From Rhizobium etli CFN 42 (GTDB taxonomy: Bacteria; Pseudomonadota; Alphaproteobacteria; Rhizobiales; Rhizobiaceae): a DNA stretch of 64,000 bases. Location of the stretch: NCBI RefSeq assembly GCF_000092045.1, contig NC_007765.1, forward strand, positions 372,001 to 436,000. Direction: 5' to 3'. Positions 1 through 64,000 of the stretch are shown here, piece after piece. A model generated the notes under the pieces. The model was given only the letters and a program-made list of their open reading frames with translations. It was not told where the DNA came from and made no database searches. A program made the position numbers and the translations under genes. Within the stretch, counting starts at the first letter, position 1, and every line of letters starts with the position of its first letter.

Positions 1-292
1 CCCGCGCCGTGCGCGCATCCATGTCCTCCTGGCCGATATGCAACCCGTCGGCGCCGATGGCGATCGCCGCCTCGACATCGTCATTGACGATGAGGCGGGC
101 GCCGGTGCCACCGAGCGCCTGTTTCAAGGCGCGGCCGGTCTGGATCATCTCCGAAGTGCCGGCTCTTTTGTCGCGCAGCTGCACCATCGTTGCGCCGCCG
201 GTAACGGCAAGACGCGCGGTCTCGACCATGCCGATCTGGGCGCAGAGATTCGGATCGAGCACGAGATAGAGCGAAAGGTCGAAAGCCTTCAT
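1..292 (-). CDS. thiE: Thiamine-phosphate synthase ThiE, C-terminus cut by window edge
   Basis: Joins hydroxymethylpyrimidine diphosphate to thiazole phosphate to give thiamine phosphate in the cytoplasm. Only about 97 N-terminal residues are present; the gene runs off the left edge. The visible part has the TIM-barrel start (LYLVLDP), then VQLRDK and the LIVNDDVEAA...GADGLHIGQED block typical of ThiE. The ATG at 292 overlaps the thiM stop in an ATGA, so the two are translationally coupled. Expression should follow the TPP riboswitch upstream of thiM. The family call is secure; the length cannot be judged. Confidence 0.93.
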   Translation of the reverse strand, partial: MKAFDLSLYLVLDPNLCAQIGMVETARLAVTGGATMVQLRDKRAGTSEMIQTGRALKQALGGTGARLIVNDDVEAAIAIGADGLHIGQEDMDARTAR

Positions 293-1092
293 GCGAGCGA
301 TACTCTCGCCCTGGCATCCAGCGCTTCGCCGTCGAGCGCAGCCAGCGCATCGAGGAAGCGCCAGGCGAATGAGCCGGGGCCGGCCGCGCCGAGTGCGGCA
401 TCCTCGCCGGCGACGGCAAAGGTTGCGAGTGCCGCGACCGTCGCCCCGAACAGATCTTCGGGCGCTGTGGCGGCAAAGGCGCCAATCAGGCAGGTGAGCG
501 AGCAGCCGAGCGCGGTGACCTCAGGCATCAGCACCGATCCTCCCTTGATGCGCACCGCTCTCTCGCCATCGGTCACGAAATCGACGGCGCCGGTGACGGC
601 GACGATGGCCTGCTGCCGCTCCGCGAGCCGCCGGGCCGAATCCTCCGCCTGCTCAACCGGATCGCGGCTGTCGACGCCCTGGCCGCGGCTCTCCCCGCCG
701 GCAAGCGCGATGATCTCGGAAGCATTGCCGCGGATGATCGTCGGCTTGAGCGCCAGCAGATCGGCGACCGCCTGGCGACGGAAGGTGGTCGCATAATGGG
801 CGACCGGATCGAGCACCCAGGGTTTGCCGGCTGAGGCCGCCGCCTTCGCCGCCGCCTGCATACCGTCGATCCACTGCGTCGAAAGCGTGCCGATATTGAC
901 AGTCAGCGCGCTCGCGATGCCGGCGAATTCGCCGGCCTCCTCTGGTGCATGCACCATGGCGGGCGAAGCGCCCGATGCCAGCAGGACATTGGCCGCGATG
1001 TTCATGGCGACATAATTGGTGATGCAGTGGACGAGCGGCGGCTTTTCGCGCATCGCGTCCAGCATGGCTCCCGAAGTTTTTTTGCTCTGCAT
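289..1092 (-). CDS. thiM: Hydroxyethylthiazole kinase ThiM
   Basis: Phosphorylates salvaged 5-(2-hydroxyethyl)-4-methylthiazole, feeding ThiE. At 267 aa it has normal family length, with the conserved start region (LVHCITNYVAMNIAAN), the MVHAPEE loop, the WVLDPVA strand and the late VTALGCSLTCLIGAF segment. In this last block the ribokinase-like anion hole and catalytic Cys lie. The start at 1092 follows a roughly 50-nt leader after the TPP riboswitch. It is the first gene of a thiM-thiE unit; any further thi genes lie outside the window. The pairing indicates thiazole salvage rather than de novo thiazole synthesis. Confidence 0.95.
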   Translation of the reverse strand: MQSKKTSGAMLDAMREKPPLVHCITNYVAMNIAANVLLASGASPAMVHAPEEAGEFAGIASALTVNIGTLSTQWIDGMQAAAKAAASAGKPWVLDPVAHYATTFRRQAVADLLALKPTIIRGNASEIIALAGGESRGQGVDSRDPVEQAEDSARRLAERQQAIVAVTGAVDFVTDGERAVRIKGGSVLMPEVTALGCSLTCLIGAFAATAPEDLFGATVAALATFAVAGEDAALGAAGPGSFAWRFLDALAALDGEALDARARVSLA

Positions 1093-1143
1093 AGCGCCCT
1101 TTCAGGCGGGGCAGGCGCGGGGCGCGTCGACGGCGATGCCCCG

Positions 1144-1231
1144 AGCGACTCCCTCCGCCGGCATTATCCGGTTCAGGTTCGAAGGGTGCTTCTCAGCCCG
1201 TCTGTCGACGAACGCCCCTGTCTCTCATCGC
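1144..1231 (-). promoter_or_regulatory. TPP riboswitch (THI element)
   Basis: Read on the minus strand, the leader of thiM has the hallmark conserved blocks in order: GGGCTGAGA, then ACCCTTCGAACCTGA, then GGATAATGCC, then GGAGGGA. These are the pyrimidine-sensing and pyrophosphate-sensing arms of the TPP aptamer. A short outer helix (GCGA with TCGC) closes it. About 50 nt separate the aptamer from the thiM ATG, and no T-rich terminator is obvious there, so control of translation initiation is more likely than termination (inference). Confidence 0.94.
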
Positions 1232-1324
1232 GCTCTTTTTCGCAGAGAAGGACGCGGCTGTCATCCCGAAAATGACGTTTCGCCTGCCTTCCGACAAAGC
1301 TGGTTGAAGGGATCACAGCGTTCC

Positions 1325-1909
1325 TCAACTTAAATCATGCAGATCCGTCGTAATCGCTGCCCCGATTGAAAACTCCGAAAACTGCACTGTCAATCCGCTG
1401 CGTTCCGGCGTGCAGGCGGTCGGCCCGACCTCATATCTGTCGGCAATCGGGAAGGGCGCTAACCGCAGCAGCGGCCAGCGGCTGCCGTCGCTGGAGGCCT
1501 GAATGCGTAGCGCGCCGGCTGCGACGGTAACGCGGATGTGGAAATCCTCAAGTTCCTTGAAGGGCTGCGAAACGGACCAGTCGGACTTGCCGTCGGTGAC
1601 GACGGTGCTGAGGAAGGCTTCGCCGTCGGTGAATTCGACGCCCGTCTTGACCCAGCGTTTTTCGTCGAGGCGCACCATCAAGCCGGCCTGGTCGTAGAGG
1701 GTGCGGAACTCGCCTTGCACGCGGATCTGGGCGGTGAAGCTATCGGCGGTGGGGAAGGCGAGGAAGTGGCCGCTGTCGCGGGTGAAGCCGTAATAGGTCT
1801 CCCGCCAGAAATCGGTCTTCTCGCCTGTCGTCAGCGTCAGACCGGTTGCGTCGGCGTGCCAGCTTGTCGGTTCGTTCAGCCATTTTCCGTCGTTGAAATC
1901 GATGTCCAT
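1325..1909 (-). CDS. DUF1349 family protein (concanavalin A-like fold)
   Basis: A 194-aa cytoplasmic protein without a signal peptide. It begins MDIDFNDGKWLNEP and contains DQAGLMVRLDEKRWVKTGVEF, the core of the DUF1349 family (yeast YAK/Ree1-like, 'regulation of enolase'). The family adopts a concanavalin A-like beta sandwich, and no enzymatic activity is established. It is divergent from the peptide-type ABC operon starting at 2136, with about 225 bp between them, and has no partner in its own direction. A role with the transporter is possible only by proximity. Confidence 0.8.
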   Translation of the reverse strand: MDIDFNDGKWLNEPTSWHADATGLTLTTGEKTDFWRETYYGFTRDSGHFLAFPTADSFTAQIRVQGEFRTLYDQAGLMVRLDEKRWVKTGVEFTDGEAFLSTVVTDGKSDWSVSQPFKELEDFHIRVTVAAGALRIQASSDGSRWPLLRLAPFPIADRYEVGPTACTPERSGLTVQFSEFSIGAAITTDLHDLS

Positions 1910-2057
1910 TCCATCCTCGCTTTATTGAAGCCGCGGGCGCTGCCGATTCTTCGCGCCCGCATAATGCGCGTGCTTCGCGAAGGCGGCCAGCCGCCCGCGG
2001 TTCGGCGGTGTTGGCCGTCGAGACCCTCGTCTCACGACATAATCCGTGGGCTTCCGC

Positions 2058-2085
2058 TTGACACGATTACTTCATCTCTTATTCT
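2058..2085 (+). promoter_or_regulatory. Putative sigma-70-type promoter of the peptide-type ABC operon
   Basis: A perfect TTGACA (2058-2063) is followed after 16 bp by TATTCT (2080-2085), about 50 bp upstream of the ABC binding-protein start. The area between the divergent genes is otherwise empty. This is a sequence match only. Confidence 0.5.
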
Positions 2086-2135
2086 GTTACAAAAATATGA
2101 ATTACATAATTGTGGAACCTAACGGGAGCCCTCAT

Positions 2136-3662
2136 ATGAAAACGCTTGTCGCATTCCTGCTCGGCACCGCGCTCGTCGCTCTGCCTTCGACCCTGTTTGC
2201 CCAGGAAAAGGGCGGCGTCATCAATGTCGCGACGATCGGCGAGCCGCCGACGCTTGATCCGATGTCGTCAACGGCCGATCTCGTCGGCATCGTTACCCAG
2301 CATATTTTCGAAACGCTCTACACCTTCGACAAGAGCTGGAATGTCACACCTCTTCTGGCCGAAAGCCTGCCCGAGGTCAGCGACGACGGCAAAACCTATA
2401 CGATCAAGCTCAGGACCGGCATCAAGTTCCACGACAATAGCGACATGACGTCCGAAGATGTCGTCGCCTCGCTGAACCGCTGGATGAAGATCGCCTCGCG
2501 CGGCAAGCAGGTGGCGGGCTTCATCGACAAGATCACGGCTGCCGATCCCGCGACCGTCACCATCACGCTGAAGCAGCCCTATGCGCCGCTGACCTCGCTG
2601 CTCGCCTTCAACAATTCGGCGGCGATCATCATTCCTGCCGAAAAACAGGACGAGCCGATGAAGGAGTTCATCGGCACTGGCCCCTACATGCTGAAGGAGC
2701 GCAAGGCCGACCAATACATCCAGCTCGTCCGCTTCGACGGCTACAAGTCCCCCGAAGGCGACAGCAACGGGTATGGCGGCGCCCGCCATCAATATCTCGA
2801 TGAGATCCGCTTCGTGCCGGTGCCGGATCCGAACACCCGCGTCGAGGCCGCTATCTCCGGCCAGTATGATTATGTCGATTCGATCCCGGTCGAATCCTAC
2901 GACAAGCTGAAGGACTCGACGGCCTCGCAGCCGGTCATGCTGAAGCCCTTCGGCTATCCTGTTTTCGTCTTCAACACGAAGGAAGGTGTTGCCGGAAATG
3001 TCGAGGTTCGGAAGGCCATCCGCCAGGCGCTCAGCATGGAAGACATGCTGGCCGCCGCCTTCGGCAGCAAGGATTTCTATGCACTTGACGGCGCCATCTA
3101 CCCGAAAAGCTTCTCCTGGTCGACCGATGCAGGTGTCGAAGGCGCCTATAATGTCGCCGATCCGGAAGGGGCGGCGGCCGCCGCCAAGAAGGCCGGTTAT
3201 AATGGCGAGCCGATCCGCATCCTGACCAGCCGCCAGTACGAATTCCACTACAAGATGGCGCAGGTGGCCGCCGAATATCTGAAGCTTGCCGGCTTCACCG
3301 TCGATATGCAGGTGGTGGACTGGGCGACGCTGACGCAGCGCCGCACCGATCCGAAGCTCTGGGATATCTACATCACCCACAGCCCCTTCCTGCCGGAGCC
3401 GGCCTTGATCGGCTCGCTCTCGACCAGCTCGCCCGGCTGGTGGGACACGCCGGCCCGCAAGGCTGCCGTCGATGCCTTCACCTCTGAAGTCGATCCGAAG
3501 AAGCGGGTGGCGCTCTGGGCCGATGTCCAGAAGGCTGTCTATGCCGATGCGCCCTTCATGAAGATCGGTGATTTCAACGCCGTTTCGGCGAAATCGGTTA
3601 AGCTCGAAGGCGTCGATCCGGCCCCGTGGCCGTATTTCTGGAACGCTTCGATCAAGAAGTAA
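2136..3662 (+). CDS. ABC transporter substrate-binding protein, peptide/opine family 5
   Basis: Periplasmic binding protein of a DppA/OppA-type importer (SBP_bac_5), 508 aa. The ATG at 2136 is preceded by a GGGAG site and opens a clear signal peptide (basic start, hydrophobic core, cleavage after LFAQ). The mature start GGVINVATIGEPPTLDPM and the later DVVASLNRWM and TGPYMLKE segments are family hallmarks. A GTG upstream at 2046 would put 30 residues ahead of the signal peptide and was rejected. It is first in an operon with two permeases, a RidA-like protein, a PLP enzyme and a double ATPase. The ligand is not readable from sequence; the neighbours suggest an amino-acid- or ureide-like nitrogen compound. 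Confidence 0.9.
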   Translation: MKTLVAFLLGTALVALPSTLFAQEKGGVINVATIGEPPTLDPMSSTADLVGIVTQHIFETLYTFDKSWNVTPLLAESLPEVSDDGKTYTIKLRTGIKFHDNSDMTSEDVVASLNRWMKIASRGKQVAGFIDKITAADPATVTITLKQPYAPLTSLLAFNNSAAIIIPAEKQDEPMKEFIGTGPYMLKERKADQYIQLVRFDGYKSPEGDSNGYGGARHQYLDEIRFVPVPDPNTRVEAAISGQYDYVDSIPVESYDKLKDSTASQPVMLKPFGYPVFVFNTKEGVAGNVEVRKAIRQALSMEDMLAAAFGSKDFYALDGAIYPKSFSWSTDAGVEGAYNVADPEGAAAAAKKAGYNGEPIRILTSRQYEFHYKMAQVAAEYLKLAGFTVDMQVVDWATLTQRRTDPKLWDIYITHSPFLPEPALIGSLSTSSPGWWDTPARKAAVDAFTSEVDPKKRVALWADVQKAVYADAPFMKIGDFNAVSAKSVKLEGVDPAPWPYFWNASIKK

Positions 3663-3741
3663 GCATCGCCGCCGGTGCCGGCCCTCCGGGTTCGGCGCCC
3701 GCTTTTCTGCCGCATTTGCAAGGGCTTGAAGGCCAGCATTG

Positions 3742-4683
3742 ATGATCCGCTACATCCTCCAGCGCCTGTTCGGCATGATCGTCGTGATGTTTCTCGTCGT
3801 CACGATCGTCTTCGTCATCGTGCGCGTGACGCCGGGCGATCCGGCCGCCGTCATGCTCGGGCCGGATGCAACGCCGCAGGATATTGCCGATCTCAGAAGC
3901 AGGCTCGGCCTCGATCAGTCGCTCGGCCTGCAATATCTCTATTATATCGGCCAGCTGCTGAAGGGCGATCTCGGCCAGTCGATCTTCCTCAACATGCCGG
4001 TCACTTCGGCGCTGCTCGACCGCGCCGAGCCGACCTTCTTCCTGACGCTGTTTTCACTTGCCATCGCCAGCCTCATTGCGCTGCCGATCGGCATCTATGC
4101 CGCCTATCGGCGCGGCTCCTTCGTCGATCAGGCGGCAACGACGCTCGCGATGTTTGCCGCCAGCATTCCGAGCTTCTGGCTCGGCCTCATCCTGATGCAG
4201 TTCTTCGCCGTCAGGCTCAACCTCTTCCCGGTCTCGGGCTATGCCGGGCCGGGCTCGACCTTCGCCGACCGTATGTATCATCTGACGCTGCCGGCCTTTG
4301 CGCTCGGCATCGTCTCCTCGGCGCTGATCCTGCGTTTCACCCGCGCCTCGATGCTCGACGTGCTAGGCGATGATTATATCCGCACGGCGCGCGCCAAGGG
4401 GCTGGTCGAGCGCAAGGTCATCCTCAAGCACGCGCTGAAGAATGCGCTGATCCCGATCCTGACGGTGCTCGGCCTGACGGCGGCGGTGCTGATTTCGGGC
4501 GCCGTCGTCACCGAGACCGTCTTCGGCCTGCCGGGCGTCGGCAATCTCGTCGTTTCGGCCGTGCTGCGCCGCGATTATCCCGTCATCCAGGGGGCGCTGC
4601 TCGTCATCGCCGCCCTCTACGTGCTGATCAATTTTGCGATCGACATGCTCTATCTGCTGGTCGATCCGAGGGTGCGCTACTGA
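3742..4683 (+). CDS. ABC transporter permease, DppB/OppB type
   Basis: Inner-membrane subunit of the peptide-type importer, 313 aa with about six transmembrane segments. The N-terminal MIRYILQRL and VRVTPGDPAAVMLG are typical of DppB. The EAA-loop region DVLGDDYIRTARAKGL, which docks on the ATPase, is at about residues 205-225. I chose the ATG at 3742; a TTG one codon upstream is also possible. A roughly 80-bp gap separates it from the binding-protein gene. The next permease starts in its stop codon (TGATG), indicating translational coupling. Confidence 0.93.
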   Translation: MIRYILQRLFGMIVVMFLVVTIVFVIVRVTPGDPAAVMLGPDATPQDIADLRSRLGLDQSLGLQYLYYIGQLLKGDLGQSIFLNMPVTSALLDRAEPTFFLTLFSLAIASLIALPIGIYAAYRRGSFVDQAATTLAMFAASIPSFWLGLILMQFFAVRLNLFPVSGYAGPGSTFADRMYHLTLPAFALGIVSSALILRFTRASMLDVLGDDYIRTARAKGLVERKVILKHALKNALIPILTVLGLTAAVLISGAVVTETVFGLPGVGNLVVSAVLRRDYPVIQGALLVIAALYVLINFAIDMLYLLVDPRVRY

Positions 4684-5552
4684 TGGCCGATATCGCAATC
4701 AAGCCCGCCGAGAGAGAGGGCAGCAAATTCCTCCGCCGCCTGCTGAAGCGCAAGACGGTGGCCTTCGGCCTGCTGATCCTGGCGATCTTCGTGCTGCTGG
4801 CGGTTTTCGCGCCTATCGTCGCGCCCTATTCACCGTCCAAGCTTTCGATCGTTAACCGGCTGAAACCGCCGAGTGGCACCTTCTTCTTCGGCACCGACGA
4901 GTTCGGCCGCGACGTCTTCTCGCGGACGATCTTTGCCGGCCGCCTGTCGCTGCTGGTCGGGGCGGCGGTCGTCAGCCTGTCTGCGGTGATCGGCGTGACG
5001 CTCGGCCTGCTCGCCGGCTTTTTCCAGAAGCTCGACACGCCGACCGCCCGGCTGATCGATGCGATGATGGCGTTCCCCGATATTCTGCTGGCGATAGCCC
5101 TCGTCGCCGCCCTCGGCCCGTCGCTGACCACTGTCATCATCGCGCTGTCGATCGTCTATTCCCCGCGCCTTGCCCGCATCGTCCGCGCGTCGACGCTGGT
5201 TATTCGCGAATTGCCCTATGTTGAGGCGGCCAAGGCGCTCGGCATTTCCACCTTCCACATCATGACCCGGCATGTGCTGCGCAATCTGCTGTCGCCGATC
5301 CTGGTGCAGGCCACCTTCCTCTTCGCCAGCGCCATGCTGGCTGAAGCCGGCCTCTCCTTCCTCGGCCTCGGCGTCAGCCCGGAGATCCCGACCTGGGGAA
5401 CGATGATCGCCGCCGGCCGGCAATATATCGGCCAGGCCGACTGGATGACGCTGTTTCCCGGTGTGGCGATCATTCTCTCGGTGCTGTCGCTGCAGATGGT
5501 CGGCGACGGCCTGAGAGACATGCTCGACCCAAGACTTCGCAAGGACCTTTAA
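4683..5552 (+). CDS. ABC transporter permease, DppC/OppC type
   Basis: Second membrane subunit, 289 aa. It has the N-terminal OppC_N helix (KRKTVAFGLLILAIFVLLA), the periplasmic motif FFFGTDEFGRDVFSR found in DppC proteins, and the EAA loop YVEAAKALGIS near residue 180. The ATG overlaps the stop of the preceding permease. Together with the fused ATPase at 7404 it should form a complete importer. No abnormality seen. Confidence 0.93.
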   Translation: MADIAIKPAEREGSKFLRRLLKRKTVAFGLLILAIFVLLAVFAPIVAPYSPSKLSIVNRLKPPSGTFFFGTDEFGRDVFSRTIFAGRLSLLVGAAVVSLSAVIGVTLGLLAGFFQKLDTPTARLIDAMMAFPDILLAIALVAALGPSLTTVIIALSIVYSPRLARIVRASTLVIRELPYVEAAKALGISTFHIMTRHVLRNLLSPILVQATFLFASAMLAEAGLSFLGLGVSPEIPTWGTMIAAGRQYIGQADWMTLFPGVAIILSVLSLQMVGDGLRDMLDPRLRKDL

Positions 5553-5620
5553 TCCGCCGACCTAAATCGGCCAATCCGAAACCAAATTCGCCAATCCAAA
5601 TTCGCATGACAGGAGTTTGC

Positions 5621-6118
5621 GTGAATCAATTTCCCAACGCCGCCGGCAAGGTCGAGAATTCGCCTTACCAACGGTTAGCCGCCCTCGGAATCAAGCTGCC
5701 GCCGCCGCCGCCGCCGATCGCCAATTTCGTGACGCATGTGGTGGAGGGTAATATGCTCTATCTCTCCGGCCAAGGCCCGCGCGAGGCAGACGGCTTCCTG
5801 CATGCAGGCAAAGTCGGCGCCGGCGTCGGTGTCGACGAGGCCTATCGACATGCGCGGTTGACCGGCATCAACCTGCTCGCCGTCATGCAGGAGGCGCTGG
5901 GCGATCTCACCCGCGTTAAGCGGGTGGTCAAGCTGCTCGGCATGGTCAATGCCGTGCCTGAGTTCGAGGATCATCCGAGCGTCATCAACGGCTGCTCGGA
6001 TCTGCTGATCGCGGTCTTCGGCGCGGCCGGCGAACATGCCCGCTCGGCCGTCGGCTTCGGTTCGCTGCCGGGCAACATCACCGTCGAAATCGAGGCCATC
6101 GTCGCCTTGAATGGCTGA
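5621..6118 (+). CDS. RidA/YjgF-family protein, long form
   Basis: A 165-aa RidA-fold protein. RidA enzymes deaminate reactive enamine/imine intermediates made by PLP enzymes. The GTG at 5621 has AGGAG five bases upstream; the in-frame ATG at 5606 has no such site. The proline-rich [14 protein letters not shown] and the length (about 165 rather than 128 residues) match the PF14588 branch of the superfamily. The Arg that holds the substrate carboxylate in active members is present (HARS, about residue 141). It lies between the permeases and a PLP enzyme gene, so clearing an imine made by that enzyme is a reasonable inference. Confidence 0.82.
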
Positions 6119-6189
6119 CGAGAGCTTGCATATTTGGAGCAGCGTTTATCCCACGGCCCGTTCCTCGCCCCAGACTTCCGGAGACCTTC

Positions 6190-7386
6190 ATGCCCAATGA
6201 TATCAGACCTTCGCTCGGCCTTCGCCCCGTCATCAACGTATCCGGCACGATGACCAGCCTCGGCGCCTCGATCGTCGTGCCGGAGGCGATCGAGGCGATG
6301 GCAGCGATCCTGCCGCATTTCGTCGAGATCAACGACCTGCAGCGCAAGGCCAGCAGCGTCATCGCCCGGCTGACCGGCGGAGAAGCGGGCTTCGTCACCG
6401 CCTCCTGCTCAGCCGGCATTTCGCTGGCGGTCGCCGGCGCCATCACCGGCGACAATCTGCTGGCGATCGAGAAGCTGCCGGACGTCGTGCCCGAGAAGAA
6501 CGAGGTGTTGGTGCAGATGGGCCATGTGGTGAGCTACGGCGCGCCGGTCGATCAGGCGATCCGGCTTGCCGGCGGCAAGGTGGTGCTTGTGGGGCAGGCG
6601 ACCTCGACGCATCGTTTCCACATGGAAAAGGCGATCACCGAGAAGACTGCCGCCGCCGTCTATGTCGTCTCCCACCATGTCGTCGATTACGGCCTGCTGA
6701 ACCTGAAGGAATTCATCGAGATCGCCCATGCGAGGGGCGTGCCTGTGATCGTCGATGCGGCCTCGGAATACGATCTGAAGATTTTCCTCGAGCAGGAGGC
6801 CGATATCGCCCTCTATTCCGGCCACAAGTTCCTCGGCGGCCCGACCTCGGGCATCCTCGCCGGCCGCAAGGAACTGGTGCGCAACGCCTTCCTGCAGAAT
6901 ATGGGCATCGGCCGCGGCATGAAGGTCGGCAAGGAAAGCATTTTTGGCGTCATGGCCGCACTCGAAGCCTGGGAGCGCCGCGACCATGCCGGCATCCGCG
7001 AACGCGAGACCGGCTACCTCAATCTGTGGAAACGCACACTCGACGGCCGCCCCGGCATCACCGCATTGATCGAGCCCGACCCGACCAACAATCCGCTCGA
7101 CCGGCTGCGCCTGATCGTCGATCCCGAGCAGGCCCATATCACCGCCTGGGATCTCGCCGATGCGCTGGCGAAGGGCAGCCCGCCGATCATCGTGCGCGAT
7201 CACGAGGTCGAACATCGCTATTTCTATCTCGACCCGTGCAACCTGCATCCGGGCCAGGAGGTCATCGTCGCAAACCGCCTGGCCGAGGAACTCGACAAGG
7301 CGCGCGCTTCCAACGAGATCATCGCAACCCCGATCGAAAACCGCAGCCGCCACCGCTTCGACGGCTTGCTGCGCTGGCCGGATTGA
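6190..7386 (+). CDS. SelA-like PLP-dependent enzyme (probable ammonia-lyase/aminotransferase-fold)
   Basis: A 398-aa fold-type I PLP enzyme of the SelA-like group. Databases often call these 'L-seryl-tRNA(Sec) selenium transferase', but no selenocysteine genes are nearby. The likely PLP lysine is K213 in [14 protein letters not shown]. Upstream are [19 protein letters not shown] (phosphate cup, about 62-80) and the Asp of [10 protein letters not shown] (about 187-195). Characterised relatives include DgaE, a D-glucosaminate-6-phosphate ammonia-lyase. In this operon, with an ABC importer and a RidA protein, deamination or beta-elimination of an imported amino compound is likelier than a role in translation. 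The substrate is unknown. Confidence 0.8.
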
Positions 7387-7403
7387 TCCTTAGGAGGAGC
7401 CGC

Positions 7404-9260
7404 ATGGGCAGCGTCCAAGCACAATCGATCGAGACCGCCATCCCCGTCCTTTCCGTCGAGGGGCTGACGACGTCCTTTCTAGTCGATGGCGCCTGGAAGC
7501 CCGTTGTCCGCGACGTCTCCTTCACCGTAGCGCCCGGCGAAACCGTGGCGATCGTCGGCGAATCCGGCTCGGGCAAGAGCGTCACGTCGCTGTCGATCAT
7601 GCGGCTGCTACAGGCGGAGGTGAGCCGCATCGAGGGCCGCGTCATGCTCGGCGGCCGCGATCTCCTGGCCTTGCCGGAACATGCCATGCGGCAGGTGCGC
7701 GGCAATGAGGTGGCGATGATCTTCCAGGAGCCGATGACATCGCTCAATCCGCTCTTCACCATCGGCGACCAGATTTCCGAAGCGCTGCTCTGCCATTCCG
7801 ATATGAGCCGGGCCGAGGCCAGGGCTGAGACGACCAGGCTCCTGGAAAAGGTCCGGATCCCCTCCGCCGCCTCGCGTTTCGATGAATATCCGCATCGTTT
7901 TTCCGGCGGCATGCGCCAGCGGGTGATGATCGCCATGGCGCTCGCCAGCCGGCCGAAGCTCCTGATCGCCGACGAGCCGACGACGGCGCTCGACGTGACG
8001 ATCCAGGGCCAGATCCTCGATCTCATCAAAATGCTGCAGGAAGAGGAGGGGACCTCCGTTTTTTTCATCACCCATGACATGGGCGTCGTCGCCGAGATCG
8101 CCGACAGGACGGTGGTGATGTATCGCGGCGAACAGGTCGAAAGCGGCGCCACCGCCGATATCTTCCACCGCGGCAGACATCCCTACACACGGGCGCTGCT
8201 GTCGGCCGTGCCGGTGCTCGGCTCGATGCAGGGCCGGCAGAGGCCGCTGCGTTTTCCCGTGGTCAACACGGCGACGGGCGAATCGGACGTCCCCGCCGAG
8301 GCAGCCGATACGGTGGCAGTGACGCCCGTCCTGGAGGTGAAGAACCTCACCAAGCGCTTCGACATCCACTCCGGCCTGTTCGGCCGGCTGACGAGCCGCG
8401 TGCACGCGGTCGAAAACGTCTCTTTCGATCTCCATGCCGGCGAGACGTTGTCGCTCGTCGGTGAATCCGGCTGCGGCAAATCGACGACAGGGCGGGCGAT
8501 CATGCGCCTGATCGAGCCGCAGGCCGGTTCGGTGCTCGTCGAGGGCAGGGAGGTGCTCGGCCTCGACAGGAAGGAGCTGCGCGAAATGCGCAAATCCGTG
8601 CAGATGATTTTCCAGGATCCCTTCGCCAGCCTCAATCCGCGCATGACGGTGGGTGCTGCGATCGCCGAACCCTATCTCGAGCACAGGATGGGCAATGCGA
8701 AACAGGCAAAGGAGGTCGTCGCCGATCTCTTGGTGAAGGTTGGCCTCTCCCCGGATATGGCGGCGCGCTACCCGCATGAATTTTCCGGCGGCCAGCGCCA
8801 GCGCATCTGCATCGCCCGGGCGCTCGCCCTGCAACCGAAGGTCATCGTTGCCGACGAAAGCGTTTCGGCGCTCGACGTCTCGATCAAGGCGCAGGTCATC
8901 AACCTGATGCTCGACCTGCAGCAGAGCCTCAACCTCGCCTTCCTGTTCATCTCCCATGACATGGCGGTGGTCGAGCGTGTCAGCCACCGCGTGGCGGTGA
9001 TGTATCTCGGCGAGATCGTCGAGATCGGCCCGCGCGCCGCCATCTTCGAAAATCCGCAGCACCCTTATACGAAGAAACTCATCGCCGCCGTGCCGGTGCC
9101 CGATCCCGACCGCCGCCACGAAAAGCGCATGGTGGCGAACGACGAGATCAAGAGCCCGATGCGCCCGATCGACTATGCCCCTCCGAAAGCCTCCTATCGC
9201 GAGGTCGGGCCGGGCCATCTGGTTATGGCCGATCGCTCCTCCGGACTGGGAGTTGCCTAA
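7404..9260 (+). CDS. Peptide-type ABC transporter, two ATPase domains fused (DppD-DppF)
   Basis: A 618-aa protein with both ATPases of the importer in one chain. The first has Walker A GESGSGKS at about 52-59, signature FSGGMRQR and Walker B LLIADEPTTALD. The second has GESGCGKST at about 353, FSGGQRQR and VIVADESVSALD. In the second Walker B the usual Pro is replaced (ADES). Each half ends in an oligopeptide-type C-terminal region (HPYTRALLSAVP, HPYTKKLIAAVP). The ATG at 7404 follows AGGAGG. Separate genes are the norm in E. coli dpp; fusions are common in rhizobia. Confidence 0.95.
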   Translation: MGSVQAQSIETAIPVLSVEGLTTSFLVDGAWKPVVRDVSFTVAPGETVAIVGESGSGKSVTSLSIMRLLQAEVSRIEGRVMLGGRDLLALPEHAMRQVRGNEVAMIFQEPMTSLNPLFTIGDQISEALLCHSDMSRAEARAETTRLLEKVRIPSAASRFDEYPHRFSGGMRQRVMIAMALASRPKLLIADEPTTALDVTIQGQILDLIKMLQEEEGTSVFFITHDMGVVAEIADRTVVMYRGEQVESGATADIFHRGRHPYTRALLSAVPVLGSMQGRQRPLRFPVVNTATGESDVPAEAADTVAVTPVLEVKNLTKRFDIHSGLFGRLTSRVHAVENVSFDLHAGETLSLVGESGCGKSTTGRAIMRLIEPQAGSVLVEGREVLGLDRKELREMRKSVQMIFQDPFASLNPRMTVGAAIAEPYLEHRMGNAKQAKEVVADLLVKVGLSPDMAARYPHEFSGGQRQRICIARALALQPKVIVADESVSALDVSIKAQVINLMLDLQQSLNLAFLFISHDMAVVERVSHRVAVMYLGEIVEIGPRAAIFENPQHPYTKKLIAAVPVPDPDRRHEKRMVANDEIKSPMRPIDYAPPKASYREVGPGHLVMADRSSGLGVA

Positions 9261-9315
9261 CGGATCAGCGGCGCATAAAGCAGATGCAGAGACAAATGCT
9301 TGGAAAGCCGCGCCG

Positions 9316-10137
9316 ATGAACAAGACAGAGTATTTTTCCACGCTCGGCGGTCTGCCGCCGCAGAGCCAGCTGCTTTCGGGCCGGGCCGTTTTCACCACGG
9401 CTTACGCGGTCATCCCCCGCGGTGTCATGAGCGATATTGTCACGAGCCTCCTTCCGCATTGGACGGGAACGCGGGCATGGGTTCTCTCCCGGCCGCTTTC
9501 GGGCTTCTCCGAGACCTTCTCGCAATATGTCATGGAAGTTCAGCCGGGCGGCGGAAGCGATCGGCCGGAACCCGACAAGCGGGCCGAAGCGGTGCTGTTT
9601 GTCGTCGAAGGCGGCATGACGGTCGAGCTCGAAGGCGTCAGCCATGCGCTGCGCGCCGGCTCCTTTGTTTACATTCCGGCGGGTTCGGCCTGGCGCCTCA
9701 CAAATGATGGTTCGGCTCCTGCCATCTTCCACTGGGTCCGAAAGGCGTTTCAGGAGGTCGAGGGGCTGGAGCCGCCGCCGGCGATCGTCAGCCATGAGGA
9801 CGACCATCCGATCCGCGCCATGCCCGACACCGACGGACGCTGGGGTACGACCCGCTTCATCGATCCGGCAGACGTGCGCTACGACATGCACGTCAACATC
9901 GTGACCCTGGAGCCGGGCGCGGTGATCCCCTTCATGGAAACCCATGTCATGGAGCATGGTCTCTACGTGCTGGAAGGCAAGGCCGTCTACCGCCTGAACC
10001 AGGATTGGGTCGAGGTCGAAGCCGGCGACTTCATGTGGCTGCGCGCCTTCTGCCCGCAGGCCTGCTACGCCGGCGGCCCCGGCCGCTTCCGCTACCTGCT
10101 CTACAAGGACGTCAACCGCCATATGAAGCTCTGGTAG
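9316..10137 (+). CDS. (S)-ureidoglycine aminohydrolase, bicupin
   Basis: Releases ammonia from (S)-ureidoglycine to give (S)-ureidoglycolate in the ureide branch of purine degradation. At 273 aa it has the usual bicupin length. All four metal ligands known from the Arabidopsis enzyme (E235, H237, H241, Q275) are present with exact spacing: E208, H210 and H214 in ETHVMEH and Q248 in CPQACY. It is last in the ABC operon, 55 bp after the ATPase gene. No allantoinase, allantoate amidohydrolase or ureidoglycolate enzyme is in the window, so its substrate here may come from elsewhere or be a related compound. Confidence 0.88.
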   Translation: MNKTEYFSTLGGLPPQSQLLSGRAVFTTAYAVIPRGVMSDIVTSLLPHWTGTRAWVLSRPLSGFSETFSQYVMEVQPGGGSDRPEPDKRAEAVLFVVEGGMTVELEGVSHALRAGSFVYIPAGSAWRLTNDGSAPAIFHWVRKAFQEVEGLEPPPAIVSHEDDHPIRAMPDTDGRWGTTRFIDPADVRYDMHVNIVTLEPGAVIPFMETHVMEHGLYVLEGKAVYRLNQDWVEVEAGDFMWLRAFCPQACYAGGPGRFRYLLYKDVNRHMKLW

Positions 10138-10222
10138 GCCCCGCGTCGGCATGCTGCCGGCGCGTCTGCGCGCACCTGTCCGGTTGCTTGACAGCTCTCT
10201 CGATTGCCCGCATCGTCCCTCG

Positions 10223-10942
10223 ATGCAGGATATGGATTCATGGCTGTCAGAGAAGAAAGAGATAGGCCGGAGAAACGCTGCCGAAGCGGTCTTCGAAGAT
10301 ATCCGCACGGCCATTGTCAGTCGGAAACTGGCGCTCGGAACCCGTCTTCCCGCGGAGGTGCAGCTCGCCGAACATTACGGCATCAGCCGGCCGATCGTGC
10401 GCGAGGCGCTCCGCTCGTTGCAGACGCTGGGGTTCACGCAAACGAGAACCGGCCGGGGCACTTTCGTCGTTTCGGAAAGCCCGGCGCGGCAGCTCGCTGG
10501 TGGCGCCTATTCCGCTCGCGACCTGATGGAGGCGCGCCCCTGCATCGAGATACCGGCGGCGGGCTGGGCGGCATTGCGGCGCTCGAACGAGCAGCTGGCT
10601 TCGCTCTCATCCTTGTGCGATCGGATGGATGACGAGGAGGATGTCCAGGCGTGGGTGGGGATGGACGCTGAATTTCATGGAGAGATCGCCGAAGCCTCCG
10701 GCAATGCGATCTTCAGGAAAGTCGTCGCCGATGTCCGCGGCGCTCTTTCGACGCAATCGGAATTGGTGGAGCATGTTCGCGGAAGGCGTAAAGCCTCCAA
10801 CGCCGAGCACCGCCGGATTCTGGAGGCGATCGCCGCAGGCGGCGAGGCGGATGCACGCGCCGCCATGGCGGAACACCTGCTGGAGGTAAAACGGTCCATC
10901 ATCGGGATTGCCGATGAAAAGCGATCTGCGCTGAAGGTATGA
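10223..10942 (+). CDS. FadR/GntR-family regulator (FCD domain)
   Basis: A 239-aa DNA-binding regulator. It has an N-terminal winged helix (LPAEVQLAEHYGISRPIVRE, about 34-53) and a C-terminal all-helical FCD ligand domain with the metal-site motif DAEFHGEIAEASGN. It starts about 85 bp after the aminohydrolase gene and on the same strand. It is therefore the best candidate to control the operon at 2136-10137, though no operator was identified. It closely resembles the next gene along its full length, so the two are tandem paralogues. ATG at 10232 is an alternative start. Confidence 0.88.
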   Translation: MQDMDSWLSEKKEIGRRNAAEAVFEDIRTAIVSRKLALGTRLPAEVQLAEHYGISRPIVREALRSLQTLGFTQTRTGRGTFVVSESPARQLAGGAYSARDLMEARPCIEIPAAGWAALRRSNEQLASLSSLCDRMDDEEDVQAWVGMDAEFHGEIAEASGNAIFRKVVADVRGALSTQSELVEHVRGRRKASNAEHRRILEAIAAGGEADARAAMAEHLLEVKRSIIGIADEKRSALKV

Positions 10943-10993
10943 TTTCAATTTGCACCCGGAGATCCGGCTGCGCTGCCGATCAAATGCAAACCG

Positions 10994-11701
10994 ATGAACG
11001 ATCTAGAATACTGGCTATCCGATTCCGCGATCCTCAGCCGAAAAAGCGCCTCGGAACTGGTTTTCGAGGAGCTGCGCAATCTCATTCTTTCCGGCCGTTT
11101 TGCCGCCGGCGCCAAGCTGCCGTCGGAAGCGAAGCTCGCGGCAAAATACGGCGTGAGCCGCCCGATCGTGCGGGAAGCGCTGCGCTCGCTGCAGATATTG
11201 GGGCTGACGGAGACGCGGACCGGGAGCGGAACCTATGTGCTCGCCGCCGCCGGTGACGGAGATATCCGTTACGGCAATTATTCGGCGCGGGATCTGATGG
11301 AGGCGCGCGCATTCGTCGAGGTATCGGCTGCCGGCTGGGCGGCGCTACGCCGAACCGACGATGAGCTGTCCCGGCTGCTTCACCTGTGCGACCGGATGGA
11401 GCAGGAAGAAGATACCGGAGCCTGGGTGCGGCTCGATTCGGATTTTCACGGGCTGATCGCCGAGGCATCGAAGAATGCCGTCTTCCGCGACATCGTCGAT
11501 GATGTCCGCGAGGCGATGGCGCAGCAATCCGGCCTGCTGACTGCCTTTGGGCCACGGCGTGAGGAATCGAACGAAGAGCATCGCGCGATCGTCGACGCCG
11601 TCCGCAAAGGGGCGGAGGCCGAGGCCCAGGCGGCGATGGAATTTCATCTCAAGAAGGTCGAGGCGGCGGTCAGCCGCATCATCGGAGCCGACCCTCGGTA
11701 A
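10994..11701 (+). CDS. ansR: FadR/GntR-family regulator, probable AnsR
   Basis: 235 aa, with winged-helix domain (LPSEAKLAAKYGVSRPIVRE) and FCD domain (SDFHGLIAEASKNAVF). It lies directly before ansP-ansA-ansB. The published R. etli asparagine operon has the order ansR-ansP-ansA-ansB, with AnsR a GntR-family regulator, so position and family support the name. The gap to ansP (about 206 bp) is long and contains inverted repeats, so ansP may have its own promoter. The main uncertainty is which of the two tandem paralogues controls the operon, or whether both do. Confidence 0.78.
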   Translation: MNDLEYWLSDSAILSRKSASELVFEELRNLILSGRFAAGAKLPSEAKLAAKYGVSRPIVREALRSLQILGLTETRTGSGTYVLAAAGDGDIRYGNYSARDLMEARAFVEVSAAGWAALRRTDDELSRLLHLCDRMEQEEDTGAWVRLDSDFHGLIAEASKNAVFRDIVDDVREAMAQQSGLLTAFGPRREESNEEHRAIVDAVRKGAEAEAQAAMEFHLKKVEAAVSRIIGADPR

Positions 11702-11830
11702 AGCTTCCCTGAAGCCTTGCTCGCGCTACTCCCGCTTCCCTTTCACTGACTGTCTCCCCCATAGACGCAGCCTCGAACGAAACACTCTTGACGGATGCGC
11801 ATCTCTCCATCTATTCCAAACCTATCAGAC

Positions 11831-11866
11831 CGCATAGCAGATTAACATGTTGCTGACAGCTATGCG
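11831..11866. promoter_or_regulatory. Inverted repeat in the ansR-ansP gap
   Basis: The arms CGCATAGC (11831-11838) and GCTATGCG (11859-11866) are perfectly complementary, and the palindrome AACATGTT (11843-11850) lies between them. The element ends about 40 bp before the ansP start. It may be an operator or a leader hairpin; the sequence does not decide which. Confidence 0.4.
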
Positions 11867-11907
11867 GAGGGGCGGCCGGGAGGTTGCCGAACCCATAGGG
11901 AGGAGAA

Positions 11908-13380
11908 ATGACAGTCATGGAATCCACCAGAACCGAGGCCGATGGCCAAGTTTTCGCCGAGGAAGACCTTGGTTATCACAAGGCGCTGAAGCCGCGGCAG
12001 ATCCAGATGATCGCCATCGGCGGAGCCATCGGCACGGGGCTGTTCCTCGGGGCCGGCGGCCGGCTTGCCGCTGCCGGTCCGGCACTTGTGCTGGTCTATG
12101 CCTTGTGCGGCTTTTTCGCCTTCCTCGTTCTGAGAGCCCTCGGCGAACTGATCGTCCATCGCCCGACCTCGGGCTCGTTCGTATCCTATGCCCGCGAATT
12201 TTACGGCGAAAAGCTCGCCTTCGCAGTCGGCTGGATGTATTGGCTGACCTGGGCGATGACGGCGGTCGCCGACGTCACCGCGGTCGCCCTCTACATGAAT
12301 TTCTTCAAGGCCTATGTCCCGTGGATCGCGATGATCGATCAGTGGGTGTTCGCGTTCGCGGCGTTGGTCCTCGTCCTCTCGATGAACCTTTTGTCGGTGA
12401 AGGTCTTCGGCGAACTGGAATTCTGGTTCAGCCTCGTCAAGGTTCTCGCCCTCCTCATCTTCCTGATCGTCGGCGTCTACTTCGTCGTCACCGGCACGCC
12501 GATCGACGGCCATGTCCCGGGCCTGAACACGATCACCGATTTCGGCGGCATGTTCCCGAACAGCGTCCTGCCGGCGCTGGTGGTGATACAGGGCGTGGTT
12601 TTCGCCTATGCCTCGATCGAGCTGATCGGCACCGCCGCCGGGGAAACCGAAAACGCCCGCAAAGTCATGCCGCGGGCGATCCGCACTGTCGTGCTGCGCC
12701 TGGTCGTCTTCTATGTTGGCTCGGTCCTGCTGCTGTCGCTGCTGCTGCCCTACACCGCCTATAAGGGCGGCGAGAGCCCGTTCGTCACCTTCTTCGGCAA
12801 GATCGGCATCCAGGGCGCCGACGTCGTCATGAACCTCGTCGTGCTGACCGCCGTCCTCTCGTCGCTCAACGCTGGCCTCTATTCGACGGGCCGCATCCTG
12901 CATTCCATGGCCGTTTCCGGCTCGGCGCCGGCGGCGCTGGCGAAGATGAACCGGTCGGGCGTGCCCTATGGCGGGATTGCGGTGACGGCTGTCGTGACCG
13001 CCTTCGGCGTCGTGCTGAACGCCGTCGTTCCGGCGGAAGCCTTCGAGATCGGCCTGAATGTCGCCGCCCTCGGCATCATCGCGGCATGGGGCGTTATCGT
13101 CCTGTGCCAGCTCAAGCTTTGGCAGCTGTCGCGGCAGGGCAAGCTGGCGCGGCCTGAATTCCGGATGTTCGGCGCGCCTTATACCGGGCTGCTGACGTTG
13201 GGCTTCCTTGCCATCGTCGTGATCCTGATGGCCCTCGATTATCCGGTCGGCACCTATACGGTCGCCTCCCTGCTGCTGATCATTCCGGCGCTGGTGGTCG
13301 GCTGGCTACTGATGCGTGAGCGCATCCACATGATAGCCGCCGAACAGGGCGATGAGCGCGGCGGTTTCGATCTGGCCTGA
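11908..13380 (+). CDS. ansP: L-asparagine permease, APC superfamily
   Basis: A 490-aa inner-membrane amino-acid permease with about 12 transmembrane helices. The start region [19 protein letters not shown] is the consensus motif of the APC amino-acid transporter family. The ATG at 11908 is preceded by AGGAG. It resembles AnsP/GABA-permease types; specificity for asparagine is inferred from the genes downstream (asparaginase, aspartase) and from the known R. etli operon. An 11-bp perfect hairpin separates it from ansA. Confidence 0.9.
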
Positions 13381-13402
13381 CACTGCCCGGTAACCCGAGC
13401 TT

Positions 13403-13428
13403 GCTCCGGCGGCTTATGCCGCCGGAGC
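13403..13428 (+). terminator. Strong intercistronic hairpin between ansP and ansA
   Basis: GCTCCGGCGGC (13403-13413) and GCCGCCGGAGC (13418-13428) form a perfect 11-bp GC-rich stem with a 4-nt loop. No T-run follows, so it is not a classic intrinsic terminator. It could reduce read-through or protect the 3' end of ansP mRNA, giving unequal permease and enzyme levels. Confidence 0.6.
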
Positions 13429-13449
13429 GCGGCATGAATGGAGAGAGAA

Positions 13450-14553
13450 ATGACCCCGAGTGAGGATTTCGTCGTCACCGATCGTGGCGGGATCGTCGAG
13501 AACAGCCATCGCGTCCACGCGGCTGTCGTCGATGCGAAGGGCAGGCTGCTCTACGCGCTGGGAAATCCGACGCGTATGACGCTCGCCCGGTCTGCGGCGA
13601 AGCCGGCGCAGGCGCTCGCCATACTGGAGACGGAGGGTGTCGCGGGGTACGGCTTCGATGATGCGGATATTGCACTGATGTGCGCGTCCCACAGCAGCGA
13701 AGATCGGCATATCGCGCGCACGCGCGCCATGCTGTCGAAGATCAAGGCCGAGGAGGCTGATCTTCGCTGCGGCGGTCATCCTTCCCTGTCCGAAATGGTG
13801 AACCGCTCCTGGATCAAGCAGGACTTTATCCCGACGGCGGTTTGCAGCAATTGCTCGGGCAAGCACGTCGGCATGCTTGCCGGCGCCCGTGCGATTGGAG
13901 CCGGCACGGATGGCTACCACCTGCCGGATCATCCGATGCAGGGGAGGGTCAAGCGCACTGTCGCCGAACTCTGCGATCTGGATGCCGGGGACGTCGAATG
14001 GGGAACCGACGGATGCAATCTCCCGACCCCCGCTTTTCCCCTGGATCGTCTGGGGCGCATCTATGCCAAGCTTGCTTCGGCAGCAGATGGGAGCGATGCG
14101 GGTGAGGGGCAGTCAACGCGCTGCGCGGCGCTCGCCCACATCTTCCGGGCAATGGCGCGTCATCCTGAAATGGTCGCGGGCGAGGGACGTTACTGCACGA
14201 TGCTGATGCGCGCATTCGACGGCGCCCTCGTCGGCAAGCTCGGGGCCGATGCCAGCTATGCGATCGGCGTGCGGGCCTCGGACGCAACCAGGCAATTGGG
14301 AACAGACGGTGCGCTCGGCATCTCCGTCAAGATCGAAGACGGCAATCTCGAAATGCTTTACGCCGTCGTAACGGAGCTCCTCGAGCGGCTCGGCATCGGT
14401 TCGCCGGATGTCCGCAGCCAGCTCGCGTCGTTCCATCATCCCCAGCGCGTGAACACGATGGGTGTTACGACAGGCGGGGTGTCTTTTCCGTTCAAGCTGC
14501 GCGGATCGAAGTCGAACGTGGACGATCCTCGCCTTGCCGCCGTTGCCCGATGA
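13450..14553 (+). CDS. ansA: L-asparaginase, class 3 (R. etli ReAV type)
   Basis: Hydrolyses L-asparagine to aspartate and ammonia in the cytoplasm. It belongs to the Asparaginase_II (PF06089) family, unrelated to the E. coli enzymes. Counting from ATG 13450 (367 aa) puts every residue of the solved R. etli ReAV enzyme where published: S48 and K51, S80, and the zinc ligands C135, K138 and C189. This supports ATG 13450 over ATG 13438, and GGAGAG precedes it. Its products feed AnsB, the next gene. The call is very secure. Confidence 0.97.
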   Translation: MTPSEDFVVTDRGGIVENSHRVHAAVVDAKGRLLYALGNPTRMTLARSAAKPAQALAILETEGVAGYGFDDADIALMCASHSSEDRHIARTRAMLSKIKAEEADLRCGGHPSLSEMVNRSWIKQDFIPTAVCSNCSGKHVGMLAGARAIGAGTDGYHLPDHPMQGRVKRTVAELCDLDAGDVEWGTDGCNLPTPAFPLDRLGRIYAKLASAADGSDAGEGQSTRCAALAHIFRAMARHPEMVAGEGRYCTMLMRAFDGALVGKLGADASYAIGVRASDATRQLGTDGALGISVKIEDGNLEMLYAVVTELLERLGIGSPDVRSQLASFHHPQRVNTMGVTTGGVSFPFKLRGSKSNVDDPRLAAVAR

Positions 14554-14645
14554 CGCCTCCGGACGTGAGTCGCGTCTCCAGCCATTCTCTTCTTTAGCCT
14601 GCCGTCGCAATACACCCCACATCGCCCCACTCGAAAGTTACTGCC

Positions 14646-16073
14646 ATGACGACATCCGATATGACCACTATTCGCGTTGAGCACGACCTGATCGGCGACC
14701 GCGACGTGCCGGCCTCGGCCTATTACGGCGTGCATACGGTGCGCGCGGTTGAGAATTTTCCAATTACCGGTCAGACGCTGAAGGAATCGGCGGATCTGAT
14801 CGCCTCCCTGGCGGCGATCAAGCAGGCGGCGGCCGAGGTCAATGTTAGCCTCGGCCTTCTGGATCAGCAGCGGGCCGACGCCATCGTCGCGGCTTGCATC
14901 GAAATCCGCGACGGCGCGCTGCACGACCAGTTCGTCGTCGATCTGATCCAGGGCGGGGCGGGAACCTCGACCAACATGAACGCCAATGAGGTGATCGCGA
15001 ACAGGGCGCTGGAAATACTGGGGCACCGCCGCGGCGAGTACCAGCACCTGCATCCGAACGAGCACGTCAATCTCTCGCAATCCACCAACGACGTCTATCC
15101 GACGGCACTGAAGCTCGCCGCATGGATCGGCGTTCACCGCCTCGTCGACGCCATGGCGATCCTGCGTCGCGCATTCGCGGCCAAGGCGGTCGAGTTTGCC
15201 GACGTGCTGAAGATGGGCCGCACCCAGTTGCAGGATGCCGTGCCGATGACGCTCGGCCAGGAATTCGGAACCTACGCGCTGATGCTGGCGGAGGACGAGG
15301 CGCGCCTCTTGGAAGCGGTCTCCTTGATCCGTGAGATCAATCTCGGCGCGACCGCGATCGGCACCGGCATCACCGCCCATCCTCATTATGCCGCGCTGGT
15401 GCGCGAGCGTCTTTCGGCCATTGTTGGCATCGATCTGGTGACGTCACCTGACCTGGTGGAGGCGACGCAGGATTGCGGCTCCTTCGTGCAGCTTTCGGGG
15501 GTTCTCAAGCGCGTGGCGGTCAAGCTTTCCAAGACCTGCAACGATCTGCGGCTGCTATCCTCCGGCCCGCGCGCCGGCTTGAATGAGATCAATCTGCCGG
15601 CGCGCCAGGCCGGCTCCTCAATCATGCCTGGAAAGGTAAACCCTGTTATCCCCGAGGTCGTCAACCAGGTCGCCTTCGAAGTGATCGGCAATGACGTGAC
15701 GATCACCATGGCCGCCGAGGCAGGCCAACTGCAGCTGAACGCCTTCGAGCCGGTGATCTTCTACAGCCTCTATCGCAGTCTCAGCCACCTGACCAATGCC
15801 TGCCTGACGCTAGAGGCGAATTGCATTCGAGGGATTACCGCCAACCGCGACCGGCTGCGGCAGACGGTCGAGCAATCGATCGGCATCGTAACAGCGCTCA
15901 ACCCCTATATCGGCTACCGCAACGCCACAGAGGTTGCGCTGGAAGCGCATCATTCGGGACGGGGGGTCTATGAAATCCTTCTCGAGCGCGGCCTGATGCA
16001 GAAGGAGCATCTCGATGCGGTGCTGCGCCCGGAAACGCTGACCCGGCCGAGCGAGAAGCTGTCCTTCTCGTAA
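14646..16073 (+). CDS. ansB: Aspartate ammonia-lyase (aspartase)
   Basis: Converts L-aspartate to fumarate and ammonia, completing the route from asparagine into the TCA cycle. It is 475 aa, normal for the fumarase/aspartase superfamily. The signature GSSIMPGKVNPV, holding the catalytic serine loop, lies at about 320-331; TSTNMNANEV and the HPNEHVNLSQSTND block bind the substrate. It follows ansA by about 90 bp on the same strand. This is the last gene of the ans operon; a dioxygenase gene converges from the right. Confidence 0.95.
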   Translation: MTTSDMTTIRVEHDLIGDRDVPASAYYGVHTVRAVENFPITGQTLKESADLIASLAAIKQAAAEVNVSLGLLDQQRADAIVAACIEIRDGALHDQFVVDLIQGGAGTSTNMNANEVIANRALEILGHRRGEYQHLHPNEHVNLSQSTNDVYPTALKLAAWIGVHRLVDAMAILRRAFAAKAVEFADVLKMGRTQLQDAVPMTLGQEFGTYALMLAEDEARLLEAVSLIREINLGATAIGTGITAHPHYAALVRERLSAIVGIDLVTSPDLVEATQDCGSFVQLSGVLKRVAVKLSKTCNDLRLLSSGPRAGLNEINLPARQAGSSIMPGKVNPVIPEVVNQVAFEVIGNDVTITMAAEAGQLQLNAFEPVIFYSLYRSLSHLTNACLTLEANCIRGITANRDRLRQTVEQSIGIVTALNPYIGYRNATEVALEAHHSGRGVYEILLERGLMQKEHLDAVLRPETLTRPSEKLSFS

Positions 16074-16119
16074 GGCATCCGGCGCATCTTGCTTTCGGGC
16101 GACACTCATATGTTCGCGA

Positions 16120-17049
16120 TCACGCCGCTTTCGCTTGCGGCTTGGCAGCCTTGACATGGGTTACGCTGCGGCGGCCGTCGATGCTGACGGGAATATCGCC
16201 GTCAACCGTGGCGCGGCGCACGACGCGGTGCTGGTCACCATAGTCGTTGACGGCATAGTGTTGGGTGGCGCGGTTGTCCCAGATCGCGACATCCCCGGCC
16301 CGCCAGCGCCAGCGCACGGTATTTTCCGGCGCCGTGACGTAAGACTGGAACACCTCGTAGAGTTTCGCGGAATCGCTCTTCGACAGGCCGACCAGGCGCT
16401 GAACGAAGTTGCCGAGCAGCAGCGATCTTTCGCCGGTTTCCGGATGGACACGCACGACCGGATGCTCGGTCTCGTAGATGGTCGAAGTGAAAACCTCCTC
16501 AAAATGCTTCTTCTCTTCGGCTGTGGCGCGAGGACGCACGGCCGCATAGTCATAGGCATTGCTGTGAATGGCCCACAGATTGTCCGCCAGCAATTTGAGC
16601 GGCGCCGGCAGGCTTTCATAGGCGGCGTGGGTGTTGGACCAGATCGTGTCGCCGCCAGCCGCCGGGATGACGACGCCGCGAAGCACGGAGAATTTGGGAT
16701 AGGCGTCGACGAACGTGACGTCGGTGTGCCACTGGTCCGCCCGGCCGCCGCCGCGGCTGGAATCGAGATTGAGGATGGAAGCCGTGCCGGAGACCGGTCC
16801 CTGGGTCGGATGCGGTACGAGATCGCCAAGGCGGCGCGCGAAAGCTTCCTGTTCGGAATCGTCAAGATGTCCCTGATCGCGGAAGAAGATGACCTTGTGT
16901 TTCAGGAGAAGCTGGTTGATGGCTGCCACCGTTGCATCCGAAAGCTCTCCGCCAAGACGGATGCCTTTGATTTCGGCTCCGACACGGCCGGTCAGGGAGA
17001 CGACATCGGAATCGGGAATGATCTGATTGACGAGAACCGGATTGCTCAT
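16120..17049 (-). CDS. TauD/TfdA-family 2-oxoglutarate-dependent dioxygenase (AtsK-like)
   Basis: A 309-aa non-heme Fe(II) dioxygenase. The iron triad is visible as H108 and D110 in QWHTD and H264 in TQHYAVNDY. Arginines just after it (HRVVRR) should bind 2-oxoglutarate. The overall sequence resembles taurine and alkylsulfate dioxygenases (TauD, AtsK), which release sulfite or sulfate from organosulfur compounds. AGGAG precedes the ATG. No sulfonate transporter is adjacent. The divergent neighbour is an AhpD-like protein across a roughly 295-bp gap. The substrate is not determined. Confidence 0.88.
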   Translation of the reverse strand: MSNPVLVNQIIPDSDVVSLTGRVGAEIKGIRLGGELSDATVAAINQLLLKHKVIFFRDQGHLDDSEQEAFARRLGDLVPHPTQGPVSGTASILNLDSSRGGGRADQWHTDVTFVDAYPKFSVLRGVVIPAAGGDTIWSNTHAAYESLPAPLKLLADNLWAIHSNAYDYAAVRPRATAEEKKHFEEVFTSTIYETEHPVVRVHPETGERSLLLGNFVQRLVGLSKSDSAKLYEVFQSYVTAPENTVRWRWRAGDVAIWDNRATQHYAVNDYGDQHRVVRRATVDGDIPVSIDGRRSVTHVKAAKPQAKAA

Positions 17050-17344
17050 GGAAATCTCCTGTTGATAGGTGAAGAAGTCGGCAGGTCATATGCGCCCAAG
17101 GACCATCCATTGGGCGTCCGCAGTCTCAACGCTGAAGTCGACAGGGCCATGGAACAATATAATCTATAAAATCTGTAGACAATAATTTCTAATTTTGGCC
17201 GGGTTCGTGAAACAGTCGCTTCGATTCTCTGGCCTAGCGGGCAGGCTGGCGGTCGCGGTCATTTCTACATATCTTCCGCCGTAGCGGGAGATCGCCGCGC
17301 AACATGCATGAGGCCATAGACCGGCGCCCGGAAAGGAACTTTCG

Positions 17345-17752
17345 ATGGCAACTGTGAAACTTCTATCGGATCAAGAGGCTGCGGCCATTCCAGCCGTGCA
17401 AGCTGTGTTCGATGATATCAGGGCGACACGCAAGACCGATTTCATCAACAATTTCTGGCGTGCTCTCGCAAACGATCCCGCAAATCTCAAACGGGTATGG
17501 GAGACGCTCAAATCTGTCATGACGGTCGAAGGCGCCATCGATCCGTTGACGCGGGAGATGATCTACATCGCCGTGTCGACGGCCAATGCCTGCCAATACT
17601 GCATTCAATCCCACACTGCAGCCGCCCGGGCGCGCGGCATGACCGATGCCCAGCATGGCGAACTGCTGACGATCATCGGCCTTGCTGCGCAGACAAATCA
17701 TCTGGCTCTCGCTATGCAGGTTCCGCCCGATCCGGAATTCGAGGTGCGATAG
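17345..17752 (+). CDS. Carboxymuconolactone decarboxylase / AhpD-like protein
   Basis: A 135-aa all-helical protein of the CMD family. It has the AhpD-type active-site motif C83-QY-C86 followed by H90 (NACQYCIQSH), which marks it as a probable alkylhydroperoxidase or thiol oxidoreductase rather than a true decarboxylase. It stands alone, divergent from the dioxygenase gene, and a shared function in handling peroxidic or sulfur compounds is only suggested by position. The upstream 295 bp is AT-rich near 17155-17200 and probably holds both promoters, but no clear boxes stand out. Confidence 0.88.
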   Translation: MATVKLLSDQEAAAIPAVQAVFDDIRATRKTDFINNFWRALANDPANLKRVWETLKSVMTVEGAIDPLTREMIYIAVSTANACQYCIQSHTAAARARGMTDAQHGELLTIIGLAAQTNHLALAMQVPPDPEFEVR

Positions 17753-17863
17753 GAAACGACGCTCGGATCAAGCACATGCAACCAGTCCCGTCCGCAATCT
17801 GCCCGCATCATCAAATGCGGGTGTGTCGCATTCCAACTTTGTTTAGCTTTGCGGCTACCTCTT

Positions 17864-17891
17864 AGAGCGCCTTCAGCATGATGCGATTACT
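17864..17891 (+). repeat. Short intergenic repeat, copy 1
   Basis: The stretch AGAGCGCCTTCAGCATGATG matches a second one at 28091 in 18 of the first 23 positions (core TGATGCGA). Both lie between genes. It looks like a dispersed rhizobial intergenic motif; function unknown. Confidence 0.4.
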
Positions 17892-19548
17892 CCCCGCTGA
17901 AAGCGCTCACATGTGCCTTTGACAGAATAACAAGCTTGTCCGGTTTGACGTTGCGATAGTTGCGTCGCGTGCCGCAGACGGCTCCTCCGTCAGCAAAAAT
18001 CTCTAAAATGCCCTTGTCGTGGATGATTCTCAGATCCGTCGCATCGGCAATCACCGCGGCGTAACGGATGGATCCGTCGTCTTGCGGGAGCTGCACGGAG
18101 ATACTTTGACCTTCCACCACGATGGAAAATGACATTTGTCCAGCTTCGGTCGCGGTGATCCTTGTTCCGTCGAGCATCCCGTTCAGCCGGATATCGATTG
18201 ATGTCTCGTCCAGAACATATCTGCCGGGCTCTGCGGAAGACAGAGGCGCGTGAGTGAGGGCCTCCTCCACTTCGTCAGCGGGTCTCATACATATCCTGTT
18301 GCGCGCATCCAGCGATAGCTGGCGGGGTAAGGACAACTCGCCGGAATACGGCGATCCGGCAGGCTTGCGGAACTCCCAATTGAAGAGCCACGCAAAGGCA
18401 ATCTGCCTGCCACCTGTCGCGAAGCTCTGCATCGCATAAAAGTCGCTGCCGAAATCGAGGAGTTGCAGGGCATCGGAGTCCGGAATGAAGCGGTCATCGA
18501 CGAAATCTCCGACGAGCCCATAGAGCAGGTTGTGTCGCCCGCTGTCAGGGTCACAGTGTCCGACAAGTCCCATGATCAGCACCCATTTGCCGTCGAGGGG
18601 AAAAAAGTCGGGGCATTCAACTGCTCTGGCGCCCTGCTCGCGGAAGAAGGGTGGTGCACGGTACAGCGGTTCCAGGTATTTCCACTCAAGCAGATCCTCC
18701 GAACCGTAAAGCAAGACTGCCGGGTCGCCATGAATAGAAGCGCCGAGCACCATGCGATAAGCGCAGGAGGCTTCATCCCACCACACCTTTGGATCGCGGA
18801 AATCGTGCTCAACGCCTTCGGGGCGCTGCTCGAGCACGGTCGAGATGCTCTCCGCCTTGATCATCCGACGGTCCGGCCGGGCAATCTTCTGTATTTCTCG
18901 GTAGCCTTTGAAAAGGTCATAGGCAGGCAGGCGTTCCGTATAGAAGAACATCAGGCTGCCATCCCTGTCCTGAAATGCATTGCCGGAGAATGCGCCTCCG
19001 GTTGCACCGAGACGCCAGAGGTTCTGCTCCGGATGGAGAAAAACCGGCATGTGTGTCCAGGTGAACAGGTCAGGGCTGGTAGCATGGCCCCAGTGCATTG
19101 GCCCCCAGTCGCCGCCGCATGGATGGAATTGATAAAACAGGTGCCAGCAATCGCCGATCCTGCAGAGACCCACGGGATCGTTCATCCAGTTGCGACAAGG
19201 AGAAAAATGAATTCGAGGCCGCTGAGAATCGCTTCGCAACCATGTGTCAATTTCCTTTCCTGCGCGAATTGGAATTTCATCCGTGCTGAATTCCCATAAC
19301 TTTATGCCGGCCTCCGCAACAGTTGCCGGATCGTAGGAGTAAGCCCAAAGGAATGCTTCCGGGCGATCCCATTCAACGACGACGCTGCCGGCCTCGCGGT
19401 GGTGGTAGGAATAGTATGATGGATGAGCTTCGAAAGCGGGCACATGCCAGAGGGTCTCATCTTGTTGTGAAATGGTGACCGCCCCAGGGCCGACTGCCCA
19501 GAATTCCAAACGCTCGCCCGAAGCAAAAGAGACAGTCGCTTTAGCCAT
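17887..19548 (-). CDS. Glycoside hydrolase family 32, cytoplasmic beta-fructosidase
   Basis: Hydrolyses beta-fructosyl linkages (sucrose, levan/inulin oligomers). From ATG 19548 it is 553 aa. It has the three GH32 motifs: WMNDP with nucleophile D124, FRDPKV (R251-D252) and AVECPDFF with acid/base E311. About 100 extra residues precede the propeller, and a C-terminal beta-sandwich follows. There is no signal peptide, so it acts in the cytoplasm on imported sugar. A TTG at 19593 would add 15 residues; neither start has a clear ribosome site. It is last in a six-gene minus-strand operon and probably splits inulobiose or fructo-oligosaccharides to fructose. Confidence 0.92.
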   Translation of the reverse strand: MAKATVSFASGERLEFWAVGPGAVTISQQDETLWHVPAFEAHPSYYSYHHREAGSVVVEWDRPEAFLWAYSYDPATVAEAGIKLWEFSTDEIPIRAGKEIDTWLRSDSQRPRIHFSPCRNWMNDPVGLCRIGDCWHLFYQFHPCGGDWGPMHWGHATSPDLFTWTHMPVFLHPEQNLWRLGATGGAFSGNAFQDRDGSLMFFYTERLPAYDLFKGYREIQKIARPDRRMIKAESISTVLEQRPEGVEHDFRDPKVWWDEASCAYRMVLGASIHGDPAVLLYGSEDLLEWKYLEPLYRAPPFFREQGARAVECPDFFPLDGKWVLIMGLVGHCDPDSGRHNLLYGLVGDFVDDRFIPDSDALQLLDFGSDFYAMQSFATGGRQIAFAWLFNWEFRKPAGSPYSGELSLPRQLSLDARNRICMRPADEVEEALTHAPLSSAEPGRYVLDETSIDIRLNGMLDGTRITATEAGQMSFSIVVEGQSISVQLPQDDGSIRYAAVIADATDLRIIHDKGILEIFADGGAVCGTRRNYRNVKPDKLVILSKAHVSAFSGE

Positions 19549-19656
19549 TTGGAGACGCAATCTGTGAAACGGCCGGTCCGAAGACTGGCCCAAGTTATTC
19601 TCGGGAAGAGGACCTGTGGTCCCACACCGGCGGGAGAGGCCTGGCGGCTGCGGGTT

Positions 19657-21018
19657 CTATTGCCCAAGAACCGGAGTGCCCCTGAATGCATTTACCGTTC
19701 TGTTCATCACAACTTGTTCGTCATTTCCGGAGTCCAGGACTGTATTCCGTACGGATTCCTTCTGCACCAGCACAGTTGTTACGTCTAGTAATGTCGAATT
19801 CCCGGTCGAAAGCAACGCGCTCACCTGTGTTGAAAAGCAGGCGCTGTTTGGCGCATCGCTCTTGTCCTTTTGAGATATTTCGGTTGCAGCCACAATGTGG
19901 TTGCTGGCTATGTAGTTGCCACTACCGGAAACTACATTGATTATGACAGGCTTTGCTGCGGGAGGCCGAATATATCGAGCATCTATTATTTCCGATATAT
20001 GGTTCGCGATCAGCGAATTGTTGCTTCCGTCAATCTGCAAAAGTCCGAACAGATCATCCAGGCCATTGTCGTACTTCTGCATCGGCGTCCATGGCTCGCG
20101 ATCTCGCAGAAAGTGATTTGAGGAGACCAGATTCTCGCAGCAGTTGGCAGCAAAAACCAACATCCCTGGATAAAAGGAATGGAACCTGTTTCCTGTCACC
20201 GAGGAACGCACCACGCCGGAGAAATGGATACTGCTCGCTCCTCGAGGAAATACGTTGTTTGAGGATACAAGAATGCCCGCGTAATTCTCAGCGTAGATAG
20301 AGTACCCTCTATATCCGGCGCCGACAAAATTATTTGCTATTCTTGAGGCCTGCCCCATACCTTTCAGTTCGATACAGTTGCCGCACTCTGCGATGAAATT
20401 GTTATCTATCGCGAGCGCGTCTCCATCATGAACGATAACTCCGTGCTCCAGGTAGACAAGACCCATCCCCGTTATTCGGAAGGAGTCATTGGCGCTGCCC
20501 ACGTAAATTCCCGTTTTGCCGTTCCTGTATGTATTTTCTGCGTCGTTTTGCCCCGAACCATCGTCGGTGAAATGCAAGCCATCGATGCAAAAGTCAGCAA
20601 ATTCCACAGAGCTTATACGAGGATTTCCGCTGCGCTTGACATAAAACGCGGCACCAGCAGCCTCACCGTCCGCAGCCTCTGGAGACGTGTCCACAAGTAT
20701 ACGACTTCCACCCGGCCACACTTCGTGCCAGTGGGCCAACTCGCTTGCGGGTGTGTTGAAGCGGATGCTTGACGACGTAAAACCATGCCCAGAGCCAACG
20801 ATTTTCAGATAGCTCACGTCTATAACGACTTGAGTGAAAAGACGATAATCGCCTGGCGGTATATAGATAACCGATCCAGGTTTGCCGCCGTCATTTGCAT
20901 CGGCAACGGCTTGCCTGTTTTTAATATCCGCAATGATGTCATTGATGACCGCGCCAATATCCTCGCCAGGATTTCCTGCTGCATATTTCGTGACGTCGTA
21001 ATAATTTTCGCTAACCAT
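19657..21018 (-). CDS. GH91 family protein (inulin fructotransferase / DFA-hydrolase-like)
   Basis: A 453-aa right-handed beta-helix protein. The stretches DIGAVINDIIADIKNRQ (about 20-36), VIYIPPGDYRL and NGKTGIYVGSANDSF...MGLVYLEH are typical of GH91 enzymes. These turn inulin into difructose anhydrides (DFA) or, in the DFA-IIIase subgroup, hydrolyse DFA III to inulobiose. The predicted active-site stretch holds D205, E211 and E217 (DNNFIAECGNCIEL). Secreted transferases have signal peptides; this protein starts MVSENYYDV and has none. With a sugar importer and GH32 in the operon, intracellular DFA hydrolysis is the better guess. AGGAG precedes the ATG. Confidence 0.85.
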   Translation of the reverse strand: MVSENYYDVTKYAAGNPGEDIGAVINDIIADIKNRQAVADANDGGKPGSVIYIPPGDYRLFTQVVIDVSYLKIVGSGHGFTSSSIRFNTPASELAHWHEVWPGGSRILVDTSPEAADGEAAGAAFYVKRSGNPRISSVEFADFCIDGLHFTDDGSGQNDAENTYRNGKTGIYVGSANDSFRITGMGLVYLEHGVIVHDGDALAIDNNFIAECGNCIELKGMGQASRIANNFVGAGYRGYSIYAENYAGILVSSNNVFPRGASSIHFSGVVRSSVTGNRFHSFYPGMLVFAANCCENLVSSNHFLRDREPWTPMQKYDNGLDDLFGLLQIDGSNNSLIANHISEIIDARYIRPPAAKPVIINVVSGSGNYIASNHIVAATEISQKDKSDAPNSACFSTQVSALLSTGNSTLLDVTTVLVQKESVRNTVLDSGNDEQVVMNRTVNAFRGTPVLGQ

Positions 21019-21072
21019 TTGTAATGTCTCCTCGGGCAGCGAAGTTAATCTTGTTTTCTTTTGGCTATGCCA

Positions 21073-22215
21073 TCACCAGATGCTGGTGCGGGTGTCCGGA
21101 TCAAAGAAGTGAAGTTCTTCGGCATCCACAGCAATGCGCGCGATGTCACCTGCTCGCACTGGGCTCTTTGGGGAAAAACGGGCTACAGCAGCTTTTTCGT
21201 CGCCGATGTCGGCGATGGCGTCCGGGTCGCCGGCATCCACCCAAGGTGCATCGATATTCAGATGCACCATGGATTCAGAACCTAGCGCCTCAACAAGAGT
21301 GACCCGGGCCGAGATCTCGGCCGAAGAAGGCCGGATTGCAGCGTCGTTCATGTACTCCGGCCGGATACCGAGGAGGATTTGACGGTTAGACGCACCATTG
21401 AGCGAGGGACGGCATTCGAAAACCCGGTCAGGAATTTCGAAACTGTTGCTGCCCAGGGTCACAGTCCTTCCATTCAAAACGGCCTCGTACAAGTTCATCG
21501 AGGGCGATCCGATAAAGGCCGCAACAAAGACGTTATCAGGGCGACTGTACAGATTTTGCGGTGTGTCGACTTGCTGCAGCACACCGCCTTTCATGACAGC
21601 GACACGGTCACCCATCGTCATTGCCTCGACCTGATCGTGAGTGACGTAGATCGTGGTGACGTTGAGTTTTCTCTGGAGCCTGGCAATCTCGGCGCGCATC
21701 TGCACACGCAGTTTTGCATCGAGATTGGACAGCGGTTCATCCATCAGGAAGGCGGACGGCTGGCGGACGATCGCCCGACCCATGGCGACGCGCTGCCGCT
21801 GGCCACCCGAGAGCAGCGCCGGCTTGCGGTCGAGCAGAGCCGTCAGTTCGAGGACGCGCGCGGCCTCGTCCACGCGTCTGGCAATGTCGGATTTTGGCAA
21901 CCCTGCCATTAGCAGTGGAAAGGCGATGTTTTCGCGCACGGTCTTGTGCGAGTAAAGCGCGTAAGACTGAAAGACCATGGCGATGTCGCGATCCTTGGGA
22001 TCGACATCGTTGACGACCCTGTCCCCAATCCTGAGTTCGCCGCTCGAAATGCTCTCAAGGCCGGCGATCATCCGAAGCGCCGTCGATTTCCCACATCCCG
22101 AGGGACCGACAAACACCATAAACTCACCATCCCTGATGTTGAAATTCAGGTCGTGCAGCGCATGAAAGCTGTTGCCGTAAATCTTGTTGACGTTGCGTAA
22201 TTCTATACCGGCCAT
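21073..22215 (-). CDS. CUT1 sugar ABC transporter ATPase (UgpC/MsmK type)
   Basis: A 380-aa ATPase energising the two permeases upstream. It has Walker [10 protein letters not shown] (about 38-46), Q-loop, signature LSGGQRQR, Walker [13 protein letters not shown], switch His in [11 protein letters not shown], and a C-terminal regulatory OB-fold (TOBE) domain that includes ILLGIRPEYM. It starts 13 bp after the second permease and ends 54 bp before the GH91 gene. Proteins of this class can serve more than one importer. Confidence 0.94.
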   Translation of the reverse strand: MAGIELRNVNKIYGNSFHALHDLNFNIRDGEFMVFVGPSGCGKSTALRMIAGLESISSGELRIGDRVVNDVDPKDRDIAMVFQSYALYSHKTVRENIAFPLLMAGLPKSDIARRVDEAARVLELTALLDRKPALLSGGQRQRVAMGRAIVRQPSAFLMDEPLSNLDAKLRVQMRAEIARLQRKLNVTTIYVTHDQVEAMTMGDRVAVMKGGVLQQVDTPQNLYSRPDNVFVAAFIGSPSMNLYEAVLNGRTVTLGSNSFEIPDRVFECRPSLNGASNRQILLGIRPEYMNDAAIRPSSAEISARVTLVEALGSESMVHLNIDAPWVDAGDPDAIADIGDEKAAVARFSPKSPVRAGDIARIAVDAEELHFFDPDTRTSIW

Positions 22216-22228
22216 ATCTCCGCCTCCC

Positions 22229-23065
22229 TCATCCTTTTACAGCGCCGAAAGTCAGGCCGCCGACGATCTGCTTTTGAAGTGCGAGTGTTACGATGATGAC
22301 GGGCAGTGAATAGAGCACGGCCGCCGCCGTCATCGCTCCCCAGGCCAGGCCATAGACTGAGTTGTATTCAGCAATGACGATCGGTGCCGTTTTGGTCGCC
22401 TCCGACGTCAGCAGTAGTGCGTAGAGGAACTCGTTCCAGCTCGTGATGAAGGTAAAGAGCGCGGTGACCGCGATTCCGCCCGTCATGATCGGAAGAATGA
22501 CTTTCAGAAAGGCCTGGAAACGGGTGCAGCCGTCCATGCGCGCCGCCTCTTCGAGATCCTTCGGAACGCCTTCGAAGAAGGCTGCCATAAGTAGAATCGC
22601 AAGGGGTACCGCGGCTGATGTATGGGCGAGCACCAGACCGGGAACGGTATCCAGCAGACCGAGCGACTTCAGAAGCTGGAACAATGGCACGCCGAGCGAC
22701 ACCGAGGGCACCATGCGCGTGACCAGCGCGAACAGCAGGAACAGGGTAGTGATCCGGCGCCGGTAGTGGGTCGCGACATAAGCGGCGGGAACCGCCACAG
22801 CGAGGGAAAGGATGGTTGTCAGCACCGCCACCGTCAGCGAGCTTGCGAAGGCCCGCGGCAGGGTCGATGATTGCAGGACATCGCGAAAATTCTCGAAAGA
22901 GATGACGACGGGAAAGAAGCGCGGCGGAATCTGCTGGACATCCGCTGCCGGCTTGATCGACGTCATGAGCAGATAGACGTAAGGCAGCGCATAGGACAGG
23001 ACGAGGACGAGGGCGGCGGCATTGATCACGATGCCGTTGAGATGGAGGCGGCGGGCACTAAGCAT
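22229..23065 (-). CDS. Sugar ABC transporter permease, MalG type
   Basis: 278 aa, six transmembrane helices, with the EAA loop DLEEAARMDGCTRFQAFLKVILPIM near residues 170-194 and the C-terminal QKQIVGGLTFGAVKG typical of MalG-like permeases. The first 8 bases overlap the end of the MalF-type permease gene, indicating coupled translation. Confidence 0.93.
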   Translation of the reverse strand: MLSARRLHLNGIVINAAALVLVLSYALPYVYLLMTSIKPAADVQQIPPRFFPVVISFENFRDVLQSSTLPRAFASSLTVAVLTTILSLAVAVPAAYVATHYRRRITTLFLLFALVTRMVPSVSLGVPLFQLLKSLGLLDTVPGLVLAHTSAAVPLAILLMAAFFEGVPKDLEEAARMDGCTRFQAFLKVILPIMTGGIAVTALFTFITSWNEFLYALLLTSEATKTAPIVIAEYNSVYGLAWGAMTAAAVLYSLPVIIVTLALQKQIVGGLTFGAVKG

Positions 23066-23939
23066 GGACCGGCCTCCATATCTTCCAATAGGCAGCGGCG
23101 GCCAGAAGCATCATGACGATCAGAAACAGCGTGCCGGAGGCCGAGGCCTCGCCGAGATCGCCGAAGCGCACCATGCGCTGATAGATGTTCATCGAAAACA
23201 CTTCAGAAGCGTGGTTGGGGCCACCTTGGGTCTGGATCCAGATGAGGTCGAAGGTCTTGGCCGCATCCACCCCACGCACGATGACGACAACGGCGATCAC
23301 CGGGCGCATCAGCGGCAGCGTGACATGCCAGAAGCGCTTGAACGCATTCGCGCCGTCGATTCGCGCCGCCTCCAGCAGGTCTTTGGGAATGTTTGTCAAT
23401 CCGGCATAGGAGACGAGGGCGACAAAGGATGTCGTCAGCCAGATATCGGCAAAAGAGACGGAATAGATGACGATATCTTCGTCGGACAACCAGGCAATCG
23501 CATCGGGATCGCCGATGACGCCCAATTGGACGAGCCCATAATTCAAGATGCCGATGTTCCCGACCAAGAGAAAGCGCCACAAGAGGCCGGCGACAATGGG
23601 CGGCACCATCAATGGCAGCGTAAAGATCGTGCGGTGCCAGCGCGACTGACCGGCGAGCGCCGTGAACAGCAGAGCGGCGCAGAAGCCGAAGGTAAATTCG
23701 AAGAACAGCGCAAAGATCGAGTACTGGATTGTTCTGAATGCGCTTTCCGCGACGCGCTTCGAGGTTAGCGCGTCGATATAGTTCTTGAGCCCGACCCACT
23801 CTCGTATGTGGGGAGTAATGGTGTCGACCTTAAAAAGAGAATCGAACACCAGAAGCCCTACCGGGTATGCGACCAGCAAGCCAAGGATGGCGAGGGCTGG
23901 CGCAAGCATGCACAGCACAAATCGGTCTTCACCCGACAT
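23058..23939 (-). CDS. Sugar ABC transporter permease, MalF type
   Basis: 293 aa with an N-terminal helix followed by the membrane core. The EAA loop is LLEAARIDGANAFKRFWHVTLPLM (about 205-228), and TQGGPNHASE near the C-terminus is a CUT1 hallmark. About 60 bp separate it from the binding-protein gene. With the MalG-type permease it should form the channel of the fructan-locus importer. Confidence 0.93.
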   Translation of the reverse strand: MSGEDRFVLCMLAPALAILGLLVAYPVGLLVFDSLFKVDTITPHIREWVGLKNYIDALTSKRVAESAFRTIQYSIFALFFEFTFGFCAALLFTALAGQSRWHRTIFTLPLMVPPIVAGLLWRFLLVGNIGILNYGLVQLGVIGDPDAIAWLSDEDIVIYSVSFADIWLTTSFVALVSYAGLTNIPKDLLEAARIDGANAFKRFWHVTLPLMRPVIAVVVIVRGVDAAKTFDLIWIQTQGGPNHASEVFSMNIYQRMVRFGDLGEASASGTLFLIVMMLLAAAAYWKIWRPVHA

Positions 23940-23999
23940 GGCGCTCTCCGAAAGCTGATGATGCGAGAAGGACCACCCGTCCTCCTCGCCGCCGAGGGA

Positions 24000-25259
24000 C
24001 TAGTCGAGAATGTCTTCGATCGTTTCCTTGGCGTCCGTCAGGACCTCGCCGACATCCGCTTTGCACGTCAGGGCCTGCTGCACGGCGGGAAGAACCGCTT
24101 CGTCGACAATTTCCTGATATTTTTCGTTCATCGGACGGCCCTGCGTCGCAGGAGCACTCAACGTCTCAAGCAGCGGCGTGAAATGCTCATAACCGGGCTT
24201 GCCGGCATAGCTGTTATAGGCAGACTTCGTCGCAGCCAATCCAAGCGGCGCTTCGATACCCAGGGCATTGTTGGCGATTGCGAAAGCGATGAACTTCTTG
24301 GCCGCGTCCTTATGCTGAGAGGTCGACGGAACGACATTGTACCAAGGACCCGGAATTGCCGCGATCCCTGCATCGCCGGCCAGCATTGGAACGACGCCGA
24401 CCTTTCCGCTGACCTTGGAATCGGCGGGCGTCATCTTGTAGGCGTGCGCCCAGAATTTCATCATCGCTGTCTTGCCTTGATAGAACAGGTTCTGAGCCTC
24501 GCCCCAGCCGATCTCGTTCACGTTTTCGGGCACGGAATGATCGATGCAGTGCGGCGCGATGTAGAATTCGAGCGCCTTCCTATGCGCTTCGTTGTCGATG
24601 ATCACCTTCCCATCCTTGTCGAGGATCACACCTGGGGAGCCCGCCTGAAGCACATGCGCCATCCATTCTTCGGAGAAGCTGCCGATGGTGTCGGTGCCCC
24701 AAAAGTCGGCCTTGCCGTCACCATCTGTATCTCGGGTGAAGAATGTTGCGATGTCGCGCCATTGCTGCCAAGTCTTCGGCGGGGCGAGGGGATAGCCATA
24801 TTTTGCCTGGAACGCTTTCTGTTCCTCTGGTTTGTCGAAGAGGTCCTTGCGATAAAAAACAATTTCGGCATTGGCCCACGCAGGCATGCCGATCAGTTTG
24901 TCACCGATCTTCGCGTCGGCAAGCAAGGCAGGCGGCAGGTCCTCGCGAACTGCTTCGGTGAAAAGCGGCGCGAGGTCTTCGACATGGCTTGCGAATTTCG
25001 CGTTCCACACGACGTCGATCGTTACTACATCGAACGCCGATGAACCGGAGGCGATTTCGGCGGAAAACTTGTCGAAGACGCCCTGATAGGGAACGACGGT
25101 GAAGTTCACCTTGATGCCGGTCTCGGCGGTGAACTTCTCTGCGGCGGCCTTCTGCAGCATTTCGCCGCCGCCTTCCACGAGGATATTGATGGTTTCGGCC
25201 TTGGCGGAGGCCGCAATGCAAACGAGCGCGAGCGCGCTGGCGCCAAGCAGTTTCTTCAT
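24000..25259 (-). CDS. Sugar ABC transporter substrate-binding protein (fructan locus)
   Basis: A periplasmic CUT1 binding protein, 419 aa. ATG 25259 has GGGAGGG just upstream and begins a textbook signal peptide (MKKLLGASALALVCIAASAKA). An in-frame ATG at 25319 would place 20 residues before it and is rejected. Mature motifs include VEGGGEMLQKAAAEKFTAETG and, near the C-terminus, GRPMNEKYQEIVDEA. It is the first gene of the operon ending in GH91 and GH32, so a fructose-containing oligosaccharide or anhydride is the likely ligand (inference). Its promoter overlaps LacI-type operators. Confidence 0.9.
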   Translation of the reverse strand: MKKLLGASALALVCIAASAKAETINILVEGGGEMLQKAAAEKFTAETGIKVNFTVVPYQGVFDKFSAEIASGSSAFDVVTIDVVWNAKFASHVEDLAPLFTEAVREDLPPALLADAKIGDKLIGMPAWANAEIVFYRKDLFDKPEEQKAFQAKYGYPLAPPKTWQQWRDIATFFTRDTDGDGKADFWGTDTIGSFSEEWMAHVLQAGSPGVILDKDGKVIIDNEAHRKALEFYIAPHCIDHSVPENVNEIGWGEAQNLFYQGKTAMMKFWAHAYKMTPADSKVSGKVGVVPMLAGDAGIAAIPGPWYNVVPSTSQHKDAAKKFIAFAIANNALGIEAPLGLAATKSAYNSYAGKPGYEHFTPLLETLSAPATQGRPMNEKYQEIVDEAVLPAVQQALTCKADVGEVLTDAKETIEDILD

Positions 25260-25314
25260 GAATCCCTCCCTTGTTCCGCCGGAGGCGCTTGCCTCAGGCT
25301 GTTCCAGTGTGGGG

Positions 25315-25387
25315 ACCATAGGCGCGCTATGACGACGTTGTCAATTACGATTGTCGACGTTGTCAGAAAAATATGTCGACGTTGTCA
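25315..25387. promoter_or_regulatory. Divergent control region with three LacI-type operators
   Basis: Three near-identical 14-mers centred on ACGT lie at 25330-25343 (TGACGACGTTGTCA), 25352-25365 and 25374-25387 (both TGTCGACGTTGTCA), exactly 22 bp apart. The first is palindromic at 12 of 14 positions. On the minus strand TTGACA (25344-25339) and TATGGT (25320-25315), 18 bp apart, form a likely promoter of the importer operon, and its -35 overlaps the first site. The LacI gene diverges from the same region, so repression of both sides is expected. Confidence 0.75.
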
Positions 25388-25431
25388 TGGGTGTGGTTTA
25401 CAACGGACCCGCATCAGGAGAATTGGCGGAC

Positions 25432-26457
25432 ATGGTGAGCATCGTCAGCGTCGCAAAAGCGGCCGGGGTTTCGAATAAAACAGTCTCTCGGGTCATCAAT
25501 GGCGAGCCCTACGTGACTGAGGAAACCCGGGAGAGGGTGGAAAAGGCCATTCGGGATCTCGGCTATATCCCAAATATGGCGGCGCGCCTCATACGATCCA
25601 GCCGTTCCAACACCTTTGGGATTATCACCGATTATGTTTCCACGACGCCTTATTCGGTCGATATTGTCCGCGGAATTCAGGACTGGGCCAATGCGAATGG
25701 GAAAACCATCCTGATAGCCAACACCGGTGGTTCTTCCGAGCGAGAAGTGGAAATCTGGAAAATGTTCCAGTCCCATCGCATTGATGGAGTCTTATATGTA
25801 ACCATGTACCGCCGCATTGTGGATCCGGAGTCCGGCGATGTCAGCATTCCGACAGTGATGATAAATTGTCGGCCGCAAACAAGGGAGCTCCTGCCGTCTA
25901 TCGAGCCCGATGATTATCAGGGGGCGCGAGATCTCACCCGTTACCTGCTTGAACGGGGTCATCGCAGAATCGGTTACATCCGGCTCAATCCGATCCTATT
26001 GGGAGCCGAACTGCGCCTGGATGCGTTTCGTCGAACGACAAGCGAATTCGGTCTCACAGAGAACGACCTCTCTATCAGCCTTGGGATGGATGGGCCTGTG
26101 GGGGCAGAGAACAACTACGTCTTCGCGGCAGCGACCGAAATGCTCAAACAAGACGACCGTCCGACCGCGATCATGAGCGGCAACGACGAAATGGCAATTC
26201 AAATCTACATTGCCGCCATGGCACTGGGATTGCGGATTCCACAAGACGTCAGCATCGTCGGCTTTGACGATTTTCGAACAGTCACCATGGCGCTGAAGCC
26301 GGAGCTAACCACAGCGGCGTTACCATATTACGATCTCGGCCGAGAGGGTGCGAAGTGGCTGAACGATTTGATAGCGGGCGAGAAGATTTATCCGGGCAGT
26401 CGGGTTGTCTCTTGCAAGCTGGTTGAACGTAGCTCTGCCGCCTTTGGCCCTCATTAG
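25432..26457 (+). CDS. LacI-family transcriptional regulator of the fructan locus
   Basis: A 341-aa regulator. It has an N-terminal LacI helix-turn-helix and hinge (SVAKAAGVSNKTVSRVINGE, about 4-23) and a periplasmic-binding-like effector domain ending VSIVGFDDFR...LTTAALPYYDLGREG. ATG 25432 with AGGAG upstream is preferred over a TTG at 25351, which would sit inside the operators. It is divergent from the importer operon. The three 22-bp-spaced palindromes are probably its sites, and the inducer is likely the imported sugar or fructose (inference). Confidence 0.92.
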   Translation: MVSIVSVAKAAGVSNKTVSRVINGEPYVTEETRERVEKAIRDLGYIPNMAARLIRSSRSNTFGIITDYVSTTPYSVDIVRGIQDWANANGKTILIANTGGSSEREVEIWKMFQSHRIDGVLYVTMYRRIVDPESGDVSIPTVMINCRPQTRELLPSIEPDDYQGARDLTRYLLERGHRRIGYIRLNPILLGAELRLDAFRRTTSEFGLTENDLSISLGMDGPVGAENNYVFAAATEMLKQDDRPTAIMSGNDEMAIQIYIAAMALGLRIPQDVSIVGFDDFRTVTMALKPELTTAALPYYDLGREGAKWLNDLIAGEKIYPGSRVVSCKLVERSSAAFGPH

Positions 26458-26510
26458 GCGTCGAGAATCTACTGCCTGCCTCGCATGATCACGTCTGGTT
26501 TGAGCGCTGC

Positions 26511-26600
26511 CTTCGACAAAACCTCGATCCGCTGCAGATCGCGCTCGCTCATCGCAATCACAATCCCATCTGCAATCTCCGCCGTCAAAGACGGGGAGAG
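26511..26600 (-). mobile_element. Remnant of an ISNCY-type transposase N-terminus
   Basis: On the minus strand this stretch reads ...IVIAMSERDLQRIEVLSK, which resembles the start of ISNCY-family transposases (MSERELQRIEVLSK). The similarity then stops and the frame ends 18 codons further on at about 26457-26475. No transposase body or terminal repeats remain. It fills the roughly 300-bp gap between the convergent LacI and AraC genes. The call rests on a short remembered motif. Confidence 0.42.
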
Positions 26601-26759
26601 AGTGACATTCTTACTTTGCAGAAACAGGACACTTCAACTTTGCGGCAGGCGAATCTGGCGTAATCTGTCTTATGGAACTTGAAAGCGCAAGGCAAACGCT
26701 GCTGCCTAATCGCTTTGAAAATACGCAGCAATATCAATTGCTTTCGGCGCGTTCCCAAA

Positions 26760-27902
26760 TCAATGTGCGAGGGTTAGCCAATCACCGATCGTTGCCCCAG
26801 AACGTCGCGCGAGCCGTGTTGCGGGAACGGCCGGTCGCTCAGTTGCTATGGTCTTTCGCACTTCACGCGGGCTGAGCCCGAATTCATGGCTGAAGGCGCG
26901 CGTGAAATTGGCCGCAACGTCGAAGCCGGCGGCCTCGGCAATCTCCGAGATCGGCCTGGTGTCGACCGGGTTGGTCAGATCCGCATAGGCCTGCAGCAAT
27001 CGACGTTTGCGAATGTAATTGAAGACGCCCCCGCTCGTTTCGAACAATTGGTATAGCCGCGTGCGCGAGATGCCCAGCGCACGGCACATGACGTCAGGCG
27101 TCAAGCTGTCTGAATGAAGATTGAGGTGAATATAGCGATGCGCCCGCTCCATCAGCCCCATATTGGTCTGTTCCTGGCCGCGATCCGAACTTGTAGACGA
27201 TGCAGCGCATGCGACGACCATATCGCCGATCGTCTGGATGATCCGCGGCACCTCCTCCACCGTCAGAATGCCGAGATTGGCTTCCAGGCCATTGATATAG
27301 CTGGCGAGCAATTCAGCCAGGCTGCCGGAGAGGACGATGTTGTTGGCGTTCTGCAGGAGAGGCGCGTCACGGCTCAACAGTTCATAGGGCAAGAAGACGA
27401 GCACGGCGACGGAATCGGTCATCCGCCCGCGGTACGGATAACCAAGAGACCTGAAAAATATCTCACCCGGGGCGGTCTCCGTTACCTGCCGATTGGCCTC
27501 GGTCCAGGCCCGGCCGCTGCGCAGTATGCCGACGTTCCAGTGATCGATCGGGCTCGATCGCAGCATGGCCTGATCGCGGATATAGCTGCAGGACTGCGTG
27601 CGCTGCTGGACGATGAGAATATCGCCAAGCTGCCAGGCCGTCTGTTCCGCGAGAAAACCGTCATCCTCTGATTTTCCGTCCGGCAGATGGACATCGACTA
27701 GGGGCGCCATGTGTGATCGCCAGGACTGGAACTGTTCGTTCGGTGGCAGGTCGTGCGTTGAAAATCGCAAGGGCACCAGTGCCGGCGTAACCTCCACCCG
27801 ATGTTCTTTCTGCGGGGACGGTTCGCGCGGCCAGCGGCGCCGCTCCAGGTGGGCCGGCCATACCTGTCCGGCAGCGGGCTTATCTCCAGACTCCGTAGCC
27901 AT
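26760..27902 (-). CDS. AraC-family regulator (AraC-binding-like N-domain)
   Basis: A 380-aa protein. The N-terminal half resembles the AraC-binding-like domain of regulators such as FeaR (ending before residue 200). The C-terminal double helix-turn-helix includes LGISRTRLYQLFETSGG and ISEIAEAAGFDVAANFTRAFSHEFGLSPREVR. ATG 27902 follows GGAGGAG and is chosen over ATG 27923, which has no ribosome site. The tail after the HTH (about 30 residues) is longer than usual. It stands alone with no target genes adjacent, so its role is unknown. Confidence 0.88.
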   Translation of the reverse strand: MATESGDKPAAGQVWPAHLERRRWPREPSPQKEHRVEVTPALVPLRFSTHDLPPNEQFQSWRSHMAPLVDVHLPDGKSEDDGFLAEQTAWQLGDILIVQQRTQSCSYIRDQAMLRSSPIDHWNVGILRSGRAWTEANRQVTETAPGEIFFRSLGYPYRGRMTDSVAVLVFLPYELLSRDAPLLQNANNIVLSGSLAELLASYINGLEANLGILTVEEVPRIIQTIGDMVVACAASSTSSDRGQEQTNMGLMERAHRYIHLNLHSDSLTPDVMCRALGISRTRLYQLFETSGGVFNYIRKRRLLQAYADLTNPVDTRPISEIAEAAGFDVAANFTRAFSHEFGLSPREVRKTIATERPAVPATRLARRSGATIGDWLTLAH

Positions 27903-28090
27903 CCACTCCTCCAGCGCGTGCATAAGCTACTTATCATATTCCCTGGCGAGCAGAAATGGACGGACCGATAATTTTCAGGATGCGGCGATAACGACAATTG
28001 CCTCCCGTTCCTGTATCTAAATAAGCAATGGTTAGTTCCGACGGACATTCGGAAATTCCAGATATTCACTTGCCAGTGCGATGCAGTTCC

Positions 28091-28118
28091 AAAGCACTTT
28101 CAACGTGATGCGACAGTA
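28091..28118 (+). repeat. Short intergenic repeat, copy 2
   Basis: AAAGCACTTTCAACGTGATG and the following CGACAGTA match the copy at 17864 in 18 of the first 23 positions. It lies in the 560-bp gap between the AraC gene and the small gene at 28467. Confidence 0.4.
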
Positions 28119-28333
28119 ATTCACAACAAAATATGCAAGCAGAGGAGGATAGGTCGTGAACTATCGGGGGAATATTCGTGCGCGTTTTGCACGAGCATCG
28201 GCTTACGACTGGAATTCTTCTCCGCATAACCATCAGGCGCCAGGAAAAATTCCTGTCGTCTGTCGTGCGGGCTTCCTCTGCTCACTTTCGTGCGAGACGC
28301 TCCTGAGGCCGGACATTGGCAAATAGGGGCGCC

Positions 28334-28401
28334 AAGGGTTGCGCGCAGGCGGTGGCCGTCTGTGTCGATGCGTAAAAGGCCGAGGCTTGCACGCAACCCT
28401 T
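28334..28401. other. Long stem-loop in the 27903-28466 gap
   Basis: AAGGGTTGCGCGCA (28334-28347) pairs with TGCACGCAACCCTT (28388-28401) at 13 of 14 positions around a 40-nt loop. It ends 65 bp before the small gene at 28467. It could be a structured leader or a small RNA; no protein explains it. The rest of the gap shows no gene. Confidence 0.45.
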
Positions 28402-28466
28402 ACCATATCCACCCATTGGCGAATTTTTGCGAAGCTGCCCATACCAGTGGCAGTACGGAGGCTAAG

Positions 28467-28667
28467 ATGACCACTGCATGTGATGAGAAACAGATCGAAC
28501 TGAAGCCGATTTCGAACTGCAGACGAGAGGTCGAAGTCGCGATGGTGGAAATGCTCGTCGGTTTGCAGAAGCGCGGATGGTCGGCTGCGGAACTGGCATT
28601 GGAGCTTGCAGATGCCTCCGAAGATCTCGTCATGCTGATCGCCACCAAAAAGCTTCGACCGCATTGA
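28467..28667 (+). CDS. Small hypothetical protein, 66 aa
   Basis: ATG 28467 is preceded by a good CGGAGG site seven bases away. The 66-residue product is acidic to neutral and helical: EVEVAMVEMLVGLQKRGWSAAELALELADASEDLVMLI. It has no signal peptide or membrane segment. I do not recognise a family. It resembles in length and in its GWS...E helical motif the 74-aa protein at 32660, and the two flank bgsBA. It may be cotranscribed with nothing: palindromic repeats follow it directly. Confidence 0.6.
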   Translation: MTTACDEKQIELKPISNCRREVEVAMVEMLVGLQKRGWSAAELALELADASEDLVMLIATKKLRPH

Positions 28668-28668
28668 T

Positions 28669-28761
28669 GCATGTCGCCCGGAAGTGTGCGGCGGTTCCGG
28701 CATGCATAAAAACAGAACTAATGCGCGTCGCATAAATCAAGTTTCATGCGATGCGCGTTAG
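28669..28761. repeat. Dispersed rhizobial intergenic palindromic element (two hairpins)
   Basis: Two tandem hairpins start 1 bp after the small gene. Hairpin 1 is GCATG and CCGGAA (28669-28683) pairing with TTCCGG and CATGC (28695-28705). Hairpin 2 is CTAATGCGCGTCGCAT (28718-28733) pairing with ATGCGATGCGCGTTAG (28746-28761) at 14 of 16 positions. I recall similar sequences between many Rhizobium genes. It may also end transcription of the small gene. The following 300 bp to bgsB holds no gene and presumably its promoter. Confidence 0.55.
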
Positions 28762-29078
28762 AAAAGATCGCGTGAAATTATGCTGTTTCTGGCTCAATAA
28801 GACGGCAGCAGTGGCGCGGCGCGGTGATTTCCATCACCCCATTCCGTCGGTCGCCGCGCCGCCGATGGCTTGTCCATGTTCCCTGCGCCGCATCGATGCG
28901 GTGCCAGGCCTCCCGTCGGCGGGGCATTTCCTACAGAGCCGAACCGTTTCTGTCGCAGCTTTACGACCATCACTTGTCTACTAATTTTCGATGCGCTAAA
29001 TTGCAAGAATGAGTTGCATCCGTTTGTGCCGGCTCGATAGGGACGGATGGCTGCAAAGCGATACCTTCGGATGTCAAC

Positions 29079-30311
29079 ATGCTCTGGAACCATCGCATCA
29101 CGCGCATCGTTGTCGGCCTGCTGCTGCTGACACTCGTCGCAGTCGTCTCATTGCCGACGATTACCGGCTTTACGAGCCTTGATGGCACGGTCAATGCACG
29201 GTTTGCCGTCGTTAATGCCCCGATCGACGGCATGATCGCGGAAGAACCGCTCAAGGCCGGCAGCCCGGTCAAAGCGGGACAAGCCCTCGCAGAAATCAGA
29301 AATACGCGTGTCAATCGCGCAATCCTCGCTTCGCTCGAGGCAGATCGCAACACGGCGCTTGACCGCGTCGCCGCCCTCAAAAAGGAACGAGAGGAACTCT
29401 CCGCCCTGCGAGAGGAATTGTCTGCCAGATTGGAAGTCTACAAGCAGACCACCATTGCCAATCTCGAACGCGAAGTTGAAATCCTCAGGAAAAAAGTCGA
29501 AGTGTCGCAAGCTCAGGATCTGGTCGCGCAAGTCGACCTGAGCAGGCGGGTGCAGCTCGAGTCTAAAGGCATTCTGACGCAGAAGCTGGTCGAGGCCGCG
29601 CGTGCCGCCGGAGCTGCGACTGGCGGCGAGGTCGAAATCAGCAACCTGACTGTCGATCAATTGGAGCAGAGGCTCAATGCGGTCCGCCAAGGTATCTTTG
29701 TTTTCGGCGACGGACAGAATGACGTGCCCTATTCGCGGCAGCGCGAGGACGAGGTCGTCGTTCGCATCAACGACTTGAACTCGCGCATAGCGGAAAATGA
29801 GACACGCGCGACCGAAGTTCAAAAGCAGCTGGTCAAGGAGGCCGAGCGCGTCAGCAGCCTTGAATCCGCAACCGCATTAGCTCCGTTCGACGGCGTTGTC
29901 TGGACCAGGAGTATCGTCAGCGGTTCGAATGTCGTGCTGAACGACGAGCTGATGCGCCTCCTCGACTGTCGAGAGCTGTTCGTGGATATCCTCGTTCCCG
30001 AGGTCAATTACGACGAGATCTACCCGGGACTTGTTGCGCAGGTGCGGCTGTTCGGCCGCAGCGATGTCTTCAAAGGCACGGTCATTTCCGTCAGGGGCAA
30101 TTCGGCTTCGGTCGAGACCGATTCCTTTGCCGCCAGCTTGCCGCCGTCGACGCAACGCAATGCCCGCATTCGGGTTCGCCTCGATCCATCCTTCATGAAT
30201 AACGACTTTGCGAACTCCTGCCAGGTGGGACGCACAGTGCAGGTCCGGTTTTCCAAACACGGCATCAACCTATCCAACTGGGTCAAAAGCCTGTGGTTCA
30301 GTATCTTGTAG
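29079..30311 (+). CDS. bgsB: HlyD-type membrane-fusion protein, probable BgsB
   Basis: A 410-aa protein with one N-terminal transmembrane helix (IVVGLLLLTLVAVVSL), a lipoyl-like split domain (APIDGMIAEEPLKAGSPVKAG and ATALAPFDGVVWTRSIVSGS), and two coiled-coil arms between them (about 85-150 and 230-275). This is the periplasmic adaptor layout. It precedes a cellulose-synthase-like glycosyltransferase and overlaps it by 19 bp. The same gene order and types form bgsBA of Sinorhizobium meliloti, which makes a c-di-GMP-activated mixed-linkage beta-glucan. BgsB is needed for export or assembly of the polymer there. Confidence 0.82.
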   Translation: MLWNHRITRIVVGLLLLTLVAVVSLPTITGFTSLDGTVNARFAVVNAPIDGMIAEEPLKAGSPVKAGQALAEIRNTRVNRAILASLEADRNTALDRVAALKKEREELSALREELSARLEVYKQTTIANLEREVEILRKKVEVSQAQDLVAQVDLSRRVQLESKGILTQKLVEAARAAGAATGGEVEISNLTVDQLEQRLNAVRQGIFVFGDGQNDVPYSRQREDEVVVRINDLNSRIAENETRATEVQKQLVKEAERVSSLESATALAPFDGVVWTRSIVSGSNVVLNDELMRLLDCRELFVDILVPEVNYDEIYPGLVAQVRLFGRSDVFKGTVISVRGNSASVETDSFAASLPPSTQRNARIRVRLDPSFMNNDFANSCQVGRTVQVRFSKHGINLSNWVKSLWFSIL

Positions 30312-32287
30312 CGCTGGTTCCGACCCTAGTCGTTTTGGCTTTCTTTTTCCTGGGGCCGTTCAATTGGTCGCGCCATCACAGCTGGACACGGGCGGTGACC
30401 TGCGCCTTCGTCGCAGCACTCGCACTGCGCTACATGTTCTGGCGCTTGACGGAGACAGTGCTCCCCTATCCCAGCGACGGTCCGAGTTTCTACTGGGTCT
30501 GGATCCTCTTTGCCGTCGAAGTTTTGGCCTGCTTCGAAGTCATCCTTTTTCTGATATTGATGAGCCGGTATGTCGACCGGAGCGCAGAGGCGGACAGGCT
30601 CGGTCGGGTTTTCTTCGCGCGCGACAAGCGTGAACTGCCGACCGTCGATGTTTTCATTCCCACCTATAACGAGCCGCTCGACGTGCTCGAGCGAACCATC
30701 ATCGGCGCCCGTTCGCTGGATTATCCTGCCGACAAATTGAAGGTGTATGTGCTTGACGATCAACGCCGCGACTGGCTGAGGGCCTATTGCGAAGAAAAGA
30801 ACGTCATCCACGTCACGCGCGGCGACAACAGCCATGCCAAAGCGGGCAATATGAACAATGGGCTGAAGGTCAGCTCGGGCGATTTTATTGCAATCTTCGA
30901 CGCCGATTTTGTTCCTTATCGGCATTTTCTTCGCCGGACGCTGCCCTTCTTTTCCGATGACAGCATCGGCATCGTCCAGACGCCTCAACATTTCTTCAAT
31001 GTCGATCCGGTGCAATCGAACCTCGGCCTGGAGAATATCTGGCCCGACGAGCAGCGCCTGTTCTTCGACGAGATCGCGCCCAGCCGCGACGCCTGGGACG
31101 TCAGTTTCTGCTGCGGCTCATGCTCGATCGCCCGACGCAAGGCCGTCGACGCAATCGGCGGGTTTCCGACGGAGTCGATCACGGAGGACCTGCTGACCAC
31201 TCTGTCGATGCTCAACAAAGGCTACAAGACGCGCTACCTGAACGAGCGGCTGTCGATGGGACTGGCCGCCGAAAACCTGACCGGTTATTTTGTGCAGCGC
31301 GAGCGATGGTGCCAGGGCGGTATTCAAACCCTCTACCTGTATAATGGCCCGCTGCGCGGCCCCGGCTTGACGCTCTTCCAGCGGATCATGTTCCTGCCGG
31401 CATCATGGCTGGTGCAGTATCTGGTCCGCTTCATGATCTTGCTCGTCCCGATCGTCTATCTCTGGTTCGGCCTGCTCCCGCTCTATTTCACCGACATAGC
31501 CGATTATGTCTCGCATCAGGTGCCGCTGCTGGCGGCGTATTTCCTGCTTATGCTGTGGATCACGCCGACGCGTTATCTGCCTGTTGTTTCCAGCGCCGTC
31601 GGAACCTTTGCGACATTCCGCATGCTGCCGACAGTGGTCTCCAGCCTGGTGAGACCGTTTGGCAAGCCGTTCAGGGTGACGCCCAAGGGCAGTGGCAACG
31701 AGGCGAACCAGTTCGACCGCTACAGCTTCGCCTGGATCGCAGGCATGATCACGATCACCGTCTTCGGTCTGCTGGTCAACGTCGTGCCGGAAACGTCGCA
31801 TGTGCAAGGCCAGTTTTCGCCGGTCGCGGCCTGGTGGTCAGGCATCAATATCGTCGTCCTGCTCATCGCTTCGCTCATCTGCTTCGAGAAACCCCGGCGC
31901 CTGTTTCATGCGTTCAAGCTCGATGAGCCCGCTGTCGTCGACGATGTCCCCGGCCAGATCGTCAGCCTGGCATTGGACAAGGCGGTCGTGGCCGTCCACA
32001 ACATGGCCAGATTTCAATCCAAATCGGTGATGCTGAAAATCGCCGGCTTCGACCCGATCAAAGCGGAGCTCGGACAGGTCACCCAACGACGAAGCAGCAT
32101 CAGTCGCGGCGGCGACAGGCAGGCCTATTACCTGCACCTTTATTTCGAGCTCAGCGGCGCTGCTCGCGACAGCATGATTGTCAAACTCTACACCGGCCAA
32201 TATTCGCGGGACATTCGCGACATCGACAAGGTTGCCGTCTCTCTCAATCTGTTGCTGCGGTCCTTCGGGCGAACGCGCACGTTGTAG
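30293..32287 (+). CDS. bgsA: Cellulose-synthase-like GT2, probable mixed-linkage beta-glucan synthase BgsA
   Basis: A 664-aa inner-membrane processive glycosyltransferase starting at GTG inside the bgsB end. Catalytic motifs are complete: VLDD (155-156), DAD (203-205), TED (D299) and QRERW (335-339). Transmembrane helices lie at the N-terminus and after 380. The cytoplasmic C-terminus (about 560-664) is not a PilZ domain, as in S. meliloti BgsA, whose C-terminal part binds c-di-GMP. The likely product is a linear (1-3)(1-4)-beta-D-glucan. Plain cellulose synthesis is less likely because no bcsB/C/Z genes are adjacent. Confidence 0.84.
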   Translation: MVQYLVALVPTLVVLAFFFLGPFNWSRHHSWTRAVTCAFVAALALRYMFWRLTETVLPYPSDGPSFYWVWILFAVEVLACFEVILFLILMSRYVDRSAEADRLGRVFFARDKRELPTVDVFIPTYNEPLDVLERTIIGARSLDYPADKLKVYVLDDQRRDWLRAYCEEKNVIHVTRGDNSHAKAGNMNNGLKVSSGDFIAIFDADFVPYRHFLRRTLPFFSDDSIGIVQTPQHFFNVDPVQSNLGLENIWPDEQRLFFDEIAPSRDAWDVSFCCGSCSIARRKAVDAIGGFPTESITEDLLTTLSMLNKGYKTRYLNERLSMGLAAENLTGYFVQRERWCQGGIQTLYLYNGPLRGPGLTLFQRIMFLPASWLVQYLVRFMILLVPIVYLWFGLLPLYFTDIADYVSHQVPLLAAYFLLMLWITPTRYLPVVSSAVGTFATFRMLPTVVSSLVRPFGKPFRVTPKGSGNEANQFDRYSFAWIAGMITITVFGLLVNVVPETSHVQGQFSPVAAWWSGINIVVLLIASLICFEKPRRLFHAFKLDEPAVVDDVPGQIVSLALDKAVVAVHNMARFQSKSVMLKIAGFDPIKAELGQVTQRRSSISRGGDRQAYYLHLYFELSGAARDSMIVKLYTGQYSRDIRDIDKVAVSLNLLLRSFGRTRTL

Positions 32288-32659
32288 CCCGGCTCATGAG
32301 AGCCTTCGTGGCGTCTTCGCGCATGCATCAGCCGCCGGCAATGTGTCTGTTTTACCGGCCCCGTTCGGCCGCAGACATTCGTCGAGCCGCCATTCTCGAA
32401 AGTTCCCTCATCGCCCGCCACGTCCGCACAGGGAACATTCTGCGGGGCTATCATGACATTTCGGGCGTGCCCGGCCTTGAAGGGATAAGAAAGGGCGCCC
32501 GCGATACTTGCCTGGGATAATTGATTATTGAAGGATCGCTCCGAAGGCCGGTGCCGCGGTCACAGCGCAAAGCTCTTATGCATCCCACCTGGTGTGGGAG
32601 CTCAGAAGCAGAGACAGGTAGATCTGCCGCCATGACCGGAGTCGCCACTCCTAACGGAC
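32288..32659. other. Gene-free stretch between bgsA and the small minus-strand gene
   Basis: No convincing gene is seen. A modest hairpin, CCCAC pairing with GTGGG (about 32582-32598), lies near the right end and may end transcription from one side; no T-run follows it. Confidence 0.4.
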
Positions 32660-32884
32660 TTACTGGCCAGACTGTTCGTCCAGAGTGGAAAGCGCGTCCT
32701 GCAGCCTGAGCGCAGCCAGTGCCTTCGTTGCCTCATCGGGGGACCATCCGGCTTCCAGCGCTGCGGAGAGAACCAGGGATTCCGTTTGAAGTTCGAGCTT
32801 CTCATACAGCGGCTCGAGGGCCTCGCGTGCGGTGACAACGTGCTGGTCGGGCGGAGTGATGGGTGTCGCAGCAACCGTAGGCAT
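32660..32884 (-). CDS. Small hypothetical protein, 74 aa
   Basis: ATG 32884 has a strong AAGGAGGAG site upstream, which supports a real gene. The product begins MPTVAATPITPPDQHVV and continues as an amphipathic helical domain with ALEAGWSPDEATKALAALRLQDAL. No signal peptide, no known domain recognised. The GWS..E motif and position on the far side of bgsBA recall the 66-aa protein at 28467. The 300 bp upstream, shared with the divergent exporter genes, shows no further gene. Confidence 0.6.
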   Translation of the reverse strand: MPTVAATPITPPDQHVVTAREALEPLYEKLELQTESLVLSAALEAGWSPDEATKALAALRLQDALSTLDEQSGQ

Positions 32885-33197
32885 AATGCTCCTCCTTTTG
32901 AACGCTAAGGTTCGAAACCCAATTGCAGGCATGCTTGTTCCGTTCACATCACATTTTTAGCCTTATCAGGGCTGACGGGAACTGTTGCGAAACTCCGGAC
33001 GGTCGCAACTTCGTCCGCCTTCGGCGTCTCTGGGATCGCAGCGAAAATCTTCGCCCGATGTGAACGAACGGACAGGCTACCGCACAATTGTCGAAAGCGG
33101 AAGCGACTTGCGGTAATCACCATATTTTGCGGCTTGCATCGCGGATTTTGATAGGAGGGTGAAGAACGCCGCAACCGATTCGCTGACGGGATCTCCA

Positions 33198-33683
33198 ATG
33201 ACCATCGACGCCGGACGAAATCCGCATCCGATCTATTTTGCCGGCGCTTTTGCCACGGGCGGGCTCCTGACTTTCATGGTGCATCTGAACGGCGAGCTGG
33301 CACGCTATGGAAGCCCGCTGTTTTCGTCTTGGACGGCGCACGGCACCGGCATGGTCGCAGCCATCATTCTTCTCCTGCTGGTCCACCGGCGGCGCAAGCC
33401 AAAGCCGGAACAAGGCTTGCGGGCGCCTCTCTGGGCCTATTTCGGCGGGCTTTCCGGCGCGGCAACTGTCATGCTGACCTCGACGACGGTCAACTCGCCG
33501 CTCGGGCTCTCCGGCACATTGGCTCTGGGGCTGGCAGGCCAAGTCGTCTTCAGCGTCGCGGCCGATAGCTGGGGGCTGTTCGGCATGCAAAAGCGGCATC
33601 CCGATACCCGCGATATGGTTGCGCTCGGCCTGGTCGTTGCGGGGGCGGCGCTGATCATCCTGTTCGGGCGAGGTGCGGCGTGA
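33198..33683 (+). CDS. Small DMT-family transporter subunit (DUF606/YdcZ), first of a pair
   Basis: About 161 aa with five hydrophobic segments (FAGAFATGGLLTFMVHLNGEL, VAAIILLLLV, and so on), the DUF606/YdcZ half-size branch of the drug/metabolite transporter superfamily. The start is uncertain: ATG 33198 lacks a strong ribosome site, while GTG 33159 sits directly after AGGAGG and is too close to it. The next gene is the same family and overlaps its stop (GTGA), so the two probably work as a heterodimer. Confidence 0.8.
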   Translation: MTIDAGRNPHPIYFAGAFATGGLLTFMVHLNGELARYGSPLFSSWTAHGTGMVAAIILLLLVHRRRKPKPEQGLRAPLWAYFGGLSGAATVMLTSTTVNSPLGLSGTLALGLAGQVVFSVAADSWGLFGMQKRHPDTRDMVALGLVVAGAALIILFGRGAA

Positions 33684-34120
33684 CGCTCTTTGTTCTGCTT
33701 GCTTGCCTCGGCGGCGTGCTCGTCGGCCTCAGCCGACAGCTCAATGGGCGGCTGAGCGTCTCGACGACGCCGCTGATCGCATCCTTCTGGAATCACGCCA
33801 TAGGCTTTGCCGCCCTCACCTGCCTCGGTCTCTTCGTCGGCGGCCTGCTTCCTGCGGGTGCTGCCGAGGCGCCCTGGTATGCCTATCTCGGCGGTCCGCT
33901 CGGTGTTGTCTTCGTGGCGGCCGGCAGTTGGGCGATTGCGCGGATCGGCGCGGTCAACTCGGCTCTGCTGATCATCGGCGGGCAGATGGTCACGGGGGTG
34001 GCGTTTGATTATATCAGCGCCGTGCCGGCCTCCTTCTGGGCGAACGCCTGCGGAATTCTCCTCATCGTCGGCGGAATGATGGTGAGCCGTGGACGGCGCA
34101 AGGTCGACCGTCCGCAATAA
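33680..34120 (+). CDS. Small DMT-family transporter subunit (DUF606/YdcZ), second of a pair
   Basis: 146 aa, starting at a GTG that overlaps the previous stop. It has the same five-helix layout, with LACLGGVLVGLSRQLNGRLS at the start and AARLGAVNSALLIIGGQM-like segments later. Paired small DMT proteins often insert with opposite topology. The substrate is unknown. A GC-rich hairpin follows 27 bp after the stop. Confidence 0.83.
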   Translation: MTLFVLLACLGGVLVGLSRQLNGRLSVSTTPLIASFWNHAIGFAALTCLGLFVGGLLPAGAAEAPWYAYLGGPLGVVFVAAGSWAIARIGAVNSALLIIGGQMVTGVAFDYISAVPASFWANACGILLIVGGMMVSRGRRKVDRPQ

Positions 34121-34146
34121 CCGGGGAAGACGTCTGTCGGGCAGCC

Positions 34147-34167
34147 CGGCGGGGCGCCTCCCCGCCG
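34147..34167. terminator. GC-rich hairpin between convergent genes
   Basis: CGGCGGGG (34147-34154) and CCCCGCCG (34160-34167) form a perfect 8-bp stem between the ends of the DMT pair and the dienelactone hydrolase. No T-run on either side. A bidirectional transcription stop is plausible. Confidence 0.5.
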
Positions 34168-34185
34168 CCTCAGGTCAGTGCATTC

Positions 34186-35073
34186 TCAAGCGAGATATTT
34201 GGTGAACCAGTCGACCGTTCGCTGCCAGGCGAGCTTGGCGGCAGCCTCGTCGTAGCGCGGCGTGGTATCATTGTGAAAGCCGTGGTTGACGTCGGAATAG
34301 ATATAGGCCTCGTAGGTCTTGCCGGCTGATTTCAGCGCCGCTTCATAGGCCGGCCAGCCTTCGTTGACGCCCTTGTCCAGCCCGGCATAGTGGAGAAGCA
34401 ATGGCGCCTTGATCTTCGGCACGTCTTCGGCACGCGGCTGCCGGCCATAGAACGGCACGGCGGCGGCAAGTTCGGGATAGGCGACCGCCGCCGCGTTGGC
34501 GACGCCGCCGCCGTAGCAGAAGCCGACGATGCCGACCTTGCCGGTGGTGAGGTCGCTCTTCATCAGATATTCGACCGCCGCGAAGAAGTCGTTCATCAAC
34601 TTTTCCGGATCGACCTTCTGCTGCAGCTCGCGCCCCTTTTCGTCATTGCCAGGGTAGCCGCCGACCGAAGTGAGGCCATCGGGCGCCAGCGCGATGAAGC
34701 CGGCCTTGGCCACGCGCCGCGCCACATCCTCGATATAAGGGTTGAGCCCCCTGTTCTCATGCACGACCACGACGGCGGCGACTTTGCCGGCGGCGTTTTG
34801 GGGGCGGACGAGATAGCCGCGGACATCGCCATTTCCTTTCGGCGAGGGATAGGTGATGTATTCGGCGGATATATCAGGATCGGTTGCCTCGACCTGGGTC
34901 GCCAGCGCATAATTCGGGCTCAGCGACGCCAGAATAGCGGCCGCGGTGACGCCGCCGACGGCGAATTTGGCCGCGCGATCGAGAAACTCGCGCTTGGTGA
35001 TCCTTCCATGCGCGTAATAATCGTAGAGTTCGAGCAGTTCCTGTGGGAAATCCTTGGCGGTCATGCGGGTCAT
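34186..35073 (-). CDS. Dienelactone hydrolase family protein with N-terminal export-like segment
   Basis: A 295-aa alpha/beta hydrolase with the dienelactone-hydrolase triad: C186 in GFCYGGG, D233 in AGLDKG and H264 in VNHGFH. ATG 35073 follows AGGAGGAG. Ahead of the domain lies [16 protein letters not shown] followed by a hydrophobic run to ALA (about 26-58). This resembles a Tat signal with Lys-Arg in place of the twin Arg. Related proteins are commonly predicted as Tat-exported. Natural substrate unknown; it is monocistronic. Confidence 0.88.
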
Positions 35074-35292
35074 GATGGCTCCTCCTGGCCTCGGGTTCTC
35101 GCTGCATCCTACACAGGTAAGCGCGCCGCTCTTTTCAATCTTTCGCGAGTTGCGCGTGAGCTTGCCGGCGCAAAAGCGGTCTGCAGCCACGCGTTTGCCT
35201 GCGAGATTCCAGCTTCGAACGGGCGCGCTTTCGATCGGGCAAGTGCGCATGCCGCCGGTTGCAGCACCTATCCGGCAGCCGACGATCGGATT

Positions 35293-35309
35293 ATGAAAAT
35301 TAATTTCAT
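35293..35309. promoter_or_regulatory. Palindrome upstream of the oxidoreductase-importer operon
   Basis: ATGAAAATTAATTTCAT has perfect ATGAAA/TTTCAT arms. It lies about 95 bp before the oxidoreductase start, in the 330-bp divergent gap. A similar palindrome lies beside the RpiR gene at 50427. An operator is likely; the binding protein is not known. Confidence 0.45.
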
Positions 35310-35401
35310 GCTCGCGTCTTGCGGCCCGTTTTCTATTGACGCCTTCCGATTTTTGTCCCAACTTAAAGAAAATAAATTACTTAATCGGGAACTGGATCGG
35401 C

Positions 35402-36559
35402 ATGAAAGTGGGCATCATCGGGCTCGGATTCCGGCTCGGCTACCTCGGCTACGTCTTCAAAGCGATCGATAGCAGCTTCGATATCGTCGGCTACGTGGAT
35501 CCCGATCCGGCCGGCCTTCCCGGTTTGACGGAAAAGGGCATTTCGGCCGGCAAGGCCTACGGCTCGCCGGAAGAGCTGCTCGCCTCCGAAAAGCTCGATC
35601 TCTTGATGATCGGCTCTCCCAATCACATGCATCTCGGCCATATCAGGCTCGGGCTGCAGGCCGGCCTCAAGGTCTTCTGCGAGAAGCCGATCGTCACGAC
35701 GATCGCCGAAAGCATCGAGCTTGCGCATCTGATGGCGAAGTTCGGCCATGAGCGGCTGATGGTCGGCCTGGTGCTGCGCTACTCCCCGCTTTACAAGGAT
35801 CTGCGCGCCATCCAGGCCGAGGGCAAGCTCGGCCAGATCGTCTCGATCGAGGCATCCGAACATATCGAGCCCTATCACGGCGCCTTCTTCATGCGCGACT
35901 GGCGCCGCTACGAGCGTTATTCCGGCAGCTTCATGCTGGAGAAATGCTGCCACGACCTCGACCTTTATAATGGCGTCGTCGGCGCGCGGCCGGAACGGGT
36001 CGCCAGTTTCGGCGGCCGCAAGAGCTTCATCCCGGCCAACGACCCGGCCCGCGAGGGCATCAACGACCTCGAGCTTTTCCACCGCAAGCCGAGCGGCTGG
36101 ATGGGATCGGACAAGGTGTTCGACAGCGACGCCGACATCATCGATTACCAGGTGGCGATCGTCGAATATGAAAACGGCGTCGGCATGAACTTCCACACCA
36201 ATCTCAACGTGCCCGACCAGTTCCGCCGCTTCGCCATCATGGGCTCGCGCGGCATGGCCGAAGGCGATTTCGTCCGCGGTTATCTCGACGTGCACGAGCA
36301 GCTGACCGGCAACAAGATCGTCGAAAACAAATATGCCGCCACCGAGCTCTCGCAGCATTACGGCGCCGATGAACAGATGGCGAGCGACCTCTTGGAAAGC
36401 GTGCGCACCGGGCTCGAACTGCCGGTGTCCACCCTGAATGCGCTCGAGGCCGGCATCCTGGCGCTGGCGATGGACGAAGCGAGGATGAAGAAAACCGTCG
36501 TCGACCTGCGTCCGATCTGGGACCGCTTCGACGAGGCCCTTCACGCAAGAGCGGCTTGA
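35402..36559 (+). CDS. Gfo/Idh/MocA-family oxidoreductase
   Basis: A 385-aa NAD(P)-dependent sugar or inositol dehydrogenase type. It has the Rossmann motif GIIGLGFRLGYLG (about 4-16), the EKP motif in VFCEKPIVT (about 98-106) and a C-terminal MocA domain with EKCCHDLDLYNGV, the last carrying the usual catalytic His. ATG 35402 begins exactly at the Rossmann strand; upstream in-frame residues have no support. It leads an operon with a CUT1 importer, so it probably oxidises the imported sugar. Confidence 0.9.
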   Translation: MKVGIIGLGFRLGYLGYVFKAIDSSFDIVGYVDPDPAGLPGLTEKGISAGKAYGSPEELLASEKLDLLMIGSPNHMHLGHIRLGLQAGLKVFCEKPIVTTIAESIELAHLMAKFGHERLMVGLVLRYSPLYKDLRAIQAEGKLGQIVSIEASEHIEPYHGAFFMRDWRRYERYSGSFMLEKCCHDLDLYNGVVGARPERVASFGGRKSFIPANDPAREGINDLELFHRKPSGWMGSDKVFDSDADIIDYQVAIVEYENGVGMNFHTNLNVPDQFRRFAIMGSRGMAEGDFVRGYLDVHEQLTGNKIVENKYAATELSQHYGADEQMASDLLESVRTGLELPVSTLNALEAGILALAMDEARMKKTVVDLRPIWDRFDEALHARAA

Positions 36560-36572
36560 GGACGGCGGCAAG

Positions 36573-37457
36573 ATGAGTGTCCAAAGAAGCGCCTTCATCT
36601 TCGCCTGGATCCTTCTTCTTCCGGCTGTTCTTTATGTCCTCGCCATCGTCGCCTATCCCCTGGTCGATACCTTCATTCTCTCCTTCACCGACGCGTCGCT
36701 GAAGAAGACGACCAATTGGGTCGGCTGGATCAATTACGAGAAGATCTTCAACGCCACCTTCGCCGAGGTGATCCTGCGCACCTTCGTCTGGACCTTCTTC
36801 TCGGTGGCCCTGAAAATGGTGATCGGCACATTCGGCGCCTGCATGCTGAACGCCGCCGTGCCCGGCCGCTCGCTGTTCCGGCTCCTGACCATGCCGCCCT
36901 GGATCGTGCCGATGGCGATCGGCATCTTCATGTGGGGCTGGATGTATAATGGCCAGTTCGGGATGATCTCCGGCCTTTTGCAGCGCTTCGGCCTCGTCGA
37001 TGGCCCGGTCGCCTTCCTCGCCTATGGCAGCACCGCCTTCTGGGCGACGATCGTCACCGATGTCTGGATCGGCGTACCGCTGGTGACGATCTACTTTCTG
37101 GCTGCGATCCAGTCGATCCCGAAGGATCTCTACGAGGCCGCCTGGACCGACGGCGCCGGCCGCTGGTACCGCTTCCGCCGCATCACCCTGCCGCTGATGG
37201 TGCCGGCCATCATCACCATGTCGATGCTGTCCTTGATCGCCACCTTCAACTCGTTCGACATTATCTGGATCCTGACGCAGGGCGGCCCGAGCGGCGAGAC
37301 GACGACGATGATAATCGATACCTATCAGACGGCGATCGGTTCGAAAAAATACGGCGAAGGTGCGGCCCGCGCTGTGCTAATCTGCATCTTCCTGTCGCTC
37401 TTCTGCTTCGCCTATTTCCGCGTCACCCGCCGCCTCAACCCGGAGAAGCGCGCATGA
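36573..37457 (+). CDS. Sugar ABC transporter permease, MalF type
   Basis: 294 aa, six transmembrane segments. The EAA loop DLYEAAWTDGAGRWYRFRRITLPLM is at about 188-212 and ILTQGGPSGETTTM follows. It begins 13 bp after the oxidoreductase and its end overlaps the next permease start (ATGA). It is one half of the channel of the second CUT1 importer in the window. Confidence 0.93.
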   Translation: MSVQRSAFIFAWILLLPAVLYVLAIVAYPLVDTFILSFTDASLKKTTNWVGWINYEKIFNATFAEVILRTFVWTFFSVALKMVIGTFGACMLNAAVPGRSLFRLLTMPPWIVPMAIGIFMWGWMYNGQFGMISGLLQRFGLVDGPVAFLAYGSTAFWATIVTDVWIGVPLVTIYFLAAIQSIPKDLYEAAWTDGAGRWYRFRRITLPLMVPAIITMSMLSLIATFNSFDIIWILTQGGPSGETTTMIIDTYQTAIGSKKYGEGAARAVLICIFLSLFCFAYFRVTRRLNPEKRA

Positions 37458-38311
37458 GCAGTGCTGCCATGATCGACCGTTACCGCTGGTGGGAGATCAT
37501 CCTGATCTATTGCGGCATCGCGGTGTTCCTGTTCTTCGTGTTGGCGCCCTTCGTCGAGGGCTTCCTGGTGTCGCTGAAGCCGCTCGCCCAGCTTTTCTCC
37601 TCGCCCTATCGTTTCTGGCCGGAGAACGGCTCGTTCGAAGCCTACCGGACGATGTGGATCAGCGTGCCGGGCTTCGGACGCTATATCTTCAACTCCTTCT
37701 TCATCTCGATCATCGTCACGCTGATCGTGCTCTGCCTCGTCATTCCGGCGGCCTACGCCTTCGCCAAGTTCGAATTCAAGGGCATGGGCATCCTGCTCGG
37801 CGCCTTCCTGACGGTGAACATGTTCTCCGGCGCCGTGCTGTTGATCCCGCTCTTCCGGCTGATGCGCAGCATGGGCGTGCTCAACACCTATCTCGCCATG
37901 ATCGTGCCGGGAGTCGCCTTCCTCATCCCGTCGGCGATCTGGCTGCTGCGCACCTATATGATCCGCATTCCCCAGGAGCTCAACGAAGCCGCTTTCATGG
38001 ATGGCGCCAGCCACTTCTACACGCTTCGCCGCGTCATCCTGCCCATCGCGATGCCGGGAATCATCGTCGTCGCCATCACCACCTTCATCGGCGCTTACGC
38101 CCAGCAATTCATCTTCGCGCTGACCTTTAACTCGAAGAGTGAATACATGCCCTTGCCGGTGGGGCTCTTTGCTTACTTCGGCAAGCAGGAGGTCATCTGG
38201 AACGAACTGATGGCGGCTTCATTCGTCGGCATCGCGCCGGCGATGGTCGTCATCTTCTTCCTTCAGCGTTACCTCGTCGGCGGCCTGACCGCCGGTGCGG
38301 TGAAACAATAA
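37454..38311 (+). CDS. Sugar ABC transporter permease, MalG type
   Basis: 285 aa with the EAA loop ELNEAAFMDGASHFYTLRRVILPIA (about 176-200) and the C-terminal QRYLVGGLTAGAVKQ. Start overlaps the stop of the MalF-type gene. Partner of the binding protein that follows by 46 bp. Confidence 0.93.
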   Translation: MSSAAMIDRYRWWEIILIYCGIAVFLFFVLAPFVEGFLVSLKPLAQLFSSPYRFWPENGSFEAYRTMWISVPGFGRYIFNSFFISIIVTLIVLCLVIPAAYAFAKFEFKGMGILLGAFLTVNMFSGAVLLIPLFRLMRSMGVLNTYLAMIVPGVAFLIPSAIWLLRTYMIRIPQELNEAAFMDGASHFYTLRRVILPIAMPGIIVVAITTFIGAYAQQFIFALTFNSKSEYMPLPVGLFAYFGKQEVIWNELMAASFVGIAPAMVVIFFLQRYLVGGLTAGAVKQ

Positions 38312-38357
38312 GACTAAAAAACGAGTGAACAGCTAACAACCAAACGGGAGTCACGAC

Positions 38358-39590
38358 GTGAGCATAACAATCAAGACAGGCCTTATGGCGCTCGCCTTGC
38401 TCGGTTCGACGGCATTGACCGCAGTCACTGCCCATGCCGCCGACAAGGAAATCAGCTGGATCTATTGCGGCGACACGATCGACCCGGTCCACACCAAATA
38501 CATCAAGCAGTGGGAAGAAAAGAACGCCGGCTGGAAGGTCACGCCTGAAGTCGTCGGCTGGGCGCAGTGCCAGGACAAGGCAACGACGCTTGCCGCCGCC
38601 GGCACGCCGGTGGCCATGGCCTATGTCGGCTCGCGCACCCTGAAGGAGTTCGCCCAGAACGATCTCATCGTCAAGGTGCCGATGACGGATGAGGAAAAGA
38701 AGGCTTACTATCCCCACATCGTCGACACGGTGACCTTCGAGGGCACGCAGTGGGGCGTTCCGATCGCCTTCTCCACCAAGGCGCTCTACTGGAACAAGGA
38801 TCTGTTCAAGCAGGCCGGACTGGATCCCGAGAAGCCGCCGAAGACCTGGGCTGAAGAAATCGAGATGGCCAAAACAATCAAGGAAAAGACCGGCATTCCG
38901 GGCTTCGGTCTCTCGGCCAAGACCTTCGACAACACCATGCACCAGTTCATGCATTGGGTTTACACCAACAATGGCAGCGTGATCGATGCCGACGGCAAGA
39001 TCACCCTCGACAGCCCGCAGATTCTCGCCGCGCTGAAGGCCTATAAGGATATCGTTCCCTACTCCGAAGAAGGCCCGACGGCCTATGAGCAGAACGAAGT
39101 CCGCGCCATCTTCCTCGACGGCAAGGTCGCCATGATCCAGGCCGGATCGGGCGCGGCCTCCCGTCTGAAGGAGACGAAGATCAGCTGGGGCATCACGACG
39201 CTGCCGCTCGGCCCCGATGCCAAGGGCCCCGGCACGCTGCTGATCACCGACAGCCTGGCGATCTTCAAGGGTTCGGGCGTCGAGGACAAGGCGACCGAAT
39301 TCGCCAAGTTCATCACCTCGCCGGATGTTCAGGCGGAATACGAGCTGCAGGGCGGCGCCGGCCTCACGCCGCTGCGGCCCTCGAAGAAGGTCGACGAGTT
39401 CGTCGCCAAGGACCCCTATTGGAAGCCGCTCATCGAAGGCATCAGCTACGGCGGCCCCGAACCGCTCTTCACCGACTATAAGGGCTTCCAGAACTCGATG
39501 ATCGAGATGATCCAGTCGGTCGTCACAGGCAAGGCCGAACCGGAAGCCGCACTGAAGAAGGCTGCCGGTGAAATCGAAGCCTTCAAGTAA
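38358..39590 (+). CDS. Sugar ABC transporter substrate-binding protein, family 1
   Basis: A 410-aa periplasmic protein starting at GTG 38358 with GGGAG upstream. The signal peptide ends at AHA (about residue 27). The mature part has the family-1 fold: [46 protein letters not shown] and AGSGAASRL. It contains two Cys in the mature part that are unusual for the family (YCGD, AQCQ), possibly a disulfide. Ligand unknown. A hairpin after the gene may boost binding protein over ATPase. Confidence 0.9.
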
Positions 39591-39609
39591 GCCCTGCTGA
39601 GGCTCATTG

Positions 39610-39635
39610 GGGGTCGCGGCGCAAGCTGCGGCCCC
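39610..39635 (+). terminator. Intercistronic hairpin after the binding-protein gene
   Basis: GGGGTCGCGGC (39610-39620), loop GCAA, GCTGCGGCCCC (39625-39635); all 11 positions pair if two G-U pairs are allowed. A stem here between binding protein and ATPase genes is a common way to give more of the former. No clear T-run. Confidence 0.55.
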
Positions 39636-39682
39636 TCCCCTCTATCGAATGTGCGACGAAGACCGCCGGCGGAGACAGATTT

Positions 39683-40816
<1,134 letters not shown>

Positions 40817-40993
40817 GCTGGCTCTATTCGAGACATCCCGTCGATCATCGCTGCTGTCTGGCGCGGACATCCGCGAGTATGGCTGCAATGCTCTCTCATC
40901 TCGGCCGTTGATTAGCCCCGGTCTCGATTCAGACATCCTCCACCCAACGCGGCCTATTCATGGGATTTCCGGGAGTACGCAGCCAACGGCCGC

Positions 40994-41578
40994 CTAAGGA
41001 GAAATCACAACAAGAGCGCTGGAAATTCCCTCGCCTTCCCGGCGGTAACTGTGCGGAACGCTTGAGTCAAAATAGATGGCGTCGCCGGCATCCAGCGCCG
41101 TCTCCTTGCCGTCCACATTGACGACAACCCGACCGCTGAGCACGTAGATGAACTCAGCACTGCCATGTTGATGCGGCTCCGAGGGTGGCGAATCGATCGG
41201 GAACTCGGCGTAGAACGCCTCCATGCGGCGGTCAGCAGCGGGATAGTCCAGGCTTTCGAAGAAAAAGGCAGGGCGCTTTTCGCCCGGCGGGCTTGGAAGT
41301 TTGAGACGCTGCTCCTTTCGAACGATCGCGATGAGCGGCTCCTCCTTGTCGGCTTTGAAGAAGTGATCGAGGCCGACCCCAAAAACCATGGCGATGCGAA
41401 GCAGCGTCGGCAACGTAGGAAACATCTGCCCACGCTCGATCTTCGAAAGCATCGCGGGCGAGAGCCCTGTATGCCCCGCCAGTTGCACCAGCCCCAGCTT
41501 CTTTCTCAGGCGCAGTGCCTTGATACGAGGGCCGATCGCGTAGCGCTGAAGCTCGTTGGAGAGCGTGTCGGAAAGCAC
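40994..41578 (-). CDS. XRE-family regulator with C-terminal cupin domain
   Basis: 194 aa. The helix-turn-helix (IKALRLRKKLGLVQLAGHTGLSPAMLSKIERGQ, about 19-51) is followed by a cupin ligand domain (HQHGSAEFIYVLSGRVVVNVDG, about 137-158). It starts at GTG 41578 with AAGGAG upstream. Proteins of this layout usually sense small acids, amino acids or polyamines. It is divergent from the FAS1-TspO operon, and palindromes in the gap suggest it controls both. Confidence 0.9.
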   Translation of the reverse strand: MLSDTLSNELQRYAIGPRIKALRLRKKLGLVQLAGHTGLSPAMLSKIERGQMFPTLPTLLRIAMVFGVGLDHFFKADKEEPLIAIVRKEQRLKLPSPPGEKRPAFFFESLDYPAADRRMEAFYAEFPIDSPPSEPHQHGSAEFIYVLSGRVVVNVDGKETALDAGDAIYFDSSVPHSYRREGEGISSALVVISP

Positions 41579-41613
41579 GTCGTAAACTCCTTTTCGTTTC
41601 GGGAAACTAACAC

Positions 41614-41667
41614 GGCGAAAATTTTCACCACAAGATAATTATATTTGTCCTCACGAAAATTTGAGTG
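41614..41667. promoter_or_regulatory. Two related palindromic sites in the XRE/FAS1 gap
   Basis: GGCGAAAATTTTCACC (41614-41629) is palindromic at 14 of 16 positions. CACGAAAATTTGAGTG (41652-41667) shares the core CGAAAATTT 38 bp away. They lie between divergent starts and are good candidate operators of the XRE-cupin protein. Confidence 0.5.
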
Positions 41668-41739
41668 GCAATAAAACCGATGTTCTCCAAATGAAAATGG
41701 TGAGGTGCAATGGGCACCCGTCATCGAGAGGACAATGAC

Positions 41740-42225
41740 ATGAAAATGAAGAGCCTTTTGTTCGCTGCAGCGATGGTGTTCGGCAGCAGCTTCAGCGCAG
41801 TCGCCGCGGAGAAGGATGTTGTCAATACTGCCGTGGAGGCAGGTAAATTCAAGACGTTGGCGACCGCGCTCGAAGCGGCAGGCCTGGTCACCACTCTCAA
41901 AGGAGCAGGTCCGTTCACGGTCTTTGCTCCGACCGATGAAGCCTTCGCCAAGTTGCCGGCCGGTACCGTCGAAAGCCTGTTGAAGCCGGAGAACAAGCAA
42001 AAGCTCACCGAGATACTCACTTACCATGTGGTCGCGGGGAAGGTCATGGCTAAGGACGTGGCCGGTATCGATGAAGCGAAGTCGGTCAATGGCAAAATGA
42101 TCGACATCGACGTCGATGGCTCCACAATCAAGGTCAATGACGCCGCCGTCACCTCTGCCGACATTGCTGCCTCGAACGGCGTCATCCATGTCATCGACAA
42201 GGTGGTCATGCCGCCGGAAGGCTGA
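41740..42225 (+). CDS. Secreted fasciclin (FAS1) domain protein
   Basis: 161 aa, with a signal peptide ending near AVAA (about residue 24) and one FAS1 domain: the H1 motif [17 protein letters not shown] (about 66-82) and, near the end, [15 protein letters not shown], both diagnostic. FAS1 proteins act in adhesion, and rhizobial members (Nex18/Fas types) have been linked to symbiosis. ATG 41740 begins the signal peptide; 41710 is too early. It heads an operon of four small genes. Confidence 0.92.
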
Positions 42226-42251
42226 CCGCGTCCTCGATCCGGAGAACAACC

Positions 42252-42476
42252 ATGAAAATCATCAACATTGTCACGCTCACCCTCCTAGTCGTAGGCGGGG
42301 TGAACTGGGGTCTGGTCGGGCTATTTGGCTTTGACCTTGTGGCCGCCATCTTCGGGGCTGGCTGGGCTCTCGCCCGGATTGTTTACATCCTGGTGGGGCT
42401 ATCGGCGGCCTGGCAGGTCATACCCCTGTCTTCTGCAATGGGCTCCGGCGAGTTTGCCGCTCGCCAGAACCGATAG
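42252..42476 (+). CDS. DUF378 family small membrane protein
   Basis: 74 aa with two transmembrane helices. The conserved NWGLVGLFGFDLVAAIFG followed by ARIVYILVGLSAAW is the DUF378 (YuzA) pattern. It has a ribosome site (GGAG) before the ATG and follows the FAS1 gene by 26 bp. Function unknown. It sits between a secreted FAS1 protein and TspO, so an envelope role is likely. Confidence 0.87.
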   Translation: MKIINIVTLTLLVVGGVNWGLVGLFGFDLVAAIFGAGWALARIVYILVGLSAAWQVIPLSSAMGSGEFAARQNR

Positions 42477-42530
42477 GATGTTCGGAGGGACCCGCTTACA
42501 GCGTGGGCGGTTCCCTCCATTTTTTGGCGG

Positions 42531-43025
42531 ATGGATATGAATCCCCTCCTTGTGCTGGTCGCCTTCCAGGTCGCGAGCTTTGCCGCGGCGGCTACCGGCG
42601 TGATGTTTCGGCCAGGCGACTGGTACAAGCAGCTCGACAAGCCGGATTGGCGTCCGCCGGATTGGCTGTTCGCCCCGGTCTGGACGGTTCTTTATGCATC
42701 GATCGGATTGTCGGGCTGGCTCCTATGGCGAGAGGCAGGCAATACTGGCGCAGCACTCCCGCTCGGCGTCTATGCAGTCCAACTTCTGCTCAATGCTGCG
42801 TGGTCGCCGCTCTTTTTTGGACTTCACCGGCCCGGGTTGGCCGCGGTGGAGATCATGCTGCTTTGGGCCGCGATCCTGGCGACAATCCTCCTGTTTTACC
42901 CGGCGAATGCGGCGGCTGCCTTGTTGCTTGTTCCTTACCTTATGTGGGTGAGTTTTGCAGCGGCGCTGAACCTCTCGATCTGGCGGCGTAACCGCTCGAA
43001 ACCACTATTGGAGGGCGCCCGATGA
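42531..43025 (+). CDS. tspO: TspO/MBR family tryptophan-rich sensory protein
   Basis: 164 aa with five transmembrane helices. The motif WYKQLDKPDWRPPDWLFAPVWTVLYASIG (about 27-55) and the late AAWSPLFFG and PYLMWVSFAAALNLSIW segments are typical of bacterial TspO, the homologue of the mitochondrial translocator protein. These bind porphyrins and affect tetrapyrrole and stress responses. Its stop overlaps the start of the next gene (ATGA). Confidence 0.94.
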   Translation: MDMNPLLVLVAFQVASFAAAATGVMFRPGDWYKQLDKPDWRPPDWLFAPVWTVLYASIGLSGWLLWREAGNTGAALPLGVYAVQLLLNAAWSPLFFGLHRPGLAAVEIMLLWAAILATILLFYPANAAAALLLVPYLMWVSFAAALNLSIWRRNRSKPLLEGAR

Positions 43026-43531
43026 AGGTGCGGTGGCTCGTCGTGAATGATCGGATGCAGCAAGGCTACCGATACGCTCTCGCTGCGCCAATCGGCAGCA
43101 AGTTTCATCCCGATTTCCGGCCGGAGCTGACACCCGCCGAGATGCTTGCGCTTGGCGTGTTCGGCGGCAAGTACATGACGGATTGTCGCGACGAATTCCC
43201 GGAAAGTTGGTTTGCAGAGGCCCGTCTGTCGTCGCTGCGAAAAGATCCGTCGCTGAATTGCTTCGGTGTCGACGCCAGCCAACCGCTCAGCGTCTGGCGG
43301 GCCAAGGGATGGATACACCCCGACGATCCGCGTGGCTGGTTCCAGTGGTACTGCCGCTATTACCAAGGTCGCCGCATGCCCGGCGAGGACGAGCGGCAGA
43401 TCGCCCGTTGGAAAGCCATTCGCCGTCATGTCGCTCAGCTTCGCCGAGCCTGCGAGCCTGGAGATTGCTGGTGCCGGCCGCGTCAGCGCCAGGCTTTGAT
43501 GCATTGGGCATATGACAGTCGCTCGATTTAA
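43022..43531 (+). CDS. Hypothetical protein, 169 aa, coupled to tspO
   Basis: Starts in the tspO stop codon, so it is translationally coupled. The product is soluble, rich in Trp, Tyr and Arg ([46 protein letters not shown]) and has a Cys cluster at the end. I recall similar uncharacterised bacterial proteins (beginning MKVRWL..., with [11 protein letters not shown]) but no known function. No signal peptide or membrane helix. The tail and an ATPase fragment almost touch. Confidence 0.75.
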
Positions 43532-43542
43532 TGATCATCCGC

Positions 43543-43825
43543 TGCTGCGCTGGAACATGCGCATCGAGCTTGCCAAGCTGCACCGGCAGATGAAGGCGAC
43601 GATGATCTATGTCACGCATGAGCAGGTCGAAGCCATGACGTTGGCCGACCGCATCGTCGTGCTCGACGCCGGCAACATCTCGCAGACTGGCGGCCGCTGG
43701 AGCTTTATCACAAGCCCTCCAATCTGTTCGTCGCCGGCTTTAGCAGCAATCGGAAGATGAATTTTCTGCCCGTCACCTGCAAGAGCGTCAGCGCCGCCGG
43801 CGTCGAAGTCGATTATCTCGGCCAG
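43543..43825 (+). pseudogene. Broken fragment of a CUT1 ABC ATPase gene
   Basis: About 280 bp are roughly 90% identical to 40182-40467 inside the intact ATPase gene (residues about 167-262). It starts and stops abruptly and lacks Walker A and B. Compared with the intact gene, one base is missing at about 43690 (TGGCGGCCG versus CGGCGCGCCG), which shifts the frame. It overlaps none of the neighbours. It is a decayed partial duplicate or a scar of recombination. Confidence 0.82.
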
Positions 43826-43885
43826 ACCGCCGTTCGGGGAAATTGACATGGGGTGCGACGCTGGCGAGCCCCTATTTTAAGGGTA

Positions 43886-44785
43886 TCAGCTGGCCGACGC
43901 GGCGTCGATCTGTTTCCGCATCTGGCGGATATCGCGGGCGGGCGGAGCGCCGAATTGTCGGAGGTATTCGCGGCTGAATTGGGATGCGCTCTCGTATCCG
44001 ACCGCGAAGGCGACGCCTGATGCATTATAATCGCCTCCGAGCAGCAGCCGGCGGGCCTCCTGCAGGCGAAGTTGCTTCTGGTATTGCAGCGGGCTGAAGC
44101 CGGTGATCGCCGAAAAGTGCCGGTGCAGGCTCGCCCGGCTCATGCCGCTCGCCTCGCACATGGCATCGATCCGCAATTGCTGGTCGTGATTGTCCCTGAT
44201 CCATGCGATGGCGCGGCGGATGCGGGCCAGCGGCCCCTCCGGCTGGGCGATCTGGCGGAGTAGACGCCCCTGCGGGCCTTGCAGGAGACGATAAAGCAAT
44301 TCCCGTTCAACCATGGGCGCGAGAACCGGGATGTCGGCGGGCTTGTCCAGCAGCGAAATCAACCGGAGCAGCGCATCACGAAGCTCGACCGTCATCGGAT
44401 TGATGGACAGCCCGATCTGCTCGCCATCGCTCTCCCGCTTGGGCGGCATGGCAGCCGCCAGTTCTGCCAGCAAGGCGGGATCGAGTGTCAATGAGACGGC
44501 GACATAGGGGCGATGCCGGCCGGCGTCCAACACCTGGCCCATCAGCGGCAGATCGAGGGCGCTCACCAGATATTGCGAACTGTCGTAGCTCAGAAGGCTG
44601 TCGTTGAAGGCGACGCGTTTGGAACCTTGAAGAATGAAGCAGACCATCGACCGATAAAGGCAAGGCGTCTCACCGGTCGGGCGATCGCCGACCAGCAGCT
44701 CGACGCGCGGGATCGGCGTGAGCAGCGTATCAGGCTTGGCGTGGCGCAAGGCGATTGCAAGATGCTGTTCGAAGACTTCGGTCAT
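43886..44785 (-). CDS. AraC-family regulator (AraC_N type) divergent from an SDR gene
   Basis: 299 aa, with the N-terminal AraC_N domain of the YqhC type (LYRSMVCFILQGSKRV, about 42-57) and a C-terminal double HTH (CEASGMSRASLHRHFSAITGFSPLQYQKQLRLQEARRLL). E. coli YqhC of this class activates aldehyde reductases. The divergent gene at 44958 is a short-chain dehydrogenase, so it is the likely target (inference). The 170-bp gap between them probably holds the operator. Confidence 0.9.
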   Translation of the reverse strand: MTEVFEQHLAIALRHAKPDTLLTPIPRVELLVGDRPTGETPCLYRSMVCFILQGSKRVAFNDSLLSYDSSQYLVSALDLPLMGQVLDAGRHRPYVAVSLTLDPALLAELAAAMPPKRESDGEQIGLSINPMTVELRDALLRLISLLDKPADIPVLAPMVERELLYRLLQGPQGRLLRQIAQPEGPLARIRRAIAWIRDNHDQQLRIDAMCEASGMSRASLHRHFSAITGFSPLQYQKQLRLQEARRLLLGGDYNASGVAFAVGYESASQFSREYLRQFGAPPARDIRQMRKQIDAASAS

Positions 44786-44957
44786 TCAGGGACTATGTCA
44801 GTAGCTCTGGCACTGGGCAAGCCAGTTGAGACAATTGGGCAAGATGTTGATCCGATCAGGCGCGTTTAGGTGAAGGCTTGTCGCTACCTTGCAGAGGCAG
44901 GCGGCGCTCATCGCACGCGATTTGCCGCTCGCCATTATCCTCTCTGAAAGGCAGAAC

Positions 44958-45716
44958 ATGACTGACAGAATCGCTCTCATCACCGGCGCTAGCCGCGGTC
45001 TCGGCCGCGCCATGGCGCTTCACCTCGCCGACCGTGGCGTCGGCATCATCGGCACCTACCGCACCGGCGCGGCCGAAGCCGCCGCGTTGAGGCACGAAAT
45101 CGAAGCGAAGGGCGGCAAGGCCGCCATGATCCCGCTCGACGTGACTGACACGTCGGGCTTTCCGCTCTTTACCGAAGCTGTGGCTGCGGCGCTGGACGGT
45201 ACCTTTGGCCGCGGGCAGTTCGAATACCTCGTCAACAATGCCGGCATCGGCGTCTTCGCCAATTTCGCGGAGACGACGGAAGAACAGTTCGACGCCCTGG
45301 TGGCGACCCACCTGCGTGGTCCGATCTTCCTCACGCAAAAGCTCTTGCAGCTGATCGAGGACGGTGGCCGTATCCTCAATGTCTCCTCCGGTTTCGTCCG
45401 ATTCACCCTGCCCGGCTATAGCGTCTACGCGGCAATGAAGGCGGCGACCGAGGTACTGACGCGCTTCATGGCTCTCGAACTGGGTGAGCGCAGGATCCGG
45501 GTGAATGCCATCGCTCCCGGCGCGATCGCGACTGATTTTGGAGGCGGCGCAGTGCGCGATAACGAGGCCGTTAACGCCTTCGTCGCGCAGGGCATCGCGC
45601 TCGGCCGCGTCGGCCTGCCGGACGATATCGGCAGCGCTGTCGCCGCAATCCTCTCCGACGACATGGGCTGGGCGAACGGCACCTGCTTCGATATTTCAGG
45701 TGGCCAAATGTTGTAA
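44958..45716 (+). CDS. Short-chain dehydrogenase/reductase
   Basis: 252 aa. Classical SDR features: TGASRGLG cofactor loop (about 9-16), NNAG (about 93-96), catalytic Ser in NVSSG and Tyr/Lys in YAAMK. The C-terminal NGTCFDISGGQML is typical. ATG 44958 starts right before the Rossmann fold, with an AAGG site. Substrate unknown; probably induced by the divergent AraC protein. Confidence 0.92.
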   Translation: MTDRIALITGASRGLGRAMALHLADRGVGIIGTYRTGAAEAAALRHEIEAKGGKAAMIPLDVTDTSGFPLFTEAVAAALDGTFGRGQFEYLVNNAGIGVFANFAETTEEQFDALVATHLRGPIFLTQKLLQLIEDGGRILNVSSGFVRFTLPGYSVYAAMKAATEVLTRFMALELGERRIRVNAIAPGAIATDFGGGAVRDNEAVNAFVAQGIALGRVGLPDDIGSAVAAILSDDMGWANGTCFDISGGQML

Positions 45717-45893
45717 CTGCCGCGATGGCTGCGCAACTAGCGCTTCTGCTGCACTTCGGACCGAGGGTGGCGGCAGCGCCGTAAAGCGGAACCTCTGCAG
45801 GGCTGCGGCAGAGGTCATGGAAGTCGAAGATCCATATCATATCGTGGCGAAGGCGGTCCGAGGGCGCAACCGGGTTTCCGGTTGCTGCACGCA

Positions 45894-46352
45894 TCAGATG
45901 TTCAGGATTTCAATGCCATGCCGCTGGCAGGCAGCCATAACAGCCTTGATTTCTTCGGTCGAAGGCGGGCCGGCGGGCGGAAGCTCGCTGTGGCCGAGGT
46001 CCCGGAAAAAGCGACTCATGGAATTTTCGACGATCGCCAGCATCTGTGCAGGCAGATTGCTGGTATTTGCGTAATTGTGCGGCTGATAGGAGCGTAGTGT
46101 GAGAACGTCGCCTGCATGTGCCACAATCTGAGTAGGCAGCGCCGCATCAAAGAGTGTGAAGGTGATTTCGCCGCTCAAAACACGGAATATCTCGATCGAC
46201 TGATGTTTGTGCGGCGGCGTTCCGGAACCGGGAGGCACTGTCACCTCTACGACGCTCAAACCCATTTCGGGAACTTCGCCCATAAACTGCACCTTGTCGC
46301 GGACAACCCACAAGGCTTCCGCGCTTTCTTGTGTCTTGTATGCCATGCCCAT
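45894..46352 (-). CDS. Cupin domain protein
   Basis: 152 aa, one cupin barrel. Metal ligands are visible: HKHQSIEIFRVLSG (H-x-H...E) and a later His in YQPHNYA. ATG 46352 has GGAGAG four bases before it and follows the TetR stop by one base, so the two are coupled; ATG 46364 has no site. Function unknown. Confidence 0.85.
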   Translation of the reverse strand: MGMAYKTQESAEALWVVRDKVQFMGEVPEMGLSVVEVTVPPGSGTPPHKHQSIEIFRVLSGEITFTLFDAALPTQIVAHAGDVLTLRSYQPHNYANTSNLPAQMLAIVENSMSRFFRDLGHSELPPAGPPSTEEIKAVMAACQRHGIEILNI

Positions 46353-46353
46353 G

Positions 46354-46980
46354 TCACTCTCCATTGAACAGGTTTGATCCGGCGTCGGGCTTTGTGGCTT
46401 TCAAAATGACCTGCATAGCCCATGATGCCACCTCTCCGGCCTCCTGACCGGTTAAGCCGGCGTAGTCTTTGAGGATTTCCCATGCTCCTGCGCTGTACAG
46501 GAGGTGGAAAAGAGCTTCGGCCCTCTTCCCGTTTTCTGAAGCCGGCTCCATATCGGCGGCCCGAAAGCACTCTTTGAATGCCTTCCGGCGTGCCGTAATC
46601 GTACGCATGCGCATGGCGTACCCCGCCGGAGTGTGAATGCTTGCGCGTATAACACCCTGGTTTTTGTCGAACTGCTGAAACGTTTCGATCGGCGCGTGAA
46701 CGAGTTCGTCGAGCGTTGATGGCAAAGTCCGCGCGTTCATGCCTTCATTGATGAAAATCCAGAATGCGTCGAACAAGGCCTCCTTCGTTGCAAAATGCCG
46801 GAAAACCGTTCGCCTCTCGACGCCGGCAGATTTGGCAACGTCATCCATCGAGATGTCGCCGAAGGGATTGATGTTCAGAAGATCCAAGGTTGCGCGCAGA
46901 ATCCTCTCGCGCGTCTCGAGCGCCTGCTGCTCTCTCAGAGGGGATGAATATTTTCGTGTGCTGCCGGCCGATCCTGACAT
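46354..46980 (-). CDS. TetR-family regulator
   Basis: 208 aa with the TetR HTH at the N-terminus (ISMDDVAKSAGVERRTVFRHFATKEALFDAFW, about 43-74) and a variable helical ligand domain. First gene of a two-gene operon with the cupin protein. A palindrome just upstream (47002-47020) may be its own operator. Confidence 0.9.
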   Translation of the reverse strand: MSGSAGSTRKYSSPLREQQALETRERILRATLDLLNINPFGDISMDDVAKSAGVERRTVFRHFATKEALFDAFWIFINEGMNARTLPSTLDELVHAPIETFQQFDKNQGVIRASIHTPAGYAMRMRTITARRKAFKECFRAADMEPASENGKRAEALFHLLYSAGAWEILKDYAGLTGQEAGEVASWAMQVILKATKPDAGSNLFNGE

Positions 46981-47001
46981 TATGTCTCTCGTAGTGTATT
47001 T

Positions 47002-47020
47002 ATGTCGTTATCAGTGACAT
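47002..47020. promoter_or_regulatory. Putative TetR operator; rest of the 345-bp gap is empty
   Basis: ATGTC (47002-47006) and GACAT (47016-47020) are inverted arms 22 bp upstream of the TetR start. The remainder of 46981-47325, between the TetR start and the end of the next gene, shows no convincing gene or RNA. Confidence 0.35.
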
Positions 47021-47325
47021 GATTTTGGTTAGAGATCAATGCCATTCTCACGGGCTCATGACGCCGCGCTTGTCAGGTGGTTTTCCCGCGACGGAAAACT
47101 TTGAATGTGGAGAACACGAGGTGGCTCTCCAAGTCTGAGCCAACGCCACAAAACCAATGGGAAGCTATTGTCCCATGGAAAGGTATTAGCCGCGGGGCAA
47201 CGAGGGCATCCGCTGCGCGGCGCATCTCGCGAAAGCAGCGACCGCATTCCTTCTGCGAGCCAACAATTCTCCAAAAGCTGCCGCCGCGGTGATTAGGGCT
47301 ATTTTACCCCCAACCAGAACCGTCC

Positions 47326-48426
47326 CTACCAGACAAGCCCACGAGCCGCGACATCCTCGACGCGGGTCACGATGCCGCCCCGATGAAACACCATCGTGTC
47401 GAACAGGTTGGACACCACGCAGGTGTGGTTCGGAATGATGAAGAGTTTTTCGCCGATCTGCGGCCGCGGGCCGGTGCAGGTTGAGCAATCGATCACGCCG
47501 TGTTCTTCCGAGAGGCTGGTGATCCGCGCCTGGGGATAGCCGACGATCACGCCGTAATCGCTGAAGCCTTGGAGATCCGAGGTCAGCGCCTTCGAGCCGG
47601 CGTCGATGACGGCGCGGTCGGCGGTTGGGCGGGAGACGACGGTGGCCAGCACATGCATGGCGCAATCGTCCTCGCTGCAATGGCCCATGCGCACCATCTG
47701 GCGGTCGTTGTAGATATAGGTGCCGGCGCGGTGTTCGGTGGCGGATTTGACGAGATGCGCCTCGAACAGGCTCGGCGTTCCGCCATTGCTGACGATCGGG
47801 CAGGTTATGCCGTCGGATTGCAGGCGTTGCAGCGTCTCGGCGATGAAGGCTTCGACGGCGGCTGCTGCTTGCGGTTTGGGATAGGTGACGATGCCGCCGA
47901 AGGTGAGCCCGTCGGCAGCAGTGATGCGCCTGGCGAGCGAGGCCGCCTCATCAGGCGTCTGCACGCCGCAGCGGCCGCCGCCGGTGTCGCATTCGACCAG
48001 CACGGTCAGTGGCTTGTGGCCGGAGAAATGCGCGGCGAGCCCGTCGACCGTCTGTTCGCTGTCGGCGACGACCTTGAGATCGGAAATGCGCTCGTTCAGC
48101 CTGGCGAGGCGCTCGAGTTTCTGCTGTCCGAGGATGTTGAAGGTGATGAGGATGTCGTTGAAGCCGGCTTCGGCGAAGACTTCGGCTTCCGTGACCTTCT
48201 GGCAATTGATGCCCTTGGCGCCGGCGGCGACCTGGGCGACGGCGAGCGCCGGGATCTTGTGCGTCTTGATATGCGGGCGGAAGTTCAGCCCGTGCTCATC
48301 CATATAGGATTGAACGCGGGCGATGTTGGCGGCCAGCCGGTCTTCGTCGATCACGGGGCGCGGCGTCGAGAGATCGGCGATCCGGTCTCCTGCCCTGGCG
48401 ACGACGGCAAAGCTGCGATCAGGCAT
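47326..48426 (-). CDS. DSD1-family PLP enzyme (D-serine dehydratase / D-threonine aldolase-like)
   Basis: 366 aa, fold-type III (alanine-racemase-like barrel). The PLP lysine is K54 in RPHIKTHK. The C-terminal domain carries H334-T-C336 (PNHTC). In this family the metal pair is His/Cys in eukaryotic D-serine dehydratases and His/Asp in D-threonine aldolases, so the sequence favours D-serine dehydratase-like activity, which gives 2-aminoacrylate. Its ATG directly follows the MlrC stop. A divergent RidA gene would handle such an enamine. Confidence 0.85.
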   Translation of the reverse strand: MPDRSFAVVARAGDRIADLSTPRPVIDEDRLAANIARVQSYMDEHGLNFRPHIKTHKIPALAVAQVAAGAKGINCQKVTEAEVFAEAGFNDILITFNILGQQKLERLARLNERISDLKVVADSEQTVDGLAAHFSGHKPLTVLVECDTGGGRCGVQTPDEAASLARRITAADGLTFGGIVTYPKPQAAAAVEAFIAETLQRLQSDGITCPIVSNGGTPSLFEAHLVKSATEHRAGTYIYNDRQMVRMGHCSEDDCAMHVLATVVSRPTADRAVIDAGSKALTSDLQGFSDYGVIVGYPQARITSLSEEHGVIDCSTCTGPRPQIGEKLFIIPNHTCVVSNLFDTMVFHRGGIVTRVEDVAARGLVW

Positions 48427-49902
48427 TCAGGCGGCTCCGCGTTCTCTTCCATGTGGATCGGCCACGATCGGCCATATCGTCTTCGGCGCCCGCCGGTACG
48501 GCGTCGTCGCCGGATTATTGGGATAGGGCGTTCCGGCGGAGCAGTAAAGGATTTCCGCGGCGATCTTCGAAAAGGAGGCGAAGAAATGATTGGTGGATTT
48601 GATCACCAGGATCTTCTGCTTGGTCGGATCGATGCCCATCACCGAAAACAGGCTCGGATCGAAGCTCTGGGCGCGCGTCGAATTGAGGATGATGTCGAGG
48701 CCGTCGAGCACGATATGGGCGGCGTCGCCGAAGGGCGCCAGGCTCTCGCCGAACTGCATCTCGGCATTCCTCACCAGCCTGACGACCTTGACCGTGCCGT
48801 CGATCGGATTGCCGGTGCCGGGCGCCGATTTGGCGCCGAAGCGCAGCGGGATCTCAGCCCCCTCGCCCGCCGCAAAACAGATCTGGACCGCCATCGGATC
48901 CCAGATGGTGCCGACCGCGGCACTGGTGACGCCGCGGGCCATCAACTCGGCGAGGATGACGGTCGCATCGCCCGCCGTGCCGCCGCCCGGATTGTCCCAG
49001 ACATCGGCGATCACCACGGGCCATGCGGTGGCGGCCATCGCGCGCGCGACAGCTTCCTTCTCGTCGATCTGCGGGACCATGAAAGTGCCGCGCTTGGAGA
49101 AGAGTTCCAGGCCGAGATCGCGCGCCAATGCGGCGCCCTTCTCCGGCTTGTCATCGGTGACGACCAGCAGCTTCGTTCCCATTTCGGGAACGTCGCCGAC
49201 CATGAAGCCGTGGATCACCGAGATCGACAGTATCTCGTCGTCATCCTTCTCGATCCGCATGATCTTGTCGACGAAGGAGCGCATCGGGTCGCGCGAGGTC
49301 GGGAAAACGTCGATCATCCGGCAGTCGAACACCGACATCAGGGGCTTAACCCGGCCTTCCAGCGTATCGACGGCAATGCGCCAGAGATCCTCGGCGCGGT
49401 CGACGAAATCGGTATGCGGAAATTCCTTGAAATAGACGGCGAAATTAAGCGCCGCGACACGTTTTGCGGTCAGATGGCTGTGCGGATCGAGTTCGGCGCA
49501 GATGAGGACATCGGGGCCGACGATCTCGCGCATGCGGGAGAGAAGATCGCCTTCCGTGTCTTCATAGCCGGCTGCCACCATGGCGCCGTGCAGGCCCATG
49601 ACGACGGCGTCAACCGGCATGGCCGCCTTGAGCTGGCCGAGGATTTCGTCGCGCAGCTCCTCATAGGTCGCCCGGTTGACGAGGCCCGCCGGATCGGCCC
49701 AGGTGGCGGTGCCCTCGATCAGCTCCCAGCCCTTTTCTCTGGCGACGCGCCGGCCGACGGTGATCGGCGCGGTGCAGAGCGTCGGTGTATCAGGATGCTG
49801 GCCGGGCGGGGCATAAAGCGAGGCTTCGAATGCGCGACGATCAACGCAGATCGGGGAGAAGGTGTTGGTCTCGGTCGCCAGTGCTGCCGTGAATATGCGC
49901 AA
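48427..49902 (-). CDS. MlrC (M81) family metallopeptidase-like protein
   Basis: 491 aa. N-terminal DUF1485 domain with ATETNTFSP, GLHGAM (H105) and AELDPHSHLT (D139, H141, H143), the predicted zinc site, and the C-terminal MlrC domain with DNPGGGTAGD. It starts at TTG 49902 (AAGG upstream), which gives the usual MRIFTA start. MlrC of Sphingomonas degrades linear microcystin products; most rhizobial homologues are in small-compound catabolic clusters with unknown substrates. Between an NTF2-like gene and the D-amino-acid enzyme gene in a minus-strand operon. Confidence 0.92.
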   Translation of the reverse strand: MRIFTAALATETNTFSPICVDRRAFEASLYAPPGQHPDTPTLCTAPITVGRRVAREKGWELIEGTATWADPAGLVNRATYEELRDEILGQLKAAMPVDAVVMGLHGAMVAAGYEDTEGDLLSRMREIVGPDVLICAELDPHSHLTAKRVAALNFAVYFKEFPHTDFVDRAEDLWRIAVDTLEGRVKPLMSVFDCRMIDVFPTSRDPMRSFVDKIMRIEKDDDEILSISVIHGFMVGDVPEMGTKLLVVTDDKPEKGAALARDLGLELFSKRGTFMVPQIDEKEAVARAMAATAWPVVIADVWDNPGGGTAGDATVILAELMARGVTSAAVGTIWDPMAVQICFAAGEGAEIPLRFGAKSAPGTGNPIDGTVKVVRLVRNAEMQFGESLAPFGDAAHIVLDGLDIILNSTRAQSFDPSLFSVMGIDPTKQKILVIKSTNHFFASFSKIAAEILYCSAGTPYPNNPATTPYRRAPKTIWPIVADPHGRERGAA

Positions 49903-49932
49903 GAAAGTGGCCTTCGTGTTGTCGGCCCCGCG

Positions 49933-50415
49933 TCACCCCATCGGGTTCGGCAGGTAGCCGGTGAAACCTGAGATCTTCCAGCGTCCCTGGTGCCGCCTGC
50001 AATAATAGAGCGTCTGCCATTGCAGGACATCGCGGGTGCCGTCGGCCTTGGTGATGCCGCCGTCGAATTTCTTGCGGACAAGCGCCGTGTCGCCTTCGAT
50101 CTCGATATCTTCGAGCGTCGTGGTGGTGAAGATCGCCGTGCGCGGATCTTCCGCGAAACTCTGCCCGGCAAAATCTCTGGCCTGCCTCAGCCACTCCTCG
50201 CGATAGGCAGCGAGCGAGGGAAAGGCGAGCCGCCATTGATCGGGATTCACTTCCTTTCGGCCGTCGATGCCGATGAAGCCCTCTTCGACGAAGTCACCTT
50301 CCACCATCGACCAGTCGGCGGCGAGAAAAGCATCGATATCGCGGGAAACGAGCATTTCCCAGATCGCCTGCCGGGCGCCGTCCGAGGGGAAAGGGTTCTG
50401 AAAAGGATCGCGCAT
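49933..50415 (-). CDS. NTF2/SnoaL-like protein
   Basis: 160 aa with the cone-shaped NTF2-like fold suggested by ARQAIWEMLVSRDIDAFLAADWSMVEGDF at the start and WQTLYYCRRHQGRWKISGFTGYLP at the end. No signal peptide. GGGGGAG precedes the ATG. First gene of the minus-strand operon with MlrC and the PLP enzyme. Members can be isomerases, hydrolases or binding proteins; function not known. Confidence 0.78.
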   Translation of the reverse strand: MRDPFQNPFPSDGARQAIWEMLVSRDIDAFLAADWSMVEGDFVEEGFIGIDGRKEVNPDQWRLAFPSLAAYREEWLRQARDFAGQSFAEDPRTAIFTTTTLEDIEIEGDTALVRKKFDGGITKADGTRDVLQWQTLYYCRRHQGRWKISGFTGYLPNPMG

Positions 50416-50426
50416 GTCTCCCCCGG

Positions 50427-50514
50427 ATTGAAATTCTTTTCATAAATCGCGTTTTTCACTGGTCAAATTCCGCTTTCTATGGTCATTTGTCAACGTATCA
50501 AGAAAATAATTTGC
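50427..50514. promoter_or_regulatory. Divergent control region with RpiR-like half-palindromes
   Basis: ATTGAAATTCTTTTCAT (50427-50443) is an imperfect TGAAA...TTTCA palindrome, and GAAAATAATTTGC (50502-50514) is a second, weaker copy. Both lie between the divergent NTF2-like and RidA genes. The first resembles the palindrome at 35293. They could be sites of the RpiR protein encoded at 50939. Confidence 0.45.
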
Positions 50515-50526
50515 AAGGACTTCAGC

Positions 50527-50916
50527 ATGCCCATCAAGCGCTATGGCACGGTTCAAACGGGCGCCGGCGGCAAGACGCTGCCATTCGCGCGTGCGGTCGA
50601 AGCCGATGGATGGCTCTATGTATCCGGCCAGGTTGCGATGGAAGACGGCGAAATCATCGACGGCAACATCATCGCCCAGACCCATAAGACGATCGCCAAT
50701 GTGCTTAAGATTCTCGAGGAAGCCGGCTACGGCGTCGAGCATGTCGTGCGCGTCGGCGTCTGGCTCGACGATCCGCGCGACTTCTGGACCTTCAACAAGA
50801 TCTACCAGGAGTATTTCGGCGAGCATCCGCCGGCACGCGCCTGTGTGCAATCGTCGATGATGGTCGATTGCAAGGTTGAGATCGACTGCGTGGCCTATAA
50901 GAAGAAGGACGCATAG
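50527..50916 (+). CDS. RidA-family enamine/imine deaminase
   Basis: 129 aa, standard RidA length. The key Arg is R104 in PPARACVQ, which marks active deaminases; the usual C-terminal KVEIDCVAY strand follows. ATG 50527 has AAGGA upstream. It likely hydrolyses 2-aminoacrylate or related imines from the divergent PLP enzyme. It is 22 bp ahead of the RpiR gene in the plus-strand operon. Confidence 0.9.
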   Translation: MPIKRYGTVQTGAGGKTLPFARAVEADGWLYVSGQVAMEDGEIIDGNIIAQTHKTIANVLKILEEAGYGVEHVVRVGVWLDDPRDFWTFNKIYQEYFGEHPPARACVQSSMMVDCKVEIDCVAYKKKDA

Positions 50917-50938
50917 CGAAAAATCGGTGGGAGTCGGT

Positions 50939-51802
50939 TTGGATATCTTTTCGACATTGCAGGAAGATAAGAGCCGGCTTTCTCCTTCGGAGAACCGCAT
51001 CGCGGAGATCATCGTCAACGATTTCGAATTCGCGGTGAATGCCTCGATCATCGAGCTCGCCGAACGCGCCGAGGTTTCGCCGCCGACCGTCACCCGCTTC
51101 TGCCGCCGGCTCGGCTGCGAGAGCTTTTCCGATTTCAAGGTACAGCTCGCCCGCACCGCCCATATCGGCGTGCGTTATCTGAAGCCGGAATCGAAGAGCA
51201 CCGAACCGGCCGATGTCGCCCAGGATATCATCACCAAGGCGCAGAACGCGCTGTTTCTGCTGCATCGCTCGCTCGATCTGGCGGCGATCGAAGCGGCCGT
51301 TGCCCATATCGCCAAGGCCGAGATGATCTATGCCTTCGGCTCCGGCGGCAATTCGTCGATGATCGCCGACGAGCTGCAGAACCGCCTCTTCCGTCTCGGG
51401 CTTCGCATCACCGCCAGTTCCGATCACAGCATGCAGCTGATGATGGCCGCCGCAGCTCGGCCGGGCGACGTGCTGATCGGCTCGTCCTTCTCCGGCCGCA
51501 ACATGGAGCTGGTGCGCGCCTTCGAGCTTGCCCGCCAGAACAAGGTGAAGACCATCGCTTTGACCCAGACGGACAGCCCGGTTGCCAAGGCCGCCGAAAT
51601 CGTCGTGCCGATCGACCTTCCCGAAGGCAACAATATCTACCGTCCGACCTCGACGCGCATCGCCTATATCGCGACGGTCGACATTCTCTCGAGCCTGGTC
51701 GCCTATGCCGTTCAGCCGAAGGCGACGACCACGCTCCGGCGCATCAAGCAGCAGCTCGTCATCCACCGCGACGGCGACGACCGGCAATTGCTTGGAGACT
51801 GA
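50939..51802 (+). CDS. RpiR-family regulator
   Basis: 287 aa from TTG 50939 (GGGAG seven bases upstream; no ATG fits). N-terminal HTH_6 domain (LSPSENRIAEIIVNDFEFAVNASIIELAERAEVSPPTVTRFCRRLG, about 14-59) and a C-terminal SIS sugar-phosphate domain (IYAFGSGGNSSMIADELQNRLFRLG). Such proteins usually sense phosphosugars but also control amino-acid loci. Local target sites are suggested at 50427-50514. Confidence 0.9.
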   Translation: MDIFSTLQEDKSRLSPSENRIAEIIVNDFEFAVNASIIELAERAEVSPPTVTRFCRRLGCESFSDFKVQLARTAHIGVRYLKPESKSTEPADVAQDIITKAQNALFLLHRSLDLAAIEAAVAHIAKAEMIYAFGSGGNSSMIADELQNRLFRLGLRITASSDHSMQLMMAAAARPGDVLIGSSFSGRNMELVRAFELARQNKVKTIALTQTDSPVAKAAEIVVPIDLPEGNNIYRPTSTRIAYIATVDILSSLVAYAVQPKATTTLRRIKQQLVIHRDGDDRQLLGD

Positions 51803-51827
51803 AATCCATGAGCGGGAGTCTGGGAAA

Positions 51828-52604
51828 ATGACCCAATCGGCAGCCATCGTCACGGGTGCGGCGGGCGATATCGGCGCGGCGATCGCCGCACGCCTCGCCG
51901 AAGATCACGACGTCGTGCTGCTCGCCGATATCGATGCTGCGGCTGCGGCCGCCGTCGCTGCAAAACTCGGGCCGGCCGGCCGTTTCGTCGCCATCGGCTG
52001 CGATGTGACCAGCGAGATGAGCATATCGGAACTGGCAAAACGCGCCGCCGATGCCGGGCTGGTGCGAACCCTTGTCAACAATGCCGGCGCGGCGCGGGCG
52101 ACCAGCCTGCACGACACGACGCCGGAGATCTGGCGGGCAGACAATGCGCTCAATCTCGAAGCCGCTTTCCTGTGTTTCCGCGCCTTCGAACCGATGCTGA
52201 AGGCGTCCAAAGGGTCTGTCGTCAATATCGCCTCGGTCAACGGCATGAACGTTTTCGGGCACCCGGCCTACAGCGCCGCCAAGGCCGGCCTTCTGCATTT
52301 CACCCGGCTGGTGGCGGTGGAATACGGCAAGTTCGGCATCCGCTCGAATGCGGTCGCCCCCGGCACGGTGAAGACGCAGGCCTGGGAGGCGCGCGCCGCC
52401 GCCAATCCTAATGTGTTCGAGGAGGCGCGCCGCTGGTATCCGCTGCAGCGCGTCGTCGATCCTCGCGATGTCGCCAATGCCGTGGGCTTCCTGGCCGGTC
52501 CGCTCGCCGCCGCCATATCAGGGGTCTGCCTGCCTGTCGATTGCGGGCTGACGGCAGGCCAGGCCGAGCTGGCGCGAACTTTCTCCCAATCAGAGCATTA
52601 TTGA
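51828..52604 (+). CDS. Short-chain dehydrogenase/reductase
   Basis: 258 aa. TGAAGDIG cofactor loop (about 9-16), NNAG, catalytic Ser in NIASVNG and Tyr-Lys in YSAAK. GGGAG precedes the ATG. Third gene of the RidA-RpiR-SDR-MFS operon; it resembles 3-oxoacyl-ACP reductase-like sugar/alcohol dehydrogenases. Substrate unknown. Confidence 0.92.
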   Translation: MTQSAAIVTGAAGDIGAAIAARLAEDHDVVLLADIDAAAAAAVAAKLGPAGRFVAIGCDVTSEMSISELAKRAADAGLVRTLVNNAGAARATSLHDTTPEIWRADNALNLEAAFLCFRAFEPMLKASKGSVVNIASVNGMNVFGHPAYSAAKAGLLHFTRLVAVEYGKFGIRSNAVAPGTVKTQAWEARAAANPNVFEEARRWYPLQRVVDPRDVANAVGFLAGPLAAAISGVCLPVDCGLTAGQAELARTFSQSEHY

Positions 52605-52704
52605 TCAGCCGCTCCGATCTTCGAGCGCACAGACAGCATGACAGACCTTCAGGACTGCCCGCCGCGGCCGCGCCCGCGAATCTTCCCATTCGATTGATGA
52701 TCCG

Positions 52705-53928
52705 ATGAGCCGCCTCTTCCCTGATGTCTTCCGCAATCCGGCGATCCGCGCCAGCATGATTGCCATTTTCACCTTCGGCATGGCGGGGGCGATGACCGCG
52801 CCCTATCGTTCAATCGTCGGCATTCGCGAGCTGGGGCTGAGCGACGGGCTCTATTCCTTCCTCGCCTTTGCCTCGGCGGCGGTGAATGTGGTGATCAGCG
52901 TTTTGCTCGGCAATCTTGCCGACCGGCTCGGCGAATACCGTTCGGCGATGATCGGGGCCTGTCTGTTCGGCATCGTCGGCTACGGCATGGTCTATGCCTT
53001 TCCAAGCCCGGCGACCTTCATCGTCAGCGCGCTGCTGCCGCTGCCGATCTACGGGGCGCTGAACTCGCTGCTGTTTGCCAATGCGCGCGCGGCGATGCAG
53101 GGCATGAGCCGCAGCGACATGGTGACGGCCAATTCCGGCGTGCGCGCGATGATCTCGCTCTCCTGGGTGCTGATCCCCGGCATAACGGGTCTTGTCCTCT
53201 CCGGCGCGTCGAGCATGCTGCCGGCCTATCTCTTCGCCAGCCTCTCCTGTGTGGTCTGCCAGGGCATCATCCTCTTTGCTCTTCCGAAGCGCGCGGGAAC
53301 GGTGATGGCGGAAGTTCGCCGCCTCACCTATTTCGAAGCGCTCCGCCAGGTGGTTTCGCCGCGGATTTCGGCGCATATCGCAGGCGTGGCGCTGATCACC
53401 AGCACGCTGCATCTGAACGACGCCCTGCTGCCGTTGATCGCCACGGGCGCGGCGCATGGCCGGCTCAGCGATGTCGGCATTCTCGTCGGCATCGTCGCAG
53501 CGCTGGAGATCATCTTCATCATCGTCTGGTCGCGGATCGCCCGGCAGACCGGCCAGATGACGGCGCTGGCCGCCGGCACCATCATCTACGCGCTGTTTCT
53601 CGGCCTGCTCGGCTTTGCCTCCGCGCCATGGCACCTCTATGCGCTGACCCTGCTTGCCGGCGTCGGTGCTGCGGCGATCATCAGCATCCCGATTACCTAT
53701 CTGCAGGATCTCATTGCCGATCGGCCGGGGCTCGGCAGCGCGCTGATCTCCGTCAATGTCTTTGCGAGTGCGGGCATCGGCGCGCTGGTCTTTGCGGTCG
53801 GCACCTGGGCGACCGGCTATTCCGGAACCGCCATTCTGAGCGCCGTCACCGGTCTCTCGGGGATCACCCTCCTCGGCCTGCTGCAACGACGCAATGTCGT
53901 TGCGCCTGCCGACGCCGAGGTTCAATAG
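52705..53928 (+). CDS. MFS transporter
   Basis: 407 aa, 12 predicted transmembrane helices, with the MFS loop motif GNLADRLGEYRSAMIG between helices 2 and 3 and a long cytoplasmic loop in the middle (ALPKRAGTVMAEVRRL). The sequence resembles sugar efflux transporters of the SetA/SotB type. 100 bp after the SDR gene; importer or exporter for the compound handled by the locus. Confidence 0.9.
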   Translation: MSRLFPDVFRNPAIRASMIAIFTFGMAGAMTAPYRSIVGIRELGLSDGLYSFLAFASAAVNVVISVLLGNLADRLGEYRSAMIGACLFGIVGYGMVYAFPSPATFIVSALLPLPIYGALNSLLFANARAAMQGMSRSDMVTANSGVRAMISLSWVLIPGITGLVLSGASSMLPAYLFASLSCVVCQGIILFALPKRAGTVMAEVRRLTYFEALRQVVSPRISAHIAGVALITSTLHLNDALLPLIATGAAHGRLSDVGILVGIVAALEIIFIIVWSRIARQTGQMTALAAGTIIYALFLGLLGFASAPWHLYALTLLAGVGAAAIISIPITYLQDLIADRPGLGSALISVNVFASAGIGALVFAVGTWATGYSGTAILSAVTGLSGITLLGLLQRRNVVAPADAEVQ

Positions 53929-54003
53929 GCGGCGCGAAGAATGTGGCTTTCATCGCTACGCGTCTTGTGACAAGGGTGGGGAGGCTTATCCTCTGAAGGC
54001 GAC

Positions 54004-55206
54004 ATGAAGGCGATTTCCGGCACGAATCTCGAGCAGGCCAAGTCTCACAATCGGCGTGTGGTGATCGAGTTGATCCGCACGCACGGTTCCCTGTCGCGGG
54101 CGGCGATCGCCCGGATGACGGCGCTGACGCCGCAGACGGTGTCGAACATCGTCGAGGAACTGGAGAGGTCGCATCTGCTCGTCGCCGCCGAGGCGCAGAA
54201 GCTGGCGCGCGGCCAGCCGATCATCCCCTATTCGATCAATCCGGCCGGCGCCTATTCAATCGGCCTCGAGCTTGGCCGCCGGCGGGCGAGCGGCGTGCTG
54301 ACCGATCTCTCCGGCGCCGTCTGCGCGCGCATCGAGCGCCAGGTCGAACACCCCGATCCGCAGCAGGCGATGCCGGTCCTCCAGTCGATCGTCGAGCATC
54401 TCAAACAGGCCTTCGCCTTCGACCAGCAGCGGCTGCTCGGCGTCGGAATCGCCCTGCCCGGCCGTTATGCCGAGGGCGGCACCACCTCTCTCAGCCCCCA
54501 GAGCCTGCCCGGCTGGCAGGGATTCCCCGTCGGTCCCGAGCTGGAACAGCGGCTCAATGCGCCGGTGCTGGTCGAGAACGATGCGACGGCCGCGGCGATC
54601 GGCGAGCGCCTTCACGGCGTCGCCCGCGGCCTCGCCAGCTTCGTCTACCTGTTTCTGGCCGGCGGCGGCGGCATCGGCGCCGGCATGTTCCTCGACGGCC
54701 ATCTCTACAAGGGCAGCCGCAACAATGCCGGCGAAATCGGCCATATCATCGTCGAGCCGCATGGCAGGCTCTGCAGCTGCGGCAAACGCGGCTGCCTCGA
54801 TCGTTATGTCTCGCCGTCGGTCGCCTACGACTTCATGGGCATCGCCGATACCGAGGGGCTGTCGCCCGACGCGCTCGACGCGCTGATCGACAGGGGCAGC
54901 GACGGGCTGGACGCCTGGCTCGACCAGGCCGTCCAGCCGCTGCGGCAGACCGTCGATTTCCTTGAGCTCGCCTTCGATCCTGAGACCATCGTGCTCGGCG
55001 GCAGCCTGCCGACATCGCTGATGCGCCGGCTTGCGGAGCGGCTGGAGCCGCTGCACGATCCGATCGACCCCGGCCGGCAGCGGACGGTGCCGCGCGTCAT
55101 GATCGGCATGACCGGCAAGGATACCGCCATCCTCGGCGCCGCGGCCCTGCCGATCTTCTCTGAAACCAATCCACGCTTCGACGTGCTGCAGAAGCCGGTC
55201 GGCTAA
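54004..55206 (+). CDS. ROK-family regulator/kinase (NagC/XylR type)
   Basis: 400 aa. N-terminal winged helix (SRAAIARMTALTPQTVSNIVEELE, about 31-54) followed by a ROK sugar-kinase-like domain with VENDATAAAIGE and the zinc motif CSCGKRGCLDRY (about 259-270) after the GHIIVEP His. The DNA-binding domain makes it a repressor rather than a kinase. 75 bp after the MFS gene, so it may end that operon or stand alone; N-acetyl or other sugar effector likely. Confidence 0.92.
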   Translation: MKAISGTNLEQAKSHNRRVVIELIRTHGSLSRAAIARMTALTPQTVSNIVEELERSHLLVAAEAQKLARGQPIIPYSINPAGAYSIGLELGRRRASGVLTDLSGAVCARIERQVEHPDPQQAMPVLQSIVEHLKQAFAFDQQRLLGVGIALPGRYAEGGTTSLSPQSLPGWQGFPVGPELEQRLNAPVLVENDATAAAIGERLHGVARGLASFVYLFLAGGGGIGAGMFLDGHLYKGSRNNAGEIGHIIVEPHGRLCSCGKRGCLDRYVSPSVAYDFMGIADTEGLSPDALDALIDRGSDGLDAWLDQAVQPLRQTVDFLELAFDPETIVLGGSLPTSLMRRLAERLEPLHDPIDPGRQRTVPRVMIGMTGKDTAILGAAALPIFSETNPRFDVLQKPVG

Positions 55207-55225
55207 ACGGTCAGGGTATTGTGGT

Positions 55226-55531
55226 CTAGTGAAAGTATTTCCGAAGGAAAATCATGTAAATTATCATCGGGGAAGAGGCGATGGTAGTTATTATAAGACG
55301 TCTACGCCTGAGTGATAGATACTCTGCCGCAATCTCGGGCGGACAATCGGGGTGGCCATAGGCGATTCCAGTAAAAATAGTTCCGGCGTGGTAAGTTATA
55401 TTCCCTATCCGGGCAGCGCGTGCTGCGAGCATTTCGTTGCGCACATAACGGTATGCGATCAGCACGCAGATGATGACAACATCAATTCCCAGCGTGACGC
55501 GGATCGCAAAGTTGATTTCGCCGTGCGTCAT
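55226..55531 (-). CDS. Small hypothetical membrane protein, 101 aa
   Basis: ATG 55531 has AGGG six bases upstream. The product has two transmembrane helices (about 8-26 and 78-95), a soluble loop (NITYHAGTIFTGIAYGHPDCPPEIAAEYLSLRRRR) and a basic end (FLRKYFH). Codon use is less GC-biased than neighbours. The frame remains open upstream through the EamA gene, but that part is a shadow. Function unknown. Confidence 0.55.
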   Translation of the reverse strand: MTHGEINFAIRVTLGIDVVIICVLIAYRYVRNEMLAARAARIGNITYHAGTIFTGIAYGHPDCPPEIAAEYLSLRRRRLIITTIASSPMIIYMIFLRKYFH

Positions 55532-55707
55532 TCCTTGCCCTAGCCCTTGGAAAAATCGCCCACATATACTCGCAGCATCTCGCGATTTTTTCCTCGCGCA
55601 AGTGGAATGAGCGTTCTCCTCTGCTTCCCCTTCTACGACATTAAAGGTGGTTAACGGATCGTACGACCTGAAAGATCGCGACGCGCTTAGCGCGCCTCGC
55701 CCGTTCG

Positions 55708-56622
55708 TCAGCCGCGTGCCGGCAGGCTCGTATCTGGTTGCGGCGACCGGCGGGCGAGAGGGCGCGCAAAGATGATCACGTTGCCGAGCAGCGTCAGCGC
55801 CAGACCGATCAGGCCGAGGCCGCTCCAGTGATAGCCCTCGAAGACCGTCGACAGCGACAGGGCGACGATCGGGAACAGCACGGTGGCGTAGGCCGCGCGC
55901 GAGGAGCCGATGCGCGACACCAGCATGAGATAGGTTGTGAAACCGATCACCGATCCGATGGCCGAGAGATAGAGCAGCGCGGCAAGATAGGTGATGCCGG
56001 GTGGTGCCACGATCGGCGTCCGCGTAACGGCAATCAGCACGAGGAGGATGATTGCGCCATAGGTCATGCCCCAGGCATTGGCGGTCAGCGGCGAGATGCC
56101 GGCCGCGCTGTTGCGGCGCGAGGCCATGTTGCCGAGCGAGAAGAACAGCGTGCCGAGCGCTGCGAGCCCGATGCCTTTCAGGGTGCCCATATCGAAATCG
56201 ACGACAACTTCCTCTCCGAACAGCAGGAGAAGGCCGGTTGCGCCGAGCGCCGCGGCGAAGAGCGTGCGGCCGGTAATGCGGTCGCCGAAGAAGAGGCGCG
56301 CATTGACGGCATTGTAGATCGTTGCAAGCGAGAAGATCACCGAGATCAGCCCTGAAGGAATCGAGGCGGCGGCGTTGTAGAAACAGATGAAATTGAGGCT
56401 GAACAGGCAGAGCGCTTGCGCCAGGATGAAGGGTTGATCGCGCAAGGCGGGGAGCTTGAGCCGGCGCATGGCAGCCAGGATGGCGACGAAGATCACGGCT
56501 GCGAGCGCAAATCGGTAAAAGACCGAGACCAGCACCGGCACGGGACCGACCTGCATTGCAATGGCGATCCAGGTCGTCCCCCAGATGAGGACGGTCGCGA
56601 TGAAAAGAACGGCATTTGCCAT
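55708..56622 (-). CDS. EamA/DMT-family transporter
   Basis: 304 aa with two EamA repeats, ten helices. ANAVLFIATVLIWGTTWIAIAMQ at the N-terminus and ALLYLSAIGSVIGFTTYLML in the second half are typical. ATG 56622 with GAGG upstream is preferred over the start at 56655. Probably exports an amino acid or metabolite. Divergent from an AraC gene, which may regulate it. Confidence 0.9.
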   Translation of the reverse strand: MANAVLFIATVLIWGTTWIAIAMQVGPVPVLVSVFYRFALAAVIFVAILAAMRRLKLPALRDQPFILAQALCLFSLNFICFYNAAASIPSGLISVIFSLATIYNAVNARLFFGDRITGRTLFAAALGATGLLLLFGEEVVVDFDMGTLKGIGLAALGTLFFSLGNMASRRNSAAGISPLTANAWGMTYGAIILLVLIAVTRTPIVAPPGITYLAALLYLSAIGSVIGFTTYLMLVSRIGSSRAAYATVLFPIVALSLSTVFEGYHWSGLGLIGLALTLLGNVIIFARPLARRSPQPDTSLPARG

Positions 56623-56777
56623 GGAGGTATCCTCGTTTTCCCCACGAATAGGCAAACCGTGAGCAGATCTCTTGCAGATTCTTGCTATGAAATCGATGTG
56701 CCCGGACTTCCCCCCTCGCCATCTCAGGGGTCGCCCCGTATTATTCTGAACGCGTGGCCAGCTGTGAGATAGAATGA

Positions 56778-57641
56778 GTGAACGATAGCCGCCTCTCGGT
56801 TTTCAGGTTTTTGTCCGCCTCTCCCACTGCGCGGATGTCACAGTCGATCGATCTCGGTTTCGGGCGATCGGCTGCCATCTGGAGCAATGCGCATGACAGG
56901 ATGAGCTATCAGCGGCCGGACGGTCATACGTTCAGTCTTTATCTGAGCGGCGGCGCCGGAACGCGTCGGCTGGATGGCGGCCCCGACGCGCGCGGCCGTC
57001 CTGGCGTGCTGTGCATCATGCCGCAGGGGCATTCGTCCGAATGGGAGATCACCGACTTCTTCGAATTCGTCCATCTGTATATTCCCGACGATCAGATGCG
57101 CCGGATGTTTGCCGAGACCTTCGACCGCGATGCGCGGCTCATGGCCCTTCCCGAAGTGACCTTCGACGATGCACCGGTCCTGGCGCACAGGCTTCGGCAG
57201 ATGACGGAAGCGATGTTGGCGGGCGGTCATCTGCTGGCCGAAGACGCGATGACGCAGGCGATCCACGATCTCTTCGTCGATCCACGTTATGGAAGCCTGC
57301 GTGCCTGCACGATCAGCGGCGGGCTCGCGCCGCATGTGCGGCGCCGAACCCTGGATTATATCGAGGCCCATCTTGGCGAGACGATCCGCCTGCAGGATCT
57401 GGCTGATATCGGCCAGCTCAGCGCCTTTCATTTTCAGCGGGTGTTCCGGGCAAGCTTTGGCGTGTCGCCGCATGGCTGGGTGGCGCACCGTCGTGTTGAG
57501 CGCGCCAAATCGATGTTATCAGACATGGAGCCGATCGCGCAGATCGCTTCGGCCTGCGGCTTCAGCAGCCAGAGCCACATGACGCGGGCCTTCAAGCAGG
57601 GCACAGGTCTCACGCCCTCGGCCTACCGGCAGCGGCAGTAA
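56778..57641 (+). CDS. AraC-family regulator
   Basis: 287 aa from GTG 56778 (ATG 56835 also possible). N-terminal ligand domain; C-terminal HTH pair (IGQLSAFHFQRVFRASFGVSPHGWVAHRRVERAKSML and IASACGFSSQSHMTRAFKQGTGLTPSAYRQRQ). Divergent from the EamA exporter by about 155 bp. Target unknown; exporter control is the simplest guess. Confidence 0.88.
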   Translation: MNDSRLSVFRFLSASPTARMSQSIDLGFGRSAAIWSNAHDRMSYQRPDGHTFSLYLSGGAGTRRLDGGPDARGRPGVLCIMPQGHSSEWEITDFFEFVHLYIPDDQMRRMFAETFDRDARLMALPEVTFDDAPVLAHRLRQMTEAMLAGGHLLAEDAMTQAIHDLFVDPRYGSLRACTISGGLAPHVRRRTLDYIEAHLGETIRLQDLADIGQLSAFHFQRVFRASFGVSPHGWVAHRRVERAKSMLSDMEPIAQIASACGFSSQSHMTRAFKQGTGLTPSAYRQRQ

Positions 57642-57650
57642 CGCCGGCGC

Positions 57651-59676
57651 TCAAGATTCCTGCAGCCCGTAAAGCAGCGGCATCAGCCCAGCGAGCGCCT
57701 TGAAGCGGTCCCATGACTTGGCGGATGGTTTCGTCCAGCCGGTTTCGGCAAGCCCCGAGATGCGCGGGAAGACGAGACGGTCGAAGACGGCGCGGTCCGT
57801 CATCGGTTCCGACCAGATGCAGGCCTGGATGCCGAGCAGCTTCTGCTTCTGCGCCGCCGTCCAGCCACTGAGCGGATCGAACTTATAGAGCTTTTCCGCG
57901 TCCGAATTCCCCGCCCAGCTGGCGCCCGGCTCGTCCCAATCGGGCCTCAGCGCCATGTCGAGGTAATAGACCTGGCCGGGGCAGACGACCATTTGATAGC
58001 CGCGTTCGGCGAGCTCGGCCGAGACCTCGACATTGCGCCAGCTGCAGAGATAGCTCTTCTCCTTGTCGATGACGTCGCCGTGGGCCGCCTCCTCCCAGCC
58101 GCCGGTGATGCAGCCCTTGCTCGCCAGGAAACGCTGAACGCGCTCCAGGAATTCCGCCTGCAGGATCGCCGCGCCGGAGCCGTGGATATCGTCGGCGCCA
58201 TGCCTGTTGGTGACGACGTTCAGCCGCTTGGCATGGGCATCGGCAACCGCCTCGCCGGCGACATCACGCAGGCGTGCGAGCGCTGCCGGCGAGCCCGACC
58301 ATGCGCCGAGCGGCACCTCGTCAGCGCCGAGATGGATAACCTTGAACGGAAAGAGCTCGATCAGTTCGGCAAGGATCGTCTCGACGATCTCGTAGGTCTG
58401 CTCGCGGGCCGGATTGATGCAATTGTCGGGAAAGCCCTGGACCGAGTAGTAGCTGCCCTTCTCGGCCGGATCGCGCAGCTCCGGGATCGCCTGCTGCATG
58501 GCGTAGCAATGGCCGGGCATATCGATCTCGGGCACGATCTCGATGCCGAAGCTCTTCGCATGGGCGACGATCTCGCGGATGACTGACTTGGTGTAGTAGC
58601 CGCCGGTTCGGGTCGGGCTCGATCCCAGCAGCGGCGGCACGGCAAGGCCGTGGCCGCGCCAGGCGCCGATCTCGGTCAGGGCGGGATAGGCGTCGATCTC
58701 GACGCGCCAGGCTTCGTCGTCGGAAAGGTGCCAGTGGAAGCGGTTGAGCTTGTTCCAGGCAAGCACCGCCAGCAGCTTCTTGACCTCGGCGACGCCATAG
58801 AACTGGCGGGCGACATCGAGATGCAGGCCGCGCCAGCCCATCGCTGGCTCGTCGACGATCTCGCCGGATGCGGGAAACTGGAAGACGCCGGGATGCAGCC
58901 TGGCGCCGCGCCAGATCTGGCCGAGCGTGACGAGGCCGTAGAGAAAGCCGGTGCGGCCGCTCGCCTCGACCGTCAGGGTGTCCTCGTCGAAGCTCAGCCG
59001 ATAGGCTTCGGGGCCGAAGCCGGCGGCATCTTTCAGGATGACCGGCACTGCGCCTTCCGCCTCGCTGCGCACGATGCCTTCGACGGCGAAGAGATGGTCG
59101 ACCAACGCCGCGAAGCCTTTCGCCGCCGCCTCCCCTTCGCTGCTCCGCGCCTGCGGGGCAAAACCGGCCGGCAGCGGCCGGCGCGAGGCGACCGTGACAT
59201 GGTTCGGCCAGGGAATGACCGAAATCTGAACGGGCGCGTTGGCGGGAACGGGATAGATCTCGGCGCCGCGCTTCAGCGCTGCGTTGCTGACCGAAGAGCG
59301 CGTCGGCTCGACGCCGAGCACGATAGTGCTGCCATCGGCAAGCGCGAGATAGGCGCTCGTCGCACCGTCCGTCCAGTGGCGGAACTGCCAGCTCAGCGCA
59401 TAGACGGAGACCGTCCAGGTCTCGCCGGCGCCGAGAACGAAACCGGCCGGCGGCTGGAATTCGGTGAAATTGGAAAGCCGCTTTGAGACCGTTGCGCCTT
59501 CGACGCGTCCGGCCGGATCGACGCGGCCCGGGCCGCTGACGCAGAGGGAAAAATTCGAAAGCGGTTCGCTGCCGAGGTTCTTGAGGCGCAGGACATAGGA
59601 GAATTCCTTGCCGTCGGCAGGCGGGTTCCAAAGGGTTTCAAGCCGCAGGGCGTTGCGGGCGCGGTGTCGACATCAT
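57651..59676 (-). CDS. GH20 beta-N-acetylhexosaminidase, apparent 5' frameshift
   Basis: Removes terminal N-acetylhexosamine from chito-oligosaccharides or similar glycans. The catalytic barrel is intact: GWRGLHLDVARQFY, HWHLSDDEAWR and the Asp-Glu pair in HLGADEVPLG. No signal peptide is visible. The family N-terminal domain (RLETLWNPPADGKEF... to ALADGSTIVLG) continues in frame upstream of GTG 59321 to about 59670 but has no start codon there. A good start (ATG ATG at 59676, GGAAGAG upstream) is in another frame; removing one base near 59650 would join them into about 674 aa. From GTG 59321 only 556 aa would be made. Confidence 0.85.
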
Positions 59677-59852
59677 CACTCTTCCTTCAAGGGAAACCAG
59701 GTTTCGAGGATCGAAATGCGATTTGAAGTCAATCAAATTGATTTAATATTGATAGTCGGTTTTTCGCCGGAGCGTCAATCGGCGGCGCGGAATTTCTGTG
59801 CGGCGACTTCCGAATAAAAATTCGGCCCGCGCGCATCGCGTTAACCATTAAG

Positions 59853-59866
59853 GTACTTTTAAGTAC
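59853..59866. promoter_or_regulatory. Palindrome upstream of the flagellin gene
   Basis: GTACTT-TT-AAGTAC is a perfect-armed palindrome in an AT-rich stretch about 120 bp before the flagellin start, in a 310-bp gap that otherwise holds no gene. It may be a flagellar regulator site. Confidence 0.4.
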
Positions 59867-59988
59867 GATAATTAATCCAACGATGGCGAATTGATCGGAA
59901 ACGAAAGGTCAATAAGCATGAGGCTGCTCGCCACGGCCCGGGTGTCCCGGGATCATACATCCAACTTCTATGAGCGGGTCGAATTTCC

Positions 59989-60897
59989 ATGACGAGCATC
60001 AATACCAACAATTCCGCAATGGCTGCCCTTCAGACGCTGCGCAGCATCAATTCCAATCTCGAAACCACACAGAACAGCGTCTCGACCGGCTATCGGGTCG
60101 ACACCGCATCCGATAACGCCGCCTACTGGTCGATCGCCACCACGATGCGCTCCGACAACAAGGCGCTGTCTGCCGTCTCCGACGCGCTCGGCCTCGGTGC
60201 GGCAAAGGTCGATACGGCTTACACGGCAATGGACAGCGCGATCGACGTCGTCGACGAGATCAAAGCCAAGCTGGTGGCGGCGACCGAAGACGGCGTCGAC
60301 AAATCCAAGGTCCAGGAAGAAATCAGCCAGCTGCAGGAACAGCTGATGAGCATCGCCCAGTCGGCGTCGTTCTCGGGCGAGAACTGGGTCGCCGGCGCCG
60401 ACGGCACGAAGAGCGTCGTATCGTCCTTCGTTCGCGACGGCTCCGGCGCCGTTTCCGTCAAGATGACGGATTACGTTCTGGATACCAGCTCCACCGGCAA
60501 TGTGCTGTTCGGCATGAACGGCGGCTCGATCGAAACCTCCTCGGGTATCCTCGGAACGGCCGATGCAAACGGCGATTCCGTCTACTCGCTCGACATTACC
60601 AACTTTACCACCGGTCAGATCCAGTCGGCGCTGACGACCATCGAATCCGCGCTCTCGGCGATGACGTCGGCGGGTGCGCAACTGGGTTCGATCTCGACCC
60701 GCATCGATCTGCAGGAAGACTTCGTCGGTGCGTTGTCGGATTCGATCGACTCCGGTGTCGGCCGGCTGGTCGACGCCGATATGGAGGAGGAATCGAGCAA
60801 GCTTTCCGCCCTGCAGACGCAGCAGCAGCTGGCGATCCAGTCGCTGTCGATCGCGAATTCCTCGTCCCAGAACATCCTGTCGCTCTTCCGCGGCTAA
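59989..60897 (+). CDS. Flagellin
   Basis: 302 aa flagellar filament protein. Conserved N-terminal D0/D1 (MTSINTNNSAMAALQTLRSINSNLE, VSTGYRVDTASDNAAYWSIATTMRSDN) and C-terminal D1/D0 (GALSDSIDSGVGRLVDADMEEESSKLSALQTQQQLAIQSLSIANSS) frame a short variable middle. It is exported by the flagellar type III system, so it has no signal peptide. It stands alone, away from any other motility gene in the window. R. leguminosarum is known to carry several flagellin genes, some outside the main cluster. Confidence 0.96.
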   Translation: MTSINTNNSAMAALQTLRSINSNLETTQNSVSTGYRVDTASDNAAYWSIATTMRSDNKALSAVSDALGLGAAKVDTAYTAMDSAIDVVDEIKAKLVAATEDGVDKSKVQEEISQLQEQLMSIAQSASFSGENWVAGADGTKSVVSSFVRDGSGAVSVKMTDYVLDTSSTGNVLFGMNGGSIETSSGILGTADANGDSVYSLDITNFTTGQIQSALTTIESALSAMTSAGAQLGSISTRIDLQEDFVGALSDSIDSGVGRLVDADMEEESSKLSALQTQQQLAIQSLSIANSSSQNILSLFRG

Positions 60898-60962
60898 TCC
60901 TGGTCGATGCAACGGGAGCCGGGCGCATAGAACGCCCGGATCATATTCGCTGATCGAACCAC

Positions 60963-60997
60963 GAGCCTGGCCTTTCCGGTCAGGCTCGGTTGTGTTT
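60963..60997 (+). terminator. Intrinsic terminator of the flagellin gene
   Basis: GAGCCTG (60963-60969) pairs with CAGGCTC (60981-60987), followed by the T-rich GGTTGTGTTTT. A further hairpin, CCGGGCG with CGCCCGG (60919-60939), lies between it and the stop codon. Together they should end flagellin transcription. Confidence 0.65.
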
Positions 60998-61111
60998 TAC
61001 CTTCTGCTGCTTGCGCCGGGCATCGCGCCTTGCTCAAGCTGGCGATTGACAGGTCGATCGTTTCGATCGCAAACATGACAGCCTTGGATGCCGCGCCGGT
61101 GGGATCGTCGC

Positions 61112-62665
61112 ATGTCGGTTGAACTTGAAGCTGCTCGTCCTGACCGAACGCCCGCCATCGTCTGGCTCGGCTTCCTGGCCATGTGCGTCGGCATGTTCAT
61201 GGCGATCCTCGACGTCCAGGTGGTGGCGACATCGCTGCCGACCATCCAGTCGGCGTTGGGCATCGATCCGGATCAGATGAGCTGGATACAGACGGCCTAT
61301 CTGATCGCCGAAGTGGTCGCCATCCCGCTCACCGGCCTCTTGACGCGGCTGTTGACGATGCGGTGGCTGTTCGTCGTCGCCATCAGCCTGTTCGTGATGG
61401 CCTCGGCCGGCTGCGCCGCCAGCGGCAGTTTCGGCACGCTGGTCGCCTGGCGGGTGCTTCAGGGCTTTTCCGGCGGGACCCTGATCCCCTCGGTGTTTTC
61501 GGCCGTGTTCATCCTGTTTCCGAACGAGCGGCAGGCGCTTGCGACGACCATCGCCGGCGTGCTTGCGGTGCTTGCGCCCACCGTCGGCCCGATCGTCGGC
61601 GGATGGCTGACCGAAACCTATTCCTGGCACTGGCTGTTCCTGATCAACATCCTTCCGGGGCTTGCATCGGCAATCCTGGCGGCCCGCTTCCTTCCGAAGC
61701 AGGCGGCCGATCCGTCCGAACTCAGGCATCTCGACGGTCTGTCGCTCCTCTTGATGGCGGCAGCGCTGACGGCGCTGGAACTCAGCCTCAAAGAGGCGCC
61801 GACCAGCGGCTGGACCTCGGCCTACGTGCTGAGCCTGCTGGCCGTCTGCCTTCTTTCGGGCGGCGCGTTCATGACGCGAACACTGCGCCGAGGCCGACCG
61901 ATCGTCGATCTCGGCAATTTCGGCGATCGGAATTTTCTGGTCGGCTCGGTTTTGAGCTTCATACTCGGCATCGGCCTCTTCGGCTCGGTCTATCTCATGC
62001 CGGTCTTTCTCGCTTTCATCAGGGGACACGACGCCCTTGAGATCGGCGTGACCATGCTGGTCACCGGTATCGCACAGCTGGTCACCGCGCCGGTCGCCGT
62101 CGCGCTGGAGAAGCGCATGGATGCGCGGCTGCTGTCGGCTGTCGGTTTTGCCCTGTTTGCGATCGGTGTCGGCATGAGCGCCTTTCAGGATCCGCGTTCG
62201 GATTACGACGCAATGTTCTGGCCACAGGTCGTGCGCGGCGTCGCCATCATGTTCTGCCTGCTGCCGCCGACCCGGCTGGCGCTCGGCACGCTTTCTGCCG
62301 ATCGCGTTCCCGATGCGAGCGGGCTTTTCAATCTCATGCGCAATCTCGGCGGCGCCATCGGCATCGCGCTGATCGACACCATCATCTACACACGCTCGGA
62401 GCCGCTGGGACAAGACCTCTGGGCACGTGTCCAGGCCGGCGACATCGAGGCGGCCATGTTTGTCGGCGCGCCCGCCGAGATCATGTCGCGACATAGCGGC
62501 AGCTTCGATGCAGATACCATGGCGACGCTCGATCCGTTGGTCCAGACCGCGGCCAGCGTTCAGGCGATCAACGAAGCCTGGATGGTCGTCGCCGTCCTGA
62601 CCGGCTGCGCGCTGCTCTCAGTCCCCTTCGCCAGGCGGCCAGCGCGGCATGAGGCCGGGCAGTGA
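61112..62665 (+). CDS. MFS exporter, DHA2 (EmrB/QacA) family
   Basis: 517 aa with 14 predicted transmembrane helices. ILDVQVVATSLPTIQSALG (about 31-49) is the DHA2 motif; GPIVGGWLTETYSWHWLFLINIL (about 160-182) is motif C plus the following helix. No EmrA-type fusion protein is adjacent. A drug or toxic-metabolite exporter is likely. ATG 61112 follows GGTGGGA. Confidence 0.92.
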   Translation: MSVELEAARPDRTPAIVWLGFLAMCVGMFMAILDVQVVATSLPTIQSALGIDPDQMSWIQTAYLIAEVVAIPLTGLLTRLLTMRWLFVVAISLFVMASAGCAASGSFGTLVAWRVLQGFSGGTLIPSVFSAVFILFPNERQALATTIAGVLAVLAPTVGPIVGGWLTETYSWHWLFLINILPGLASAILAARFLPKQAADPSELRHLDGLSLLLMAAALTALELSLKEAPTSGWTSAYVLSLLAVCLLSGGAFMTRTLRRGRPIVDLGNFGDRNFLVGSVLSFILGIGLFGSVYLMPVFLAFIRGHDALEIGVTMLVTGIAQLVTAPVAVALEKRMDARLLSAVGFALFAIGVGMSAFQDPRSDYDAMFWPQVVRGVAIMFCLLPPTRLALGTLSADRVPDASGLFNLMRNLGGAIGIALIDTIIYTRSEPLGQDLWARVQAGDIEAAMFVGAPAEIMSRHSGSFDADTMATLDPLVQTAASVQAINEAWMVVAVLTGCALLSVPFARRPARHEAGQ

Positions 62666-62734
62666 TCCATATCTTGCAGCAAGCTGCCGCAAAATATTGC
62701 CATGTGTCGACGCGGCTACCTTCTACGGGAACTG

Positions 62735-63145
62735 TCAATCAGATACGGAAACGTCGATCCATCGACCGGTTCCTTGGCCACCGTAGATATCAACGTCGAT
62801 CCATACATTGCCACGCAGGATCATATTGGCGGCCTCTCGCGTCATCGTTCCGTTCCGAAGCATCTGCTCCAGAGCCTGGCGATTTACCGGATCGGCAAAG
62901 AATGAGTCTGATTGATCGTCATGATCGCGCACATGGTACTGATGGAAATTCGCCCTGTCTTGTCGGATGATCTGCCACGGCTGGGCAAGTCGAGCCCCAT
63001 TCGAATTGTAAAGATCAGCCTCGCCGATATAGGCGCGATAGCTCTCGATCAGGCGATTGCTGTGGTTGGCCTGGACTCTCGCTTGAGCGTGCGCTGTTCC
63101 CGCCACGATGACCGAGCTGAATAGAATCGATAATAATTTTCGCAT
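62735..63145 (-). CDS. Hypothetical secreted protein, 136 aa
   Basis: Starts at ATG 63145 with GAGGG upstream and has a clear signal peptide (MRKLLSILFSSVIVAGTAHAQA). The mature part includes YIGEADLYNSNGARLAQPWQIIRQDRANFH, which resembles a short SH3-like beta segment, and ends with a glycine-rich stretch (IYGGQGTGRWIDVSVSD). I do not recognise the family. No neighbour suggests a role. Confidence 0.72.
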   Translation of the reverse strand: MRKLLSILFSSVIVAGTAHAQARVQANHSNRLIESYRAYIGEADLYNSNGARLAQPWQIIRQDRANFHQYHVRDHDDQSDSFFADPVNRQALEQMLRNGTMTREAANMILRGNVWIDVDIYGGQGTGRWIDVSVSD

Positions 63146-63398
63146 ATTGCCCTCTTTCAAAAAGAGGCGTCTTACCTAGCGTCAAGCCAATTCGCCAAGC
63201 AAAAAGTTCAAAAGGATGTGCAGTTGCACTCGATCTTCGCGAACACGGCACGCTCCAACTGCCGATGCATACACAGCGGTGTATACGCAGTAAACCGCTC
63301 CTCGGAACGAGACGCGGCTCCAGCGTGTTAAAGGAACCGCTGGCGGCCGCCAAAGTTTAGCTATTTGAGGCCATCATCGCCTGCCGTGGGAATTCAGC

Positions 63399-63887
63399 AT
63401 GAACACCAAGACGATTGTTTTCGAGCAGAGCGACTGGGTTCCGAACAACCCGCGCCTTCCTGTACTGCTTTACCGGGATGTCTTTGCCGACGGTGGACCT
63501 CGTGATTTCGAAGGTCACTTCGCGGCAAATGGTTGGACCGGTGTCTGGACGAACGGAGTCTTCGATTATCAGCACTACCATTCCGGTGCTCATGAAGTGC
63601 TGGGAATTGCGCGTGGCAGCGCCACACTGCTGATCGGTGGTCCCGGCGGTCGAGCGCTCGAAGTCGCGGCGGGAGACTGTCTGGTGCTTCCAGCCGGAAC
63701 CGGGCACCAAAACCTCGGCTGCACGGCGGACTTCGAGGTCATCGGCGCTTATCCCAAAGGGCAGCATGCCGATATTCAGACTTCGGCTGCTTCAAGCGAA
63801 ATGCTGGCGAAAATCTCGTCAGTGCCCCTGCCCGATACCGATCCTGTTCAGGGACCGTCGGGATTTCTCATCGAGAAGTGGCGGTAG
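63399..63887 (+). CDS. Cupin domain protein (YjlB-like)
   Basis: 162 aa. Metal-binding His in HYHSGAHEVLGIARG (H-x-H...E) and a later His in LPAGTGHQNLG. Similar to bacterial YjlB cupins. No signal peptide. Function unknown; alone near the right edge of the window. The final 110 bp show no gene. Confidence 0.85.
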   Translation: MNTKTIVFEQSDWVPNNPRLPVLLYRDVFADGGPRDFEGHFAANGWTGVWTNGVFDYQHYHSGAHEVLGIARGSATLLIGGPGGRALEVAAGDCLVLPAGTGHQNLGCTADFEVIGAYPKGQHADIQTSAASSEMLAKISSVPLPDTDPVQGPSGFLIEKWR

Positions 63888-64000
63888 CCATTTGCGCACC
63901 GCGACCGAGATCGAATATCCCCCTTCACTCTGCTCGTTTTGATACAGGTATGCCGAGACACCGAGCCGCCCAAAGGTAGCCCATGGAGCAACCATGCTTC

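Follow-up and report, generated by a model that had tools for sequence, protein, structure and literature searches.

The window analysed here is a 64,000-nucleotide stretch of DNA from Rhizobium etli CFN 42, a bean-nodulating soil bacterium, and it holds a gene of glycoside hydrolase family GH91 in the midst of genes for sugar uptake. The features of this locus, from left to right, are as follows.

17762..26758, no strand: cassette of about 9 kb, approximate extent, from comparison with R. etli CIAT 652 plasmid pA
17887..19548, minus strand: GH32 beta-fructofuranosidase without a signal peptide, motifs WMNDPVG, FRDPK and VECPD; start as in R. etli Mim1
19657..21018, minus strand: predicted GH91 DFA-III hydrolase (DFA-IIIase, EC 4.2.1.178), 453 amino acids, cytoplasmic; catalytic pair D200 and E211, H280, lid at about residues 377-411 with C394
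21073..22215, minus strand: MalK/UgpC-like importer ATPase
22229..23065, minus strand: MalG-like permease
23058..23939, minus strand: MalF/UgpA-like permease
24000..25259, minus strand: periplasmic sugar-binding protein, signal peptide by reading, first gene of the operon; start as in R. etli Mim1
25330..25343, no strand: operator-like palindrome 1, TGACGACGTTGTCA, overlapping a TTGACA-like -35 element on the minus strand
25352..25365, no strand: operator-like palindrome 2, 22 bp beyond palindrome 1
25374..25387, no strand: operator-like palindrome 3, 22 bp beyond palindrome 2
25432..26457, plus strand: LacI-family regulator, divergent; start as in R. etli Mim1

Gene starts were taken from the near-identical R. 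etli Mim1 record, which is 99.3% identical here. From the binding-protein gene through the permeases, the ATPase and GH91 to GH32, the spacers measure 60, -8, 13, 54 and 108 bp, a layout which suggests that the six genes are co-transcribed. The sugar importer and cytoplasmic GH32 that an earlier note on this DNA had named as neighbours of GH91 are thus in place, on the same strand and with gaps of no more than 108 bp. Across the WMNDP, RDP and EC motifs, the GH32 protein can be aligned with solved beta-fructofuranosidases (3pig, 179 bits), and it is expected to split inulobiose. Its first motif reads WMNDPVG and not WMNDPNG, which counts against the route for difructose dianhydride III (DFA III) proposed below. 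Elsewhere in the window, amino acid permease, asparaginase and aspartase genes at 11908-16073 resemble ansAB in kind and order, and genes for a HlyD-like protein and a glycosyltransferase at 29079-32287 likewise resemble bgsBA. The ansAB asparagine operon has been reported on R. etli CFN42 plasmid p42e (PMC8602277), as have the mixed-linkage beta-glucan genes bgsBA, RHE_PE00362/363 (PMC9495663).

The GH91 reading frame starts with ATG and covers 453 codons, exactly from 21018 to 19657 on the minus strand, so the coordinates given earlier stand. Its product matched six distinct solved GH91 chains over the full length (E 6e-79 to 6e-188). The top match was the DFA-IIIase 5zks (628 bits, residues 1-452 against 1-444, 64.4% identity), which we take to be AcDFA-IIIase of Arthrobacter chlorophenolicus A6. 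This is the strain named for AcDFA-IIIase in PMC11538131. Scores against fructotransferases were 361 (9j4i), 357 (2inu) and 269 bits (8hsn), and identity to three fructotransferases (two of them solved, the third predicted) was 50-52%. Of the assayed enzymes compared, the closest is probably a protein of Blautia parvula NBRC 113351 (locus L088; 68.4% identity), which we equate with the published BpDFA-IIIase because the strain name agrees and it is the sole GH91 match of that genome. That the assayed enzymes compared are only 64-68% identical to the GH91 protein counts against the DFA III route proposed below.

PDB 2inu was taken, from the fit of its residue numbering, as BsIFTase of Bacillus sp. 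snu-7, the catalytic residues of which are D233 and E244. Together with the eleven non-catalytic site residues listed in PMC4640833, 13 of 13 residue names fit the 2inu letters at an offset of 40, which confirms the numbering. In an alignment that held 103 distinct sequences, 11 of the 13 site residues were the same in the GH91 protein as in BsIFTase (S84, I85, R134, Y164, D200, E211, Q223, F257, P258, R259 and F282). The catalytic Asp/Glu pair, which the earlier note had wanted checked, is therefore present as D200 and E211. The two differences are H280 for Gln313 and M313 for Phe346. BsIFTase belongs to the same family but is lidless, 51% identical, and makes DFA III from inulin. According to PMC4640833, the catalytic residues of AaDFA-IIIase are D207/E218, with mutant data, and the site residues of the Arthrobacter DFA-IIIase all equal those of BsIFTase except H287, which by that protein's offset would map to the position of H280.

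Sorted by overall identity, the alignment comprised 98 DFA-IIIase-like rows, the window protein and 5zks among them, and 5 others. The histidine equivalent to H280 is present in all 98, as is a lid insert of about 30 residues that is found in 0 of the 5 others; the lid cysteine (C394) is kept in 96 of 98 and replaced by Ala in L053 and L098. At the Gln313 position, the five lidless rows have Gln (two solved and one predicted fructotransferase) or Ala (two second enzymes of Rhizobiales, described below). The lid bears on function, as its removal makes AcDFA-IIIase a fructotransferase (PMC11538131, citing Yu et al. 2018). AcDFA-IIIase resembles the R. etli protein in its full-length match, 64% identity, catalytic pair, histidine and cysteine-bearing lid, but comes from an actinobacterial host and has Phe at the M313 site. 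This Phe, also found in BsIFTase, makes M313 a point against the DFA-IIIase reading, although Met occupies the site in 63 other rows, including that of B. parvula NBRC 113351. The gene has a dN/dS of 0.08-0.12 against five relatives, indicating purifying selection, and a broken GH91 gene was rejected on these values.

A tree was built from 56 rows, chosen by hand among 153 that had been gathered with a DFA-IIIase query; its lidless side consisted of three fructotransferases, of which two are solved and one is predicted, and of two lidless rows from rhizobia, and DFA-I-forming enzymes and 8hsn, the sixth solved GH91 sequence, were left out. When all columns from the lid onwards were cut away, 51 lidded rows still separated from 5 lidless rows (support 100/98), and the same split was recovered with all columns (SH-aLRT 98). 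The GH91 protein branches with those of R. esperanzae and R. aethiopicum, inside an alphaproteobacterial group of 22 rows (100/99). The phylogeny that had been proposed as a check thus groups the protein with DFA-IIIases apart from fructotransferases, with the comparison to the DFA-I-forming type falling outside this tree. Taken together, the match score, the place in the tree, H280, the lid with C394 and the genes of the operon support the call of a difructose-anhydride hydrolase over that of a fructotransferase.

The protein had also been described as having no signal peptide, and this holds. Upstream of its start, only 18 residues are open in frame, with no leader by a simple hydropathy test. 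In a crude hydrophobicity scan, a helix near the start of the mature chain brings the first 45 residues to 1.62, close to the value of the leader control (1.63); up to residue 25, the informative stretch, the value is 0.29. In Arthrobacter nitrophenolicus, the frame of a fructotransferase predicted to be secreted stays open for 96 residues upstream, and these include an apparent Tat-like leader.

The company of the gene was examined in relatives at 80 loci, the best 80 of 132 confirmed stretches, where a neighbour was a tblastn match to a window protein of 60 bits on the same strand within 10 kb; three of these loci (L026-L028) are one genome. The importer (binding protein and both permeases) is present at 67, GH32 at 65 and both at 59 of the 80, as raw counts. 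These 59 span three phyla, being distributed as 22/24 in Alphaproteobacteria, 18/29 in Bacilli, 18/20 in Clostridia, 1/2 in Actinomycetes and 0/5 in Gammaproteobacteria. Among the 62 loci with full flanks, 53 have the importer, 53 GH32, 48 both and 4 neither. Two observations count against the DFA III route: this importer type was found at 0 of the 5 gammaproteobacterial loci, and identity between the importer genes and their counterparts in other phyla is mostly 34-50%, ABC sugar importers being common. Within the rhizobia, GH32 identity is 95% in R. esperanzae and 48-49% in Sinorhizobium terangae and R. hidalgonense (L024, L026, L030), and the importer genes of the latter two clusters are 89-95% identical. 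GH32 is hence diverging faster than the rest, which suggests exchange of the GH32 gene. In S. terangae USDA4894 the cluster lies on three contigs (L026, L027, L028) with the same match figures, these contigs being repeats or assembly copies.

That GH91 DFA-IIIases can be intracellular was known before: in Blautia they lie next to ABC importers and GH32, and in Arthrobacter they accompany GH32 (PMC11538131). The B. parvula NBRC 113351 cluster (PMC11538131; L088) likewise combines an ABC importer, GH91 and GH32, and its GH91 protein has 68% identity and Met at the M313 site; it differs in gene order, and its GH32 and importer are 30% and 36-39% identical. BpDFA-IIIase interconverts DFA III and inulobiose, with an equilibrium of 59.3:40.7, and together with GH32 takes DFA III through to fructose (PMC11538131). 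For Arthrobacter, three stages have been suggested, with synthesis outside the cell, then uptake, then breakdown within (PMC8605356).

On these grounds, we consider it very probable that the R. etli operon is a route for the uptake and breakdown of DFA III, with GH91 as a cytoplasmic DFA-IIIase. The route we infer, in its enzymatic activity, importer substrate, repression, inducer and outside source of DFA III alike, would run as follows. DFA III would be made extracellularly from plant inulin by other soil microbes, captured in the periplasm by the binding protein and taken in by the MalFG/MalK-type ABC importer. In the cytoplasm GH91, probably a homotrimer like its relatives, would use E211/D200 under the closed lid to add water to the DFA III ring, reversibly giving inulobiose, which GH32 would cleave to two fructoses and so pull the GH91 reaction forward. 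LacI would repress the operon from three operators and be released when DFA III or inulobiose is present. The genome has a single GH91 match and no second GH91 gene, so that only the stages of uptake and inside breakdown would be represented, which leads to a reading of R. etli as a scavenger. In A. nitrophenolicus, unlike R. etli, a fructotransferase predicted to be secreted is encoded about 8 kb away from the DFA-IIIase.

The natural substrate could instead be imported oligosaccharides, because characterised DFA-IIIases act on nystose, GF4 and inulin. The operon would then mainly import inulin-type fructo-oligosaccharides (nystose, GF4), on which GH91 would act in the cytoplasm with GH32 doing most of the work. 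Such a role agrees with the pairing of GH32 and a MalFGK-type importer and with the hydrolysis of GF3, GF4 and inulin by BpDFA-IIIase (PMC11538131). However, GH32 alone would suffice for these sugars, the lid and H280, which mark DFA hydrolysis, occur in every one of the 98 DFA-IIIase-like rows, and the dN/dS of the GH91 gene is low; we regard this reading as unlikely. Release of DFA III from inulin and nystose is a further property of characterised DFA-IIIases (PMC11538131), and for this reason activity on inulin with release of DFA, which the earlier note, if joined with none on DFA, would have accepted as a refutation, is too weak to serve as one.

We give very little credence to the idea that GH91 hydrolyses some other dianhydride in the cytoplasm, for example DFA I, on a conserved DFA-IIIase scaffold. 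The 32-36% divergence from the assayed enzymes leaves room for a change of substrate, but the protein shares its lid, H280 and the Met at the Phe346 site with the B. parvula enzyme, which is inactive on DFA I (PMC11538131, data not shown there). Opening of a difructose dianhydride is also known from the GH172 DFA-I synthase/hydrolase of Bifidobacterium dentium, which belongs to another glycoside hydrolase family (DUF2961, PF11175) and keeps the anomer (PMC8605356); a PF11175 search found no match in the R. etli genome, nor in any of 14 control genomes. Inulin fructotransferases (EC 4.2.2.17/18) are secreted, lidless and have Gln at 313, features which the GH91 protein lacks. A secreted fructotransferase was rejected, and a DFA III-forming one exported by an unrecognised route is scarcely credible: family and catalytic pair are shared, and DFA-IIIases do have some DFA-forming activity (PMC11538131), but there is no room for a signal peptide, the lid is present, H280 replaces Gln, and scores reach at most 361 against 628 bits.

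The three palindromic sites between the binding-protein and LacI genes follow the pattern TG(A/T)CGACGTTGTCA, and the three exact matches to it in the 6,530,228-base genome all lie in this intergenic region. With one mismatch allowed, the genome holds 12 matches in all, against 3 for a reversed control pattern; the looser form TGACNACGTNGTCA with one mismatch has 4 matches in the window (the three sites and one at 49599) against 0.07 expected. A site within one mismatch of the looser form occurs at 23 of 23 loci with LacI near the binding protein (150 bits, within 1.5 kb; all alphaproteobacterial, three from one genome), and Agrobacterium Ach5 likewise has three operator-like sites. A LacI match of 150 bits was found at 0 of 20 Clostridia loci. 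A promoter scan did no better than chance (6 sites against 4.6 +/- 2.3 expected). The operator-like sites fit a LacI regulator with a single target.

The GH91 gene has a G+C content of 49.9%, compared with 54-60% in LacI and the other operon genes and 61-63% in the flanks. In R. etli CIAT 652, plasmid pA has about 0.8 kb (L161 3272-4067) in place of window positions 17762-26758; the right edge is uncertain by about 100 bp, with a 27-bp match at 26656-26682. Both flanks without the operon were found on this plasmid, which was examined, and in fifteen R. phaseoli records among the matches listed. In Rhizobium sp. Kim5, one plasmid has this site without the operon and a different plasmid carries the cluster, and the same seems to hold for R. 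sophoriradicis and R. phaseoli, judging by species names and adjacent accession numbers. The module thus behaves as a cassette moving between replicons.

Counting the R. etli genome itself, the DFA-IIIase gene occurs in 29 of 148 genomes of the genus and in 9 of 394 of the family sample. It is carried by 83 of 72,556 plasmid records, 69 of which are named Rhizobium. A DFA-IIIase homologue, 61% identical, also lies on the Latilactobacillus sakei kimchi plasmid NZ_CP099486.1 (3582-4916). Twenty of the plasmid records, taken at even steps, label the gene 'NosD domain-containing protein' (15; for example, NC_021908.1 398160-399521), 'right-handed parallel beta-helix' (2) or not at all (3), and one record bears the label 'fructotransferase'. 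The NosD label probably stems from the Pfam NosD match, which is understandable at E 3e-8 and 33.7 bits against a cut-off of 23.6 bits. The Pfam Beta_helix and NosD matches agree with a right-handed beta-helix fold; a true NosD was rejected, as the NCBIfam NosD model, with a cut-off of 300 bits, scores 16.9 and the protein matches GH91 much better.

Some relatives carry a second GH91 protein of about 400 amino acids, with no leader and no lid, which has Ala at the Gln313/His280 position and forms its own branch in the tree. Its carriers are Rhizobium mongolense subsp. loessense, R. multihospitium, Pleomorphomonas koreensis and six Agrobacterium plasmid records, including Ach5 pAt. In the three clusters inspected, it lies inside or beside the import operon.

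L021:5731-6951, plus strand: second GH91 of R. mongolense subsp. loessense, beyond LacI and beside a PfkB kinase gene
L044:5862-7064, plus strand: second GH91 of Pleomorphomonas koreensis, between MalK and GH32
L160:9010-10215, plus strand: second GH91 of Agrobacterium Ach5 pAt, between the DFA-IIIase and GH32

Identity is 83-87% among the three compared and 45-48% to DFA-IIIases. The gene is rare, in 2 of 148 genus genomes, 1 of 397 in the order sample (at the Pleomorphomonas coordinates) and 0 of 385 in the class sample; among 43 carrier genomes, those of 43 of the best 80 loci, 4 have a close second GH91 and 1 a distant one. The second GH91 of Arthrobacter has a leader, unlike that of Rhizobiales. 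Achillea ptarmica and yarrow, plants that store fructans, are each the source of one of the six Agrobacterium records, too few to mean much. We suggest tentatively, with some doubt, that the DFA-III module of Rhizobiales gained a second, lidless cytoplasmic GH91, perhaps of undescribed activity; in the cytoplasm it might hydrolyse another dianhydride (DFA I) or act as a fructotransferase on imported oligosaccharides.

The view that a rhizobium of this kind would be new stands within the limits of the search. No DFA-IIIase of rhizobia or Agrobacterium was described in the literature searched, which covered Agrobacterium by title and start of abstract and Sinorhizobium among the matches listed, with subscription journals mostly outside it. 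The three main GH91 papers make no mention of rhizobia, and inulin and fructotransferase are absent from the main text of an R. etli CFN42 proteome paper (PMC9611204). Intracellular DFA-IIIases next to importers and GH32, on the other hand, were known. What is already known is therefore the kind of enzyme and the type of operon, and what is added is the rhizobial host, the regulator with its operators, the cassette of about 9 kb and the second, lidless GH91.

In the literature we met, DFA III is treated mainly as a food ingredient and gut prebiotic. With the operon described here, alphaproteobacteria, and root-nodule bacteria especially, join the organisms that are likely to live on DFA III. 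The finding corrects a wrong name, 'NosD domain-containing protein', on DFA-IIIase genes, and a genome with hydrolase and importer but no second GH91 for making DFA III is one in which scavenging could be put to the test. For sensing DFA III or inulobiose, LacI with its operators would be a candidate. A new activity in the second, lidless enzyme would add another kind of intracellular chemistry to GH91, and if the module did gain it, rhizobia and agrobacteria would share a mobile, swappable kit for cyclic fructans.
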